A stretch of DNA of 64,000 bases from Gaeumannomyces sp. JS-464 (Eukaryota > Ascomycota > Sordariomycetes > Magnaporthales > Magnaporthaceae). Under the pieces are notes generated by a model that was not told the origin of the DNA, ran no database searches, and saw only the letters and a list, made by a program, of their open reading frames with translations. Each line of letters opens with the position of its first letter. Within the stretch, counting starts at the first letter, position 1. The stretch is from contig NGZR01000004.1 in the NCBI GenBank assembly GCA_002197995.1, forward strand, positions 1,674,001-1,738,000, given 5' to 3'. Positions 1-64,000 of this stretch are shown one piece after another. The position numbers were made by a program, and so were the translations under genes.

Positions 1-1834
1 TGGTTTTAATCGACCCGTTGCTTTAACCGCCATTATTAACCCAGTTTAGCTTAATAAGCTTAAAAAATACAAAGGAAAAAACCTAGCAAGGTTTAGGCTT
101 TAGTAGCTCCGCGTTACCGCTTATATAAAGATATACGCGGATAGCTTCCTAAACGACGTTATAAAATCAATTAGGTCGAATCCCTTTTTATTAAAAATGC
201 TTAGGTTTGGTATTACTAGCGTATAAGGTTTATACGAAAAGTAGGATTAAAAGATAACTAGCGGGCCTATTCGTCCGCATTTTAAAAGCGTTTTAAAAAT
301 GCTACTAAATATTACCGTAACGCCCGAAAAATGCGAAAACTTAAATATAAGGGTAATATAGTACAATATATTACCGAGCTTTTCGATTTTAACGAGGCCG
401 TGTAATAGTCCGGTATTACTTTCCGAAAGCACATTTTTAGCACTTTACCGAAGGAAATCACTCGTTTCGTTTACTCGTAACGAGGGGGCCTTCCCGATAT
501 AAACGAAAAATTCCTAATTGCTATTTAACAAACAGGAAAAATCCATAAGGTTATGCTTTAAAACCCGGGGTTAAAATCGTAAGCGGGAAAAAAAAGGCCC
601 GCTTTAACATAAAAACGCTTAAACGCGGGCTGTCCCCGCGATAACAGCTTTAAAAAGGCCAACAGCTTAAACTAATTTTTAAAACCGGCAATTAAAAAAG
701 CCGCAGCCGGCGATAAAAAGAACTATGTTTGGCCTTCCGTTAAGCAAACATTAAAAAGTGTCGATTAAAAGGACGTGAATTAAAAAAAACAAGCAAAAGC
801 GGCATGCTGGAAATGCGGCCAGGAAAACCACCACATTTTAAAATGCTTCGCAAAAAAAGACGCCGCCGGCAAAAAACTCCCGCCGCCCCTAGCTAGGGTG
901 GCCAGTAATAAAAGGGTCGCATTTAACGACCCCCCGGGTTTAAACCCCAAAAAAGCCAAAATCGCGGCTGTTACTACCAGTAACACCTCGATTTTCGATA
1001 AAGCTTTCGAGGAATTTACCGAATTCGATTCGAATTGCTAACTTGCTAAAGTAGCGGCTTTAAATACCGAACCCTTTCGGTTTAGCACCCGCCGCTTTAT
1101 CGTTATAATGCACTTTAAAACGAAAGGCACGTAAAAACCCAAATACGGGTATTATTAAATATAGGGAGCGACATTGCCGTTATTTCCTATAAGGTCGCAA
1201 AAGGCCTAATATAGTACCTGGTAACCCGAAAAGTCCCCGGCTTATAACGGCTTATAATAAATCCCTTATAAAATCGGGCGGGCATTAATACCTTCCTAAC
1301 ATAACCTTTCGTTATTAAACCACCGATTTTAAATCGCCTTCGAAATTAGCGATTTAAACCTTAATTATAATGTAATTTTACCTTATTAGTAGTTATAAAT
1401 CCATTAACCCTAAAATTTGTAAAACGACCTTAGCAAAATACATTTCGGTACCGACGCGTGTAAAAAGTGTCGTAATTTTAAAGCCCGGCACCGCGCGGAC
1501 TTTCGCAATCTTTCGGATTTCCAAACCGTTAAGCCGGCCTATAATCGTTGCGATTAAAAAAATCAGCCCCGACTTTATTAAACTGGGAATCGCCGATAGT
1601 TTTACGGCCGTTTTCGAAAAGTTTCGAAAGTTTTTCCCGATTATATCGGACAAAGCCGCTATGCGCCTACCGGACCACCAGCTATAAAATTACACTATAA
1701 AACTAAAAAAAAGGGCTAAATTTATTTAGGGCCCCTTTTATAACATAAACTAACGAAAGCTTAATGTTTTTAAACTTTAGCTTTAAAAAAACCTCGAAAT
1801 AGAAAGGATTTAACGTTTCACTTCGGCCGTTAGC
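1..1834 (+). pseudogene. Outer Gypsy Gag C-terminus and protease remnant
   Basis: The clearest landmark is a retroviral-type CCHC zinc knuckle at 805-846, read as CWKCGQENHHILKC (C-X2-C-X4-H-X4-C), followed by a Lys/Pro-rich stretch. About 300 bp further on, at 1158-1200, a frame reads LNIGSDIAVIS, which fits an aspartic protease active-site loop (LDTGS type) with the catalytic Asp-Thr changed to Asn-Ile. Both changes fit G-to-A/C-to-T transitions. The nucleocapsid-then-protease order is normal for Gypsy Gag-Pol. The segment before 800 is coding-like but full of stops, and the start is outside the window. Confidence 0.75.
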
Positions 1835-1839
1835 TTTCC

Positions 1840-2042
1840 TGTCACGGCCAGTAAGGCTTTAATTGTAAATAAAAAAGTTGGGACTGGAAACCCTTATCGT
1901 CAAATAAAGGCGGAGGCTTTATAAGGTGGATCCCGCACAAAAATATCTTAAACCTTTGCAAAGCCAAGCCTCCGGCCCCTAACCTACTCCGAATATCATT
2001 TTTCTGCTCCTCCAATTTCTTTAGCCCCTACCCGCTGTGATA
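1840..2042 (+). repeat. 5' LTR of inner Gypsy
   Basis: This 203-bp LTR begins TGTCACGG and ends CTGTGATA. It pairs with 9872-10074 with scattered C/T and G/A differences, as expected from RIP on an initially identical pair. Confidence 0.9.
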
Positions 2043-5000
2043 ATTGGTAGCAACTCCGGAAAACCTAAGCGACCGGCGTAAACGTGATCGCGGAGATTAA
2101 TCACGTCCCTTTCCCCTACTTTTTTTTCCCGGATCTCGCAGGCTTAAAGCGGCGACGATTCTTTTCACCAACGCAGGCTTAAGGCGGCGTTGGATTTACG
2201 TTTAGGCAGGTTTAAAGCGGCCCATAACGCTTTACTTTACGCTTCCCTTTTTACCAGTTATTTACCCCGCTGTTGCAAGTTTAAAGCGGTTTTAGCAATT
2301 ACCAGTTATTTACCCCGTTGGCGTAAATTTAAAACGGCATCGATAATTACTAACACCTTTTTTTCCTTTCTTTTTTCGCTTGCAATAACAGGCTCGCACC
2401 ATTCGGATCCCTTTTTTAAAGCTGCAAAGGATATCCTTCCGTTTTTCGCGTTAAGCTTTAAACGGGCGTAACATTCGGATCACCTTACCTTTACTTTATC
2501 CTTTCACTTCCTCGTTATTATGGCCGATCCTTTAACCACAAGCCTTTTGGGACCCGACAAAAACAATCGAGCATCGGCAAATACGCTTATACCAGGCACA
2601 ATGCCCAAATTTTTAATTTTTAAAAGCGAATTTCTAATGCCTTATCGGGCTGCTACCCATTTATCACATAACGATAGTATGCATTTCGAAAAGGCCAAAC
2701 GGACTAATAATCGGTTTAAAATAATGTAACCACTTTTTAGCATTAAACCACCCACTAAATCCTCCGCTACCGCGCTAGTTTTTAACCCTCCATTTAACGA
2801 CAATTACAATTTTAAATACGACTTTATTTAAGATATTCGCTTTAGCAGATTAGCATCGATTATTTACCACCCGCCCCGTAGGAAGCGCGAAATTACGTTT
2901 TAAACGGTTATAAAGGAAATTTCGTCCTTTTAATTAGCTTTTTAAAGTTAGCCCTTTTAACCTGGCTTTAACGGAAAAACCATCCGCCGTATAGGCAACC
3001 AGGTTAAGCATTAAAGCGACCGTATGGATCGTACCTTCGAAATCCTTTAGCGCATGTAAAACCGCCAAATTCGGCGGAACGAGGAATAGCGTAAGCGAAA
3101 CGAGGAATAACAAAACCAAAGCAAGCTTTTAACCTAAATTATAAATAAATTTGGAAGTATTAAGCACAGTTGCGAACGCGCCCGGCGTTCGAAATACGAG
3201 CGATATTACGGCTTTAGCGTTTCGCGATTTAATTATAACCGTTATGCCACTACGCCAAACTTTAGTAAAGCATAACGCCGTTTGGGCGAAATCCGACGTA
3301 AATAAACTCGAGCTTACAATGCGCCGGCATAATCGTTACCCGACGATTAAAACCCTTTCTTTAGCGCGCGCGCCACCTTTCCTTATAATAACGGTTATTT
3401 AAACGCTAAGCTTAAAACACACTTCGAACGGCCCAATACGGGAGCACCTCGTTTTAAGCCTTAATTGCCCTTAATTAAACAAGCCTACGTAATATACATT
3501 ATTACGAGCGGCAACGGAAACCCGTCGAACCTTTCGTCCTCCTTTAACGATAACGATAACGGAGGAGCCCCTTTCGACCGAAAGCCAAAGGAACTTCCGC
3601 CTTGCCTATTAAAAAACCCTCGTCCTTTCCGGGCTACTCCTATCGATACCTTTTAGCAAAACCCAACCCGGGGCAAAAGCAACCCTTACGTCCTTTTATT
3701 GAAAAATGGAAAAAACCGAAATCGAAATCGGAACCGGGACGTTTAAAAGGACGCAAAGGACCGCGCTACCCGTAATTATAAGTAACAAATAGTTAACACC
3801 CATATATCCACTCGCTTTAACGGAAATCGCTTTTTTTTTAAGCGAAAAATAATCGGAATTTTCAATTCTTATTAAAAAAAACCCCGACAATTAAGGCATC
3901 CTATTTAATTTTAAACTAACAATTTTTATAAACGTTTATTCCTTTACCGAACGGATCGAAACTTTCCGCGAAAACCCAAATATGGTTTAAAACATCGATT
4001 ATTAACTGCTTAACCTTTTCCAAACCCTTTTTAGCGGCTTAATAGCCATTTGGTAAAACAGCCAGTTTAATCGTAAAAAACGCGCTACTTTAAAAGTCCA
4101 AAGCTTAATAGCAATCCTTACAGCTTTTAAACGACAGTTCGTTTTAAACGCTAGCAAAGCCATTAAGCTTTTCACTAAAACGACTTTTACTTTTCGAAAC
4201 CTAGTTATAAACGAGTTCGCTTTGCACCAGTTCGTTTTTAAAATGCTCCGTTTTGCTAAAGGCATAGGTATTACCCAAAACGGCAATTAGTACGGCATTA
4301 TAATCCAAATTTGGAACCGGCTTAATTTAAATATCCAAACGCGGCTAAAAGCTTCCAAATCGATAAAAACTCGCGCTAAATACCTTCGTTATATTAAGGA
4401 AAACAATTTAATGCTAATTACCGTAGCCCGAAAGCATTACCCTAATATTATGGCCAAAAAGCACGACTTCCGTAGCAAAAGCTATAATAACGATTACAAT
4501 AGCAAGCGCGATAACTACAGCTTTAGCAAATTTGGCAATCGCTATTACGATAAATCCCGTAACAAACGTCGGGATTATAATCGAAATTACCGCCATTTAA
4601 ATTTTCGCCGTTACAACTTTCGCCACTACGATTTTCGCCGTAACTTTAACCGTAAGGACTATTATCGCGATAAAAATCGCGATTATAAATTTCGCGATTA
4701 TAAACGAAACGATTACAAAAACCGTAATGGTCGTAAAGACGATTACAAAAAGAGCAGCAGCCGTAACTATCGCGATAAAAATCGCAATTATAAGCGCTTA
4801 AATTATAAGCAGCGCGACCGAATCCATAACGTTAAAAACGGTAACGCTAGCGCCGGAAACTCGCCGGCTAACCAAAACGACGATAACAGCGTTTCGAACG
4901 CTGCAAAATCCGTCGACGCGGATAAGCTTTACGTTATTAAAAAGCGTGCGGAATCGCATATTTGCAAGCGCTATAACGCTATTACCCTTTTTCGTAATTT

Positions 5001-5150
5001 GCTTTTTGCTTATGTCACTGCTTACTTTAGCGAGCTCGTTTATTAAATCGACGAAAAGCTTTTTACTTTTTAGCAATTTACAAAAATAAACGTTATTAAA
5101 AAGGCCATTAAGGTCGACTTAAATATAATTGCATTAGGCGGTTACTCCTA
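2043..5150 (+). pseudogene. Inner Gypsy leader and Gag remnant with basic R/Y/N/D-rich tail
   Basis: The leader from 2045 begins with a PBS-like TGG. Gag-like reading frames run from about 2520 to 5150 and are broken by many stops. The longest open stretch (4411-5046, 211 codons) has a highly biased composition: Arg, Tyr, Asn, Asp and Lys dominate from about residue 20 to 135, with recurrent RxYxR/DYK-like segments. That suits a nucleic-acid-binding Gag C-terminus that replaces or accompanies a zinc knuckle; I see no clean CCHC here. Assignment as Gag rests on position between LTR and pol and on the basic composition, not on a recognised capsid motif. Confidence 0.6.
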
Positions 5151-8100
5151 CGCCAAAATAACGATCCGCCCGTTTTTTAATGGCTAAAAGATTTAAATTT
5201 GTATTAATTCCGGTTTTGGCCGAAACCTAATAACTGCCGACTTTTTCCGCTATTACAAGCATAAGGTTTACGACGTAAACGATTTTAACGTTTAGCTTAT
5301 CCTTTTTGGATGGAATTCCGAGCGCTTTAAACGTATTACCAAGTTCGCATGCGTTATTTTTTACATGTTTAGCTATTATTTAAACGGTTTTCCCGCCGTG
5401 CTTAAGCAGTTAGCTTACATTTGGATCGTTAAGCATTTAGTTGCGGGCATAATTTTTAGCGTCGCCTTTTTTAAACCTCGAAAAGCTTCGATTAACCTTA
5501 CGGCTAACCTAATTAACCTTTTTTTAAACCATTTCCACGTTTCGATCGCTATAGTTAAAAAAGGTACTGCAATCGTTCGAGCCGTTAAAATTGCTAACGC
5601 CGTTGTAATCCCGGCGCAGCAAACTATCGCAATTCCGGTAAAATACTTCCCGCTCCCTAAAAAACGCACGTTTTTTATAAAGGGAAATTATCCCGCTGTT
5701 TTTAATGCCGTGGTTAATTGCAATACCTAGCATATATGTTTAATGCATAACGCTACAAATTAACTTATGCGATTTACTAAAAACATACGCATAGTTACCA
5801 TTCGAAAGCATACGAACCAAATTTACCAAATTTTTAACTTTAAAATAGCCTTAAAAGCTATTACCGGTATAACAGCACTGGCCGCCGCTGTTATAGGCTA
5901 CTAAACCAAATATAGCGCCGAGTACGGCCTCGAAACCCTTTTAACCTTCCTTCCTTTTAAAGCACCCGTTACGGGCAAAGCTCCTCGGGATACCGGCTTT
6001 AAGCCAATTATCCCCGAAGTAATCCGCATCGCTGGCTCCGATTAAAGCAAAAAAAAAATAGTAACGTTAAACGTGCAATTAAACCGTAATTTTCGCAAAC
6101 TAAAAAGGTCGACTAGAAAAGCACCACCCGCGGGTAAATGCCGGAACTAAAAGGACTTAAAAGCTAAATAAGCGTGCCATTTTACGTTATTATTTAATTA
6201 AGTTTATAACATAATACTGGGAGGAGAAAAGGTTAGGACGCCCACAATGCCAAAAAAGCCTCCCAAAAAGCTTGGATTTAAACCGGACGTTAACATCCGC
6301 TGGAAAACCCTATACTTAACCTTCCGGAGTTTTTTCCCCGTATCCCGGAAAAAAAAAGCAATATTCGTGCCTTTAAAAAAGCACCTTACATTTTAACCAA
6401 AAACAAAATCCACGTGTACAACGGAAACTTAACGAAAGCCCGGATCCTTAAAAACATTTATAAACGTGCAAACATTTAGCGCGATAAAAAACCGATCGAT
6501 ATCCCGAAAACGAACAAATAAAAATCCCTTTCGTTAAAAAATGGCAAAACTAAAACGTTAAGCTATTTAACCGATTTTATCCTATTACTCGCAAAAATAA
6601 AAACGTTATCGACAAAACATACGATAAATTTAACGAATAAAAACGTTTAAAACCAATTAACCACGTTATACCTTTCGCGTTTCTTTGCTTCGTTATATGG
6701 CGCATAATTTACGGTTAACCCAAAAGTCGTATTATCGTTAACCTCCGCTAATTTAACAAAGTTTTAATTCCGAACGCGTACCTTTTTCCTTTTTAATAGG
6801 ACGTTATTAACGCATTAAAGGGCAAAAAATACGCTACCGCTGTTAATACCACCGCCTTCTTTTTCCAGTTCCTTATATACTTTAAGCATCGAAACCGGCT
6901 TACGATTTTAAACTATAAAGGTTTCGAACGCTTACGTATCGCCCTTATAAATTACCGGAACTTACCTGCCTACGTTTAACGCTTTATAAATAACCTGCTT
7001 CGTTTTTACAAGCATTTTTGCCGCTGCTTCGTCGACGATATTATCATTTTTTCGGACAATTTTTAAAACTATTAAAAGCATTTGAAAAATTTTTTTGGAC
7101 TTTTTTAAAATAAAAGCATCGCGATTTCCCTTAAAAAAAGCTTCGTCGGCTATCCGAACGTCGAGCTTTTTGGATTTTACGTCGACGCTTTCGGACTTTC
7201 GACCACCGAATCTCGCGTGCAAAGCTTCCGCAACCTCGCCTTCCCTAATACCCTTAAATTACTAAAAACCTATTTCGGTAGCACTGGTTTCCTCCGATTA
7301 ATAATTTCTTATTACGCTAAAATCGCTAAGCCTTTCCAAAAACGCAAAGTTTTTTTGTTAGTTAAAAGCCGCAAGCAAGGAAAGATAAAAAAGGTTAACG
7401 TTAGCATTACGCGAGGAGCACCAAATTTACCCCGACTGTTAATAAGTTTAAGTCCTTTAAGGCCTTGCAAAACCACATTTGCAAACATATAAAGCTGTAC
7501 CATTATAACCCGGACCGGACCTTTTACTTTTAAATCGACGGATTTTTTAAGCGAGGCTTTGGAATTATGGTTTTCCAAACCCAACCCGATTACGTTTAAA
7601 AGCTAAAAACCGTAATCCCGGCCACCGTTATCCAGCTTGTTATGTTTTTTAATCGCTATTTTACGGCCCCTAAGCTAAATTATGGCCCGTCCGAGTTAAA
7701 AGTAGCTTGCTTTATATGGTCGTGCAAAAAGCTCCGTATTTTGCTTTATTCCAATAACTAACCCAAAATCGTTGTTTTTATAAACCATAACGCCACCTTT
7801 GGTATCGTTAACAGGACTTGTTTTAACACCGTTTTAACGGACCGCGTTAACAAACGCCTAATTAACGCGTCCATTTACTTTAACGCATACCCCCTAAACG
7901 TTTACCACGTGTTAAAACGTTTTAACCTTGTTTTTAACGCCTTATCCCGTTTCCCAGCCATTATAAAGGATGCCGAAATACGTGCTAGGTTTAACGAACC
8001 CGTTTTGGACTCGCTTTAGGAAAAAGGCCCCGATAACCGGCATAACGAGGACGACGTTAAGCACGTCCTGCAAATAGCCGAGGCTGTTATGGAGGATAAT

Positions 8101-9783
8101 ACGCGCTTCCAATTCATTAAGCACTATAAAAAAAACCCGGTGTTTTACAAATTAATTACGGAGCTCGCCACACCCCGCCCCGGCAAAGCACCCCTTAAGC
8201 ACGAGGACGTGCTAAACGTTTCCAAAGCCGGGCACCCCTTCCGCGTTATTAAAGGTTTGCTTTACAATAGGGATAACGACGGGGTTAAGCGATTTGTTAT
8301 CCCATTCCTTATGGTAAAAACCTTTTTTAAAAAGGCTTATAATTATAAGCATTATTTCGGCCGCTAACGCATAATAAACGCTTTCGCCGGTATGCATTTC
8401 CGGTTTAAAAAGCGCTAAATCGACCAGTATATTAAAAACTGTCACGTTTGCGGCATAAACCAAATCGATAACCAAAAGCCTATCGGTACGCTCCAGCCTA
8501 TCCAGGCCTTAATTAAACCTATAAACGTGTTAACTATAAACTTTGTTATTGCACTTCCAATCGTACCGTTAGCAAACACCTTTTAGCAGCTTAGCACTCA
8601 CGACTTTTTTAACGCCCTTTTTACCGTTACCGATAAAACATTTAAACGGATTATCCTAATTTCCGGATACGATACTTATAATGCAAAACATTAGGCCTCG
8701 CTGCTATTACGACATTTCCTTATAGCTGATTAGCTTTATCCCCGCGCTATTATTTTCGATAGGGATGCTAAATTTACCGGAACCTTTTGGCAAACCTTTT
8801 GGAAGGGCTTTAAGACTAAGCTCGCTATAACCACGGCCTACCATCCCTAAACCGACGGCTAATCCGAAAGAAAAAACCAACTAGTGGAATTAGCTATCCG
8901 CTTTTACGTTTAGGAGCATTCCGCTTAGGTCGATATTTTCCCTGCATTTTAGTGGGATATTAACAATTCGACCATGTCGGTTATAAACTGCTTACCGCAC
9001 GAGTTTCTCTTCGGATTTAAGCTTTTTAAACCTGTTACTCGTTTTACCAACTTAAACCCAAAAAACACGCCTAATTTTTAATACATACGTAAGCATTTCC
9101 GGCGTAAGGTTTAATACGTTATAAACCTCGCTGCTTCCGAAATAAAAAGGTTATACGATAGCAAATACCGCTATAAAGAATTTAACGAAAAAAACCAAAT
9201 CTGGTTGAAAATGGGTACCGCTTATAAACCTCGGGAAGGAATTATAAATAATAAAATAGCCCTTTTTCGCTAGGAACCTTATACGATTAAAAAAAAGGTT
9301 TTACCCTTGGCTTACGAGCTCGAGTTACCTATTAACGGCACCAAAATTTACCTAATAATATCCATCCAGCACTTCCTTCGTTACCACGCCAAAAACGATC
9401 CCTTTTAGCAAGTGCCAGCACTACCTGGCCCTATCGATTATACACCGGTTGACGACGAATTCGACGATTTTGGCAACCTCGACGACAAATCGTTCGAAGT
9501 TAAACGCATTACTAACCACAAGGTTAAAAAGGGCGGCGCTATTAAGTACTACGTTATTTGGAAGGGATACGGAAACCACGAGGGCATTTGGGAGCCTAAG
9601 GCCAACCTTAAGCACGCACCCAAAGTAATCGAGGCCTACGAAAAGTCGCAGGCAACCTTAACCGCGTTTAAAGGCAAAGTTAACGCTCCTGCCGACGGCC
9701 TTTTCCCGGCAGCCAACGACGTTTTTGAGGCTCGGGGACCTACTCCGGTTAAGCGCGGCCGTGGACGCCCGCACGAGAACTAG
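5150..9783 (+). pseudogene. Inner Gypsy Pol (protease, RT, RNase H, integrase, chromodomain)
   Basis: RT is clearest at 6680-7200: a frame reads PAYVQRF then CRCFVDDIIIFSD, with the catalytic FVDD intact at 7028-7039. RNase H follows. The integrase core lies at about 8560-8900, with DRDAKFTGTFWQTFWKGF and TAYHP-TDG-SERKNQ landmarks in which Gln codons have become stops. The final 124 codons (9412-9783) are open and contain a chromodomain from 9496 to 9652 (YYVIWKGY, GIWEPKANL), then a C-terminal RGRGRP at about 9755. Chromodomains at this position direct chromovirus integration to modified histones. The upstream parts are interrupted by numerous stops, so the gene is dead. Confidence 0.85.
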
Positions 9784-9871
9784 GCGCCACAAGGGCGAGA
9801 GAGGAGGAAAAACACTGTGCTATTCGTATTTAGCATCGAGGACGATGCCGTCTTTTTAAAAGGCCGGCACT

Positions 9872-10074
9872 TGTCACGGCCAGTAGGGCTTTGATTGTAA
9901 ATAGAGGAGTTAGGACTGGAAACCCTTATCGTTAGATAAGGGCGGAGGCTTTATAAGGTGGATCCCGCATAAAGATATTTTAAACCTTTGCAGGGCTAGG
10001 CCTCCGGCCCTTAACCTACTTCGAATATCATCTTTCTGCTCTTCCAATTTCTTTAGCCCCTACCCGCTGTGATA
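9872..10074 (+). repeat. 3' LTR of inner Gypsy
   Basis: This 203-bp LTR matches 1840-2042. It is followed directly by the second copy of the TTTCC target duplication. A purine-rich tract (about 9790-9810) lies roughly 60 bp upstream rather than abutting the LTR, which is slightly unusual. Confidence 0.9.
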
Positions 10075-10089
10075 TTTCCCTTACTATTC

Positions 10090-12845
10090 GTAAATAAGAA
10101 AAACCCTTTTAATCCTTTTCGTCGGTTATCAATTACAAAAACTTAAACTTTAAAATAATCCCGTTCGATACCTTAGCCTATTTATTATTAAACTCCAGGA
10201 TAAATTCCGAAAAGCTAAATAAATAACCAAAATAAACCTTAAAACAGGATTTAACTTAATTAAAATAAAAAAAAGCTACGAATGGCTTATAGCCTTTCGT
10301 TGCAAGTACGGCTTTTTCGAATATACCGTTATGCTTATAGGATTAATTAACGCCCCGGCGACGTTCCAAAGCTTAATAAACCACATTTTTATAAACCTTA
10401 TTAATTTGGGACTTTTAATATACCTTAACGACCTTTTTATTTATGTTAAAACCGAAAAAAAATATAATAACCTCGTAAAAAAGGTTTTTTCGACGATTTA
10501 CTAAACATAACTTAGCGGTAGCCCCTGTAAATGCAGCTAAAAATGCAAAAAAATCGAGTTCCTCGGTTATATTATCGGTAAAACGGTATCGCTATAGCAT
10601 AAAGCAAGGTCGATACCGTGCTTTAATAAAAAAAGCCTAAATGCTTTAAAAATTGTTAATTTTTCGTAAGCTTCGCGAACTTTTACAAAAGGTTTATTAA
10701 AAGGTTTTTTAAAATTATAAAACCTTTAATAACGGCTAATGCGCTGTTTAAAAACCGATGGATTTAAACCCCGGATATGCAAGCAGCTTTTAACGCTTTT
10801 AAAATAGCGTTTACGTTACCCCCGATTTTATGCCATTTTAACCTAGCAATCCTTGCCATTATAAAAATGGACTTTTTTAATTTTGCTATTAAAACCGTCC
10901 TATTTTAGCGAAACCCTAATAACGGGAAGTTACACCTTATTGCTTTTTACTTTCGCAAAATAACTTTAGCTAAAATTAATTACGAGATTTATAATAAAAA
11001 ACTGCTAGCTATCGTAAACAGTTTTACGAAATGGAAATATTACTTTAAAAATGCTTAGCATTAAATGGAGGTTTTTACGAACCACTAAAACCTGGCTTAC
11101 TTTACCACGGCTAAAGTTTTTAATAAAAAATAAGCCCGATAGGCTTAATAATTGGCAAACTATTGGTTTATAACTAATTACTAACCAGGAAAGCAAAACG
11201 AAAAAGCCGATATGCTGTCGAAACTTTTGCAATACCGATTTAAAAAAGGGAAAAGTGAAAATTAGCCGATTACAACGATTTTGCAAAAAAAACACTTTTT
11301 AAAAACGGAAAACCCGGAGGATCCCGTTAAATTTAAGCATAAAAGGTTTTTTTTTTCCTATTTTTAGCTAAATTATACAGTATCCCGACGTTTAAATAAG
11401 CATTAGCCTTTACAAATAAGGTTAAAAAGCTCGGATTTTAAAACCCCGAGTATTAAAAACGCTTTAAAACCTTTAGGAAAGGAAAAAAAATAAAAAATGG
11501 ATTTTTTTACCACAAAAACAAACTGTAAATGCCAACCGCGGCTTTGCAAAAAGAAGTTTTTAAATCCGAATATAATATTAAAATCGCCGGACATATAAAA
11601 ATGGATAAAACTTTCGAGCTAATTACTCGCCATTTTTAATAGCCCGGCATTAAAAAGGCAGTTAAAAAATATGTTCGGAGTTGTTTAAAATGCTAAAAAA
11701 ATAAAGCTCCAAAATACGCCTTTTTCGAACCCTTCCAGCTTATAAAATTACATTATTAACTTTGGAAAACCGTTGTTATAAATTTTATTACCGATTTGCT
11801 TTTATTTAACGGCTGTAATTTTATTTAAGTAATGGTAAACCCATTTATTAAAATGGGATATTTCGTGCTGTTTAAAATAAACGAGAAAAAAACGGATAAT
11901 TTTATCCGCATTTTCGCTAAAAAATATTAGCGATTATATAACGTGCTTTTAAATATCATTTTTAATAAAAATTCCAAATTTACGGCATATTTGTAAAAAG
12001 ATTTTTTAAAGCTAATGGAAATACGCCCCCGTATAAATATAACGTTTTACTTTTAAACCGACGGATAAATAAAAAAGCTTAACTAAAGCTTAAAAGCTTA
12101 CTTTCGTTTTTTTATTAATTACGAAATAACCAACTGGGTTAATTTTTTTCCTATAGCGGAATTCGCTTATAATAATATTACCTCGGCAAATACCTCCGTT
12201 ACTCCCTTTTTCGCTAATTACGGCTATTACCCAGCTTTAAACAACCCCTTTTTTCCTAAACGAACATACAATTTAATTAGCAAGCTTTACGCTTACTGGA
12301 TAACCCAGGTATATTAAAAAGCCCAAAAATGCCTCGACAAAGCCCGAAACCGCATTAAACACTGGGCCGACAAAAAGAAAAGCCCCTTCCCCGTTTTCGT
12401 CGAAGGACAACTCGTTATGCTTAACGCCCGCCACGTTAAAACCCGGCGACCTGCCAAAAAATTAAATTCCAAAATGCTCGGCCTTTTCCGGATCGCTAAG
12501 GTAGTTTCCCCCACGGCGGTACGGCTTACTTTCCTTACCTCTTGGAAAATCCATAATATTTTCCACGTATTTTTTATCGAGCCGTATCGCGTTAGCATTT
12601 AGGCACGGCTTAACCCTAACCAGGTTTTGCGTAACGCCTTTCCTATCGAAAAAAAGTATACAATTAAGGAAGTTATAAATTCCATAAAAGCATAAAACAA
12701 AATCAAGTACCTCGTAAAATGGGAAGGTTATCCAGCAAAAAAGGATTAAACTTGGGAACCTTAGGAGCATTTTAACGGCGAAGGAGCTAAGGTAAAAGTC
12801 CGAACCTTCCACGACAACCACCCCTTCAAACCACGAAATTCCAGG
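10090..12845 (+). pseudogene. Outer Gypsy Pol (RT, RNase H, integrase, chromodomain)
   Basis: RT reads CKYGFFEYTVM, then NAPATFQ, then IYLNDLFIY; the catalytic YxDD box at 10421-10432 is YLND, an Asp-to-Asn change expected from a G-to-A transition. RNase H (about 10850-11060) has an LAIVNSFTKWKYY-like segment. The integrase core covers about 11700-12300 (AYNNITSANTSVTPFFANYG near 12170), and a conserved C-terminal part at 12417-12602 reads LFRIAKVVSPTAVRLT and HVFFIEPYR. A chromodomain at about 12660-12790 (YLVKWEGYP, TWEP) ends the gene. Stops are scattered throughout. Confidence 0.85.
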
Positions 12846-12886
12846 GTATAAAGGTTTCGGGGCGAGCTTTAGGGGGAGGAGGATAG

Positions 12887-13170
12887 TGTTACACGGGGAT
12901 AATCCCGGGGACGGAAATCGGCCGGTTAGGCACCAAAAGTTGGCGCCTAAACCAAAAGTAAGGCGACCAATCAGGCCAAAGGCGGGGAACGGCGTTATAA
13001 GGGCACGGACCCCGCACGGACCAAAAGGCCCTTTTATTTATTCCCATCGTTCCCCGGGATTCCCTTAAAGCAGATTTTGGCTCCTTAAGCATCTTTTAAG
13101 GCCTTGAAAGATTATTAGCTTTCATAAAGTAATACACTTTCTTCCAAGCCGACATTGTCCCTTTGTTACA
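12887..13170 (+). repeat. 3' LTR of outer Gypsy
   Basis: About 284 bp from TGTTACACGG to CTTTGTTACA, preceded by a polypurine tract (about 12870-12883, AGGGGGAGGAGGA). The position directly after the chromodomain stop region and the TG...CA ends support an LTR. The other LTR is outside the window, so the exact right end and target duplication cannot be checked. Unlike the element interior, this LTR looks nearly free of RIP. Confidence 0.7.
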
Positions 13171-14255
13171 CCATGGGCGGGGATGAAGAGGGCGCGAACG
13201 AGAAAGATGAAGAAAAAAAAGACGAGAGGGTGATTTATACGAACCAAGTATGTCTCTCGCCATATACACTACTACCGAGTAATGGGTACCTATAGTGGTC
13301 AAAAAATCCTATGTTGCTCTGAAGTATTTCTGCCTTATCTACCTACCGGCCGTGTCACGCTTGGAAGCCACTACGTATACTGTTGGAAGGGCAGCTGAAT
13401 ATCGCACGAAGGCTTAGCACCCCGGTACGGAGGCGAGTCTGATCGCCAAGGCGGAGCCGCAGAGGTCCACAACCGAGATTGATGGCTTCAATATGTCAAA
13501 GCAATGTACAAATCATACGTGCTGTCATGGCCCTGCATGCACAGGCGCCGTGGGCCCAATAGCAACGAATCCCATTTCGTCAATTCCATCTGACAAATCT
13601 ATAACACGTCAGGGTGCCTCGGCATGTGGGGTTCAGCTGTGCGGAGTGATGTCGTTATTTGGCCCTGGATGGAGGGACGCAGTGCCGCCCACTACTGCAG
13701 GTCCGAGTCAAGAGCCTGTATGTCACAATGCTTAGCTGTTTTGGAAGATGGCTCGAATACTTCGTAGATGAGAGGAGGAAGGAGATTTGCCATATTCAAG
13801 TGCTACCGATAGGATCCGAACATAAAATTAGGGTAAAGCATCTCTGATACTGGGAGGCTGTCCGCATAACGGGATATGAACCTGCCCCCACCACCAAAAG
13901 AGGTGGGAAAATCCCATTGTGGAGAAGCGGTCTGTCGCGTATGCTATAGCAGGGGACCCTACTGTAGTGGATGTGAAGGATTCCTCGCATGAAGCCACGA
14001 AGGCTGCTGACGTAACTTGTTTGCAGGGTTGTTGGGTGGGTTATGGGGTCCCATGGACTGTCCCAAGTTCATCAGGATGAGGATGGCCATGGTCCCCTTC
14101 GGCATACTCCTTGTTCATGCTTGCCTCTGGGATCACGGGCGGGTGTCCTTGGAGCAATAGCTGCTCTACCGCTGCCATCCATCCGCAAGACTCGGTTCTT
14201 CAGTTGCTCAGATAACCAGTTCTGTGTGTGAACCGTCAATCACTCAACAACGGTC
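13171..14255. other. Intergenic, GC-normal, no gene recognised
   Basis: About 1.1 kb of balanced composition between the Gypsy LTR and the LysM gene. Only short open frames occur, none with a recognisable motif. It presumably contains the promoter of the LysM gene. Confidence 0.5.
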
Positions 14256-16052
14256 ATGAAGTCCTTCCAAGGAACATCTTGGTCGCGACGCCTTGTCCTC
14301 TGTGGCATTGCCGTCTGCCTGACCACCCCAGTCCAAGCATCAAACAACTGCGCGCCCGCGACATGGACACTTGGGCAGTTTCAGAAGCGGGCGCTCTCTA
14401 CTGTCACGTCTGCTTCGTCTTCTGCCTCCGTTTCTAGCTCCGCGGCCGCGGCGTCTACTGCCAACGCCACTGTGCCGGTCATCATCAGCCGCATTATCAC
14501 CGATGGAAACATCACTGCGGGCCAAGTCAATTGTCGGTACACGGACACTACGGAAGACCTGGACATCAACTACTACACGTGTACCGCGTTAACCACCAAA
14601 TACGGAATCAGTGCCGAGACGTTCTTCTTGTTGAATCCAGACCTGAAGACTGATTGCTCCAACATTCAACCTGACACGGACTATTGCGTGCAAGGCTGTA
14701 AGATACCAAGTGATACTGCCCGGGGCGTCTGTCTTTGAGCGTTGACAAGCTGACCTGTGACCTCCAAACGAATAGTCATTGAGCCTAAACGAGCCACAGG
14801 CGGACTCTGCGGTCCTCCAAACGGGGATGCCACTTGTCTAGGTACAGCATATCAGTGTTGCAACGCAAGCACCTTCACGTGCGGCAACTCTGCGTAAGTC
14901 CCATCTCCCAGATCATCCAAGCAAATTTCGTCTGAACATCGTTTATGCCAACGCGTGCTCTTCCCCAATCCCAGAGAAGACTGCGCGGACGGAACCTGCT
15001 ACGAAGGCGCATGCGCGGGCGACTCCGTCTTCACGACCGACGGCAAATGCGGCGCGCAGCACGGCTACAAGCAGTGCGCCGGCGTCTGGGGCGACTGCTG
15101 CAATGCGGACGGCGAGTGCGGCACGGGCGCGGAATACTGCGGCTACGGCGTGTGCCAGCTCGGAAACTGCACGATTCCGTCGTCGCCCTCGGGCCCGCCC
15201 TCGTGGCTGAATGGGAACACCACAGACGGCACCTGTGGTGGCGCCAAGGGCTACACTTGCAATGTGGTGTTTGGAAATTGCTGCAACAAGGATGGCGTGT
15301 GCGGCTCGCTGCCGTCGGATTGTGGAGCAGGATGGTGAGTTCTGGAGCATTTTCCCTTCATGTTCCCCTCAGCTTGCTTCCTCCGCGGACCGATCCAGTT
15401 ACAGGGCGCATGGAATGCTGAGCTGACTTGCCGTGCAGCCAGCCTCTGTATGGAAACTGTACTTCCTCAGCCACGACGACGACTTCATCCTCCTCCACCC
15501 CCAAGACAACCTCCACAACTACGACCCGATCCACAACTACAGCCGCAACCACCACTGCCCGAGCACTGCAGTCCCCGACGTATCCAGCCTGCCCGCGTGC
15601 GGCCAGACCTGCTTTAACAACATGCTCGCGCAGTACTCGGCCCTCGGCTGCGCCAGCCCCAGGACTCGTACTGCCTCTGCAACAAGGCCGACTTCAGCAA
15701 CGGCCTGCGCGATTGCTCCAACGGCGCCTGCGGGTCCAACGCCGCGGCGGCCAGCAGCGCCATCGCTTTTGGCAGCGCATACTGCGCCAACGCGTTTGCC
15801 ACGCACACGGCCAAGGCCACGGCCACGGGGCTGGCCGCCCTGCCGTCGTGCGGGCAGACGTGTTTCAACAACATGGTCGCGCAGTACTCGGCGCTGGGGT
15901 GCGCCAGCCCCGTGCCCTCGTGCCTCTGCAAGAATGCAAACTTTGGGTTCGGGCTGCGTGACTGCGCCAACGGGGCGTGCGGCACGGCGATGGCGTCGAC
16001 GGTCATTGCGTATGGGAGCTCGTACTGCGCGTCTGCCACGGCGGCTCCGTAG
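14256..16052 (+). CDS. Secreted LysM / chitin-binding / CFEM protein, with two frame breaks
   Basis: The start at 14256 gives a signal peptide (hydrophobic LVLCGIAVCLTT, cleavage near VQA-SN). Exon 1 (14256-14697) holds a Ser/Ala-rich spacer and a LysM domain (YYTCTALTTKYG, FFLLNP, YCV). Intron 1 is 14698-14775 (GTAAGA...AATAG). Exon 2 (14776-14893) begins FIEP and starts a chitin-binding type 1 module. Intron 2 is 14894-14974. Exon 3 (14975-15334) adds two more Cys-rich hevein-like modules. Intron 3 is 15335-15438. Exon 4 has a Thr/Ser linker, then two CFEM-like 8-Cys modules (each starting CGQTCFNNM), stop at 16050. The reading frame slips by one base between about 15550 and 15595 and again at 15658-15662 inside the first CFEM module. 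Such proteins bind chitin outside the cell and can mask it from hosts. Pseudogene or assembly indels are both possible. Confidence 0.8.
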
Positions 16053-16212
16053 TTAGGGTAGTAGGGTAGTTGGTCAGTGCATCGGTTATTATATAATACG
16101 CAAGGTATCTATTCCGTCATCTATTGAGGGCCAGTTGGTGAATGTATGTTTTGCGTCGGGCACAGTAATGGAACGAACTACTGGTAGATGACAGAGAAGA
16201 TGGACACGAAAA

Positions 16213-17082
16213 TCACCTGTTTCGACTCGCACGTATCCTTGCGAGAATCGCGGCAGTCGAGGCAGGGATAGGACGGGACGGGCCACCCCCGTGCGCTTGA
16301 ATCCAGCTCTGCTTCTCCTCCACCTTGTGCTCCGGCCCCTTGTCCACCATCCACGCCACTGACGCCGACCCAGGATAGGGCTGAGGCTTGGCAACCGTCT
16401 TGGCAAGCAAGATCTCAGCACGCAGGCCCATGAGCCAGGGATGCACAGCTGTCAATTCTCCATTCGTTAGCCAAGGCCCGCTTCGACTTGACTCTTGCCA
16501 AAGCTCCGACTCACCGCTGACGTAGTCGTGCACCGTGACGAAGTGACCGCCCGCAGCCGGCGTGACCACAAGCTTCTGCCCCCTCTTCCCGAGCGGTCGA
16601 TCCTGCCCGCAGCATCGGATGAGGAACTCCGTGTCCGAGTCCTCCTCCCAGCTGCCGTCCTCCTTGGCCTCCGTCGCGTACGGCCTATCCTCATCGCTCA
16701 GATCGCCATACGTGACATACTCCGGGTTGGCCGGCTCCCCCTCGTGCTGCCCGTGCCACGCCACCCAGTTGAACTCCCACTGCTCCAGGTCCCAGACGGA
16801 CGCCTCGACCGACGAGACCTTGGGCTCGGTCAGGGGAAGCTGCGCGATCTCGTGCCAGATGCCGCCGCCGAGTGTGTGCTGGAAGTACGGCTCGAGATCG
16901 TCCGCGCTGCGGGGCGTCTTCATGACGGAGAGGGCTGTGGGGAAGACGCCGTCGAGGGGCCAGAAGAGACGCTTGGCGGCGGGGGAGAAGACGACGGCGA
17001 CGGTCGGACCGTCGCGGAGCTCCTTAAAGGAGCGGTACGGGCCCTCGTCCGACGAGCCTGCTGGTTGGGGAGACGTTGCCAT
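16213..17082 (-). CDS. Hypothetical fungal protein, intact, one optional 66-bp intron
   Basis: I do not recognise this gene. The open frame runs to a stop at 16213. Met at 17082 (MATSPQPAG) is a likelier start than Met at 17136, because the 18 extra residues look like leader sequence. The product is Trp- and acidic-residue-rich, with no signal peptide or membrane segment. A canonical intron fits at 16449-16514 (minus strand GTGAGT donor, GCTAACG branch, TTGACAG acceptor). Its 66 bp is a multiple of three, so unspliced transcripts stay open and add 22 residues. Third-codon GC is high, like the neighbouring host genes. It is one of the few intact-looking genes in the island. Confidence 0.7.
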   Translation of the reverse strand: MATSPQPAGSSDEGPYRSFKELRDGPTVAVVFSPAAKRLFWPLDGVFPTALSVMKTPRSADDLEPYFQHTLGGGIWHEIAQLPLTEPKVSSVEASVWDLEQWEFNWVAWHGQHEGEPANPEYVTYGDLSDEDRPYATEAKEDGSWEEDSDTEFLIRCCGQDRPLGKRGQKLVVTPAAGGHFVTVHDYVSGESELWQESSRSGPWLTNGELTAVHPWLMGLRAEILLAKTVAKPQPYPGSASVAWMVDKGPEHKVEEKQSWIQAHGGGPSRPIPASTAAILARIRASRNR

Positions 17083-17472
17083 TCCGGTTGTGTCAACGTA
17101 ATGTTTGGGGTTGTAAAGGCTGGGTTGGATAAGCACGTCTTTTTATGTGCTTATGGTGCGCGGGCGGGCACTTTAATTGTATTCCAGGTAAACTCCATGC
17201 TACGACCGTATCAGACCTGATTAATTTGTAGAGGAGCAGGGAATCCAGGTCGATTTGATGGTATAGGTAGATATGGAGGGCGGCCGGGTGGATGGATTGC
17301 TGTTCTCAATTGCGTGCACGCAGGGCACCAGATTATCGACTCCATCCCCTGGAAATAAGCCCCACACCTCTGGTGCGGGGTGTCTTTAGGCGGGTGTTAT
17401 AAGCGCTGGAGCGCCCGCGAGCCCCCGAAATTACCTGGCAATCGCGCCCCACTCTGCTCGTTTACCCCCTTT
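17083..17472. other. Intergenic
   Basis: No gene is recognised. A short perfect-ish palindrome (CCCCACACC...GGTGCGGGG, about 17359-17379) is present but has no clear context. Confidence 0.4.
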
Positions 17473-17616
17473 GCTCATGGCGTTCTCCGGTGTCACGGAG
17501 CCGAGCTCGTTGGCGTTCCGGATGATGCTCTGCTCCTGGTTGTCGTTGCGGACCGTCAGGGACGTGCCGATGTACTTTCGGCCCGCCGCGACCATTGCCG
17601 CGTTCAGACCTTGGAC
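17473..17616 (-). pseudogene. GH10 endo-xylanase N-terminal stub
   Basis: The minus strand reads GLNAAMVAAGRKYIGT and, further on, ELGSVTPENAM. This matches the beginning of a GH10 catalytic domain (conserved phe/leu-GS-TPEN-M motif before the usual KWD). Similarity stops right after PENAM, and upstream the frame meets stops, so only about 46 codons remain and neither catalytic Glu is present. It is a remnant of a secreted plant-cell-wall-degrading enzyme gene, probably truncated by rearrangement next to the repeats at 17869-18390. Confidence 0.55.
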
Positions 17617-17868
17617 TTACCGAAGCTTGCTGGTGTTTTTGGCGGCCGGCAGAGCTCGGCTGGAGAGTTCATCCCAGGCGACAAACTACCTAGCTCTCTC
17701 GAGATGGTGGACCTAAGGGCCACGAATAGATGAGGAGGCTTTGGACATCGAGATGCAGACGTGGCTCCATAGTAAGAAATAAAAACATTACGGCCATCCT
17801 TTGGACCACGGCTCTTGTGATTGCGTTTTGATGGATTGGTGATGAGATTCATGTCTGCCAGTCCCAGG

Positions 17869-18175
17869 CGAGTGAGTGAGAGTGAGTGAGTTTATTTAAC
17901 GTCGGTATAGTCGGGATCTACCAGTCCCTGCCTCCCAAAGGGCATACGACGTGCTAGCGCTACCTAAGCTTATTTACACCAGGCTATAGTGCTGCTATCG
18001 AGGCGGCCAACAAATTAAACCCGAAGGCACACGGAGGTCGGGCCGCGTTCCGGCGCTCCTTGTTGGTAAGCGGGCGATCGGCAGTAGGGCGTGTAGACGC
18101 CGGGGCGCTGTAAGCGCTGCGGGTGGTAGTAATGCTGTCGGCCGGCGGGTGTGCCGGAAAAGGGGGGCGGGGGGC
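17869..18175 (-). mobile_element. LINE 3' tail fragment with GAGT microsatellite
   Basis: About 285 bp (17891-18175) matches the 3' untranslated tail of the LINE at 39182-45541 and of the truncated copy ending near 27455 (shared GGGATCTACCAGTCCCTGCC and ACGTGCTAGCGCTACCTAAG). It is in minus orientation, so the LINE 3' end is at 17891 and abuts a (GAGT)n tract at 17869-17890. Upstream LINE coding sequence is absent and is replaced by an unrelated repeat. Confidence 0.75.
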
Positions 18176-18390
18176 CCGCGGGATCGATGTTGGAGGGTAT
18201 ATAAGGGAGGCGACTGTTGGCGCCCCCTCCCTGCAATACAAGCCTGTACCACCCACTAAGCTTGGGGCCCTGCCAGCACTACTTGTAGTGCTTGACAAAG
18301 CCCGTACCAACTAAACGTAACCCTGTTAGTTACCGTGATTAGCGCAGGCACGCCCCAATTAAGACCCCGTATTTTTACAGCACTGTTAAG
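18176..18390 (+). repeat. Dispersed repeat X, copy 1
   Basis: About 200 bp also present, inverted, at 46190-46410. Shared landmarks are GGGATCGATGTT, a TATATA box, CCACCCACTAAGCTTGG and a hairpin-like AGCACTACTTGTAGTGCT in this copy. The family is unknown. It directly joins the LINE tail at 18175. Confidence 0.6.
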
Positions 18391-20719
18391 GATCACTTTT
18401 TAAGTTAACCCACGCGGCCTAAAGCGTAAAGCAACCCTATTAATAGTGCGCTCGTTGTCGAAGGGTTTTTAGCTGGGAGGGCGCCTTTTGCGCACGCCTA
18501 CGGGATTTTTAACCCTTAGTACGGGGTCGTCGACGTTAAGGCGTTTCGGGTGGTGCTAAAAGGTATTTACCGCGCTTAACGTAAGCCTTAAAGCTTTAGG
18601 ATTAGCCTGTAAAACGTTGTGCAAGGCGAGAAGGTTATAAGGATAAAGCAAGCCGTATTAAGCCCTCGTTACGCCGGTGTAAAGCGGGAGGGGTAGGCCG
18701 GAGGGGTGTTTAGGCGAGGGGAACGTTGCAAGTGCACGGCGGTGGTTTGATTTTAACAGATTTAGGCATTAAAAAAAAGCGCTTAAAAGGACCTCGCCAG
18801 CCCAGGTTTTGCTGATATATTCCTACTAGATTTTTGTTATCGAGGCCGTGCGTTTAACGTTATAAGCCCGGATCCAGTTATTAATTTGCCTCCAGGACGC
18901 CCGTTTAACCTGCTGCAAGCCTGCTTAAACGGATAAGCCAAAAGCTTTTAAATCGCCGTAGTTACTTTTAACGGGACCGCTTGTAAAAAGGCCGTTAATA
19001 AGGTAGAATTTGGTATAGCAAACCGCCTATTCGCGTTTTAAAAGCTAAAAGGACCGCTGCAAATAACGCACGAGGTCCTTTTATTTAGCAAACTCGTAAA
19101 TTAACTATTCGAAAGCCTGCTGGCTTATATGCCAGTCCTTGGCATAAGTAACGCACTTTTATAAGGCGAAAAAAACCGCTGCAAATATGCAGGAGGTTTG
19201 GAGGGGCTTTTTGGTATTGTTCCAAATGGTTAAAGGTTTTAATACGCTGGTAGCTGTTGTTAAAGCTTTGCAAATCCTTTGCATTTGCAAAATCCGGCGT
19301 TTCCTTCCAGGCAGGCGGGTTAACCCCGGCATTTAACTCCGGATCGTTACCTTTGGGGGTGCTTTTTGCCGACCTTTTAAAGGCCGCCTGGCCGCGTTTT
19401 TGCTTTATTTCTTTTTAATTTAAGCTACCACGTCGCTGTTAACGTGGAAAATGCAAAGCTGGAGTTTGCAAAAAGGAAATACGCGTTAGGCGGCGGCGCG
19501 AAGTTAGTTATCCCGTCGGTGATAATAACTTTTAAAAGGGGGGGGGGGGGGGGGGGGGGGGACGGGGATGCCTCGATTAACCCAGCAAGGTTTTAAAGCT
19601 GTAAACCACTAAAAAAAAATCCTCTTTTTTTCCGACTTTAACAAGCTTAAAAAACCAGTATAGTAATTCTTTCGTTAGTAACTAAAACAGCCGTAATAAA
19701 GTGCATATTATGCTGGTTAGTTTTGTAAGTGATATTAATTTGCAAGCATTTAGGGTTTTTATTAATAAAGTAAAGCGCTTTTTTATAAGCCACGCGGCGG
19801 CCGAAAAGAAAAAATCGCTCATCCTTATGCGAGGAAATCGGGGGGGGGGGTTAAAAGCGGTAAACTTTACACGAGGCTCGTGTAAAGCAAAGAAAAAAGC
19901 CGCCGTAAAAGGGTACCCGTTAACCTCCTTTTTCCAGTATAAGTAGCGCTAACGGAAAGCGTTAAGGCCGGCCAAAGCTGCTGGGGGTATTGCGCACGCA
20001 TTAAATCGGAAATCGCCTGGGTCCGGATCGTAAGGTCGTTAAATAAGGACTTAAAAAGGTCGCCCTTTTTTGCGGAGATATTTTAGGCGCGGAAGGGTTT
20101 ATCGGGGTTGTTAGTAACCGGCCGTGGCCAGTATGCGCGGAATTTAGCATCCGAAGGCTTTAGCGACTTCCGTTGGCGACGCGGCGTTACAGGACGATCT
20201 CGTAAGTGCAGTCGGTTAACTGGGAGGTTGTTGTTTAGCGACGGAGGCCCCAGCAAGGCCGGCGCCCGCGTTTCCGTAATGCGCAGGCGAGGGTGACTTT
20301 ATTGGTGCCCTAGGCGTTAAAATCGGTGCGTTTAGCAGATAACTTAAAGCTTTGCAAGCAAGCGAAGTTATTTACGTCCTTACGAAGGTCCTAAAGGGTA
20401 AGGTAAAAGGAGGAAAGGATATCCCGAAGCTTCGCGACCCAGGGAAGGCCGTCCCAAGGGAGGGGTGCCTTAGGCTCGCTATCGCCGTCGCCCTCGTCGG
20501 AGGAGGCGTCGCCGACGTTATTATCGGGGGTGCGAATAGCTTTATTTATAACGCGGCGTTGTTATTGTTGTTAAGGGTAAAAAATAGTGCAAATTGTGCT
20601 AAAAATGATGCGTGGCTCCAATTGCAAGCCAAATTAGGCGGGGGCCGAAACCGGCGTGCACAAGCCGTGCACGTGCCAACTGTGTGTTATAAGAGATTTA
20701 GGGGTGTTTTCCGAAATAG
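18391..20719. other. Degraded repetitive DNA, family not recognised
   Basis: Moderately RIP-like sequence (frequent TTAA/TTAACG) with many stops on both strands. Minus-strand fragments such as LQSFNNSYQRIKTFNHLEQY (about 19150-19273) and DDPVLRVKNPVGVRKRR (about 18480-18540) look formerly coding, but I cannot assign them. A run of 24 G lies at 19538-19561 and a run of 10 G near 19842. Confidence 0.4.
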
Positions 20720-21230
20720 CCTTTTATATAATCAAGTCGGGGTGGCGGGCATCGGGCTTTTCGCCCCGGAATATTTAAAAACCCTTATCGAGCCGACTTT
20801 ACTTGAAAACTCCAACCAAGACAGCTAACGAGCCGGAATTTAACAACTTACAAAGGATAATAGGGCTAAACAACGTTTAAAAGTCCTTGTCCTGCTGTCC
20901 CAGGTGCTTTGGGAAACTCCTAAGCAAACCAGAGAGTTGGCCTCCAAAATTAGCACCTTTAAAGCCCGGATTCCGGCAAGCCCCACGGCCCGACTTTTCC
21001 TCCAGAAAGTCCAAAAAGGCTACGAAATGCGTGATTTCGAATTGGCTACGGCCTATTAAAAAATTAGGCGGTTAGAGGCCGAATTGGAGGCACAGCGGCC
21101 TCGCAAAAAAAGGCGGGTAGCACTGGATCTCAACGAAACCTTCGTAAATATCCGGCGCGTTGCAAAAGCAAAGGGGCAAGTTAAGGAGGCAAATGATACA
21201 GCGTTTGAAAGAGCGGAAGATTTTAATTAG
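20720..21230 (+). pseudogene. Fot1/pogo-type transposase C-terminal remnant
   Basis: One frame reads FLQKVQKGYEMRDFELATAY, then RRLEAELEAQRPRKKRRVAL, then LNETFVNI, with two or more in-frame stops. This order (short hydrophobic and Gln/Lys-rich helix, coiled coil, basic PRKKRR, FVNI) is the typical C-terminal tail of fungal pogo/Fot1 DDE transposases. The preceding stretch at about 20740-20820 resembles the segment just before that tail. The HTH and DDE catalytic regions are not recognisable upstream, so this is a degraded, partial copy. Confidence 0.6.
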
Positions 21231-21940
21231 GAATTAGTATACTCTTGTATTGAGGTTAGTTAAATTGAGGTAGAAATTTGCAGTTAAATGCGCTAAATTT
21301 GATCGGGATTCGATTCGTTTTAGGTGGCCGACAGGGGGGGGGGGGGGGGATGGCCGACAAGGGGTGACCTATCTTAAGATTTGGCTGGAAAGGAGCTTCG
21401 GTGAACATTTCAGTTGGTATGTGGACGACGAAATCGGCATTAAAATGCCGGAGGGATTTAGCACAGTCCGTGCCGATTAGGAAGATCGGGACAAGCTTTA
21501 ACAGGAGATTCAAGGAGTAAAAAAAGCCTTGGGAATTACGGAATTATATCTTGGAGGTTAAGAGAATGTAATAATGGAAAATGTTTTGTATTAGGAATAT
21601 TTATTGTATTTTGAATAAAAGGTTAACTACTGCTTTCAAGTGAAGGTACATATTTTTTTTTCTGCTCTCTTTGCTTTAATTAAAGGTCGTAGGGCTTCCC
21701 TGTAATTTATGCCATCTTTATTCGCAATTCGAATAAACCAGAACATTCCAGCAGCCTTTTAAATGCCTTTTATGACTGATGCAGATACGCTTGCTAAGTA
21801 GGTAATCCGCCTATTTCAGACAGCCCCTCGGGCGTTCGGGCTATCGCCTCTATCGATCCACATTTGCAATATCTGGCTGCCCAACTCACGTGTTGTATTC
21901 GCCTGACCACCGCTTAATTATAATTTAACGAGGAAGAATG
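21231..21940. other. Intergenic with poly-G tract
   Basis: No gene seen. A 16-G run at 21334-21349 lies between two GGCCGACA direct repeats (about 21325 and 21352), possibly remnants of the terminal region of the pogo-type element. AT-rich spacer follows. Confidence 0.4.
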
Positions 21941-21949
21941 TTTCATATT

Positions 21950-23060
21950 GCCCTTCCAATCCGAGTGGCGACTACCAGGGGCACGGGTTCGTCCAATGGC
22001 TCCTCGTCGCGCCAACACAGGGCTCGTCCCAGACCTCCCAGATCGTGCCGACAACGTGCCGGAAGCCGGCCAGCTGTAGCGCGCTCACCAGATGTATGCT
22101 CTCGTCAGCGCAGACGCCTCCTAGTCCTCGAGGAATAGCGGCTGCGCGAGGGGTCGCGCGCGTCGGACCGCCCGTGCCCGGCGAAATGGAAGATATGGTA
22201 GATGGTTAGGTCCCGAAACTCGTCGTCCTTGCGGCTCGGCGGTCTGACGGGCTCGAGGCGGAGAAGCGCACAGCGACGTCAGCATGTTCACCTCGTCCTT
22301 GGCGGAGGGCAGCGAGCCGTCTAGCGGCAGGCCGGGTGTTTTGTCCATGGCGACGAGGAGTGCCCGGCCAAGCGGCGGGATGCGGCTTGAGCGAGCATGT
22401 AGGCGTCGGCCGTGGATCAGCATATTGACGGACGATGCGTACGACGACATGACGCGGTCCAGGACGGTATCACCGTCCGCCAGTCCTAGCGGATCGGTGC
22501 GACTGCGGCAGGGTGCGTAGGGTGGGAGCTGACTCAGCACTCCGGTAGGGACCTACCATACTCGTCGCCAGTCAGTCTTGCCATCGGGAGGTCTCATGAA
22601 GCCCAAAGCGTCTGGGCTCGGGCGCGCAGCCGCATCCCAGAGCCACTCGAGCAGCATTGCGATACCGGGCGAGGAAGACCTTTCCCGCGCCTCGCGAAGC
22701 CGGCGCGCTTGGGACTCGGCTCCGCGGGTATCAGGTCCGGCAGCTTCTGCACCGTGATATCGTGTCGCTGCACCAGGAAGGCGTCGCACCGGAAGTGGCT
22801 CAGGTTCACCACGACGATGGGATCCAGTTCGCCTGCGGCTCGCATCTCGGCCGGGGACAGGTGGATGAAGTTCTCGAAGCCGGGCTGGGCGTGGAACTGG
22901 TCGAGGAGCCGGTCGAATTCCTTGTCAACCCTCCAGGCGTCTCGTGACTTACGACTCCCACGACGCGGCCGCCATTATGACCGCCGCCGGCGCATCCAGC
23001 TCCTCCCGCAGACCATCAAACTTTTCGCACAGGTGTAGAAACTACTCCCCGAGCTCCAAG
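21950..23060 (-). pseudogene. CHAT-domain protein pseudogene
   Basis: The minus strand, in several frames, shows in order: FDGLREELDAP (about 23010-22980); FDRLLDQFHAQPGFENFIHL then VVVNLSHFRCDAFLVQRHDI (about 22930-22750); LEWLWD and ALGF; DRVMSSYASSV (about 22470); ALLVAMDKTPGLP (about 22350); KDEVNMLTSLC; and SIHLVSALQLAGFRHVVGTI (about 22100-22040). This is the usual order of fungal TPR-CHAT proteins (caspase-like CHAT fold). At least three frame changes, and disruption of the segment with the HGR-type catalytic His region, show it is broken. Upstream TPR repeats are not recognisable. Confidence 0.7.
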
Positions 23061-23611
23061 ATATCCGAGCTTGTTTCGCAGTCAGGTGTTAACGGAGTTG
23101 CAGGTCGACCGCCAGTCGATGGTCAAAGTAGTCCATGGAGGTCCCCAGCGCCATGATGGCCGTGAGAGCAGCGTCCTGCTACTTCGCCTCGGAGGCCGCC
23201 ACGCCGGGTTGTTCTCGACAGCGCCGGCAGGTCGCGGGATAGCCGAGGGCAGAGTATGCGTATGCTGCATAATTCCAACGACCCTGACACGGACCTTCAA
23301 CGTGCCGGCGGAGAGGTCGCAAGTGACATCATTAGATCGATCGCCTCGATACGGTGGCGCGAAATCTCGTCGTCAGACCAGTTGCTTGGCTGGTTATACC
23401 AGACCTCGGTAAGACGTGCGCGTTCAGGGATATCGAGCTCCACCTTGGGCCTTTCATACTCCTCCAACTCGCCCAGTGCTTGCCTCACGATGTCTCAGGT
23501 CGGCCGGTAATAAAAGTAGTACTCGCGATAATCTTTCACAACCATGTTCTCGCGTTGTGCCCACCTACGCTTAATCTTCTCGGTAAGGTGACTCGGGCAG
23601 GCTAACGTCCT
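23061..23611. other. No gene recognised; possible eroded 5' part of the CHAT gene
   Basis: The minus strand contains coding-like pieces (for example ELEEYERPKVELDIPERARL at about 23460-23410) that could belong to the N-terminal half of the neighbouring CHAT pseudogene, but I cannot match them to TPR motifs. Confidence 0.35.
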
Positions 23612-24262
23612 ATGGCGATAGCCCAAAGTACGGGGACCTCACGGGGATCCAGGTACCCTTCGTTTCTGCACCAGATGGAGCCTCACAAGGGCTCAACCCG
23701 CGGGACCTCACGAGGATCCAGACGATGGCATACTCAGCCCGATAGGATTCACCACGGCGCTGGTGGGTCGTCGGTGAATCACCGCCGTTTTAAACCGGCA
23801 GGGCCCCGCTTCCGGACGATTTCTTCATTCGTCATGGCGTGTTCCTTTCTGGGACCAACAGTCCTCTCACCCGTCTCGGTCCGGCGACCTTGGGTGGTGC
23901 CTGGCAGTGTCGCTCCTAGGAACACGCTGCGTTCTGCTGTTCCGCCTGGGCTCATCTCTCCAGAGTCCCGCGCCAAAGATTGGCTGGCAGCTCCGCCTCA
24001 TCCCCGGTCGCCGCACTACGAACCCATTCTTCCGCCGAATCAAACCCCGGCTGGAGCACCACTGGTTCTCGGTCCTGGTGCGACCATCGCGATGCGCCCC
24101 GACGCCACGCCCATTCCGCCCATGGGCCTTAGCTGGAGCCAGTTCGTCCGGCTAGGTGAGACGGGTACTGTCGCCACTGAGAACGGCCAGTGGGCGCACG
24201 CTGCTACCCACAGCAATGTTGAGGAAATTTTCCCTCTTGGCCCCGAGCTGTTGGTGCCCTGA
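23612..24262 (+). CDS. Hypothetical ORF, Pro-rich, unrecognised
   Basis: 216 codons, no recognised family. An internal Met at about 23834 (MACSFLGPT) may be the true start, because upstream contains a duplicated GGACCTCACGGGGATCCAG-like segment (about 23635 and 23702). The C-terminal half reads LSWSQFVRLGETGTVATENG and is Pro/Ala-rich. The frame is followed by another unrecognised open frame at 24439-24873; the two could be exons or fragments of one gene. Real coding status is uncertain. Confidence 0.35.
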   Translation: MAIAQSTGTSRGSRYPSFLHQMEPHKGSTRGTSRGSRRWHTQPDRIHHGAGGSSVNHRRFKPAGPRFRTISSFVMACSFLGPTVLSPVSVRRPWVVPGSVAPRNTLRSAVPPGLISPESRAKDWLAAPPHPRSPHYEPILPPNQTPAGAPLVLGPGATIAMRPDATPIPPMGLSWSQFVRLGETGTVATENGQWAHAATHSNVEEIFPLGPELLVP

Positions 24263-24438
24263 GCCAATGTCTTCGTTCTTTCCCTCTGCGGCGGTCGCCA
24301 TCCTTTCACCGGTTAATGCCATCAGCACGGTCTGCTGTCGCCGGCTTGTTGGATCTGCTGCGCCAGCGGCTGGGTTTTCTCCCCTCTGTAAGCCTACCTC
24401 GTCTCTCCTGGGCCGCGTCTTAACTAACCCGATCCGGT

Positions 24439-24873
24439 TTGGGTAGGCCTGCCGATCTGCAGCATGCCGCCGCCCTCGTCTGCAACCAGCGTCTGCTGCT
24501 GAAGAAACTAATCGGCTTGGGTGACCCGTTTGGTTCTGTGGTTGTTCCTGCGGTTCAGCGGCAGACCTACAAGGACTTGGAAAAAGCGGTGCTGGCTGGT
24601 CGCGACGCGCTGCGTGCGTATGAGGCGAAGCACGGCGTCATCATCACGACGAAGAGTCTGGTTCGGAAATATCTGGTTATCCCGCCTCTGGACTTTCGGT
24701 TCGACATCATCATCCACTCTTTCCGGCAGGGAACTGAAGCTGGCCTCGAAGCTCCGCTGCGGCTTGGGAGCGGCTGGGTATCCAGGCTGCTTCTCTCCCG
24801 CGTATCCCGGTGTTCAACTAGCTGCCGGGCAATTAAGGTCTTTGCATTGGGGGTAATGGGTTTGCGTTGGTAG
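24439..24873 (+). CDS. Hypothetical ORF, unrecognised
   Basis: 144 codons. A plausible coding core reads QRQTYKDLEKAVLAGRDALR and SLVRKYLVIPPLDFRFDIII, which is helical and charged. No signal peptide, no membrane segment, no known motif. It may continue the ORF at 23612-24262 after an intron or frame break (gap 176 bp). I see nothing convincing from 24890 to 25330. Confidence 0.35.
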   Translation: MGRPADLQHAAALVCNQRLLLKKLIGLGDPFGSVVVPAVQRQTYKDLEKAVLAGRDALRAYEAKHGVIITTKSLVRKYLVIPPLDFRFDIIIHSFRQGTEAGLEAPLRLGSGWVSRLLLSRVSRCSTSCRAIKVFALGVMGLRW

Positions 24874-25347
24874 GGTTGCGATGGCTTATTTTAGAACCTG
24901 CTGACCACCCTGCCCAGTTAAGCATCTCGAGCACCTGCTCCTGGATGCGGCAGTGCTCCTAGCCCAGCGTGGAGCAGTGACGCCAGGTGCTGTCCGCCTC
25001 CAGGCGGCGTACCCAGCGAAAGAATCACACAACACGGAGAAGTTGGAAAAGCACGGGCCCGTGCGGAGATGGTTGGGAGCGGACAGGCTGGAAACAAATC
25101 CAGGCAGATTTGTTGAGCGGATAGCGTTTCTCCACAGGAGAGTACAGCAATTGGGCAAAGTGCCGGCAGCTTTCTGCTCAAGTTGAAGTCGCTGAAATCA
25201 CGAGGTCGAAGGCAGATACGGAGCGGCAGAGCGGATGGTGGGTAAGGCGCAGAGGAGCTGCAAACGAGTTTAGGAAAAAATACAGATGCCCCGGCCCTGT
25301 ACGCATGTTCAGCAGCAAGGCCTTCCAAACACCAGTTTACGGAAAAA

Positions 25348-26210
25348 AAATCAGAGCTCCGTCAGCGGCTTATTGTCATCAGGATGATCGACCTCCTCTG
25401 CACCGTCTTCGTAGGCCCGAAGCCACTGCTCGAGTCGGACAGGGGGTCCTGGCACCTCCGGATGATCCTGGTGGTACCGTTTAAGGAGGTGGGGCTCTTT
25501 TTAAATCCGTCGGCGTAATACCACTCCTGGTCGTCTTCCCAGTTGGCCCACTTAGCCTAATACTAAAGCATTCCACAATGGATACGTGAAGCCAGTATTT
25601 GCTAAACCTCCCATTCCTCCTTATTTGCGGGCGTGGGGGCAGCCACTGTTAATGCGGGGCTCTGCCCCGTCGAGTGGTTTCTCTCAGCCGGCGGCTTTCG
25701 CTGCTAGCGGTAGGGTGAAAAGTCCCTGCGTTTATGATTCGCGCAAGCGCCCCAGCTGAACTCGAGCTGGAACGTCGCTTTGCCGTTGACCGTCGCACGT
25801 TTGAGGACCGCGTTTGGTAGTTGCCATTGCTTAAAGCCGGCGAACTGGGCTTGCACGGTCTCTATGTCCTTCCCAGGGCCTTCTGAAGATGGCGGGCTGG
25901 GAATGCCGTGCCGGCTCGGGCGGTTTTGAAACGGGCGCTCTCTTTGGACTTGTCGTCGCCGGCGGTCGCTGCGGTGCGAATCCGTCTGCTGTCTGGAGGC
26001 TTTTCTGCGTGGTGTCGAAGCGGGAGAGCTTCTTTTGCGGCGTTTGGGCGGTGGCGGCCGAACAACTTCCTCCTGGTCGCTCTTGCTATCCTAAAGGTAA
26101 GCGTCGCCGCCTGCATGGTCGTGCCGGCGACTGCCGGGACTGGATTGAAAGTCGCCAGGACTGTCAGATTGCTCGCCATTTTCGTCTCCGCCGTTGGAGT
26201 TGACACTGGA
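25348..26210 (-). pseudogene. Chromodomain-like protein or retroelement tail, degraded
   Basis: The minus strand ends with WANWEDDQEWYYADGFK, then HLLKRYHQDHPEVPGPPVRL and WLRAYEDG before a stop near 25350. Upstream is a broken EEWEV...ILASRI segment (about 25640). This is the chromodomain-plus-tail arrangement seen at the C-terminus of some fungal retroelement integrases and related small proteins. A preceding open frame (25862-26224, Ala/Arg-rich, MASNLTVLATFNPVPAVAG at about 26176) may be its N-terminal part, but stops intervene. It adjoins the truncated LINE at about 26220. Confidence 0.5.
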
Positions 26211-26219
26211 AGTGCCAGA

Positions 26220-27470
26220 CGCAAGACGGCTCTGGTAACGAGCAGCCGCCATCCTGGCGCACCCTGCCGAAGTATTCGACGGCGAGGCGGAAGGGGCCCG
26301 AATGGGCCTTCGCCACGCTATTCAGAGCTTCCGCAATTGCACCTACCATTTATGCCTTAATAACACTTCGGCGGCTAACGGCTTTTTAAGCACGGCTTTT
26401 AACAGCTCGCAAAAGGCCTTTAAGGAGGTTTATCGCTTTATGGATAAATACTGGGTACACGTTCGCTGGTCCCCGAGCCATACGGGAATCCCCGGAAACG
26501 AGAAAGCCGATGCCGAAGCAAAGTTAAGCACGGCCCTCCTAATACCTTAACACGCTAAACTAATAATAGCCGGCGTTAAAGCTTTAACCCGGAAAATAGC
26601 CCAGGACGCCCGAAACGTTTGGTTCGAAAATAACCTTCCGGAACGATACAAGGTTATAAGCTTTCCGCTAACACCATAGCACACATTTAACGCTTTACAA
26701 TTGCACCAGAAAGTACTGCAACGGCTAATAGCCGCACGTACAAGCCACGGAGATTTTAATTGGTACTACCGAAAATTTAAACACGAGAACGATAACCCGT
26801 GCCGTTGTGGGAGAAATAAATCCCCTTCCCACCTTGTATTTTGCAAGCTGGCCAGGGCAAAAAAAAATAAATGGCTTATAGCGAACCCCGCCCCGGCTTT
26901 TAACAGGCCCGGGTATTGGAAGCGGCTGCTATAAAAGCCCCTCCTTTTTGCCTCGTTCGTCGAGGCTACCAACTATTACACTATCGCCGGACGATAATAC
27001 CAGGGCTTAAAAGCCTAAACATTACCTATTTTCTTTATTTTTTACACTTATTTCCTTTTCCTGTAGCATTTACACTTTGTCCTTTGTACTACCCGAACCA
27101 ATAATAGGCTCGTTGGTCTTTCGCAACCCCGGCCGGGCTTAGGGGTGGTCCCGAGGACCCCCCGCCCTAACCTGGCTATACCCCTTTTCCCGGCACACCC
27201 GCCGGCCGAACGCATTACTACCACCCGCTGCGCTTACAACGCCCCGGCGTACTTACGCCCTACCGCCGATCGCCCGCTCACTAACAAAGGAGCGCCGGAA
27301 TACGGCCCGACCTCCGTGTGCCTTCGGGTTTAATTTGTTAGCTGCCGTAACAGCAGCATTTTAGCCTGGTGTATATAGCTTAGGTAGCGCTAGCACGTCG
27401 TATGCCCCCAGGGAGGCAGGGACTGGTAGATCCCGATTTACCGACGTTAAATATACACCTCCTCCTCCTC
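26220..27470 (+). mobile_element. 5'-truncated LINE (Tad1-like), 3' portion only
   Basis: The last 1.25 kb of a non-LTR retrotransposon: RNase H region (FDGEAEGARMGL at about 26278; VHVRWSPSHTGIPGNEKADA at about 26455), then a CxCG-H-C zinc-finger tail (CRCGRNKSPSHLVFC at about 26800-26845), a stop near 26933, and a 3' UTR (27100-27455) shared with the LINEs at 17891-18175 and 39182-45541. The 3' end runs into a CTC-rich microsatellite (about 27455-27480) that belongs to the glycine-coding region of an ATG3 fragment. Truncation at the 5' end is typical of incomplete target-primed reverse transcription. Confidence 0.85.
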
Positions 27471-27477
27471 CCCCTTC

Positions 27478-27925
27478 ACCTCCTGCCTTGGTCGTAACAC
27501 GCATCTCGCGTGTTTTAAACGGCTGGGAGCTGGCCAGCCCACCCGTACGCAGCCATCCATCCTCGTCGTTGCCGCTGCCCGAGGCGCTTTTGGAGCCGCT
27601 TACGCCGCCGCGCTTAAAATAGTCGCCATTTTTAACAAGCGCCTTTTCCAGGCCGGCGTCGCCCGCAAAGTTTTCGTAAAGTCGGCGGTTGCACGGCACG
27701 TTGCGGGTCACTAGGAACTGCTTGCCGCCGCGGCAGGTGGCTCGCCCGGCGGGCGTCCGAGTCGGCGTCGGCCCAGCTCCAGGTGGGGAACTTGAAGCCG
27801 AGGTAATCGCCGGCGGCCACAAACTCGTCGGGGGTAATCTCGCCTGTCTCGCGGAAGGTCGAGGTGTGCGACACGGGCGCGTAGCGGTCCCGGAGGGTGT
27901 TGACAACCGAGTAAAGGCTGTTCAT
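27478..27925 (-). pseudogene. ATG3: ATG3 N-terminal fragment, frameshifted and cut by LINE
   Basis: From Met at 27925 the minus strand reads [18 protein letters not shown], then [16 protein letters not shown] and FPTWSW. After a frame change near 27750 it continues [17 protein letters not shown], then NFAGDAG and [16 protein letters not shown] residues. This is the conserved N-terminal part of Atg3, the E2-like enzyme that conjugates Atg8 to phosphatidylethanolamine in autophagy. The catalytic Cys domain is missing: sequence ends at a GGA/GGT-rich tract where the LINE 3' tail begins. Since ATG3 is normally single-copy and conserved, this is probably a duplicated, dead fragment. Confidence 0.75.
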
Positions 27926-28924
27926 GGTGAGGCTGCGTTGGTGTTCCGGCGTTGGCTGGAGGCTGCCGTTCGTTGGGGTGCTGAAGGCGTCGCTGTTTAT
28001 GGGCTGAAGCGCTGTTTAATGGAAATGGAGGCCCGGGCACAGACGGGCTGAGGATGAGTCGAACGTCCGGAGTGGCACCAGATGATGCACTGTCGTCACA
28101 TGGTGGGCTGGAGGCTGGTCAGAAGCCCGCCGCGGATGCGTTATCTTATCGTAGCTGACACCCGGCCGTTGGTACCCACCCCGCGGGGCAACCACTAGGT
28201 ATTCAGTACTTCAGCGCACCAGGCGCTTTGAGGGCTATGGCGCTGGCCCAGTTAAACACCACTCGCAAAGGAATTCTAAAGATGGCGTGCTTTACGCAGC
28301 TCGCGCTGGATATCTGCAAGAGCCGGAGGGGAAAACTGTCCCTGAGGAGAACAATGATTTACAGGTAGGGTTGCAGCGCAAAACCTCAACCCGAGTCCTG
28401 CATCCACCCATGTCGCAGTCACTCGTCCGAGAGACGGCAGCATGTCGCGACTTCGACCTACATCACAGCACCTCCGATGTCTAAAGTGTCGGACCGTGAC
28501 GGTCGAGCGCGGGGCATTCCGCACCGCACTAGAATGTCCCGCAACTTATAGCTTATTACAGTAGCTCGACGCGTGCTTCTCAGACGCGTGCTTCAAGCTG
28601 CGAAAGTCGGTTCCCATGATGTGAGCATGTTGCGTTAGGGACCGAAGCACTCGTATGTGCCTTCAGCTGCTTAAGCATGGCCGCCTTCGCTGTCTCCGTT
28701 TGCATTCGATTGGCCGCAACGGACGCGGGCCAGCTGTCCTGCATGCTAATCTGCCGCTTCACGCCTGTCGGCACCCTTTCGCGGTAGGCCCTTGGCCCGT
28801 GTTGTTTGATGTGGCTGGCGCCATCCTGTCGGCAATCCCATTTCTGTCCCCATTGCGTGTTTTTTTGTCAATCATGCGGAAGCCGCCGCGAGCAGCCGCT
28901 CTCCCAGTGATGCCGACAAAGTAA
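27926..28924. other. Intergenic, no gene recognised
   Basis: About 1 kb of balanced composition. It presumably includes the former promoter side of the ATG3 fragment. Open frames are short and lack motifs. Confidence 0.4.
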
Positions 28925-29040
28925 TTCACACAATCAGTCAATACTCGATTCCTTGCGCTATACCGTCCGCTGTCAACGGCCCTTCACACAATCAGTCAAT
29001 GCTTGATTCCTTGCGCCACGCCGTTCTCGGCTGTCAACCA
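28925..29040 (+). repeat. 58-bp tandem duplication just upstream of ankyrin gene start
   Basis: Two consecutive 58-bp units (28925-28982 and 28983-29040) start TTCACACAATCAGTCAAT and end CTGTCAACGGCCC / CTGTCAACCA. They differ at several sites. The second unit ends directly at the ATG of the following gene (29040), so it lies in its promoter or 5' UTR. Confidence 0.85.
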
Positions 29041-32000
29041 TGCTGCAAACCAGTTTCTTCCATCTTCGCCTGTTTCTGGTGGCGTGCCTCGTCGCAACCG
29101 CCAAAGCAGATGGGTGGGACGACTTCGCCAACAACTTGGCCACGGATCTTGCGCCACTGCTTGCCCTGTTCGGTGAGCAGGCAACAAAGCAGTTCCTGAG
29201 CGAATCGACAACAATATGGGACAACTTCATTTTCGCAATGGCGCCCCTTGGCATCCTCACCGCGGTTGTGTCTACGATTCGCGTGTGCGGTGGGCCGTCC
29301 TTGCGAGCCTTCGTCGGTCGGGCGCAAGAGGGAGGAGGAATTGCCGAAGCGGAGTTGTGCTCGTCCACGAGCCGGGATGTCTGCGAACTCTACCACAACG
29401 GTGCCATCGTCCGGGTGTTTGGGCGCCCCAAGATCCTCGAGATTGTTCACGATCGCAAGGCAGCCCTTCCGGACAAGATTGTTCACGATTGCGAGGCAGC
29501 CCTTCCGGAAAATGGTGGCCCACCCGACGACTGTGGCATCAACTCCTCTCAACATTACTTCAAAACGAAGCCGGCGGTGTGGAAGGAAGATCGGAAGAAG
29601 GAATGGAAGTGCCTTAGGGCGGCGCGTAGGGAGGAATCCCCCCAGTGAGAGACGATCGGAATCGGCCTCAAACGACGACGATTGGTTTGCCCCAAACCCC
29701 AACCTCTCCTTCAACATTGGCATACGAGAGCCGCCCAAATACGTTATTCGACTGGCGGCCGCCGTTAGATTCCTCGCACAAGCTTCCGTTGTGCTGTTTG
29801 GTGTTCTTGTCACCTACACGTGGGGCTGGACAAAGGGAGAAGGTCCCCCAACCCTGGGCCTTTCCTTTGATGTTGCTCGGAACCGTGCTTCTGTGTCCGG
29901 CATGTTTTACTGCGCATTCCTGGTGGAAAACAGCACCGAGGAGAGGGTATTCCGCAGAACCTCGCGCAAGAGTGGAGATGGGAGCGAGAGCGGCGGAGAT
30001 GGAAGCGAGAGTGGACATGGTCCAACCATTTATGTGGTGCACCCAGGAAACCAGTCCATCGGCGACCAAACCTTCGACTCTTTTGCGTTTAGTGATGCTT
30101 CACACCCACTAGAAAAATATACGACGTCGCGGAAGGCGCACCAAGAGACCGGAATTGGAGTTTGGCTCGCCGTTGGCACCACCATGTCCGGCTTCGTTCT
30201 TCAGTTCGTTGGCCTGAGAGCAATGCACTCCCGTCTCAGTTCTCCAACTTGGAGCGATTTTACTTATGAGCATCATCCGCGTGGGCCTAAGGACGCAACG
30301 TCTGGGCGAGAAGCAAAATCTCTTGCGCGATCGCCCTGACCAGGTCGAGGGCCATGAACTGGACTGGCTTGCCTTGGAAATGACCAAAGAGAAACCAGGG
30401 GACAAAAATGAGGGAAGGAAATTCTGGTCGGTCATTGCGCGTCCGGCGAATCGCGAACCCAACCCCGACGCGGATCCTTAACGACAGGATAACGGCCGAC
30501 GAGTATTCCTCTACCGATCCCGGCTTGCAGAGTTGACGAGCAAACAAACGCACCCAAATCAGGGCCATCGGCAGCGTGGGACGAGCGTCACGTACATGTG
30601 CGGCAGCAAGCTCGGCAACTAAAGAAGGCTATCGAGTCTAGTGCCGGTGTTCTCTTCGCTCACGCGGAGGTCAAGTCTAACTCGGAACCCACCACCATCC
30701 CTTGGACCATCCATGTGGCACAATACGACCAATCGGAGTCCTGTCTTAAAGAGGCAGGGCATGGACACTTAGAGTCCTGCTTCATTCGCAACAGGGATTC
30801 CAAAATCGATCTTCCCTCCAAAGGAAGGATAGCAAGCAGCCTACGGCATGGGAAGTGAACCAGCAAGACCTCGAAACTGTGGTAGGCCTGTGGGCTTGGT
30901 CAATACTTTCAGACCCTCGCACGGAGTAGCCCGATAAATCCAACAAACTCCTGGTGGTGTCGACGGCATCGGAAAAACCGGCGTCCAGGATTATGGCTGT
31001 GGGGGCCACTCAAGAGGATATAGAACACGCGAGAACGGAGCTGAAACTCTGGATCGACGACTTTCCTTTGTCGGAGCAAACACGGAAATGGACGGCGAGA
31101 CCGGATCCCATGGAGAGAGCCCCTGACACTTCATGGGAGACGCGAGACGGCGGGCTAGTCTCCTCCTTGACCGCAACGAGCTCATCCAGTCCTCGCCAGG
31201 TTCAACCACCACTGCGACTTTTTGGGTGGCAAGCCGGCCCTCAGGATTCACCGGCCGAGGCGCTTGTCTTGACCGCCACTGTCGGCAATTCCATTATTGC
31301 CGCATGCGCCCATGACGTGTACCAGTCCTTTCTTGCGCAATCATGGAAGGGTTTGACCCCATCGGAGGGCAAACAGAACACTTGACAGGAGGCAGAGGCC
31401 TTCACTTTACGAACGAAATGGTATCCCGTTTTGCGGAATGCTTCAAGGAGAGCGGCCTTGGCTCCACCCAAGATGCGTATTCGCTTATAATCCCAGCTTT
31501 GAGGCGTCGCTCGAAGCTGCCTTTGCCAGGAGATGCTCTCCCGGCTGTTTACAGGGCCGCTGAAACCAGCAGGAAAGAGGGGAACTTCCAAGAGGCCGAG
31601 GCCATCCTCAAATGGGCATGGAAAACCGCGCTAGCATGGTCGGGCGAGCAACGGGATAGTGGGTTGGAGGCAACCATGCTAGAGTTGGGCGAGCTCTACC
31701 GGTATGCTCTTTTCGGAGGGGATGAAACTCGAAAGAAGACCGGTAGCAAAGGGATTTCCTGGATGAAGGAAGTGACGAGGGACCGGCCACGTGAGGCTAC
31801 CATCTCGCATCGCTACGCCGACCTCAAGGAAAGGACGGAGCAGAGTCAGCCCAAACCAAACGCCCGAGACGTTATCAGCGCAATATCCAGAGACGGTCGA
31901 GCGGAGAGCCTTCGGCTGATCAGCCGGGTCGACGACATTTTGCCTGCAGACGATGGCGGCCGCACCGCTCTTTCCTGGGCCGCCCAGCGGGGCTGGCAGG

Positions 32001-33410
32001 AAATCGTCAAAGCAGCTCTTGAGATCCGCCCCGCGAGAGACAAGCCGGCACGGACCCCGCTCAGCTATGCTACCGAGATCCACACCGCGATTAATTCGAG
32101 AGACAAGTCGGAACGGACCCCGCTCAGCTATGCTGCCGAACATGGACATGCTGAGGTCGTGGAGGTGTTGACGAGGAGCGGGGCGCTCCCCCTGGCGGGA
32201 GATTCATCTGGTCACACACCTCTGACATACGCTGCTGCCGGAGGCCATGTTCAGGTGATGGAGATCTTGTTGAACCGTCATCATGTGACTATCCTCACGA
32301 AGGATACGAATGGACGCTCACCCTTACACTGGGCGGCAGCAAGCGGGAAGTTGAAAGCAGTCGAATGGTTGCTAGAAAAGGACACTAGTGGGGCGCTCCC
32401 TAGTGCAGAAGATTCGTCCCGTCGCACGCCTCTGTCATACGCTGCTGCCGGAGGCCATGTTGAGGTGATGGAGGTCTTGTTAAAGGATCGCCTTGCGACT
32501 ATCTTCATGAAGGACAAGAATGGACGCTCACCCTTACACTGGGCAGCAGCAAACGGGCAGTTGGACGCAGTCGACTGGCTGCCAGGGAAGGGGCGCCAAA
32601 ATGGAGGATCCCGAGGACGAGGGCCACACACCCTTGGCCGTTGCGCTCTTAAACAGCCAGACACGCACTGTGGAACTCCTTATACGTAAGGGAGCAAAGC
32701 CCGACATTCGCATCGGGGGACCGAGACGTGGCAGTGGGCGATCAAGAATGAGGAATGGGCATTTGCTCGATTCCTGCTGCAGCATTTGTTGCCGGGAAGG
32801 AGGGCTATCGCAGGGTTATTCGAAGGTGGCCGCTGTCCAGATCTAGGAAGGGAGACTGACTTTAAACCCGGAGTTACGGCGTTCGTGGTTGCCAAGGATG
32901 GCACGCTGGAACCCATTACAGCGGAAACAGTACGACTCGCTGCTGCTGGTCGATACAAAGTGGCAGTATGGATTCGCGAAATAGGAGAAAAGGGCCCAAC
33001 AAGGGCTTGGTTTCGATAACAGAATGGGGTTCAAAATAATCGGCTTGTTATTGAACCAGTTGGGAAAAGAAGTCAAAGTCACAGAAGAGGTCGTCAAGAC
33101 GGCCGCAAGGAATACCGAGTTTGGCGGGGAGGCGATGGAGCTGCTGTTTGATCAACGAGGCAAGGAGGTTAAGGTTACAGAAGAGGTCGTTAAGGCGGCT
33201 GCAGGGAATGGCTGGGTTGGCGCGAAAGTGATGAAGCTGCTGCTTGATCGACGAGGCAAGGAGGTTGAAGTTACAGAAGAGGTCGTTAAAGCGGCTGCAG
33301 GAAATCTGTTGTCTGGCGGGGACATGATGGAGCTGCTGCGTGATCGACGAGGCGGGGAGGTCGTTACAGAATATGTAATAACCGATGTAAGGTGCCACGA
33401 GGGTAGTTGA
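29040..33410 (+). pseudogene. Large ankyrin-repeat membrane protein gene, multiply frameshifted
   Basis: Starts MLQTSFFHLRLFLVACLVA (signal or membrane helix), then FANNLATDLAPLLALFGEQ and a second helix near APLGILTAVVSTIRV. Further conserved pieces occur in changing frames: FAPNPNLSFNIGI (about 29690), membrane segments (about 29745-29920 and 30160-30230), EGHELDWLALEM (about 30348-30380), and a domain around FAECFKESGLGSTQDAY (about 31430). At least six ankyrin repeats follow at about 31930-32690 (GHTPLTYAAAGGHVQVMEIL and similar). The 3' part (33024-33410) has 28-residue repeats with the core VTEEVVKAAAGN. This architecture belongs to a fungal-specific ankyrin family, possibly involved in allorecognition or innate-type responses (inference). 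Frame changes at about 29640, 29850, 29930, 30250, 31380 and 32700 make it a probable pseudogene. Confidence 0.7.
29442..29513 (+). repeat. 36-bp in-frame tandem duplication
   Basis: Units 29442-29477 and 29478-29513 encode IVHDRKAALPDK and IVHDCEAALPEN, a 12-residue duplication inside the ankyrin-type gene. Being a multiple of three, it did not break the frame. Confidence 0.85.
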
Positions 33411-34569
33411 GGCGGCTACAGGGCAAGTAATGTGTGGAATGATTAATGCCACCTGTTTAGCTGAATATAAATGGCGCCGGACAGCCGCCGCACCCCGCGC
33501 ATCTCGGCGCCGGGGGTGATCAAGAGCTACGAAAAAACTGGGCGAGGTTAATTCACCTCGGCCGTCGCCCGCCCGCGCCGAGGCGCGGGGACAGCCGACG
33601 CCTTTGCCTTTTCCTCGGGGTACCGTCCTCGTCGTTAAGGCCGCCACCCTGTCCAGCCCCAGTGTGCTCCTGGCTGCCCCTCGTCCGCCGCACGGTTGTC
33701 ACTGTCTGTTTTTGATCCGCGCTGCGACCTGGGCCTCTTCTCCTGCGACCTCTTTGGCGGACCACCCGGGACCGGACGTGTCGAGGGGGTTGCCAATGTG
33801 TCTGTGTCTGCGTCTGCGCTGCTGCGGCTGCTGCTGCTGCTGTCGTCTTCCTTGTGCGCGGCGGCCGCAGCCGGTTCGCCCGAGCCCCCTGCAGCTGTCG
33901 CAGCGCCCACGTGAGACGCGTTGCGAGGTTCGGTTTCGGTCGAGCCGTTGGCGGCGCCGCCGATCGCGGGCGGGTCTGTCGCGGATGCCTGGGGGGCCGG
34001 TGGGTGATCCGGCGGTGACGGGCGGCGGTTTTGACTCGTCGGGTGGCCGGGTCCTGGGCGGCCTCCTGGACAAGGCGTGCTGCCGCCGCCGTTTGTCCCA
34101 GCACGCCACATCGTTGAGGGAGCTGCCGCACCTGATCGCCTCGCGAGGTTCGCGGCTGTGCCCGCCGTGGTGTTTTCCGACCTTCCCGAGGCCTTCGGAC
34201 CAGGGCAAGGGGGACTCGCGCTGCTGTTCAGCAGTGTAACGGGGGGTTTGCGGCTTGAAATCCTTCCCACTCCTCGTCGGTCCTGGACGGCCAGTCGCCG
34301 CTCTCCGGGCCCCCCGTAGTCGAACCCGCCCTGAACTCGAGAGCGAAACGACGGCGCACACCAGCCTTGCCATGTTGGCAAAAAACCCCTTTGCGGCAAT
34401 CGAGCACGACGTCGAGGGAGCCCTTCGGCGGCAGCGCAAGCCCCGACTCCTTCCTGTCTCTGCACGCGTCAACGCACGAACAAGCCATGGAGCTTCTAAA
34501 CATAGTGGTCACAAATCCCCTTTCCCACCAAGGTAGATAGGTACCTAGTTCGAGCGCCGATGAGTCCAC
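33411..34569. other. GC-rich segment with overlapping biased open frames
   Basis: All three minus frames and one plus frame are partly open, as expected from high GC. The minus frame 33635-34465 is the most protein-like (Ser/Ala/Pro/Asp-rich tail), but none contains a known domain. A short + frame at 33471-33549 begins MAPDSRRTPRISAPGV and stops. I cannot support a gene here. Confidence 0.35.
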
Positions 34570-34669
34570 TCACAGTGTGATCTTATCGGCTTTCCCCTGT
34601 CGCTTGCTCTCGTGTTTTTGTACAAGGTTTAAATATCTGGTTACATATGGGTATAAACAACAGCGACCA

Positions 34670-37006
34670 GTAACCTGCGCGTCCGTTGCTCGTCAACACA
34701 ACCGACGGTGTTTCGCAAAGCTGCTCCCTCGGCGACCCTATCCTGTCGGCCCAGGGCACCTCGTCGTCCACGTACGGCAGCGCCTGCCACGGCGCGAGGC
34801 AGCGGTGCCCGCCGTCCAGGCTCCGGCCGGATAGGGCGTCGAGCATGGCGCCCATCCCCTCGACCCGCCTCAGCTACGGCCTGTTCCTGATTCTGTCCCG
34901 CACGTCCCTCTGCCTCGAGGAGTCCAGCAGCTGCGCGGCGATCGCCCCCGCGACCCCCGCCGAGTAGCTCGTCCCAGACAGCCGTTCCGGCACGTTGGGC
35001 AGGCACATGTCCGCGCCGATGGTCGCGAAGCTGTTCCCCGGCCTCCTGGGGCCGGGCGCGATGGGGTTGAACTCGACCAGCGCCCCCCCCCCCCCCCCCC
35101 CCCCCCCCGGCGTGGTGGCGAACATGCAGAACAGCTTGCCCGCGGAGTGCAGGTTCGCGGGGAACGTCACGGGGTTGAGGCCTCCGTGGTTGGAGGCCGC
35201 GGCGAACACCAGGACGCCCTTGTCGCCGGCGCGGGAGGTGGCGTCTCGTATGCGGTCGTGCTTCCGGTAGAAGCCCGAGGGGATCACGATGACGTCGACG
35301 TCCCAGGTTGAAAATGCGTAATCGATGGCCCGGGCCATGCGAACTGGGGCGTCGTCAGTGTATTCGCCGACTTTGTCCCAGACGCGGGCGACGTTGACTT
35401 CGGCAGCGGCGTAGACGAACTCGAGGAGGCGGCTCGCGTTTGTGCCGTGGTTGTCGCCTCCCCGTTTGCTGTCCTGGCACGAGCCATGGTTGTCATCGAC
35501 GAAGTCGCGGTACTCCTTCACGAAGTCTGTGCCCTGCAAGGTGGGGCAGACCCCGGTATCGATGATAGCAACTCGGGACGGGGGAGTTGATTCATCCCTG
35601 CTCTCGTCTTTGATCCTCAGGGCTTCGTTAAAAGTTCCAAGATGTTCGAACCACTTGCTCGAGGAGAATTTGCTCTCGCTTGGCAGTGTTACTAGATCAG
35701 ATCTGATGTCTGTAGCGTTTGCATTGCCTGAAAAAGGGCGCCATTTAGGCCTGCATCATGGCGGACATACCCTCGCTCTACGGCTTTCTCACGCCTGCGT
35801 CCGTTCTTCGGGATTGTATATAGCTGCTGGCTGCTTGTTGGATAGGGTTAGTGTGGGTGTAGATTCGGGCGGCGACGTTGGCATGCGCCAGTTGGGGTTT
35901 AAAGACTTACGGGGAGGGAGGGCGGTTGGTAGTGGAGGTTCTCGGGGCTTAGTCGCTGGTCCTTCTCGGGTTGTGTAAATTGCTGGGAAGAGGCTTCCGT
36001 CGACTTCAGTTCTTCCTTCCGTATGCCTCTCACATGTGGTGACTTGGCGTAAGTGCCTTCCCACAGAAGCTGGAGCGGTGCCACGACCTTTTCGTGAACA
36101 GCGTTAGAGCCGCAAGGTGATCCGCGTTGACTAGCGGAACACCCGAAGGATCGAGCCAGTCGCGGTCGAAAAAATCCTCGATACGGACCCCGAGTTCCAC
36201 CCCCATCATCATGACACCAAGAGCAAGCAGCTTCGGGAATTTGTGAGATAAAGATCCTCGCTGGTCGGCACCGTGGGGGGTTTTGTCGGCGAAATGAACC
36301 AGGAGCAAGGGATCATGCACGTAGATGCCACCAGCATCTTTGGTCAGGGGCCGCTGGAACGTGAAATGGACGGCCTCTTTGGTCCAGACCTGCTCCATCC
36401 AGCTCGAGTTATAGAACTGCCATACAGCCTTGGCCAGCTCGTAGCAAAGACGCAGCCTCGGCTTTGCTGTCAGCGGGGAGAAACGGAAAGCAGACTCGCC
36501 AGTGGTAGGCTGGGTGATCGCATGACGCACACCCGCTCCGGCTCCCTGGCGCCGCGTGGGATCAGAGATCCGGTGTTGATCTCGAGCTGCAGCCGACCAA
36601 GAGCTAGGCGTGAAATAAGGCCGCAGAAGTCGGAAGACGAGGGAAGATGCTCCGTCCGCGGCGGCTGCAACTTGGGCCGCCGTCGGCCATCCTGGCTCTT
36701 GTTTCGCGAGGTACCTGGACGATGGTGTCTTTCCACTGGCAAGTATCCGGTGTCTGGTCCTGGTGCGGATGGCCCAAAAACAATGGCCGCGTTACTATCG
36801 TTCTCCACCCTGCAGCCATCGTTGTTTAGCCTCAGATTTGCCGAGATCCCCGCCTGGTAGTCGTTCGGCTCGGCTTTGCATTTTATGTCTCCGAGATCGG
36901 GGTCGGCCGGCTCCTCGATCTGGGCCACGCTCTCCAAGGCTGTGTAGAGCCTGTCCTGGTTTTTTTTCTGTTGACGGGGCGGGAGAGGGATCCCGTCCGC
37001 TCCCAC
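34670..37006 (-). pseudogene. Subtilisin-like (S8) protease with N-terminal fungal domain, inactivated
   Basis: The N-terminal part (37006-36030) contains LCYELAKAVWQFYNSSWM, KFPKLLALGVMMMGVELGV and VNADHLAALTLF, typical of a fungal domain (DUF7580-like) found fused to subtilases. Then KWFEHLGTFNEALRI (about 35650) leads into the S8 domain: Asp in IDTG (35552-35563), His in GGDNHGTNAS (about 35447), oxyanion Asn in AASNHGG, Ser in LSGTSYSAG (about 34967). An in-frame TAG at 34874-34876 cuts off the conserved tail (LRRVEGMGAMLDALSG...). Frames also change around 36500 and 36060, and a 26-C run encodes poly-Gly at 35083-35108. All catalytic residues are present, but the gene as read is broken. 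Confidence 0.7.
35083..35108 (+). repeat. 26-C homopolymer inside protease gene
   Basis: A pure C run that reads as poly-Gly on the minus strand. The catalytic Asn and Ser on either side remain in one frame. Confidence 0.9.
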
Positions 37007-37149
37007 CCAGTCGCTAGGGCCAAACTAGTGCTTAGGTAGGTGACCGACCACTGGGGATCTTCGGTGTTGTACGTTTTTCTGTTTTATGTCTCTTTTTAAT
37101 TCCAACCATCCGCACCAAGTACAATTACAAGTCCGAGCCTTGGCCTCCT

Positions 37150-38433
37150 TTAAAACGTCGTTCTAAGCCTCGGATATTTGTCTGCCCGGACTTGTAGGTC
37201 CGCGAAGATGGCATCCGAACCGCCCCCAGCGAGGTGCTCCATCCGCTTCCTATCCTCGTGCTCGAGCTCTTTTAGCTCCTCCAGCGGCTCCTCCTCTTTG
37301 CGGCCATTCTGCGGCTCCATCGCCTTGTCCAGCCCGGACGACTCGCCGATTAGCAGCAGCTGCGTGTTGGGGTAGTCGAGGTGCTTTGGCCGCGACGGCA
37401 GCCAGCGGAGACCGCGGAACTCGTCTAGGATGCTGTTTTACGGAGATGCCGCATTAGTAAGTTCAGGGCGTTGAACAAAGATTAACCAAATAAAATCGTG
37501 GGGTTTTCGTTTACTTTTTCGGATACTCGGGCTTTTTCCCGAATCGCGCATTCGGCGGTCCGTCGTTATTATCTGGGTTTTTGGTGCTGATAATAAAGCT
37601 TCCTTTTTGCTTAACCCCTATTTTCTTTTGAACCTCGCCGAGCTCGTCGGGGAGTGTTACCATGTACGCCAGGTGCGTTTCCCGCCCCGTCGTGGTAATC
37701 GCATACACCCCCTCTGCCAACGGCGCCGCAGCCGGATCGTGCCTCGTCCCCGCGTTTTGGTCTTCCGGTCACCCCCTTCGAGGAACGTATCGCGCAGCTT
37801 CGCAAAGTCCGTCCCGCCTTTTTCCACAATGGCCACGAACCGGTCACGCCCCGTCTGCGGGAGGTATTTTTTGGGCAGGACTAGCAGGCGCGCGTTACCC
37901 GCGTCGCCGATGGTGGCGGAGTCGCTGTCGGATTTTAGAGACGCGTCGGTCTCGATCGGACGCAGGAGGAAATGCGTGCGCGCGATGTCGGAGGCGCTGG
38001 AGGGTGCTTCGTCGTTTTGGGGGGAGTCGGCGTCCTTGACGCGGCCGCGGAAGAAGAAGTATATGATGCCCTTCTCGAGAAGGTTCGATGGTGGAGCGGC
38101 GTCGCGGCCGCCGGGGGAGACGGCGCTCTTGCTGCAGTTGTATGCCTGCTTGGGCGTGCTGCTGGTCGGCTCCTTATTGCCTGCTGCTGTCTTGGTGCTG
38201 GCCTTTTTGGATGATGTCTTCTCCCCGCCGTCCTCGCCCTCGTCTTCCCGCATTTTGTCTTTGTTCGTTTCCTCCGCGTCCTCTGAGTTCATATCTACAT
38301 CGTCGGCGGCATTCTTGGCGTCTTGAGAGCGCGTGCGCTTTGAGATTGGCGCGCTGTCTGGATCTGACTTGTGCTTGGATCCGGGCTCGGCCTGCGCGGC
38401 CGGCGGAGCCTCGGTCTTGGACTTGGATGACAT
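37150..38433 (-). CDS. Conserved fungal protein (often labelled BTB-domain transcription factor), one frameshift
   Basis: Start at 38433 (MSSKSKTEAPPAAQ). An acidic and Lys-rich disordered N-terminus of about 100 residues includes RTRSQDAK and EDEGEDGGEK. It is followed by a conserved core: LEKGIIYFFFRGRV, ARTHFLLRPI, LLVLPKKYLPQTGRDRFVAI. After one base is lost in a G run (about 37747-37752) the next frame reads AEGVYAITTTGRETHLAYMV, GEVQKKIGVKQKGSFII and PEYPKK. An intron at 37433-37514 (minus-strand GTAAAC donor, TTACTAATG branch, ACAG acceptor) joins to ILDEFRGLRWLPSRPKHLDY and a Glu-rich tail, stop at 37150-37152. I recall this family from Pezizomycetes annotations under the BTB label, but see no BTB fold; nuclear function is inferred from composition only. 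Confidence 0.65.
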
Positions 38434-39167
38434 GGTCGCCTACCAAAACCCTTGAGAAAGATGTTGCGTGATGACCGAGTCAAGTGGTACGCAGCCTGTC
38501 CGTCAACTGCAGAAATTCGGATCAGTAATTACGGGCAGCCGCCATCTGTGTCATTTGCGCTGCGCCGAAGTGGACGTCTTGGTGATGTCATAGACAGACA
38601 CGACGACGTCTTGGCGGGTTCACAGAGCGAGGAACCAAAGCCCCAATCCGATTCGCGTCCTGGGTCTACTGGCCTCCCCAGCCCTGCCAGACGTCAGGCA
38701 TGCATTTGGCATCATCCCAAAGGAAGCGCGCACGCGGCCGAATCAATAAAACCGAGTTTTTCTTCCTGTCAGGTGTGGGTGGGTTCCAGCTTCCTAAGCT
38801 CCGGTCTGCACACGCGAGGACTCCCGACGCCAGCAATGATCAATACATCCCAAAGGTTGGGGCATCTCAGCCATCTGCTCCTCGCTGGGAGGGTGGGCTG
38901 ACGCTTTGCTATAAACGCGCCCAGAAAACACCCAAAGCCTTGCCAGCCGCCGATTACTTGTGGCCTAGAGCGACATTTTGTATTAATAAATGGAAACGGA
39001 AACGGTGTTTGGCGCGGACGGGTGTCAAACCGAAAGCTTAATATTATTTGTTACCTCGGCCCTGTAAGCATCAAGCATAGCGGAGGGATGCGGACCTTTG
39101 CTGTGCATGTAGGGGGCAAATCGAACCTTTCAAAGGTCCGTTTAAAGGCCCGGAAAGAACGGGCAAA
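38434..39167. other. Intergenic, no gene recognised
   Basis: Promoter side of the 37150-38433 gene, then sequence up to the LINE target site. No motif seen. Confidence 0.4.
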
Positions 39168-39639
39168 GGACGATGATGCTGAAAGAGAGAGAGAGAGAGT
39201 ATATTTAACGTCAGCTGATCGGGATCTACCAGTCCCTGCCTCCCAAGGGGCATATGACGTGCTAGCGCTACCTAAGCTACATACACCAGGCCATAGTGCT
39301 GCTATTACGGCGGCTAGCAAATTAAACCCGAAGGCACACGGAGGTCGGGCCGTATTCCGGCGCTCCTTGTTAGTAAGCGGGCAATCGGCAAAAGGGCGTA
39401 TAAAACGCCGGGGCGTTGTAGGCGCAGCGGTGGTAGTAGTGCGTTCGGCCGGCGGGTGTGCCGGGAAAAGGGGCGAGGCCAGGCGGGGGGTCCTTGGGAC
39501 CACCCCTGGGTCCGGCCGGGGTTGCGGGGAACCAACGAGCCTATTGTTAGTTCGGGTGGTATAAAAAAAAAGGTATAAATGCTAAAGGAAAAAGAAATAG
39601 GTAGTGTGCGGGTTGTTATGCTTTGTTATTATCGTCCGG

Positions 39640-42600
39640 CGATGGTAAAATAGTTGGTAGCTTTAACGAACAAGGTAAAAAGGAGGGGCTTTTATAGCAG
39701 CCGTTTCCAGTACCCGGGCCTATCGAAGGTCGGGGCGGGGTCCGCCACAGGCTATTTGTTTTCCTTTGCCTTAGCCAGCTTGCAAAATACAAGGTGGGAA
39801 GGGGATTTATTTTTCCCACAACGGCACGGGTTGTTATCCTCGTGCTTAAACTTTCGGTGGTACCAATCGAAATCCCCGTGGCTTGTACGTGCGGCTATTA
39901 GCCGTTATAGTACCTTCCGGTGCAGTTGCAAAGCGTCGGGTAAGCGTTGTGGTATCGGCGGGAGGCTTATAGCCTTGTATCGTTCCGGAAGGTTATTTTC
40001 GAACTAAGCGTTTCGTGCGTCCCGGGCCATTTTCCGGGCCAAAGCTTTAACGCCGGCCATTGTTAGTTTGGCATATCGGGGTACCGGGAGGGCCGTGCTA
40101 AGCTTTGCTTCGGCGTCGGCTTCCTCGTTTCCGGGAATTCCCATATAGCTCGGGGATTAACGAACGTGTACCCGGTATTTATCCATAAAGTAATGGATTT
40201 CCTTAAAAGCCTTTTACGAGCTATTAAAGGCCGTGCTTAAAAAGCCGTTAGCCGCCGAGGTGTTAAATGCAGTTGTAAAAGTTCCAAATAGCTTTGCGAA
40301 AGCCCATTCGGGCTTTTTCCGCTTCGCCGTCGAATATTTTAACAAAGTGCGCCAGCTTACCGTGCCCGGAAAGTTTGCGTTAGCCGGTTTGGTATATTAC
40401 CCAGCCGTATTCGACTGCTTCGTTTTCCGATTTGGACCGTCGCTATAAATTATAACGTTCGTAAAGGGAAGGGTGTTTAGCTACGCTATAAATGCTTTAA
40501 CGGCTGTTTGCTTTTCTTATATAACTACCGTAAATCCCGTGTATTTATAAAGGAGGTAAACCGGGCGAGTGCAAGCCGGAAGGAGTTTAGTTGTCTTTTG
40601 TAAGCAGGTCGTTTGCTTGCTAGGCAGGCCCGCTTTAAGCTTTTGGGCGTTAATCGTCGGCTTAACCGCTGCGGCTAAAAGGTAAGCTTTCAGGACCGTA
40701 TTAATGCGAGCCGCAAAACGGAAGCGGATTTGTTCCAAAAGCGCTTCGGCGCCCGGAATGCCGGATTCGTAATGCAAAGCTTTTATCGGAATGGTTTTCC
40801 AAACTGGCACTATTGCTTATAAGGACGTAATTAAAGCTTTATTAACCCGTTCGATTAGGTGGCTTTAGCGGATATATTATTATTATGCGGGTTTATATAA
40901 GTGTGGCTTAGTTTTGCCTTTATACCACACCTCGGCCCCGTATAATATTGTTAGGATAATAACCGTTATAACGGCTTTATATACCGATTACGCCGGTAAT
41001 CCTCCCACTAAATAGGTAAGCTTTCGGAGGTGGTTAGCGACGTTTAAGGCTTTTGCAACCCTATTATTAACGTGCGGCCCGAAATTAAGCCTTTGGTCGA
41101 AAAAAACGCTTAACCATCGTAAAATTGCCAGGCTTTTAAAGCTTTTTATAGCTTGTTATATGGTTAAGCTTTCGGCTTTAACCGTTAGGGTCGTAGGGTT
41201 TTTTTGCCTAGAAAAATGCATAAGTTCGCATTTTCCCGGGTCGAAAGCAACTTTGTTAACTTTACCCCAACGTAAGATTTCCGTTACCGTTGCCCCTGCT
41301 TTATAAAAGCACTTTTCCGGAAAGTTGCCCGTTACGCATATGCCTATATCGTCCGCGTATTCGTACCTTATTACTTTCGCTTTAGGTAGGATTTCGGCTA
41401 TATATAGCATAAACAAAACTGGTAAAGCCGGTAACCCTTAGGGTAACCCGCAGTTCGGGGAAAAAGGGTTGCTATAGCGTCCTTTAAACGCATTTAAATT
41501 AGCCTATCCTTTATAAACAATAATACTTAACGTATTAACGTTAAGTCCCATTTTTAATTTAACAGCTTTCGAAAGAGCTTCCGGCGGAGTACGGCGTCGA
41601 AAGCCCTTATACGTCCATTGTAACGAAAGTGGCGGCTTTATAGCTTTGGAATGCGCGTGCCACCTCGTGGGTTACGTATGCCGTTAAATCGGTGGCGGCT
41701 TTTTTAAAGGTCGCCCCGGCGTGTTACGAGGCTATTAACCCGTGTTATAGCGCGAGGAACGCCATTCGCGAAGCTATTAAACGTTTTAGCCCTTTTTTTA
41801 AGCACGAAAGCACGGCTATTAGGCGGTAAGATTTCGGATTCGTTATGTTTGATTTGTTTAGCTTTTGTAGCATAACCATTTCCGTTATACGAAAAAGGCT
41901 TAAATGGTGCCCGGCCTTTAAGCATGCTTCGAAAAAGGCCTTTACGTATTCCCCTATTGCCGGCTATGCCGCCGTTAGCAGCTTAACTAATAAGGAGTCG
42001 ATACCCGGGGCCGTGTTTGCCGTGCCAATAGTGAATTTTCCGCACTTTTTTAACGGGACGCAAGGGTTTTACGGGAGTTGTGCAATCCCTTAAGGGGCCC
42101 CCTGGCGTAACGGATTCTTTTATAAGTCGTTCTCCGCCGTAAACCTGCGGAGGATTTTACGGCCTAACGCTTTCGCTTTATCCTTTAGCGTTACGATAAC
42201 CTCCTCGTCGATATTTAACGGGGGGAGCCGTATAGCAGGCGTAAGTTTATGCCATTTTACAGCACGGTATAACGCTGCAAAGGAATCGATTTCTTTTAGC
42301 ACGTTAGCCCAATGCTGTTTTTTGGCTGCCCGGACCGCTGCTTTTAACGCGTGGGCTTCGGCCGTACCAAACCCGCCCCCCGCCGTGGCTTTCGCCAGGT
42401 CCCGCTGTATAATAGCGCACTTTTCGTTCCACCACAGTTAGCTTATACTTTTAGCTTTAGGCTTTTTACCGAAAGTGGCCAGCGCACTTTTTAGCAGGTT
42501 TATTAATACTTCGGTTGCTTTATCCAAGTAATTTGTAACGTGCGCGCTTGTAAATTCCGGTAAGGTGCCGGCCCTAAAACTCGTTAACGGCGGTAAGCTG

Positions 42601-43400
42601 CCGGCCCCGGCTGCTACCACGTTCGTAAACATTGGTAGTTTATCGTTTAAAAGCGTAATACGCCGGTAGTTCGGCGTAGCGTTATTAGGATAAGGGACTT
42701 CGATCCGTATTATGCGGTGGTTTGAAGTAATTGCTAGCACGGGGTCGATTTCCGCTGTTACTAATAAGGCGTTAGTAAAGGTAAAGTTTAGCACACCCCT
42801 TTAATCGTATGTGGCCTACCCGGGTAGGTAAGTAAAAAAAGGTTGCAAAAATTAGCCTATTAGGCTATCTTTTTGCCCCTATTCCTATTACCCCGGGCCG
42901 GGTTCCATGCCGGGGACGAAGCGTTAAAATCCCCAATTACGATGCATTTTATCGTTGGGCGCCAACGTAATAGCAGGTCCAAGGAAAGTTTTAAAGGGTC
43001 TTTTAAAGGCTTATATACGTTAACGGAAATGCACCTGGAAACAACGAGCTAAAAAATATCTCGCGTGTTGCTTACCAGCCTATTCGCAACTAGCCGAAGC
43101 CCTAAATCCTTCCGTACGTAGGTTATTACCTAAAGCCTAGTTTGTTAATCGTGCCAACTATTTACCGGGGTAAACAGCTTGTATAACGGGTGGGTGCATA
43201 ATATAAGCTTTTTTTTCCAAACGCTGGGAGGCTTTTACATTAATACCACGTCGATTTTCCAATTCCAACATAATTGGAGCAAAATCGCCGCCGCTGCCTA
43301 ATTGCGACGAACGTTCGCCTAAGCGGCGGTTAAAGCCTAATAGCGTTCGGGGCAAAGCCCCGGGCGCCGGGCTTTATTCCCATATGCTGTTATCCGATTG
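39640..43400 (-). pseudogene. LINE ORF2 (endonuclease, RT, RNase H)
   Basis: The endonuclease begins near 43350 (IMLELENRRGINV) and includes the SDH box, now SNH, at 42717-42725. RT contains YADD at about 41348-41359 (KVIRYEYADDIGICVTG), preceded by a degraded palm/finger region at 41500-42300. RNase H lies around 40450-40100 (FDGEAEKARMGF, GIPGNEEADAEAKLS). A CRCGKNKSPSHLVFC finger at about 39840-39790 precedes the stop near 39645. These are the enzymes for target-primed reverse transcription. Multiple TAA/TAG stops occur at former Gln/Trp codons, so it is inactive. Confidence 0.85.
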
Positions 43401-43549
43401 GCTTTTGGCATATTTAAAAATGGCGGTAGTGTATTAGGGGGTTTGGCCTTGGGGTTGTTAGCCGGCGGGCACGCCGGCACTTTCCAAGGCGTTTTTCGAG
43501 GCGTTTTCCAAAGCGATTCCGTTTACTTCGGTACCCTCCTCCGGCTCGA

Positions 43550-45402
43550 AAAAGTTTAGCTCCATAATTACTAATACCTCGTATTAGTTATTGGAGTTAA
43601 CTTTAACTCTTTTTGCATAATGCCTTTCCTTATCGGCCGTGCTAAACGCTTTTTCGAAGGCCGGGGTGGCTTGCCGAAGTAGGGTTGTTAGTTAAGCCGC
43701 TAACCCGTTTAACGGGCATGCCCCGACGGTAGCGGGGGCGGCGGGGCCGCCGTTAGCAGCGGCGGTATTATCGGTGTCGGCGGCAGCGGCCGTAGCGGTT
43801 GCGGTGGCTACGGCTGTGTCGGCGGCGGCGGCGGCGGCTTCCGCTGCCTTTTTTGCCTCCGCCCGGTACGCCCGCCCGCCCAGGTTTTTAACAACGCTTA
43901 ACTCCTTTTTAATTAAACGCTTTAGCGTATTGTTTACCCGTACCGGCTTTATAAGGCACTTCGGGTGGTCGGTTTGGAAAGGGCCCTAATAGTTTGCACA
44001 TTACAAAGGGGCCGTATACGGCTATGCGTGCCGGTCGTCGGTAATTTTCCCGCATTGCAAACATTTATCGGCTTTGGCGCAATTGCGGGCCACGTGGTAC
44101 CCGTAATATCCGGGGGTATGCTGCGTAATAAACGGGTGGCGTTTAATATGGCGTAAGTAAAAAGTAATGCTTTAAAGCCTAAACGGGACTATAAGCGTAC
44201 AAAAAAATATAATCCACAACATACGCTTTTAGGAGTTTACGCCGGCTTTAAAAAGCTTAACGCTAGCCGGCTTGCATTTTGTTTAAGCTTTAACTTCCTT
44301 CCGAACCAGTTCCTCCGTAACCGGGATTCCGTGTTCGAAGCCGTTTATTAAAGCCGTAAAACACCCGGAAACCACATAGTTAAGCTAAAATTTAAGCTTT
44401 TTTACCCGTTTAACGCTATATAAACGGCTTAATTCCGTACGATATTGGAAAAGCCGGCTTTATATATCCGCTGTTTTTGCCTTTAGCATAAAACCCGTTA
44501 AGATTCGATAAACTTCCGGAACGTCCGCTGTGGTAAACGGAAGGTTTTTGCTATTAGCAAAAGCTTTGCGTATGTTAAAGCCCGTTTAAATGTTAGCTTA
44601 AGCCTGCCGTTTTTCCGAAATCTTAACTAAAATTCGGTAGTTAGCTATGGGGCCGGCCGGTGGGGGGGGCCCCCGAAGCCCCCGGGGTGCACGGTTTTAT
44701 AAGGCTTATGCGCGTGGTTGGGGCTGCTAAAGCCCCGTACGGGCCACGGCCGCGTAAGTGGTCGGGGCCGGGGCCGGGCGTTATATGCTGGGCGTGTTAT
44801 AAAGCTCGGGGGCTGCAAGAGTTGCAAGGGTCTTTCCGTCCCCCGGAAGGGGGCTGGCTGGCTTAGCAGCGCCTTTTTCGCGTATTCCAAAAAGCAAGTT
44901 TTCCAGCCGTGCGCTTCGTGCGCCGCTTCGGGCGGTAGGGAAGCGATGCCGGCGTCGATCGAACGGGTTAACGTGGCGCAAATTAGGGCCGTTTAGCTTT
45001 GTTTGCGCGTAAAGCTCGCGATTATCTCTTCCGCGGCCGTTGCGGCCGACCCGGGGGTCGGGCTTTTAGGCCGGGGGAAGGGGGAAAGCGCTGTAACGCG
45101 GGGGGGGGGGGGGCTTGGGGAAAAGGTAGGGCTGGGGTTGGGGGAGGGGTGTCGTTAGGGTGTAAGGTAGGGGGAAGGGAAAGGGGCATTTATGTTGGTG
45201 CCAACGCCGTGGAGGTTTTCTTAACTTTGTTCGGGCTTTGTCGGGTGTTGCGCGTTTCGCAACGGGGACGGCGTATTTGCGTGCATGTGCGCTAAAAAGC
45301 GCGGGGGCCGGTGCGGCAGCAACGCGCTCCTTCGGGCCGAAGGGCCCTTAAGGAAAGCGTGCGCCACCCTGTTGGCTAAGGGGGGGCCGTTGGCAACGGC
45401 AT
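43550..45402 (-). pseudogene. LINE ORF1 (Gag-like, zinc knuckles)
   Basis: A possible start is at 45402 (MPLPTAPLSQQGG). The middle is Ala/Pro-rich. Degenerate CCHC knuckles appear at about 44080-43945 (CLQCGKITDDRHA; CANY-GPFPN), as in ORF1 of Tad1-clade LINEs. A run of Ala/Thr codons (AAEAAAAAADTAVATATATA) lies at about 43850-43780. A G-rich tract (about 45099-45113) and stops break the frame. ORF1 would bind the LINE RNA. Confidence 0.65.
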
Positions 45403-45636
45403 AATGCCGTCGCCAGCGCCGTTAGCGGGCGTGTTGTTAGTGTTAGGTTGCTGGATTGGCGGGTGTTAAGGATTTGTATGCAATTTGGCAGTGTGCACTA
45501 ACAGCGTAATGCCAAGAATTGAGGAATTCGAGGAAGGTGAGGGACGATGATGCTGTTTGTGTTTAATCGAGCATTTGGCCTTGTTGGTATTTTCGCCGCT
45601 TTCCTTTCCGGCTAACACGGCCGTCGTTTTTTTTTT

Positions 45637-46040
45637 TTGAACATTTCGATCCGCGGTATTAAAACGGGCGATTCGCCGCCTTATATTACAAACCCGCGAT
45701 TTAAAAACCTAACGGTCGAAGGCAAATGCGGTATTAAGGCCGACGTTAAGTATACGAGCAACTTCCGCATTAAAATGGCGGCTACCGCCCGCATTAACCT
45801 CGGTGCGCGTTTTAAAACGGGCGAGGTTAACCTAATGCTAGTTATCGTACTACGCGAATTTAAAAGCCACTTGCTATTTAAAATTAAACCGCCGTTTAAT
45901 AACCGCATTTAGTTTTCGTTTTAAACCATGCTTAAAATAAAAACGACGGTTAAGTTTATTATTAGCTCGCGTTAAATTACGTACACGGTTATCCTGCGCT
46001 AAATCGAAACGCGTATTAAAAAGGTCGTAATTAAAACGCT
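45637..46040 (+). pseudogene. RIP-mutated fragment resembling an SMP-domain lipid-transfer protein (TEX2/Nvj2-like)
   Basis: One frame reads TGDSPPYITNPRFKNLTVEG, then VLREFKSHLLFKIKPPFNNR, then after stops at former Trp/Glu/Gln positions TYTVILR and IETRIKKVV. The order (PP-I, short beta-strands, K-PP-NR-W-SF, then a segment ending in I-RI-E-V) is what I remember from the SMP domain of TEX2/Nvj2-type proteins, which move lipids at ER contact sites. This is host-gene-like rather than transposon-like, so it may be a captured or duplicated fragment later hit by RIP. A 13-T run precedes it at about 45628. Confidence 0.5.
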
Positions 46041-46189
46041 TATTTGTTATAAACAGGCTTTTGCTCCTAAAGTAGGGCCGTTTAAAGGAGGTGTTTAAAA
46101 CAGTACGCTTGTTAAAAGGTTTAATAAACTTGGTAATAATAGTTTAATTGCTTGCCTAAAAAAATGCCTTAAAGCTAACTTAAGTTAAT

Positions 46190-46410
46190 TGTAAAAATAT
46201 AAAGTTTTAATTAAAGCGTGCTTGCGTTAATTACAGTAACTAATAGGGTTACGTTTAGTTAGTACGGGCTTTGTTAAGCATTACAAAGTAGTGCTGGCAA
46301 AGCTCCAAGCTTAGTGGGTGGTACAAGCTTGTATTGCAGGAAGGGGTCGCCAACTCGACTTTTTTATATACCTTTTAACATCGATCCCAGCGGGCCCCCG
46401 CCTAAAAGGG
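46190..46410 (-). repeat. Dispersed repeat X, copy 2
   Basis: Inverted relative to 18176-18390, sharing AGTGGGTGGTACAAGCTTGT-like, TATATA and CATCGATCCC landmarks. This copy carries many more C-to-T/G-to-A differences. It follows the SMP-like fragment. Confidence 0.6.
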
Positions 46411-46729
46411 TTCCAGTGCCGCACGCGATTTTTTAAAAAATTATTTTATATAGGGAAATTAAAAAATCGACCCAAAGCTATTAAAGCCATTTTTGCGTTA
46501 GGCTTGTAAATTTAACTTGTGCGTTTTTCACCCTACCTTAGCGCGTGCAAGGTAGGTGAATTAGGTAGCCCTATAACGGCTAACTTAAACGCTGTAGCAC
46601 GCTATAGGCCGACTTTATGCATAGATCCACAAAAGTACAGGGTAGGTAGTACAAGGTAAGTAGTGCGGGGTAAGTAGGGTTTGTGCACCTAACTTTAGCT
46701 AAATACATTAGTTAATTTAACAAAACTTA
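46411..46729. other. AT-rich spacer, nothing recognised
   Basis: Contains short repeats of the type GGTAGGTAGTACAAGGTAAG (about 46640-46670) but no gene. Confidence 0.35.
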
Positions 46730-49700
46730 AGCACGAAAGGTATAAGCTTTAACGCATTTTTTTAAAACCACGAAAGCTTTTAATTAGCGTACGACGAAAA
46801 CGATTTAAAAAAAACGACGCCGATATTAAAAGTCTTTTAATGCAATACTTATAAAACCATACGTACTTTTATCGTACAATTAGCGAAAATGTTTATCGAA
46901 TTAGCGCGTGCGAACTATTTAACTAGTTCGTGCTATATAACTAATATAGTATAACGTATTAAAAAAAACTTTGGGATATAAACGTTATATAAGTTTTTAC
47001 AGTTGGGAAATGCCAAATAAAAGCGTACTTAAAAAAAAACCCTTGTGCGGAAATCGATTAAACATTTGGATTAACCGAAGTTCGTTTTGAAAGTAACTAA
47101 ATCGAAATATCAATTAGTACGATGCGGATAAAAAACCAACTAAAAACGGTTACGTACTATATCCTAAATTCTTAAACACCGTTTTTTTGCTTATATAATG
47201 CCGATAAGCTAAAATGTTATTTTAACAATATGGAAAATACCATCGTACGATTTAATGGAATAACTATTCCCGTTATACGGAAATAAGGACACCTTTTTTT
47301 AACATTAGTTGTACGAAATCCGCAACCTTTTTTACGGAGTTAAAGCTAAAAAGGCTGTATTAAAAATTCGAATACCTTTACACAAAACGCTTTTATCGTT
47401 TACTAAAAAAAGCCGGCTATTAAAATATACAAAAGGAAATTTTAAAAAGAATTAGCAAAATTTATTACCATTGCTAAACGTACAACCCTGCCTTTTAACG
47501 ATTTAAATTTAGCATTAAGGATAATTGCGAGTTTAATTACGAAATAATGGTAAATATCGTACATTTAAAAGGAAAAAACGCATTGCACGTTATCGATATA
47601 ACAACTTTTTTTTTAACGGCTACCTTTGTACGATAAATGTTAGTTAAGGAAATATGGAACGCATTTTATCGATGCTGGATTTACGTATATTAAAACTACC
47701 GGATTACATTTCGCATAACCCCGGCATTAACTTTTCCTTCGAAAAATTCCGTAATTAAGCTAAAATTATAGGAATATCGTATAAAGAAATGCTAATAAAA
47801 GCATATTAGGCATTAGGTAAACTCGAACGAACACCCGTACCATTTAAAGGAGCGTACAACATTTTTAAAAACGAATTTAAACATTATATAAACGACGAAA
47901 TATTGCTTTAAATGGCAGTTAAAGTATTAAACGATATAGCCGAATTCGACGGACTTGTTTTAACCTTTTTCGTTTTTGGTGCATATTTACGCATTAATTA
48001 AAACTTTCCCCTTTTTTGGATATTTTATAACGAGTAAAAGCAGTTCGAAAAACGATAAAAATGCTTCGAAAGATTTGTACGAAAGTTAACGTAAATAAAG
48101 CTTTTAACACATATAACGAACTTCGTACGAAGGAATTATTAAAACTGCTGCTCGAAAGCGAAGTTATGGTTTAAAAGGAGAAAAAGGGATAAAAAGAACC
48201 GTACGTTTTGCAAATAATAAACCACGCTAATATTACCGTTATAACGAAAAGCGAACTTAAAACTTTTAAGTTAACGCAAGCTAAACCGTATAATCGCGAC
48301 TTAAAAAAACAGGAAAATTAATAAACCTTATCGCACGAACCCGGAAAATAATAAAATATTATCGTTATCCTTAATTAAACCGCTTTTTTTTTAAAAAAAA
48401 AGCAAAAAGCGCCCACGTAAAAACGCTTAACTAAAAGCATTTTTAACGGCTAAAAAAAAGGAAATTAGGAGTTAGTATTAATGCTTTATGCGGATGGCAA
48501 AATTATTACCCCTAAAAAAACCGTTCGAAAAATTTAACGCTATAAAAATTAACAGCTTAATTGCACGCGGCATTATACGCATTATTTCGTACGACCCAAT
48601 TTTGCATTAACATTTTCGTATATGGAACATAAAGTTCGTGCAAAAGGTAAAAAGCAAAATAATAAGCTATTTATACGAAAAATTAAAGCTAATTATATAA
48701 AGTTATAATAATCGAAAAAAGGAAGAATTGTTTACTTAAACACCGACAATTTAAAAGATAAGCTAGCGCTTTATCTTTGCATTTAAACCAATTTTAACAT
48801 AATATACGAAGCATCGTGCGAAACTAAAAATATTACTTAAGCTTATATCCAATTTAAAAATAAACTAGTTTAAATTATTATCGCACGATGACTTAAGGAA
48901 ATTGGAGCGAAATACCCGGCAAACTTGGTTTTTTAAATTTAAAAACCATTGTACGAAGTGGCGAAATTTGGGACGAATAAATGGAAAACATACTATGCTT
49001 ATTATAAAAAAGCGTTAAAAATAACGGTTTTTTTGTACGACTTTTATTTTATATTTATAACGATAAAACCGCACGAATTTAAAATTAAAAGCATGCAAAC
49101 GGACGATAGTTTTAGCTTTATAACATTTGCTTTTTTACAATTGGAAAAAGAAAAATTACACGAAAGTAAGTTTTAAACAAAGCCGCAATCCTTTTTTTCG
49201 CACGATAAACTTTTAAAGTTTAACAAATGTAAAATTTAACTTTAAAGAAAAAATATTATTATTAAGCAAAAAGGATAACTCGTATAATTCCAACTAGTTA
49301 ACTTAAACGCTTTAAACGTAATATAGCAATATATTGCTTAACGCGCACGATGCGCATATGTAATAACCATTTAACTAAAAGTAACGTACGACTTTTTAAT
49401 TGCTGCTTAAGTAAGCACTTTAAATAAAAACGATATCGCTAATTTAAATAAACGACTTTAATGGCAAATGGATAACGCATACCGTGGATTTACTTACTTA
49501 CTTTTAAATTTTAATCGTACAAAGCTGTTTATTTTTACGGACGGATTATTCGCTAATAATAAAAACCTAATATTACAATTTAAGTTCCTAATCGTTTTAA
49601 CAAAAGAAATAAACCGTACAAAAACAACTTTTTTTTATAAGGAAATATTTTGCATTAGTTATCGACCAAATGCAAACAAATTATACGAAGCGTTTTAGCA

Positions 49701-50072
49701 AACGAATTATACGGGATAATAATTAGTTTTAATAATAAATTTGCATTAAATACAACGTTAAAACAAATTACATTTGTTTTAAATGCCGTACGAATTTTAA
49801 CTATCGTTTGCATAAATTTAAAGTTATTATACAAATGTTTAATTAAATTGGGAAATATAACGGAGAAAAAATTAATAATTAATATTATATTATTTCGAAA
49901 ATCGTACGAAAAGCGAGAAATTTCGGAAATCCGCTGGATTAACGGACGAAATAACCCAGTTAACGCTTTAATAAAAAAAAAGCTAAACGATGCTTTATTA
50001 ACCTTAGTTTTAACAAATCGTATAACGATTAAAGTAAAAGCGTATATTAAGCGGAGCGAAAAAGGAAAAAAG
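46730..50072 (+). mobile_element. Ty1/Copia pol remnant (Copia-1), 3' end cut at the CRESS array
   Basis: Strongly RIP-mutated. Landmarks in order: a pre-integrase region (about 47220-47540, NTIVRFNGITIPVIRK; RFYRLLKKAGY-like); an integrase core (CEFNYEIMVNIVHLKGKNAL at about 47520; WNAFYRCWIYVYI at about 47650); RT (INSLIARGIIRIISYDPILH at about 48545; the box MQTDDS at 49093-49107); and RNase H (KLFIFTDGLFANNKNLI at 49510; EKREISEIRWINGRNNP at about 49910). The Copia order integrase-RT-RNase H is clear. No LTR is identified; the left part (46730-47200) may be eroded gag. The end abuts the CRESS unit at 50072/50073. Confidence 0.8.
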
Positions 50073-50137
50073 TAATATTAAATTAGCCTTAATGTTCGCG
50101 CGGTGTTAAAAAAGCTTAAAAAAGGCAAAACACCGCG
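50073..50137 (+). promoter_or_regulatory. Origin-like region of CRESS unit 1
   Basis: TAATATTAA at 50073-50081 resembles the rolling-circle nick-site nonanucleotide of gemini- and genomoviruses. CGCGGTGTT (50099-50107) and its inverse AACACCGCG (50129-50137) follow as a 9-bp stem with a 21-nt loop. The upstream inverted copy found in unit 2 is missing here, because the unit begins at the nonanucleotide. Confidence 0.65.
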
Positions 50138-50442
50138 TTTCGATTTCCAACTAGTGTTTTAAGCAGCAAGTAACAAGCAATAATATGTTTTCCCCTTTTT
50201 AACTTTTCCAAGCGTCGTCCCCTCCCTTTTTTTCTTTTTTGCAATTATTACTATTGTTCGTACTATAAACGGTTTTCGATAACTAATAACATAACGCACA
50301 AATAATCCCGCTATTACTCGGTCCACTTTTTCCATTTTCCGTAAATTATTCCACTTCCTCGCTTGTGCAAAACGAAGCACTAACATTACCACTAAGCTAA
50401 TAGTTAAACGATTTGCAAGTCGTCGATCCCTGCGTCGATAAC

Positions 50443-51696
50443 ATACCATTCCGACTAGCGTCGAAGTTCGTTTTTCTAACGTACTCGAAGTGCACTTTCG
50501 AACCTGAAAAGTTAATCCAAAAGATAAAAAAGTTCAGCTTTTTCGATTATTACGCAGTTAAAAAGCGCTATAAGGACGGCACCCCGCATTACCACGTTAT
50601 TAGCAATTGGGATAAAAAAAAACATTAAAAACCCTAAGCATTTCGACATTAAAAAGTTCCACTTAAACATCGGGCGTATTAAGCAGCCGTTAATTGCTTA
50701 AAAATATTTTTATAAAAGAAAAGGCCAGTTAAAATACGTCGGCGGCATAATGGCTAAACTAAAAGGGTTGCGCAAAAACTTTAAGGCAAACTTTTAGTTT
50801 ACGGCTGTAAAAACATCCAATTGTACGGATTTTTTTTCCCGGTTTCGCGAAAAGGCTCCCCGCGAATTAATTTTGCATTACTTAAATGTAAAAGCCTACG
50901 CCGATAATACATTCCACATATTAATCCCGGAATATATTGGTTTAATATTGGACGGCGTATAAAACTTTTTTATAAAAATTACTAAATAAATGTAAAAACA
51001 CTTGCGAAAAAAATAAAGTACGCTATAACCCCCCCCCCCCCCCACCCCCCCCCCCCTACCTCCCCCTTTCGCTTATCCTTCGCTACGGGACCTTTTAAAA
51101 GGTAAAAACCCAGTTTTGACCGGTTAGTGGTGTTTTGCTAGGTCCGGTTTAAAGCTTAAACCCCCCACCCTAAAAAGGCCCCCGGGAGGCCCCTCGCTAA
51201 ACCTTTTATACATATAGCTAATTTTATTTATAAAACAACCCAAATTACTATGTTTATACGGCGTAATAAAACTGTTTAAAACAGTATGGGTTAAAAGTTT
51301 AAGCTTATATAGCTATATAAACGGGTGTTAAAATACCTCGCTATTTAATAATATTAAAAAATATTTGGTAATCGACAACGTGCTATTAAGTAATAGGGAT
51401 ATGTTTAAGCATTATAAGCAAATGCTAAAATGCTAAAGCAATTTTTTAATAACCGATAAGTACTTTAAAAAGGTGCATTTCGAAAGCTAAAAATTGTTTT
51501 GCATTTATTTAGCAAACGAAAACCCACGTGGGTATAATAAGGTAAACGCTACGTAATTAAACGGAAATTATATGTTTATGCAAATGCATAAACCATTGTT
51601 TATAAAAGCAAAGCTATATAGTACGCCAAATTTAAAAGTGGAAACGTTAAAAGCGTTTGTAAAACAGTTAAACGAGGAAAACGATAGTTTTTTTTA
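50443..51696 (+). pseudogene. CRESS-type Rep, copy 1 (HUH endonuclease + SF3 helicase)
   Basis: The presumed start codon is now ATA (50443). Endonuclease landmarks: motif I FLTYSKC (50473-50493), motif II HYHV (50587-50598), the GRS-like HFDIKKFHLNI (about 50638-50670) and motif III YFYK (about 50705-50716). Helicase landmarks: a Walker-A-like segment ending KTVW (about 51270) and Walker B YLVIDNV (51362-51382), then MFKHYKQML, DKYFKK and IYLANENPR (to about 51530). Length to the stop at 51694-51696 is about 418 codons, somewhat long for the family. An extra A in a nine-A run (about 50613-50621) breaks the frame relative to copy 2, a C-rich expansion lies at 51029-51056, and there are several stops. 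Rep proteins nick the origin and unwind DNA in rolling-circle replication. Confidence 0.82.
51029..51056 (+). repeat. C-rich homopolymer expansion between Rep domains, copy 1
   Basis: Fifteen or more C residues interrupted by one A. The equivalent site in copy 2 (about 61918-61923) has only a short C run, so the expansion is specific to this copy. Confidence 0.85.
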
Positions 51697-51737
51697 ATTA
51701 ATTAACTTGTTTTAGCTGCTGCTAATACAAAGTAAAA

Positions 51738-52330
51738 CTAATGTCCCGCACTTTTAATGCCGGCAAAAAGCGCTTATTCGCGTTTAAAATAATCGTAAAC
51801 GCTTTAAAAGTTAAAAAACTCGGCCGAAAGGAAAATTCCGCTTTAGGAAAACGAAAATTAACATTTACATTTATGCTAAAACGATTAGCAAAACGAATAA
51901 TAGCGACCTTTTACCTTTTAATTGTAAAAAACGGGATATAAAACAAAACAAGGAAATAAATATTATACCGAACTTTTAACGGTATTCGCCGATAAAAACC
52001 GTTTAAACTTATCCTAAAATACTTAACCTTTTAAATTAAAAAAACCCAAACTAAAATAGGACGAAATTAAAATGAATTTCGCATATTAAAATGTTAAACC
52101 TAATTTAATAAAATACGAAACCGGCGTTGCAAATCGATGGATTGGAAAAAAGTGGACCGAATATCCGACGAAAAAAAAAGGTTCCTAAATTTATTAAAAT
52201 AACGATCGGCGGTAAATAAAACCCGCGTTAATTCGAAATCCACGGGATTAAAAACCGCATTATTTAACTTAAATGCGATATTTCGCACGTTATTAAAAAA
52301 ATTGGCATAATGCTAAACATTAGCTGAAAA
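51738..52330 (+). other. Second conserved block of CRESS unit, possible ORF of unknown function
   Basis: Downstream of Rep, the same sequence recurs in unit 2 at about 62720-63310. The longest open part is 51741-51941 (66 codons, very Lys-rich: FNAGKKRLFAFKIIVNALKV). Stops interrupt it afterwards. No capsid or other viral motif is recognised. Whether it encoded a protein, and on which strand, is unresolved. Confidence 0.35.
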
Positions 52331-52455
52331 ATTCGTAATAAACCGAAAAGTAATAACCCGCATATTGCAAAACTGTAAAACATAAATAAATATATTAATT
52401 TTAATACTTTTATATACTACCGTATTTATATTAAACCTACGATTAATACTTCGGT

Positions 52456-52690
52456 TGTTAATCCACGTAATTTAGCGCGTGCATCCAAAAAAAGCCCACG
52501 CCTCGTAAAGCCGCAAGCCTACGGGCCGTGCGCTCCCACGAGCTTACAAAAGGGAATTTTGTAATCCCTTTCCTGTAATTAAATTCTTACATAGATATGC
52601 ATTACTACAAACACCAGTACCAAATTTATAAATCTTTGTTATATCCTTTTGGAAATTTTCGTGCCTATAAAAGTAACATTCCTACCAATA
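52456..52690 (+). repeat. 5' LTR of Copia-2
   Basis: Pairs over its full 235 bp with 59783-60017, differing mostly by C/T and G/A. Contains a small AAGGGA...TCCCTT palindrome at about 52551-52570. Confidence 0.88.
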
Positions 52691-53015
52691 CTAATTAGTG
52701 TTGCTTAAAAAAGCAACACAAATAGCAAGGTAAAGGATTTAAACGTTTAATACCTTTTTCGAAAAAGCGATTAGGTTAACGTAAAAGTTTAAAAGTAAAG
52801 AAATCGAATTCCACTGCTCGGTAACGCGTTATACGGGAGTTAATTACGCATTAAAAGCACCTTTTTATTGCAAGCGATTGGACCTTTATTTATGAGATTT
52901 GAACAAACGTAAAAAGGGCGTTACGTGATCCTTTTAAGCACTTTCCTGCGTTAAGCGACTGGATTTTTAAATCGATTACCCAAACGATATCGCTCGTTAC
53001 CCCCCCATTAACAAC

Positions 53016-54900
53016 ATGTCCGATTCCCCGGAATAACAAACGGCAAAAGAGCTTAGCAATAAGCAAAAAATGATTATAAAAAGCGCATTAGTAATATTCG
53101 ACCTCCTTAAATCCCTCGCAAAGAACATCGACATGCCTTTTTTATTAAATCTATTATACAATTTCGAAGGATTACCAAACCAGGCTTCCATCGCTCGCTG
53201 GAACGTATGGATGCTTAAAATATTGCTTTTTTACAGTAACACATATAGCGACAATTTTTTAAGCGACGTATTCGAAAATTACGCGGGGTGGGAAGTAAAA
53301 CATTTCGACGACCTCGATTTACGGATTACCCGCGTTTTTAAAAAGCATTTAAAAGATTATAAAATCCCCGTACCCGGTTTACCAAAAGGAAAGCTTAGCG
53401 AAAGGATTATGCAAGTTATGCGATGGGAGTTAATCCTTAAAATAACAACTTTTACCATAGGATTACACTTTTTTGCTTTCCAAAATCGTATAACCCTTTT
53501 AAAGGCCAATCCCCCGATTACTGTTATAAATGCCTTTAAAATAATGCGACCCGCCATTTCGTTAGCGAAGCCTACCGCCGAGCAATAAACTAGCGGAAAT
53601 GAGATTTAAAGATCGTTAAAACGTTAAACCAGGGCTTTATTTCGTTTTTATCGAAACTTTTTTACCCTTTTTATGGATAAAGTCCTAAAGCCTTCCATTC
53701 TTTTTTTTATTAAAAATTACCGTTTTTAAAAGCGTACCGATTTTTTAAGCAATTAAACCACCGCTTTTATACCCCTTGCAACCCCCTTTCCTACCCGAAA
53801 CCGCACCGATCCCTAAGGCAACCAATTTTTAGCTTTAACGAACATTTAACCCACGCATATATAAGGGTTTTATTATAAGCAGTATATAAAGTAAAGGGAT
53901 CGTGGAAAAACCATTTAACCGATCGATAGATTACAGGATATGGAAATATTACGTCCTCGATATAAAACCCCGGCGTTTGCGAAGTTATTATACAAATAAC
54001 TTCTTTTTAAAAAAGTGCTTAACGCCGCCGTCGATAGGAGCTTAATAAAAGCATTTTAAAGCGCGTGGGATAAAAAGTACAGCTATTCCGGTAATTTATA
54101 CGATATTTTAAACGATAAGATTTTGTTTTTCGCAACCATATACGAAACCCTCGAAATACCCCTTTTATAGCTCCATGCGATTTTTCCTTAAGCATTTTAA
54201 AGCAAAGCAAAGCAATGGTATACCCGGTATATCGGGTATAGCTTTACTTTCCGAAAGATTTATATAATTCTTAAAGCGCATTTCGATACCGAGGTTAACC
54301 GATTACTGTACTATATAAATTAAAGCTCGATTACTTTCCAAATAATCCGTTTAAAAATCGTTAACGTAAATAAATCCAATATGGAGGTTTTGCAAGCTTT
54401 TTTAAATAAGTTGCAAAATTGCTAACGCGCTTTCGGACCTTTTTATTAAAACGAAAACCAGCTAATTGCGAGCATTTTAAAAGTAATCCAAAACGTGTCG
54501 AAGTTTAAAACCGTTTTTATAAATCCCAATAGGACTTTTAAAAGCCTATTTTCCCAGTTTAAAAGCAAAATGCGAGTGGAAAAAAACGCACGACCCCCCG
54601 GCATTTATTTTATAAAACGGAAAATTAAAAATTATAAAGATTGTAAAAAGGATAATAAAAGTTAAAACCAAGCATATAAACCCAAATCCTTTTAACTAAG
54701 CCCCCGTTTACGCCCATATATACGCGGTTGTTGGATTTGCAAAAAGCCGGATTGCAAATCGACACGCCACTTTTTTAAAGAATAACGACAATTTAAAAAG
54801 CAGTGGAAAGCATAAAAAAAGGCAAAAAACAAACCACGCAAAGGGTATACCTAATTCCTCGTATTAATGGAGCCCGAAAGCACCGATAAGGAGGAATAGC
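53016..54900 (+). pseudogene. Copia-2 Gag
   Basis: Starts MSDSPE then TAA (former CAA) then QTAKELSNKQK, continuing open as a 172-codon stretch at 53070-53588 (NLLYNFEGLPNQASIARWNV). A zinc-knuckle-like CWICKKPDCKSTRH at 54729-54770 is the C-X2-C-X5-C-X4-H type found in fungal Copia Gags. Gag forms the particle and packages RNA. Stops and frame changes after 53590 inactivate it. Confidence 0.7.
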
Positions 54901-55269
54901 TATCCTTTAATTTTAATAATTAAAAAATTAATGAAAAGGAGGATTATAAGAGCAGTTACTTTATAACCTCCGTTACGGCCGCGTATTTAATTAAAAAGGC
55001 TTTTACTTACCGCATTTATAAGCGTTAGGATGCGAGATTTGGCAAGCTTTACTTTTATGTTTTTACGGATTAAGTATTGGTTTAATATAAAATTTAAAGT
55101 ATTAAGTAATGGTAAGGGATTTTTCCGGATATAAGTATAGCAATAACCTTTACGGCCGGAAAGGATTAAGTTTACGCATTTTAACGTTATAAGCCAAATC
55201 TCGTCGTTAATATAAACGGGCATAAAAAACGCGTAATTTTCGGATTAGGAAAAGCTGTTTCCAGCATCG

Positions 55270-58200
55270 GAAAAATCACTGTTCCGATTTCGATCGGCCA
55301 AATCACGTTTTTCGTGGTTCCAACTTCGACCTTTTTTCTACTGTGCTTTGCAAATATAAATGCATTACACGTTTACTTAAATAACACGCGCAATAAGCTT
55401 ATAAAAAACGACGGTACGCGCGTCCCGATTATAAAAAGGCACGGCCACCCCTGGTTTTTTTTCGACAACGTTACCCACGTTACGACGGTAATTAGTTTTA
55501 TAACGAAAATAAAAATCGCGGAAGCAGTTTTCCTTACGAAAGCTAAGCTAAAGCGTATGTATAAGCGCTTTAGGCACCCATTTGTTAATAAATTTTGGAA
55601 CGTTTTAAAGCGTGCAAAGCATAAAGCTAATCGTAACGCTTTCGCAATAATTAACCGAATGTGCCATTTTTGTTAAAAAAAGGGTTTTGCATTATAACGC
55701 TTTCGATTTAAATTTTAAAACGATATTAACTTTAATTACGAAATAATTATAAACGTGTTTTATATCGATTACAAACCAGTTTTTTACGTAATCGATACGA
55801 GCATAACTTTTAATATTGCAGCGCTTTTTAAAAATATATCGGTAAAAAAAACGTGGGAAGCTTTTAAACGGTGCTGGATCGACGTTTATTTAAAGCCCTT
55901 TAACGTAATTTTTTACGATACCGGTATTAACTTCGCCGCGAGCGAATTTTAAACGAAAGCAAAGCTTTTTAGGATTATTTGTAAGCAGGTCCTAATCGAA
56001 GCGCATTAGTTTATTAGCAAGATTAAAAGATATTACGCTTTTTTACGACGGGCTTTTAATATTATTCGATAAAAGTGCTTAACTATGCACCTCGAATCGG
56101 TGCTTTAAGGAGCAGTAAAAGCCGTAAACGATACGGCCGGCCCCGACGGACTTATCTTTACATTGCTCGTTTTTAAAGCAATGCTTTAAATTAATAACGA
56201 ATCGCTACCTTTATAAACCCAGGTATAAAAAGCCGCTGCAATTAGGAAAGCTATGGCAAAAATCCGGATTTTACACGATAAGCGACGTATGTAAAAAGCA
56301 TTAGCTGCACGTAACGGACCGAACATAAAACGGGTGTTTCCGAGCTTTTTAGCTTTAAAAAGCGAGGTTTTGGTATTCCGGGAAAAGGACGAATGGTAAG
56401 GCCCGTATAAGGTTTTATCCATAATAAATACGTTAATTACGGTGGAAACGATTAACGGTAACGCGACTTTTAAAAGCACGGTGGTTAAACCCTATTATAA
56501 AGCAAAAGAACTTATTATGCAAAAATCCGAAAAGCAGCCAGCACTTTTTAAGTACTTTAAACCCGAACAGCCAAAACGCCGAGGGAAACCCCCGAAAAAA
56601 AAGGCCGTAAAACAGCAAAATAAAAAGCTTTAAAATTAAACAGCCATTTTGTTTAAAATTACGGTATTACTTAAAATCCTTAACAAATAAAGTCGCTTTT
56701 ATAAAAACGCATAACTAATAGTTATAGTAAAATAAAGCTTTCGGCAAGCGTATACGACGTTTTTAAGCGTTAAAAAGCACTAATCCTACCAGTTAGCGAT
56801 CCGATTTAAATAAAAAGGCAAAATTACAGCTCCCGGTCCACCATTTAAACAGTTAACTTAATAAAAACTGGACGCATTTATCGGCGTTAAAATGATTAAG
56901 CCGATTACTAGTAAAACATTTAACGGAACTACGATTTTTGGATTACGAATTGTAAACGAGGTAAAAGGGCAAACCTTAAAGCCTTTTAAAAAATCGAAAT
57001 TCGTGGCTATAGGATATAACGACGAGGAAAAACATAATATTTTTACGCAATTTCCCACAATTATAAAATGCAGCTAACGATTAATCCTAGCGATCGTATT
57101 ATCGCTTACGCTTATAAAGTTTAGTTTAAAATTCGAAATATTAGCTAAACGTATACCCAATTGGAATTAAAACTATAAAAAACGTTTTCCTGCGCTTATT
57201 TAAAGAGTTATTAACATGGGTTAAACCGGGCACGTTATTTAAAATAATTAAGCCTTTTTACGGGATCGCGGAATTAGGTTTGCATTGGTTCGTTATTTAT
57301 TAAAAGCATTATAAAAAGCGTTTAAATTGCCAAACGTCGAGCTACGATCCTTATTTGCTTATTTCGGAAAGCGGATAAAGCTTTAGGATCGTAGGCATGC
57401 AAATAAACGATACCTTAAATTTTAAAAATCCGGACTTTTTAATAAAGGAAAAATTAGCGATCCAAGAAGTAAGCTTTCGTGCAAACCGAAATCGATTTTT
57501 AAGCCGGGAAACGAAACCGATTTTAACGGGTGCAAAATTTTAATAGGAAATTATAAGCTCGAAATTTAACAAAAAAAACAAGGTAAAAAGCTCGAGCTAA
57601 TAAAAACCGATTTAAAAAGCTTAAGCTATAAATATATCGTTTAAAAAGCTCGAAGCGCATATATTAATTCCATATGCTAACCGGAAGCCGCATTCGATTA
57701 TTTCGTAACGGCGCAAGCTAAAAACCCGGGATAAAAGGACGTGGTTAAGCTAAATAAAAAATTAAATAGCAAATTAATAACGCTTAAAAAGGGTTAAAAT
57801 ACGTTCCATTGGATTTAAAAAAAACCAACCTTTACGTTTTCGTAAACGGATTATTCGCAAATAATCCAAACCTAAATTTACAAATCGGGTTTGTAATTGT
57901 ATTAGGCAATAAAAAATCCGACGATTAAAAAACCAGCTTTTAATTAATCGGGAATATTTTGCATTGGACGTTAATTAAATGCAAAAGGGTTATAAAAAGC
58001 GTTTTCGCAAGTAAAATTTACGAAATGGTTAGCGGGTTTAATGCAACCTACGTTTTTAATTTAACGCTCGTAACGATTTTTAAAAAGCTAAATTAAAAAG
58101 CTTTAAAATTAATAATTTATACCGATAGCTTTTCGCTGTATTAATGCTTCGTATAATTGGGCATAATAGCGGAAAAAAGGCTTATAATTAATATTATAGC

Positions 58201-58420
58201 ATTTAAAAAATCCTACGAAAGCCGCGAAATTAACGAAATCCGTTAAATCGCAGGATTAAATAATCCGGCAAACGCGATAATTAAAAATTAACTAAATAAG
58301 GTTTTAAAAGATTTGGTTATAAGCAATACGATAACGGTACGAATTAAAAGTTAGGTAAAGCGCGAAAAAAATAATAAAAAAAAGCGAAAAAAGGCGGTTA
58401 AAATCGATTTGTTATAACTT
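55270..58420 (+). pseudogene. Copia-2 Pol (protease, integrase, RT, RNase H)
   Basis: Protease-end and pre-integrase region: ANINALHVYLNNTRNKLI and VPIIKRHGHPWF (55350-55460). Integrase: YKPVFYVIDTSITFNIAALF and WEAFKRCWIDVYLKPFNVIF (55770-55920). The integrase C-terminal basic tail is at 56442-56633 (RRGKPPKKKAV). RT begins TTIFGLRIVNEVKG (56930) and ends near 57600, followed by an RNase H region with VNGLFANNPNLN-like residues (about 57840) and EINEIR (about 58225). The order matches Copia-1. TAA stops interrupt all domains. Confidence 0.75.
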
Positions 58421-58429
58421 AAAAATGGC

Positions 58430-59782
58430 TAACGATGTGATTAAAAAAAACGAAATTACTAAAACGCCAAAACAACCGGAAAACGATCCCACGAACGATT
58501 ATTTTAAGCTTTAGGAAAAACTTCCACTATTGCCGGACATATTACCAGCTTATTTGTTAATATTACTAGCACTTTTATCCTTTTTTCCCTTTTTAACCAT
58601 CTTTTCGTTTTTATCCTCGTTATTATTAAAAGCTTTAAATAGGCTGTCTTTTGCTTTTAAAAACGCCGTATCGAATATACGCTAAGCGGCAACGCGGCCC
58701 GCCGTTTTCCGATTAGCAGCATTTTTTAATAAAATTAGCGTTAACTTTACCGGCTTATTCCTCTTTTTAAAAAGGATTATGCATTTAATAGTAATGCGCC
58801 ATTTCGCGAAATCCTAAAAATAGCGAAAGCACGGTTAACAAAGCACGAAAACAGCCAAATAAAAAATTAGCTATTATATTTTGTTAATAGTAGTTTTACG
58901 AAAGTATTTAATTATAAACTTTTTGGTTAAAACTATTGCGATTTTAAAATTACCGGTCGTTAGCGCAAAAAATTAACAAATTAAAGCTTAAAAGATTACT
59001 TACACCGGTGCACGAATAATAAAAGCATAGGATTAGTAACGGTTGCCGACCGGCTCGGTGTTAAAGCACCTAATTTTATTAAATTTGCCGGCTAAAAGAA
59101 AGTTAAAGCAATTTAAGCATAAAAACGATTTTTGTTTGCCTTTTGCAAAGCGCGGCGAGTAAAGGATTTGCCTTTTCCCTTTTTAGCACGAGTTTTTTTA
59201 ACGCCATTATTTTAAAACCGTTTTAACGCTAACTTAACCTTTTTTAACGGATTTGCCTTTGTTAGCTCTTTTAAAACGAGTGGATATTATCGCGGTAATT
59301 AGTCGAATAGTAAAATAGTAAAGCAAAAATCGCAAGTAAGCAAACAAGCAGCGGGGATATCGATATTTATGGTTGTAAAAATTAAGTTCCAAAATTATAC
59401 GACGATTAAGGCCTACGGTTTTTAAATATCCCAAGCTTTTAAGTTATCCTTCGATTTGCTTTTTCCTATTACACCGATTAGCACGCACACGGCTTAATAA
59501 ATCTTTATTAAGTTTATATTATTGCTATTATGCGCATTTAATCCGGCATTACCTAATTTTACGAGCGTTTAACCAAACATTGCCCTACTTTTTATTATTC
59601 CTATTTACAATCCTTATTTACAATTTTTACCCGATATCCAGCATAATTCTTTTGCCTTTTTTTTCCTTTGGTTTTTAAAGCAGGTTACCAAATCCGGATT
59701 CCTTTATTATTAGTATTATAAAATTCCGGGATTTGGAAAACAAGCATTTACCGATGCACGCGTTTAAAGAAAGAATTGCCAG
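58430..59782. other. Copia-2 3' region, no clear gene
   Basis: AT-rich and stop-rich on both strands. A minus-strand stretch (about 59210-58960) reads LVLKREKANPLLAALCKRQT, then HRAGRQPLLIL, and could be a degraded antisense ORF, but I cannot assign it. Confidence 0.35.
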
Positions 59783-60017
59783 TGTTAATCCACGTAATTT
59801 AACGCGTGCATCCAAAAAAGGCCCACGCTTTATAAAGCCGCAAGCTTACGGGCCGTGCGCTCCCACGAGCTTATAAAAGGGGATTTTGTAATCCCCTTTT
59901 TATAACTAAATTCCTATATAAATATGCATTATTACAAACATTAATACCAGATTTATAAATTTTTGTTATATCCTTTTGGAAATTTCCGTGCTTACAAAAA
60001 TAACATTCCTACTAACA
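59783..60017 (+). repeat. 3' LTR of Copia-2
   Basis: 235 bp, TGTTAATCC to TACTAACA, followed by the target duplication ACGGT. Confidence 0.88.
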
Positions 60018-60022
60018 ACGGT

Positions 60023-60946
60023 AAAATTTAATACCGGGTAAAAAAAACCCGCTATTAAATACGTTAACGCGCATTTTATATTAAACGAATTCCGAAACCC
60101 TATTAATTAAAACATTAATAATATAACGTTTAAAATTAATAACGGCTTTTATTATTAACGTAAAACGGTTAAAACCACGATCGTTACGGAAATAACGCTG
60201 GTAACCTTTTTAAAAGCCGAAAACCATAATGGCGGTAATAACGGCGGAAAGTGGGAATAGTATATTAAATGTTAAAAAAAAGTGGAAATAGCATTAAAAT
60301 AAAAATGCGGCTGGTTAAAAAAGTGCAAAAGCGTCGGAAAAAAATATAACGAACGGCGGTTATATTTAATAGCGCTAGCGACGCTAACGAGGAAATCGAG
60401 TTAAAAAACGAACGGTGCCGTATAAAAAGCGATTAAAGTAAAGCGACGATACCGAATTGGTCGTTTATAACGAAATTGTAAATATATTAAAAAAAAAGGT
60501 AATTTTATAACCCGTAGCAAATAAAACGCCCTTTTTTATAAGCGTTAAAAAAAACGGTCGATATAATAAAAACGTAATAATAATAAGAAAATCCACGTTT
60601 AATTAAATGCGCGTATTACGATTAAATAAATAAATAATTATTTCGCGTAAAATATTAATGCAATAATAAAAGGAAATGTTTAAACGACCGATTTTAAAAA
60701 GCACTTTAAAAGGTTATATAAAGCTGTAATATGCCAATTACATTTAATTATGTTATAATTTATACAAAGATATATGCATCGCGTAATTACAATTAAATGC
60801 GGTTTTATTTAACTATTGCGAAAATTAAACTATTATATAATAATGTTTTGCAAATTACGAAAATAATAAAACAATTTTTTGCAAAATACCAATTAATTTT
60901 AATAAACCCCGCATAATAACTTATACCATTACGAAAAAAATATTAA
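60023..60946 (+). other. CRESS unit 1, block B (no protein recognised)
   Basis: Repeated at 63441-64000. A reading frame around 60240-60400 (KVEIALK, KCGWLKKCKSVGKKYNERRL) is mirrored in unit 2 (about 63700-63790) and may once have been coding. No coat-protein-like sequence is seen. The rest is AT-rich with many stops. Confidence 0.4.
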
Positions 60947-61030
60947 AACACCGCGGATTAAAACTGTAATATTAAATTAGCTTTAATGTTCGCGCGGTGT
61001 TAAAAAGCATAAAAAGGATAAAACACCGCG
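60947..61030 (+). promoter_or_regulatory. Origin-like region of CRESS unit 2
   Basis: AACACCGCG (60947-60955), TAATATTAA (60967-60975), CGCGGTGTT (60993-61001) and AACACCGCG (61022-61030) occur within 84 bp. The first and second 9-mers can pair to present the nonanucleotide in a 37-nt loop, and the second and third can pair as well. Iterons flanking a nonanucleotide directly upstream of Rep are the expected layout of a CRESS-DNA replication origin. Confidence 0.72.
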
Positions 61031-61332
61031 TTCCGATTTTCCAATAATGTTTTAAGCATTAAAGCAAATAATTATTATAAACTCTTTTTTTTTAAATTTT
61101 CGGGGTTTCGTTTTTTCCCTTTTTGTTTTTCCCACTTTTACCGTCGTTATTTTTTAAAAACGCCATATTCGATTAACACGACGCACAGTTCGCTAAATAA
61201 TTAACATTTTTTCTATTATCCTTATTATTAATAAATTATTTACTTTTTTCGCTTATGTAAAACGAAGCACTAACGGCATTAATAAGCTAACAATTAAACG
61301 ACTTACAAGTCGTCGATTTTTGCATCGGTAAT

Positions 61333-62686
61333 ATATTATTCCGACTTGCATTAAAGTCGGTTTTCCTAACGTACCCGAAATGCATTTTCGAACTTAAAAA
61401 GCTAATTTAAAAGATAAAAAAGTTTAGCTTTTTCGATTATTACGCCGTTTAAAAGCGTTATAAGGACGGCATTTTACATTACCACGTTATCGGCAATTAA
61501 GATAAAAAAAACATTAAAAATCCCAAACACTTCGATATTAAGCGGTTTTACCCGAACATTAAGCGGATTAAACAGCCGTTAGCTGCTTAAAAATACTTTT
61601 ATAAAAGGAAAGGCTAGTTAAAATACGTTAGCGGTATAATAACTAAGTTAAAAAGGCTACGCAAAAACCTTAAAGCAAACTTTTGGTTTGCAATTGTAAA
61701 AACATTTAACCGTACGGATTTTTTTTCCAAATTCCGCGAAAAGGCCCCCCGCGAATTAATTTTACATTACACAAGTGTAAAAGCTTACACCGATAACACA
61801 TTCCGCATATTAATTTTAAAATATGTTGGTTTAATATTAAACGGTATGTGGGACCTCCTTGTAAAAATTACCGAATGGATGTAAAAAAACTTGCGAAAAA
61901 AACAAAGTACGACATAACCCCCCTTTTCGCTCTTTTTCGCTACGGGACCTTTTAAAAGGTAAAAACCTAGTTTTTAACCATTTTTTATAGTGTTTTATTA
62001 AGTCCGGTTTACGGTTTAAACCCCCCACTTTAAAAAGGCTTTTAAAAGGCCTTTTGCTGGACTTTTTATATACGTGGCTAATTTATTTTTTATCGATAAA
62101 ACGTTTTAAATCACTGTGTTTATATAAGGTAATAAAGCTATTTAAAACAATATAAGCTAAAAGCTTAAACTTACATAACTATATAAGTGGCTATTAAAAT
62201 TCCTTACTATTTAACAGCATTAAAAAATATTTGGTAATCGATAACGTGCTATTAAGCGATAAAAATATGCTTAAGCATTATAAGCAAATGCTAAAATGCT
62301 AAAACAATTTTTTAATAACCGATAAGTATTTTAAAAAGGTGCATTTCGAAAGCTAAAAATTGCTTTGCATTTATTTAGCAAACGAAGACTTATATAAGTA
62401 TAATAGGGTAAACGCTACGTAATTAAACGGAAATTGGGTGTTTATTACAGTGCAATCGTTTTTTAATAAGAACTTCGCACGGTTATAGCCCCAGCTATAA
62501 CAACGTTCTATTTTTGCCTTCGTGGTACACGTGGATTAACTTTAGTTTTATCTCGTAACAGTGTTTATGCAAATGCATAAATTACTATTTGTAAAAGCAA
62601 AGCTATTAACACGCCGAATTTAAAAGTAAAAGCGTTAAAAGCATTTATAAAAACAATTAAATAAGGAAAACGATAGCTTTTTTTAA
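61333..62686 (+). pseudogene. CRESS-type Rep, copy 2
   Basis: Same gene as at 50443-51696. Motif I FLTYPKC (61363-61383), motif II HYHV (61477-61488) and GRS-like HFDIKRFYPNI (about 61528-61560) are in one frame here, because the A run has eight A. A Walker-A-like LYKVIKLFKTI (62120-62152) and Walker B YLVIDNV (62228-62248) follow, then LKHYKQML, DKYFKK and IYLANED. The Walker A Gly-Lys-Thr is degraded to Phe-Lys-Thr in both copies. Several TAA/TAG stops sit where Gln or Trp would be expected. A 115-bp insertion interrupts the C-terminal part at 62446-62560. Confidence 0.82.
62438..62568. mobile_element. 115-bp MITE-like insertion with 8-bp TSD in Rep copy 2
   Basis: Absent from copy 1 at the equivalent site. 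GTGTTTAT occurs at 62438-62445 and 62561-62568, bracketing 62446-62560. The insert contains a palindrome GTTATAGC-CCCA-GCTATAAC near its centre and shows little RIP. An 8-bp duplication suggests a hAT-type non-autonomous element, but terminal inverted repeats are weak. Confidence 0.55.
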
Positions 62687-64000
62687 TTAACTTGCTTTAA
62701 CTACCGCTAATATAATGTAAAACTAATATCCCGCATTTTTAATGCCGGTAAAAAGCGTTTATTCGCATTTAAAATAATCGTAAACGCTTTAAAAGTCGAA
62801 AAACTCGGCTAAAAGGAAAACTTTACTTTAAAAAAACGAAAATTAACGTTTATATTTATATTAAGCCGATTAGCAAAACGAACGGCAGCAACCTTTTACC
62901 TTTCCACCGTAAAAAACGGAATTTAAAACAAAATAAAGAAATAAATATTATATTAAACTTTCGATAGCATCCGCCGATAAAAAACCGTTTAATTTTATTT
63001 CGAAATATTTAACCTTTTAAATTAAAAAACTTAAACCGAAATAAAACGAAATTAAAAAGAATTTTGCACGTTAAAATGTTAAACTTAATTTAACAAAATA
63101 CGAAACTAACGTTAAAAATCGATAAATTAAAAAAAATAAACCGAATATTTAACGAAAAAAAAAAGGTTTTTAAATTTATTAAAATAACGATTAGCAATAA
63201 ATAAAACCCGCGTTAATTCGAAATCCACGGAATTAAAAACCGCATTATTTAATCCAAATGCGATATTTCGCACGTTATTAAAAAAATTAGCATAATGTTA
63301 TATATTAGCCGAAAAATCCGTAATAAGCCGAAAAGTAATAACCCGCATATTGCAAAACCGTAAAACATAAATAAATATATTAATTTTAATGCTTTTATAT
63401 ATTACTGTATTTATATTAAACTTACGATTAATACTACGGCAAAGTTTAATACCGGGCAAAAAAAAACCCGTTATTAAATACGTTAAAACGCATTTTATAT
63501 TAAACGGGTTCCGAAGCCCTATTAACTAAAACACTAATAATATAGCGTTTAAAATTAATAACAGCTTTTATTATTAACGTAAAACGGTTAAAACCGCGAC
63601 CGTTACGAAAATAACGCCGATAGCTTCCTCGAAAACCGAAAACCATAATAGCGGTAATAACGGTAAAAAGTAGGAATAATGCACCGAATGTTAAAAAAAA
63701 ATGGAAATAGCATTAAAGTAAAAATGCGGCTGGTTAAAAAAATGCCGGAATGTTAAAAAAGGATATAACGGACGGCGGTTATATTTAATAGCGCTAACGA
63801 CGCTAACGAAAAATCGAGCTAAAAAACGAACGGTGTTATATAAAAGCGATTAAGGTAAAAGCGACGATACCGAATTAATCGCTTATAACGAAATTGTAAA
63901 TACATTAAAAAAAGGGTAATTTTGCAACTCGTAGCAAATAAAGCACCCTTTTTTATAAGCGTTAAAAAAGACGGTTAATATGATAAAAACGCGATAATAA

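What the first reader, a model, noticed from the sequence alone, without database searches (positions are those of the whole stretch)
50073..64000. Tandem, RIP-silenced array of a geminivirus/genomovirus-like Rep replicon in a fungal genome
Seen: two same-orientation copies of a ~3.3-kb unit, each with a Rep-like gene carrying endonuclease motifs I, GRS, II and III and helicase Walker A/B motifs in the expected order. Known: this HUH plus SF3 combination defines CRESS-DNA virus and related plasmid Reps. Inference: a circular replicon integrated as a concatemer and was then mutated by RIP. Array form with linked origin is more informative than an isolated endogenous rep fragment, and the 3.3-kb size exceeds typical genomoviruses.
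Basis: partly seen in the sequence, partly recalled or inferred. Interest (0 to 1): 0.93.

Follow-up and report, generated by a model that had tools for sequence, protein, structure and literature searches.

The report
Virus-type Rep jumping element in fungus
A fungal genome carries a family of decayed 3.3-kb elements that encode a geminivirus-type replication protein and that sit, cut at the viral replication nick site, inside matching nine-base sites of the fungal chromosomes, which suggests that a virus-like replication enzyme moved them the way a transposase would.

Summary
Confirmed: two direct copies of a ~3.3-kb Rep unit, heavily RIP-mutated. The array is a dimer: copy 1 (50074-60967) is split by a 7.56-kb LTR retrotransposon (52456-60017); copy 2 runs from 60968 to contig position 64382.
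It is not a one-off integrated concatemer but part of a dispersed family: 25 left and 18 right ends were read, on 8 contigs. Ends fall inside the loop of a split origin hairpin. On the strand opposite Rep the loop reads TAATATTAC, the geminivirus nonanucleotide; breakpoints fit the nick TAATATT^AC. Unoccupied copies of the target repeats of four insertions carry GTAAYAYTA (14 of 17 read), with no target duplication. Most likely the element spread by Rep-catalysed nick-and-join at chromosomal nonanucleotides: a site-specific rolling-circle transposon built on a geminivirus/genomovirus-type Rep.
In the three dimers examined (of four) the units are not simple duplicates, which favours successive insertion at the resident origin.
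No capsid was recognised, the helicase is motif-level only, and Walker A has Phe for Gly in 19 of 19 copies. A geminivirus-like fungal transposon is known (Tuber, 2011), with transposase ORFs; my searches found no report of origin-targeted insertion.

The parts
50072..50080 (+). Outer left junction of the dimer: GTAATATTA; breakpoint inferred at GT^AATATTA (50073/50074), i.e. TAATATT^AC on the - strand
50074..52455 (+). Copy 1, left part (origin left arm, Rep, start of second half); ends with the 5-bp TSD TCGGT (52451-52455) of the nested retrotransposon
50443..50625 (+). Copy 1 Rep HUH domain, 61-aa stop-free piece with motifs I (FLTYSKC) and II (PHYHVI)
   Evidence: Gemini_AL1 E 2.7e-7, 31 bits
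50645..50745 (+). Copy 1 Rep GRS-like region (FHLNIGRIKQ) and motif III (KYFYKRKG), with a stop between them
51018..51233 (+). Probable spliceosomal intron in copy 1 Rep (GTACGC ... CTAAT ...), with a C-tract; boundaries inferred by eye, not tested
   Evidence: sequence; reading frames
51218..51530 (+). Copy 1 Rep helicase region: Walker A-like GVIKLFKT, Walker B LVIDN, motif C region
   Evidence: motif level only; not recognised by Pfam
52456..60017 (+). Nested LTR retrotransposon (235-bp LTRs 52456-52690 and 59783-60017, TSD TCGGT/ACGGT) that splits copy 1
60018..60967 (+). Copy 1, right part, ending in the right arm of the origin
60947..61001 (+). Origin hairpin at the copy 1/copy 2 junction: stem AACACCGCG/CGCGGTGTT, loop with GTAATATTA (60966-60974) = TAATATTAC on the - strand
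   Evidence: DNA fold -11.6 kcal/mol, z -4.05
60968..64000 (+). Copy 2 (continues to contig C29:1738382 = window coordinate 64382)
61339..61605 (+). Copy 2 Rep HUH domain
   Evidence: Gemini_AL1 32.1 bits with 4 stops inside
62446..62560 (+). 115-bp short repeat inserted in copy 2; the same repeat is listed alone at nine other places
63301..63525 (-). Copy 2 piece of the putative virion-sense ORF (unknown protein, opposite to Rep)
   Evidence: protein-level conservation between diverged subfamilies; weak periodicity

Best explanation
The finding is one dimeric member of a dispersed family of ~3.3-kb Rep-encoding elements in a RIP-mutated fungal genome. Each complete element is one circle's worth of DNA opened at the nick site of a geminivirus-type origin (TAATATT^AC in the loop of a hairpin, on the strand opposite the Rep gene) and joined into a chromosomal copy of a like nonanucleotide (TARTRTTAC) without target duplication. 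Most likely mechanism: Rep nicks the origin, stays on the 5' end, cleaves a chromosomal nonanucleotide and transfers the strand there; host repair completes the insertion. Each insertion leaves a nonanucleotide at both ends, so a further element can insert there and build head-to-tail dimers. The copies were later broken by RIP. Shown by sequence: element ends, origin hairpin, target sites in unoccupied copies, absence of TSD, Rep HUH homology, dispersal, RIP. Inferred: that Rep itself did the joining, the single-strand intermediate, and that the units of dimers arrived one after another.
For: Gemini_AL1 over cut-off at 14 of 16 own-genome places, ringing in 0 of 14 prokaryotic control genomes; PDB hits to Rep HUH structures (7kik, 6we0, 6q1m, E about 1e-6 to 2e-6). 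25 left and 18 right ends aligned; outer left 9-mer is GTAATATTA in 17 of 21, outer right GTAAYATTA in 12 of 14. The fifth base is C in 0 of 21 outer left ends and 5 of 14 outer right ends (Fisher p 0.006), so the left bases come from the element and the right ones from the target, which puts the breakpoint within TGTAA, where the canonical nick lies. Unoccupied copies of the target repeats of L015, L016, L017 and L022 carry GTAAYAYTA in 14 of 17 read (1/1, 5/6, 4/5, 4/5). Flank matching was checked: both flanks match by BLASTN for L016 (6 of 6 copies), L017 (5 of 5) and L022 (5 of 5); for L015 the right flank matches by BLASTN (E 1.8e-17) but the left only when transitions are tolerated (z 8.6, 0 of 300 shuffles). 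All 40 matches listed for the rejoined L022 site span the junction (428 candidates, 40 scored). Chance rate of GTAAYAYTA is about 3 per 64 kb on both strands. Transversions in Rep lean to third codon positions (20 vs 9 and 8, p 0.027; 10 vs 2 and 3, p 0.022). The L010 dimer pairs units that differ by 20.5% transversions in the middle.
Against: No experiment, and every copy read is broken. Three of 17 unoccupied copies lack the exact 9-mer (L061, L067, L088). Four of 21 outer left and 2 of 14 outer right 9-mers deviate. Two other copies that share only the left-flank repeat of L033 (L048, L056) do not have the full 9-mer, because their right flanks differ. The hairpin is clear only at the window junction (z -4.05); the other three natural junctions fold at z -2.2, -1.5 and -0.5. 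RIP (C to T) could have changed left-end bases, weakening the asymmetry argument. The chance rate is for the whole window and would be higher in AT-rich repeats. Past base 400 the two window units are close relatives apart from the intron region, so a concatemer plus later exchange is not excluded there. Walker A is non-canonical in 19 of 19 copies. L011, L019 and L042/43 have different repeats on their two sides, so no empty site could be shown for them; L010, L020 and the window dimer were not searched for one.
Confidence: 0.78

Rival explanations
1. Endogenous viral elements: repeated germline integrations of an exogenous genomovirus-like mycovirus (or a plasmid) through the same Rep chemistry, but without a transposon life cycle. 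It shares the insertion chemistry with the best explanation and differs in what the replicon was.
For: Gene order resembles CRESS viruses (Rep opposite a possible virion-sense ORF); Rep and virion-sense module have different histories (Rep transversions 1.3-4.7%, middle about 24-26% between module types), as in recombining viruses; selection on Rep.
Against: No capsid family recognised (Gemini_coat search empty but without a positive control; no Pfam or PDB relative for the ORF); 21 outer left and 14 outer right ends in one genome; 3.3 kb is larger than genomoviruses (size recalled).
Confidence: 0.35
2. A circle integrated once as a concatemer and was then silenced by RIP.
For: Head-to-tail units share a single nonanucleotide at the junction; copy 1 and copy 2 are nearest relatives in the middle and right arm (1.41% and 0.95% transversions).
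Against: 21 outer left ends; units of the L010 and L012 dimers are each closer to other loci than to each other (L012 figures are inflated by an inserted LTR in one 200-bp stretch), and the window units differ mainly in the first 400 bases (36 of the 55 transversions in the first 1480).
Confidence: 0.12
3. A classical TIR/DDE DNA transposon (or its nonautonomous derivative) that captured a viral rep, as proposed for the Tuber element.
For: Split origin arms look like imperfect terminal inverted repeats; 8-bp repeats flank the insert.
Against: No transposase family in 33 scans of stop-free element pieces (pieces of several copies, some scanned twice, not every piece); flanking 8-mers differ left from right in the direction expected of nick-and-join, not of a TSD; the inverted arms form an origin hairpin where units adjoin.
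Confidence: 0.05

Closest known systems
Geminivirus-like transposon of Tuber melanosporum (Liu et al. 2011, PMC3198968; abstract, passages and one part of the text read)
   Same: Dispersed multi-copy repeat in a fungal genome with a geminivirus/SsHADV-1-like Rep, terminal inverted repeats and no obvious TSD
   Different: Tuber copies are >95% identical; their reconstructed unit has two transposase ORFs and 37-bp TIRs; the words nonanucleotide and stem-loop do not occur in the main text. Here no transposase was recognised and the ends are the origin nick site.
Genomoviridae / Geminiviridae
   Same: Gemini_AL1 HUH domain, TAATATTAC in a hairpin loop, Rep on the opposite strand, probable Rep intron (intron in relatives recalled)
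   Different: No recognised capsid, 3.3 kb, Phe in Walker A, chromosomal multi-copy family
Helitrons
   Same: HUH rolling-circle element, no TSD, precise insertion
   Different: Helitrons insert between A and T (PMC10741241, passage) and have their own Rep-Hel (recalled); here the Rep matches Gemini_AL1 and the target is a 9-mer cut at T^A of GTAA
Replitrons (described in PMC10741241, passages read; primary paper not read)
   Same: HUH element of 0.9-4 kb with short terminal direct repeats
   Different: Described with TSDs of 2-8 bp, no TIRs, in green algae and seedless plants, HUH distantly related to Helitrons
Endogenous geminiviral repeats: GRD of tobacco and EGV1 of yam (PMC5014472, passages read)
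   Same: Tandem rep plus origin units in a host chromosome
   Different: Clustered repeats; no precise nick-site insertions with empty sites in the passages read

Membership tests
CRESS-DNA virus Rep (Geminiviridae/Genomoviridae type) | HUH endonuclease domain of the Gemini_AL1 family | tested here: met
   14 of 16 places over cut-off; pieces E 1.3e-6 and 2.7e-7
CRESS-DNA virus Rep (Geminiviridae/Genomoviridae type) | SF3 helicase with canonical Walker A (GxxxxGKT) | tested here: not met
   Phe (TTT) at the Gly position in 19 of 19 copies; Pfam does not recognise the domain in the pieces scanned; Walker B and motif C present by eye
CRESS-DNA virus Rep (Geminiviridae/Genomoviridae type) | Origin hairpin with TAATATTAC in the loop on the strand opposite Rep | tested here: met
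   nonanucleotide at 3 of 4 tandem junctions; fold clear at 1 of 4, weaker at 3
CRESS-DNA virus (as a virus) | Capsid protein gene | tested here: inconclusive
   A fast-evolving ORF lies opposite Rep, but no family or structure matches; one search had no positive control
Helitron | Insertion between A and T | tested here: not met
   Breakpoint inferred at T^A within GTAA; target is a 9-mer
Helitron | Rep-Hel protein | not tested
   No Helitron model was run over the element; Pfam scans of pieces gave Gemini_AL1
Replitron | TSD on insertion | tested here: not met
   No TSD at the four rejoined sites
Replitron | Replitron-type HUH protein | not tested
   No model at hand was run
TIR/DDE transposon (incl. 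Tuber type) | TSD or its trace | tested here: not met
TIR/DDE transposon (incl. Tuber type) | Transposase ORF | tested here: inconclusive
   None in 33 scans of pieces, but broken copies and short pieces could hide one
Rolling-circle transposon by function | Demonstrated mobilisation through a single-strand or circular intermediate | not testable with these tools
   needs reads or biochemistry

The most novel reading that the evidence does not exclude
A separate class of eukaryotic rolling-circle transposon, derived from a geminivirus/genomovirus-type Rep replicon, whose Rep uses the genome's own copies of the viral nonanucleotide as insertion targets; heterodimers grow because each insertion recreates a target at both ends.
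Probability: 0.55. Interest if true: 0.88.

Novelty: new variant of a known kind. Interest (0 to 1): 0.78.

Why it matters
That Rep proteins of circular ssDNA viruses can drive their own integration is usually stated as likely rather than shown (for example PMC7493932, citing Krupovic and Forterre 2015; passages read). Here a natural record of 21 outer left and 14 outer right ends, with unoccupied target copies for four insertions, shows joints at the nick site and targets that match the nonanucleotide, so the hypothesis can be tested directly. It also offers a concrete link between ssDNA viruses and rolling-circle transposons, and a way for chromosomal nonanucleotides to predict where such replicons land.

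Tried and rejected
Relatives outside this genome: none found. Protein searches with the Rep N-terminal piece, the virion-sense ORF pieces and the Rep central pieces gave nothing at E <= 0.01; the scan of viral contigs with the N-terminal piece gave no relative; a Walker-A DNA pattern hit 16 contigs of about 6 kb or more, not looked at further and too long for a CRESS virus of the usual size. Eukaryotic genomes other than G000 were not available.

Helicase: the 51 PF00910 matches in the genome lie in other loci and look like ordinary P-loop proteins; the model also rings in 14 of 14 prokaryotic controls. Central domain: Gemini_AL1_M only E 0.088, below unrelated families. A capsid resemblance that I recalled found no support and is not claimed. 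The virion-sense ORF periodicity alone is weak (p 0.009-0.017 uncorrected, 0.14 in the right part), and the codon-position pattern is partly circular, because its alignments were chosen by protein similarity. Transitions were set aside as RIP; only transversions were used for relatedness. A target-site duplication was considered and rejected. L011, L019 and L042/43 were left out of the empty-site count because their two flanks belong to different repeats. In one search the codon phase of exon 1 was mislabelled; one search corrects it.
Full report
What is there. The window is G000:C29:1674001-1738000 of a 53.0-Mb, 34-contig genome. Its right end holds two direct copies of a Rep-bearing unit. 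Pfam Gemini_AL1 matches both over the cut-off, and a stop-free 61-aa piece of copy 1 alone scores E 2.7e-7. A stop-free N-terminal piece of another copy (L016, 107 aa) matches geminivirus-type Rep structures at E about 1e-6.

Architecture. Copy 1 starts at 50074 and is cut by an LTR retrotransposon at 52456-60017 (235-bp LTRs starting TGTTAATCC, right LTR ending CTAACA; 5-bp TSD TCGGT/ACGGT), then resumes to 60967. Copy 2 runs from 60968 to C29:1738382, i.e. 64382, and carries a 115-bp repeat insertion. The array is a dimer; the rest of the next 10 kb of the contig (L009) holds no further unit.

A dispersed family. A DNA search of the genome returned 84 matching stretches (69 candidates, 40 scored, so a lower bound). 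In the stretches fetched, 25 left ends and 18 right ends could be aligned; four of each are tandem junctions, leaving 21 outer left and 14 outer right ends. Eight single insertions with both ends read span 3284-3317 bp, or 3526 bp with a solo LTR inside (coordinates). Ends lie on C1, C12, C23, C29, C30, C31, C32 and C33.

Ends and origin. At the four tandem junctions the end of one unit meets the next with a single GTAATATTA (three) or GTAATTTTA (one) between inverted arms. On the strand opposite Rep this reads TAATATTAC, the nonanucleotide that PMC5014472 (passages) gives for the geminivirus origin loop; the nick after TAATATT is recalled knowledge. The junction in the window folds at -11.6 kcal/mol (0 of 200 shuffles as good); the other three are eroded (6, 18 and 59 of 200 as good).

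Breakpoint. At outer left ends the variable base of GTAA[Y]ATTA is never C (0 of 21), at outer right ends it is C in 5 of 14 (p 0.006). RIP turns C into T, not the reverse, so the C is original and target-derived: the left bases belong to the element, the right ones to the target. The exchange point therefore lies within the shared TGTAA, which contains GT^AA, the complement of TAATATT^AC.

Empty sites. Rejoined flanks were used to find unoccupied copies of the target repeats. For L017 four of five copies read GTAATACTA and for L016 five of six read GTAATATTA; for L022 four of five read GTAATATTA, and all 40 matches listed span the rejoined site. For L015 one copy (L049) reads CTAGTTGTAACATTAGG. 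Both flanks match their copies by BLASTN for L016, L017 and L022; for L015 the right flank does (E 1.8e-17), the left only with transitions tolerated. Nothing is duplicated in the four cases. L061, L067 and L088 lack the exact 9-mer. L048 and L056 share only the left-flank repeat and read GTAACACCT and GTAATATTT. That repeat, and the left-flank repeat of L011, look like LTR ends (GTAACA) followed by varying flanks, so that a TTA or CTA behind them completes the target (interpretation). GTAAYAYTA occurs by chance about three times per 64 kb on both strands.

Rep. Motif I is VFLTYPKC, VFLTYSKC or VFLTYLKC in 15 of 20 copies; the two histidines of HYH are kept in 15 and 16 of 20; the YxxK stretch was read in 7 of 20 copies by a strict pattern. 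Walker A is GxxxLFKT, Phe in 19 of 19; Walker B Asp in 13 of 19; motif C Asn in 19 of 19. Motif names are recalled. Transversion columns lean to third codon positions: 20 of 37 in exon 1 (p 0.027) and 10 of 15 in exon 2 (p 0.022). This modest signal suggests that the progenitors, Phe variant included, kept Rep under selection. An intron between the central and helicase parts is inferred from GTACGC and CTAA(Y) signals and from a higher transversion rate (39 of 196 columns in the stretch 935-1130).

Second gene. Opposite Rep lies a stop-free frame of up to 193 aa in one copy (L020). L010b and L017 have nearly the same Rep as the other ten copies compared (1.3-4.7% transversions) but differ from them by about 24-26% transversions in this region, while pieces of the products still align (27 of 94 identical, E 3e-12 for that one comparison). 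This suggests a coding, exchangeable virion-sense module. No known family matches it.

Dimers. Units of L010 are of different module types; units of L012 are each closer to other loci than to each other (part of that distance is an alignment effect of an inserted LTR); the window units differ mainly in the first 400 bases (36 of 55 transversions in the first 1480). The fourth tandem junction (C30:1763824) was not analysed this way. Plain concatemer integration does not explain the first two; successive insertion at the resident nonanucleotide does, with recombination as an alternative.

RIP. The composite RIP index is 0.68 and 0.75 in the two window copies and 0.05 in the gene-rich middle. In the 20-copy alignment C/T and A/G columns number 634 and 622; C sites before T, A, C and G are variable in 219 of 230, 198 of 218, 101 of 140 and 116 of 184 cases.

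Literature. Ten searches found one described fungal geminivirus-like transposon (PMC3198968) and, in the titles and abstract starts listed, no report of insertion at nonanucleotide targets. Several lists were capped (for instance 20 of 373, 20 of 617, 12 of 966 and 15 of 119 papers), and the library lacks most subscription papers. Eight papers were opened; all were read as passages, PMC3198968 also in its abstract and one part of the text.

Noticed in passing
52456-60017: LTR retrotransposon with 235-bp LTRs nested in copy 1; further copies of its LTR sit inside other copies of the element (L012, L022) and in flanks (L017, L020).
   Followed up: partly
62446-62560: 115-bp short repeat inserted in copy 2; listed alone at nine other genomic places (capped list).
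   Followed up: no
51028-51066: C-tract inside the probable Rep intron of copy 1, unusual in a RIP-mutated AT-rich region.
   Followed up: no
C1:10516171-10521115 (L042, L043): Element whose left flank is the target repeat of L017 and whose right flank is the target repeat of L016: a possible product of recombination between two insertions.
   Followed up: partly
26361-27456 and 39199-40265: Inverted-repeat arms of 699, 170 and 121 nt at 83-92%, with a related segment at 17975-18166: duplicated segments in the gene-rich part.
   Followed up: no
31316-32689 and 34874-35755: Ankyrin-repeat-like ORF (457 aa) and a subtilase-like ORF (293 aa), named by eye only.
   Followed up: no
12173, 12884, 48228, 49568, 58558 (- strand): Five unoccupied GTAAYAYTA target-type 9-mers in the window; 7 matches in all against a shuffle mean of 3.0.
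   Followed up: no
aligned copies and window: C-to-T decay is strongest before T and A and weakest before G, and CpG is over-represented (observed/expected 1.97 and 2.63 in the window copies), not a CpA-only pattern.
   Followed up: partly
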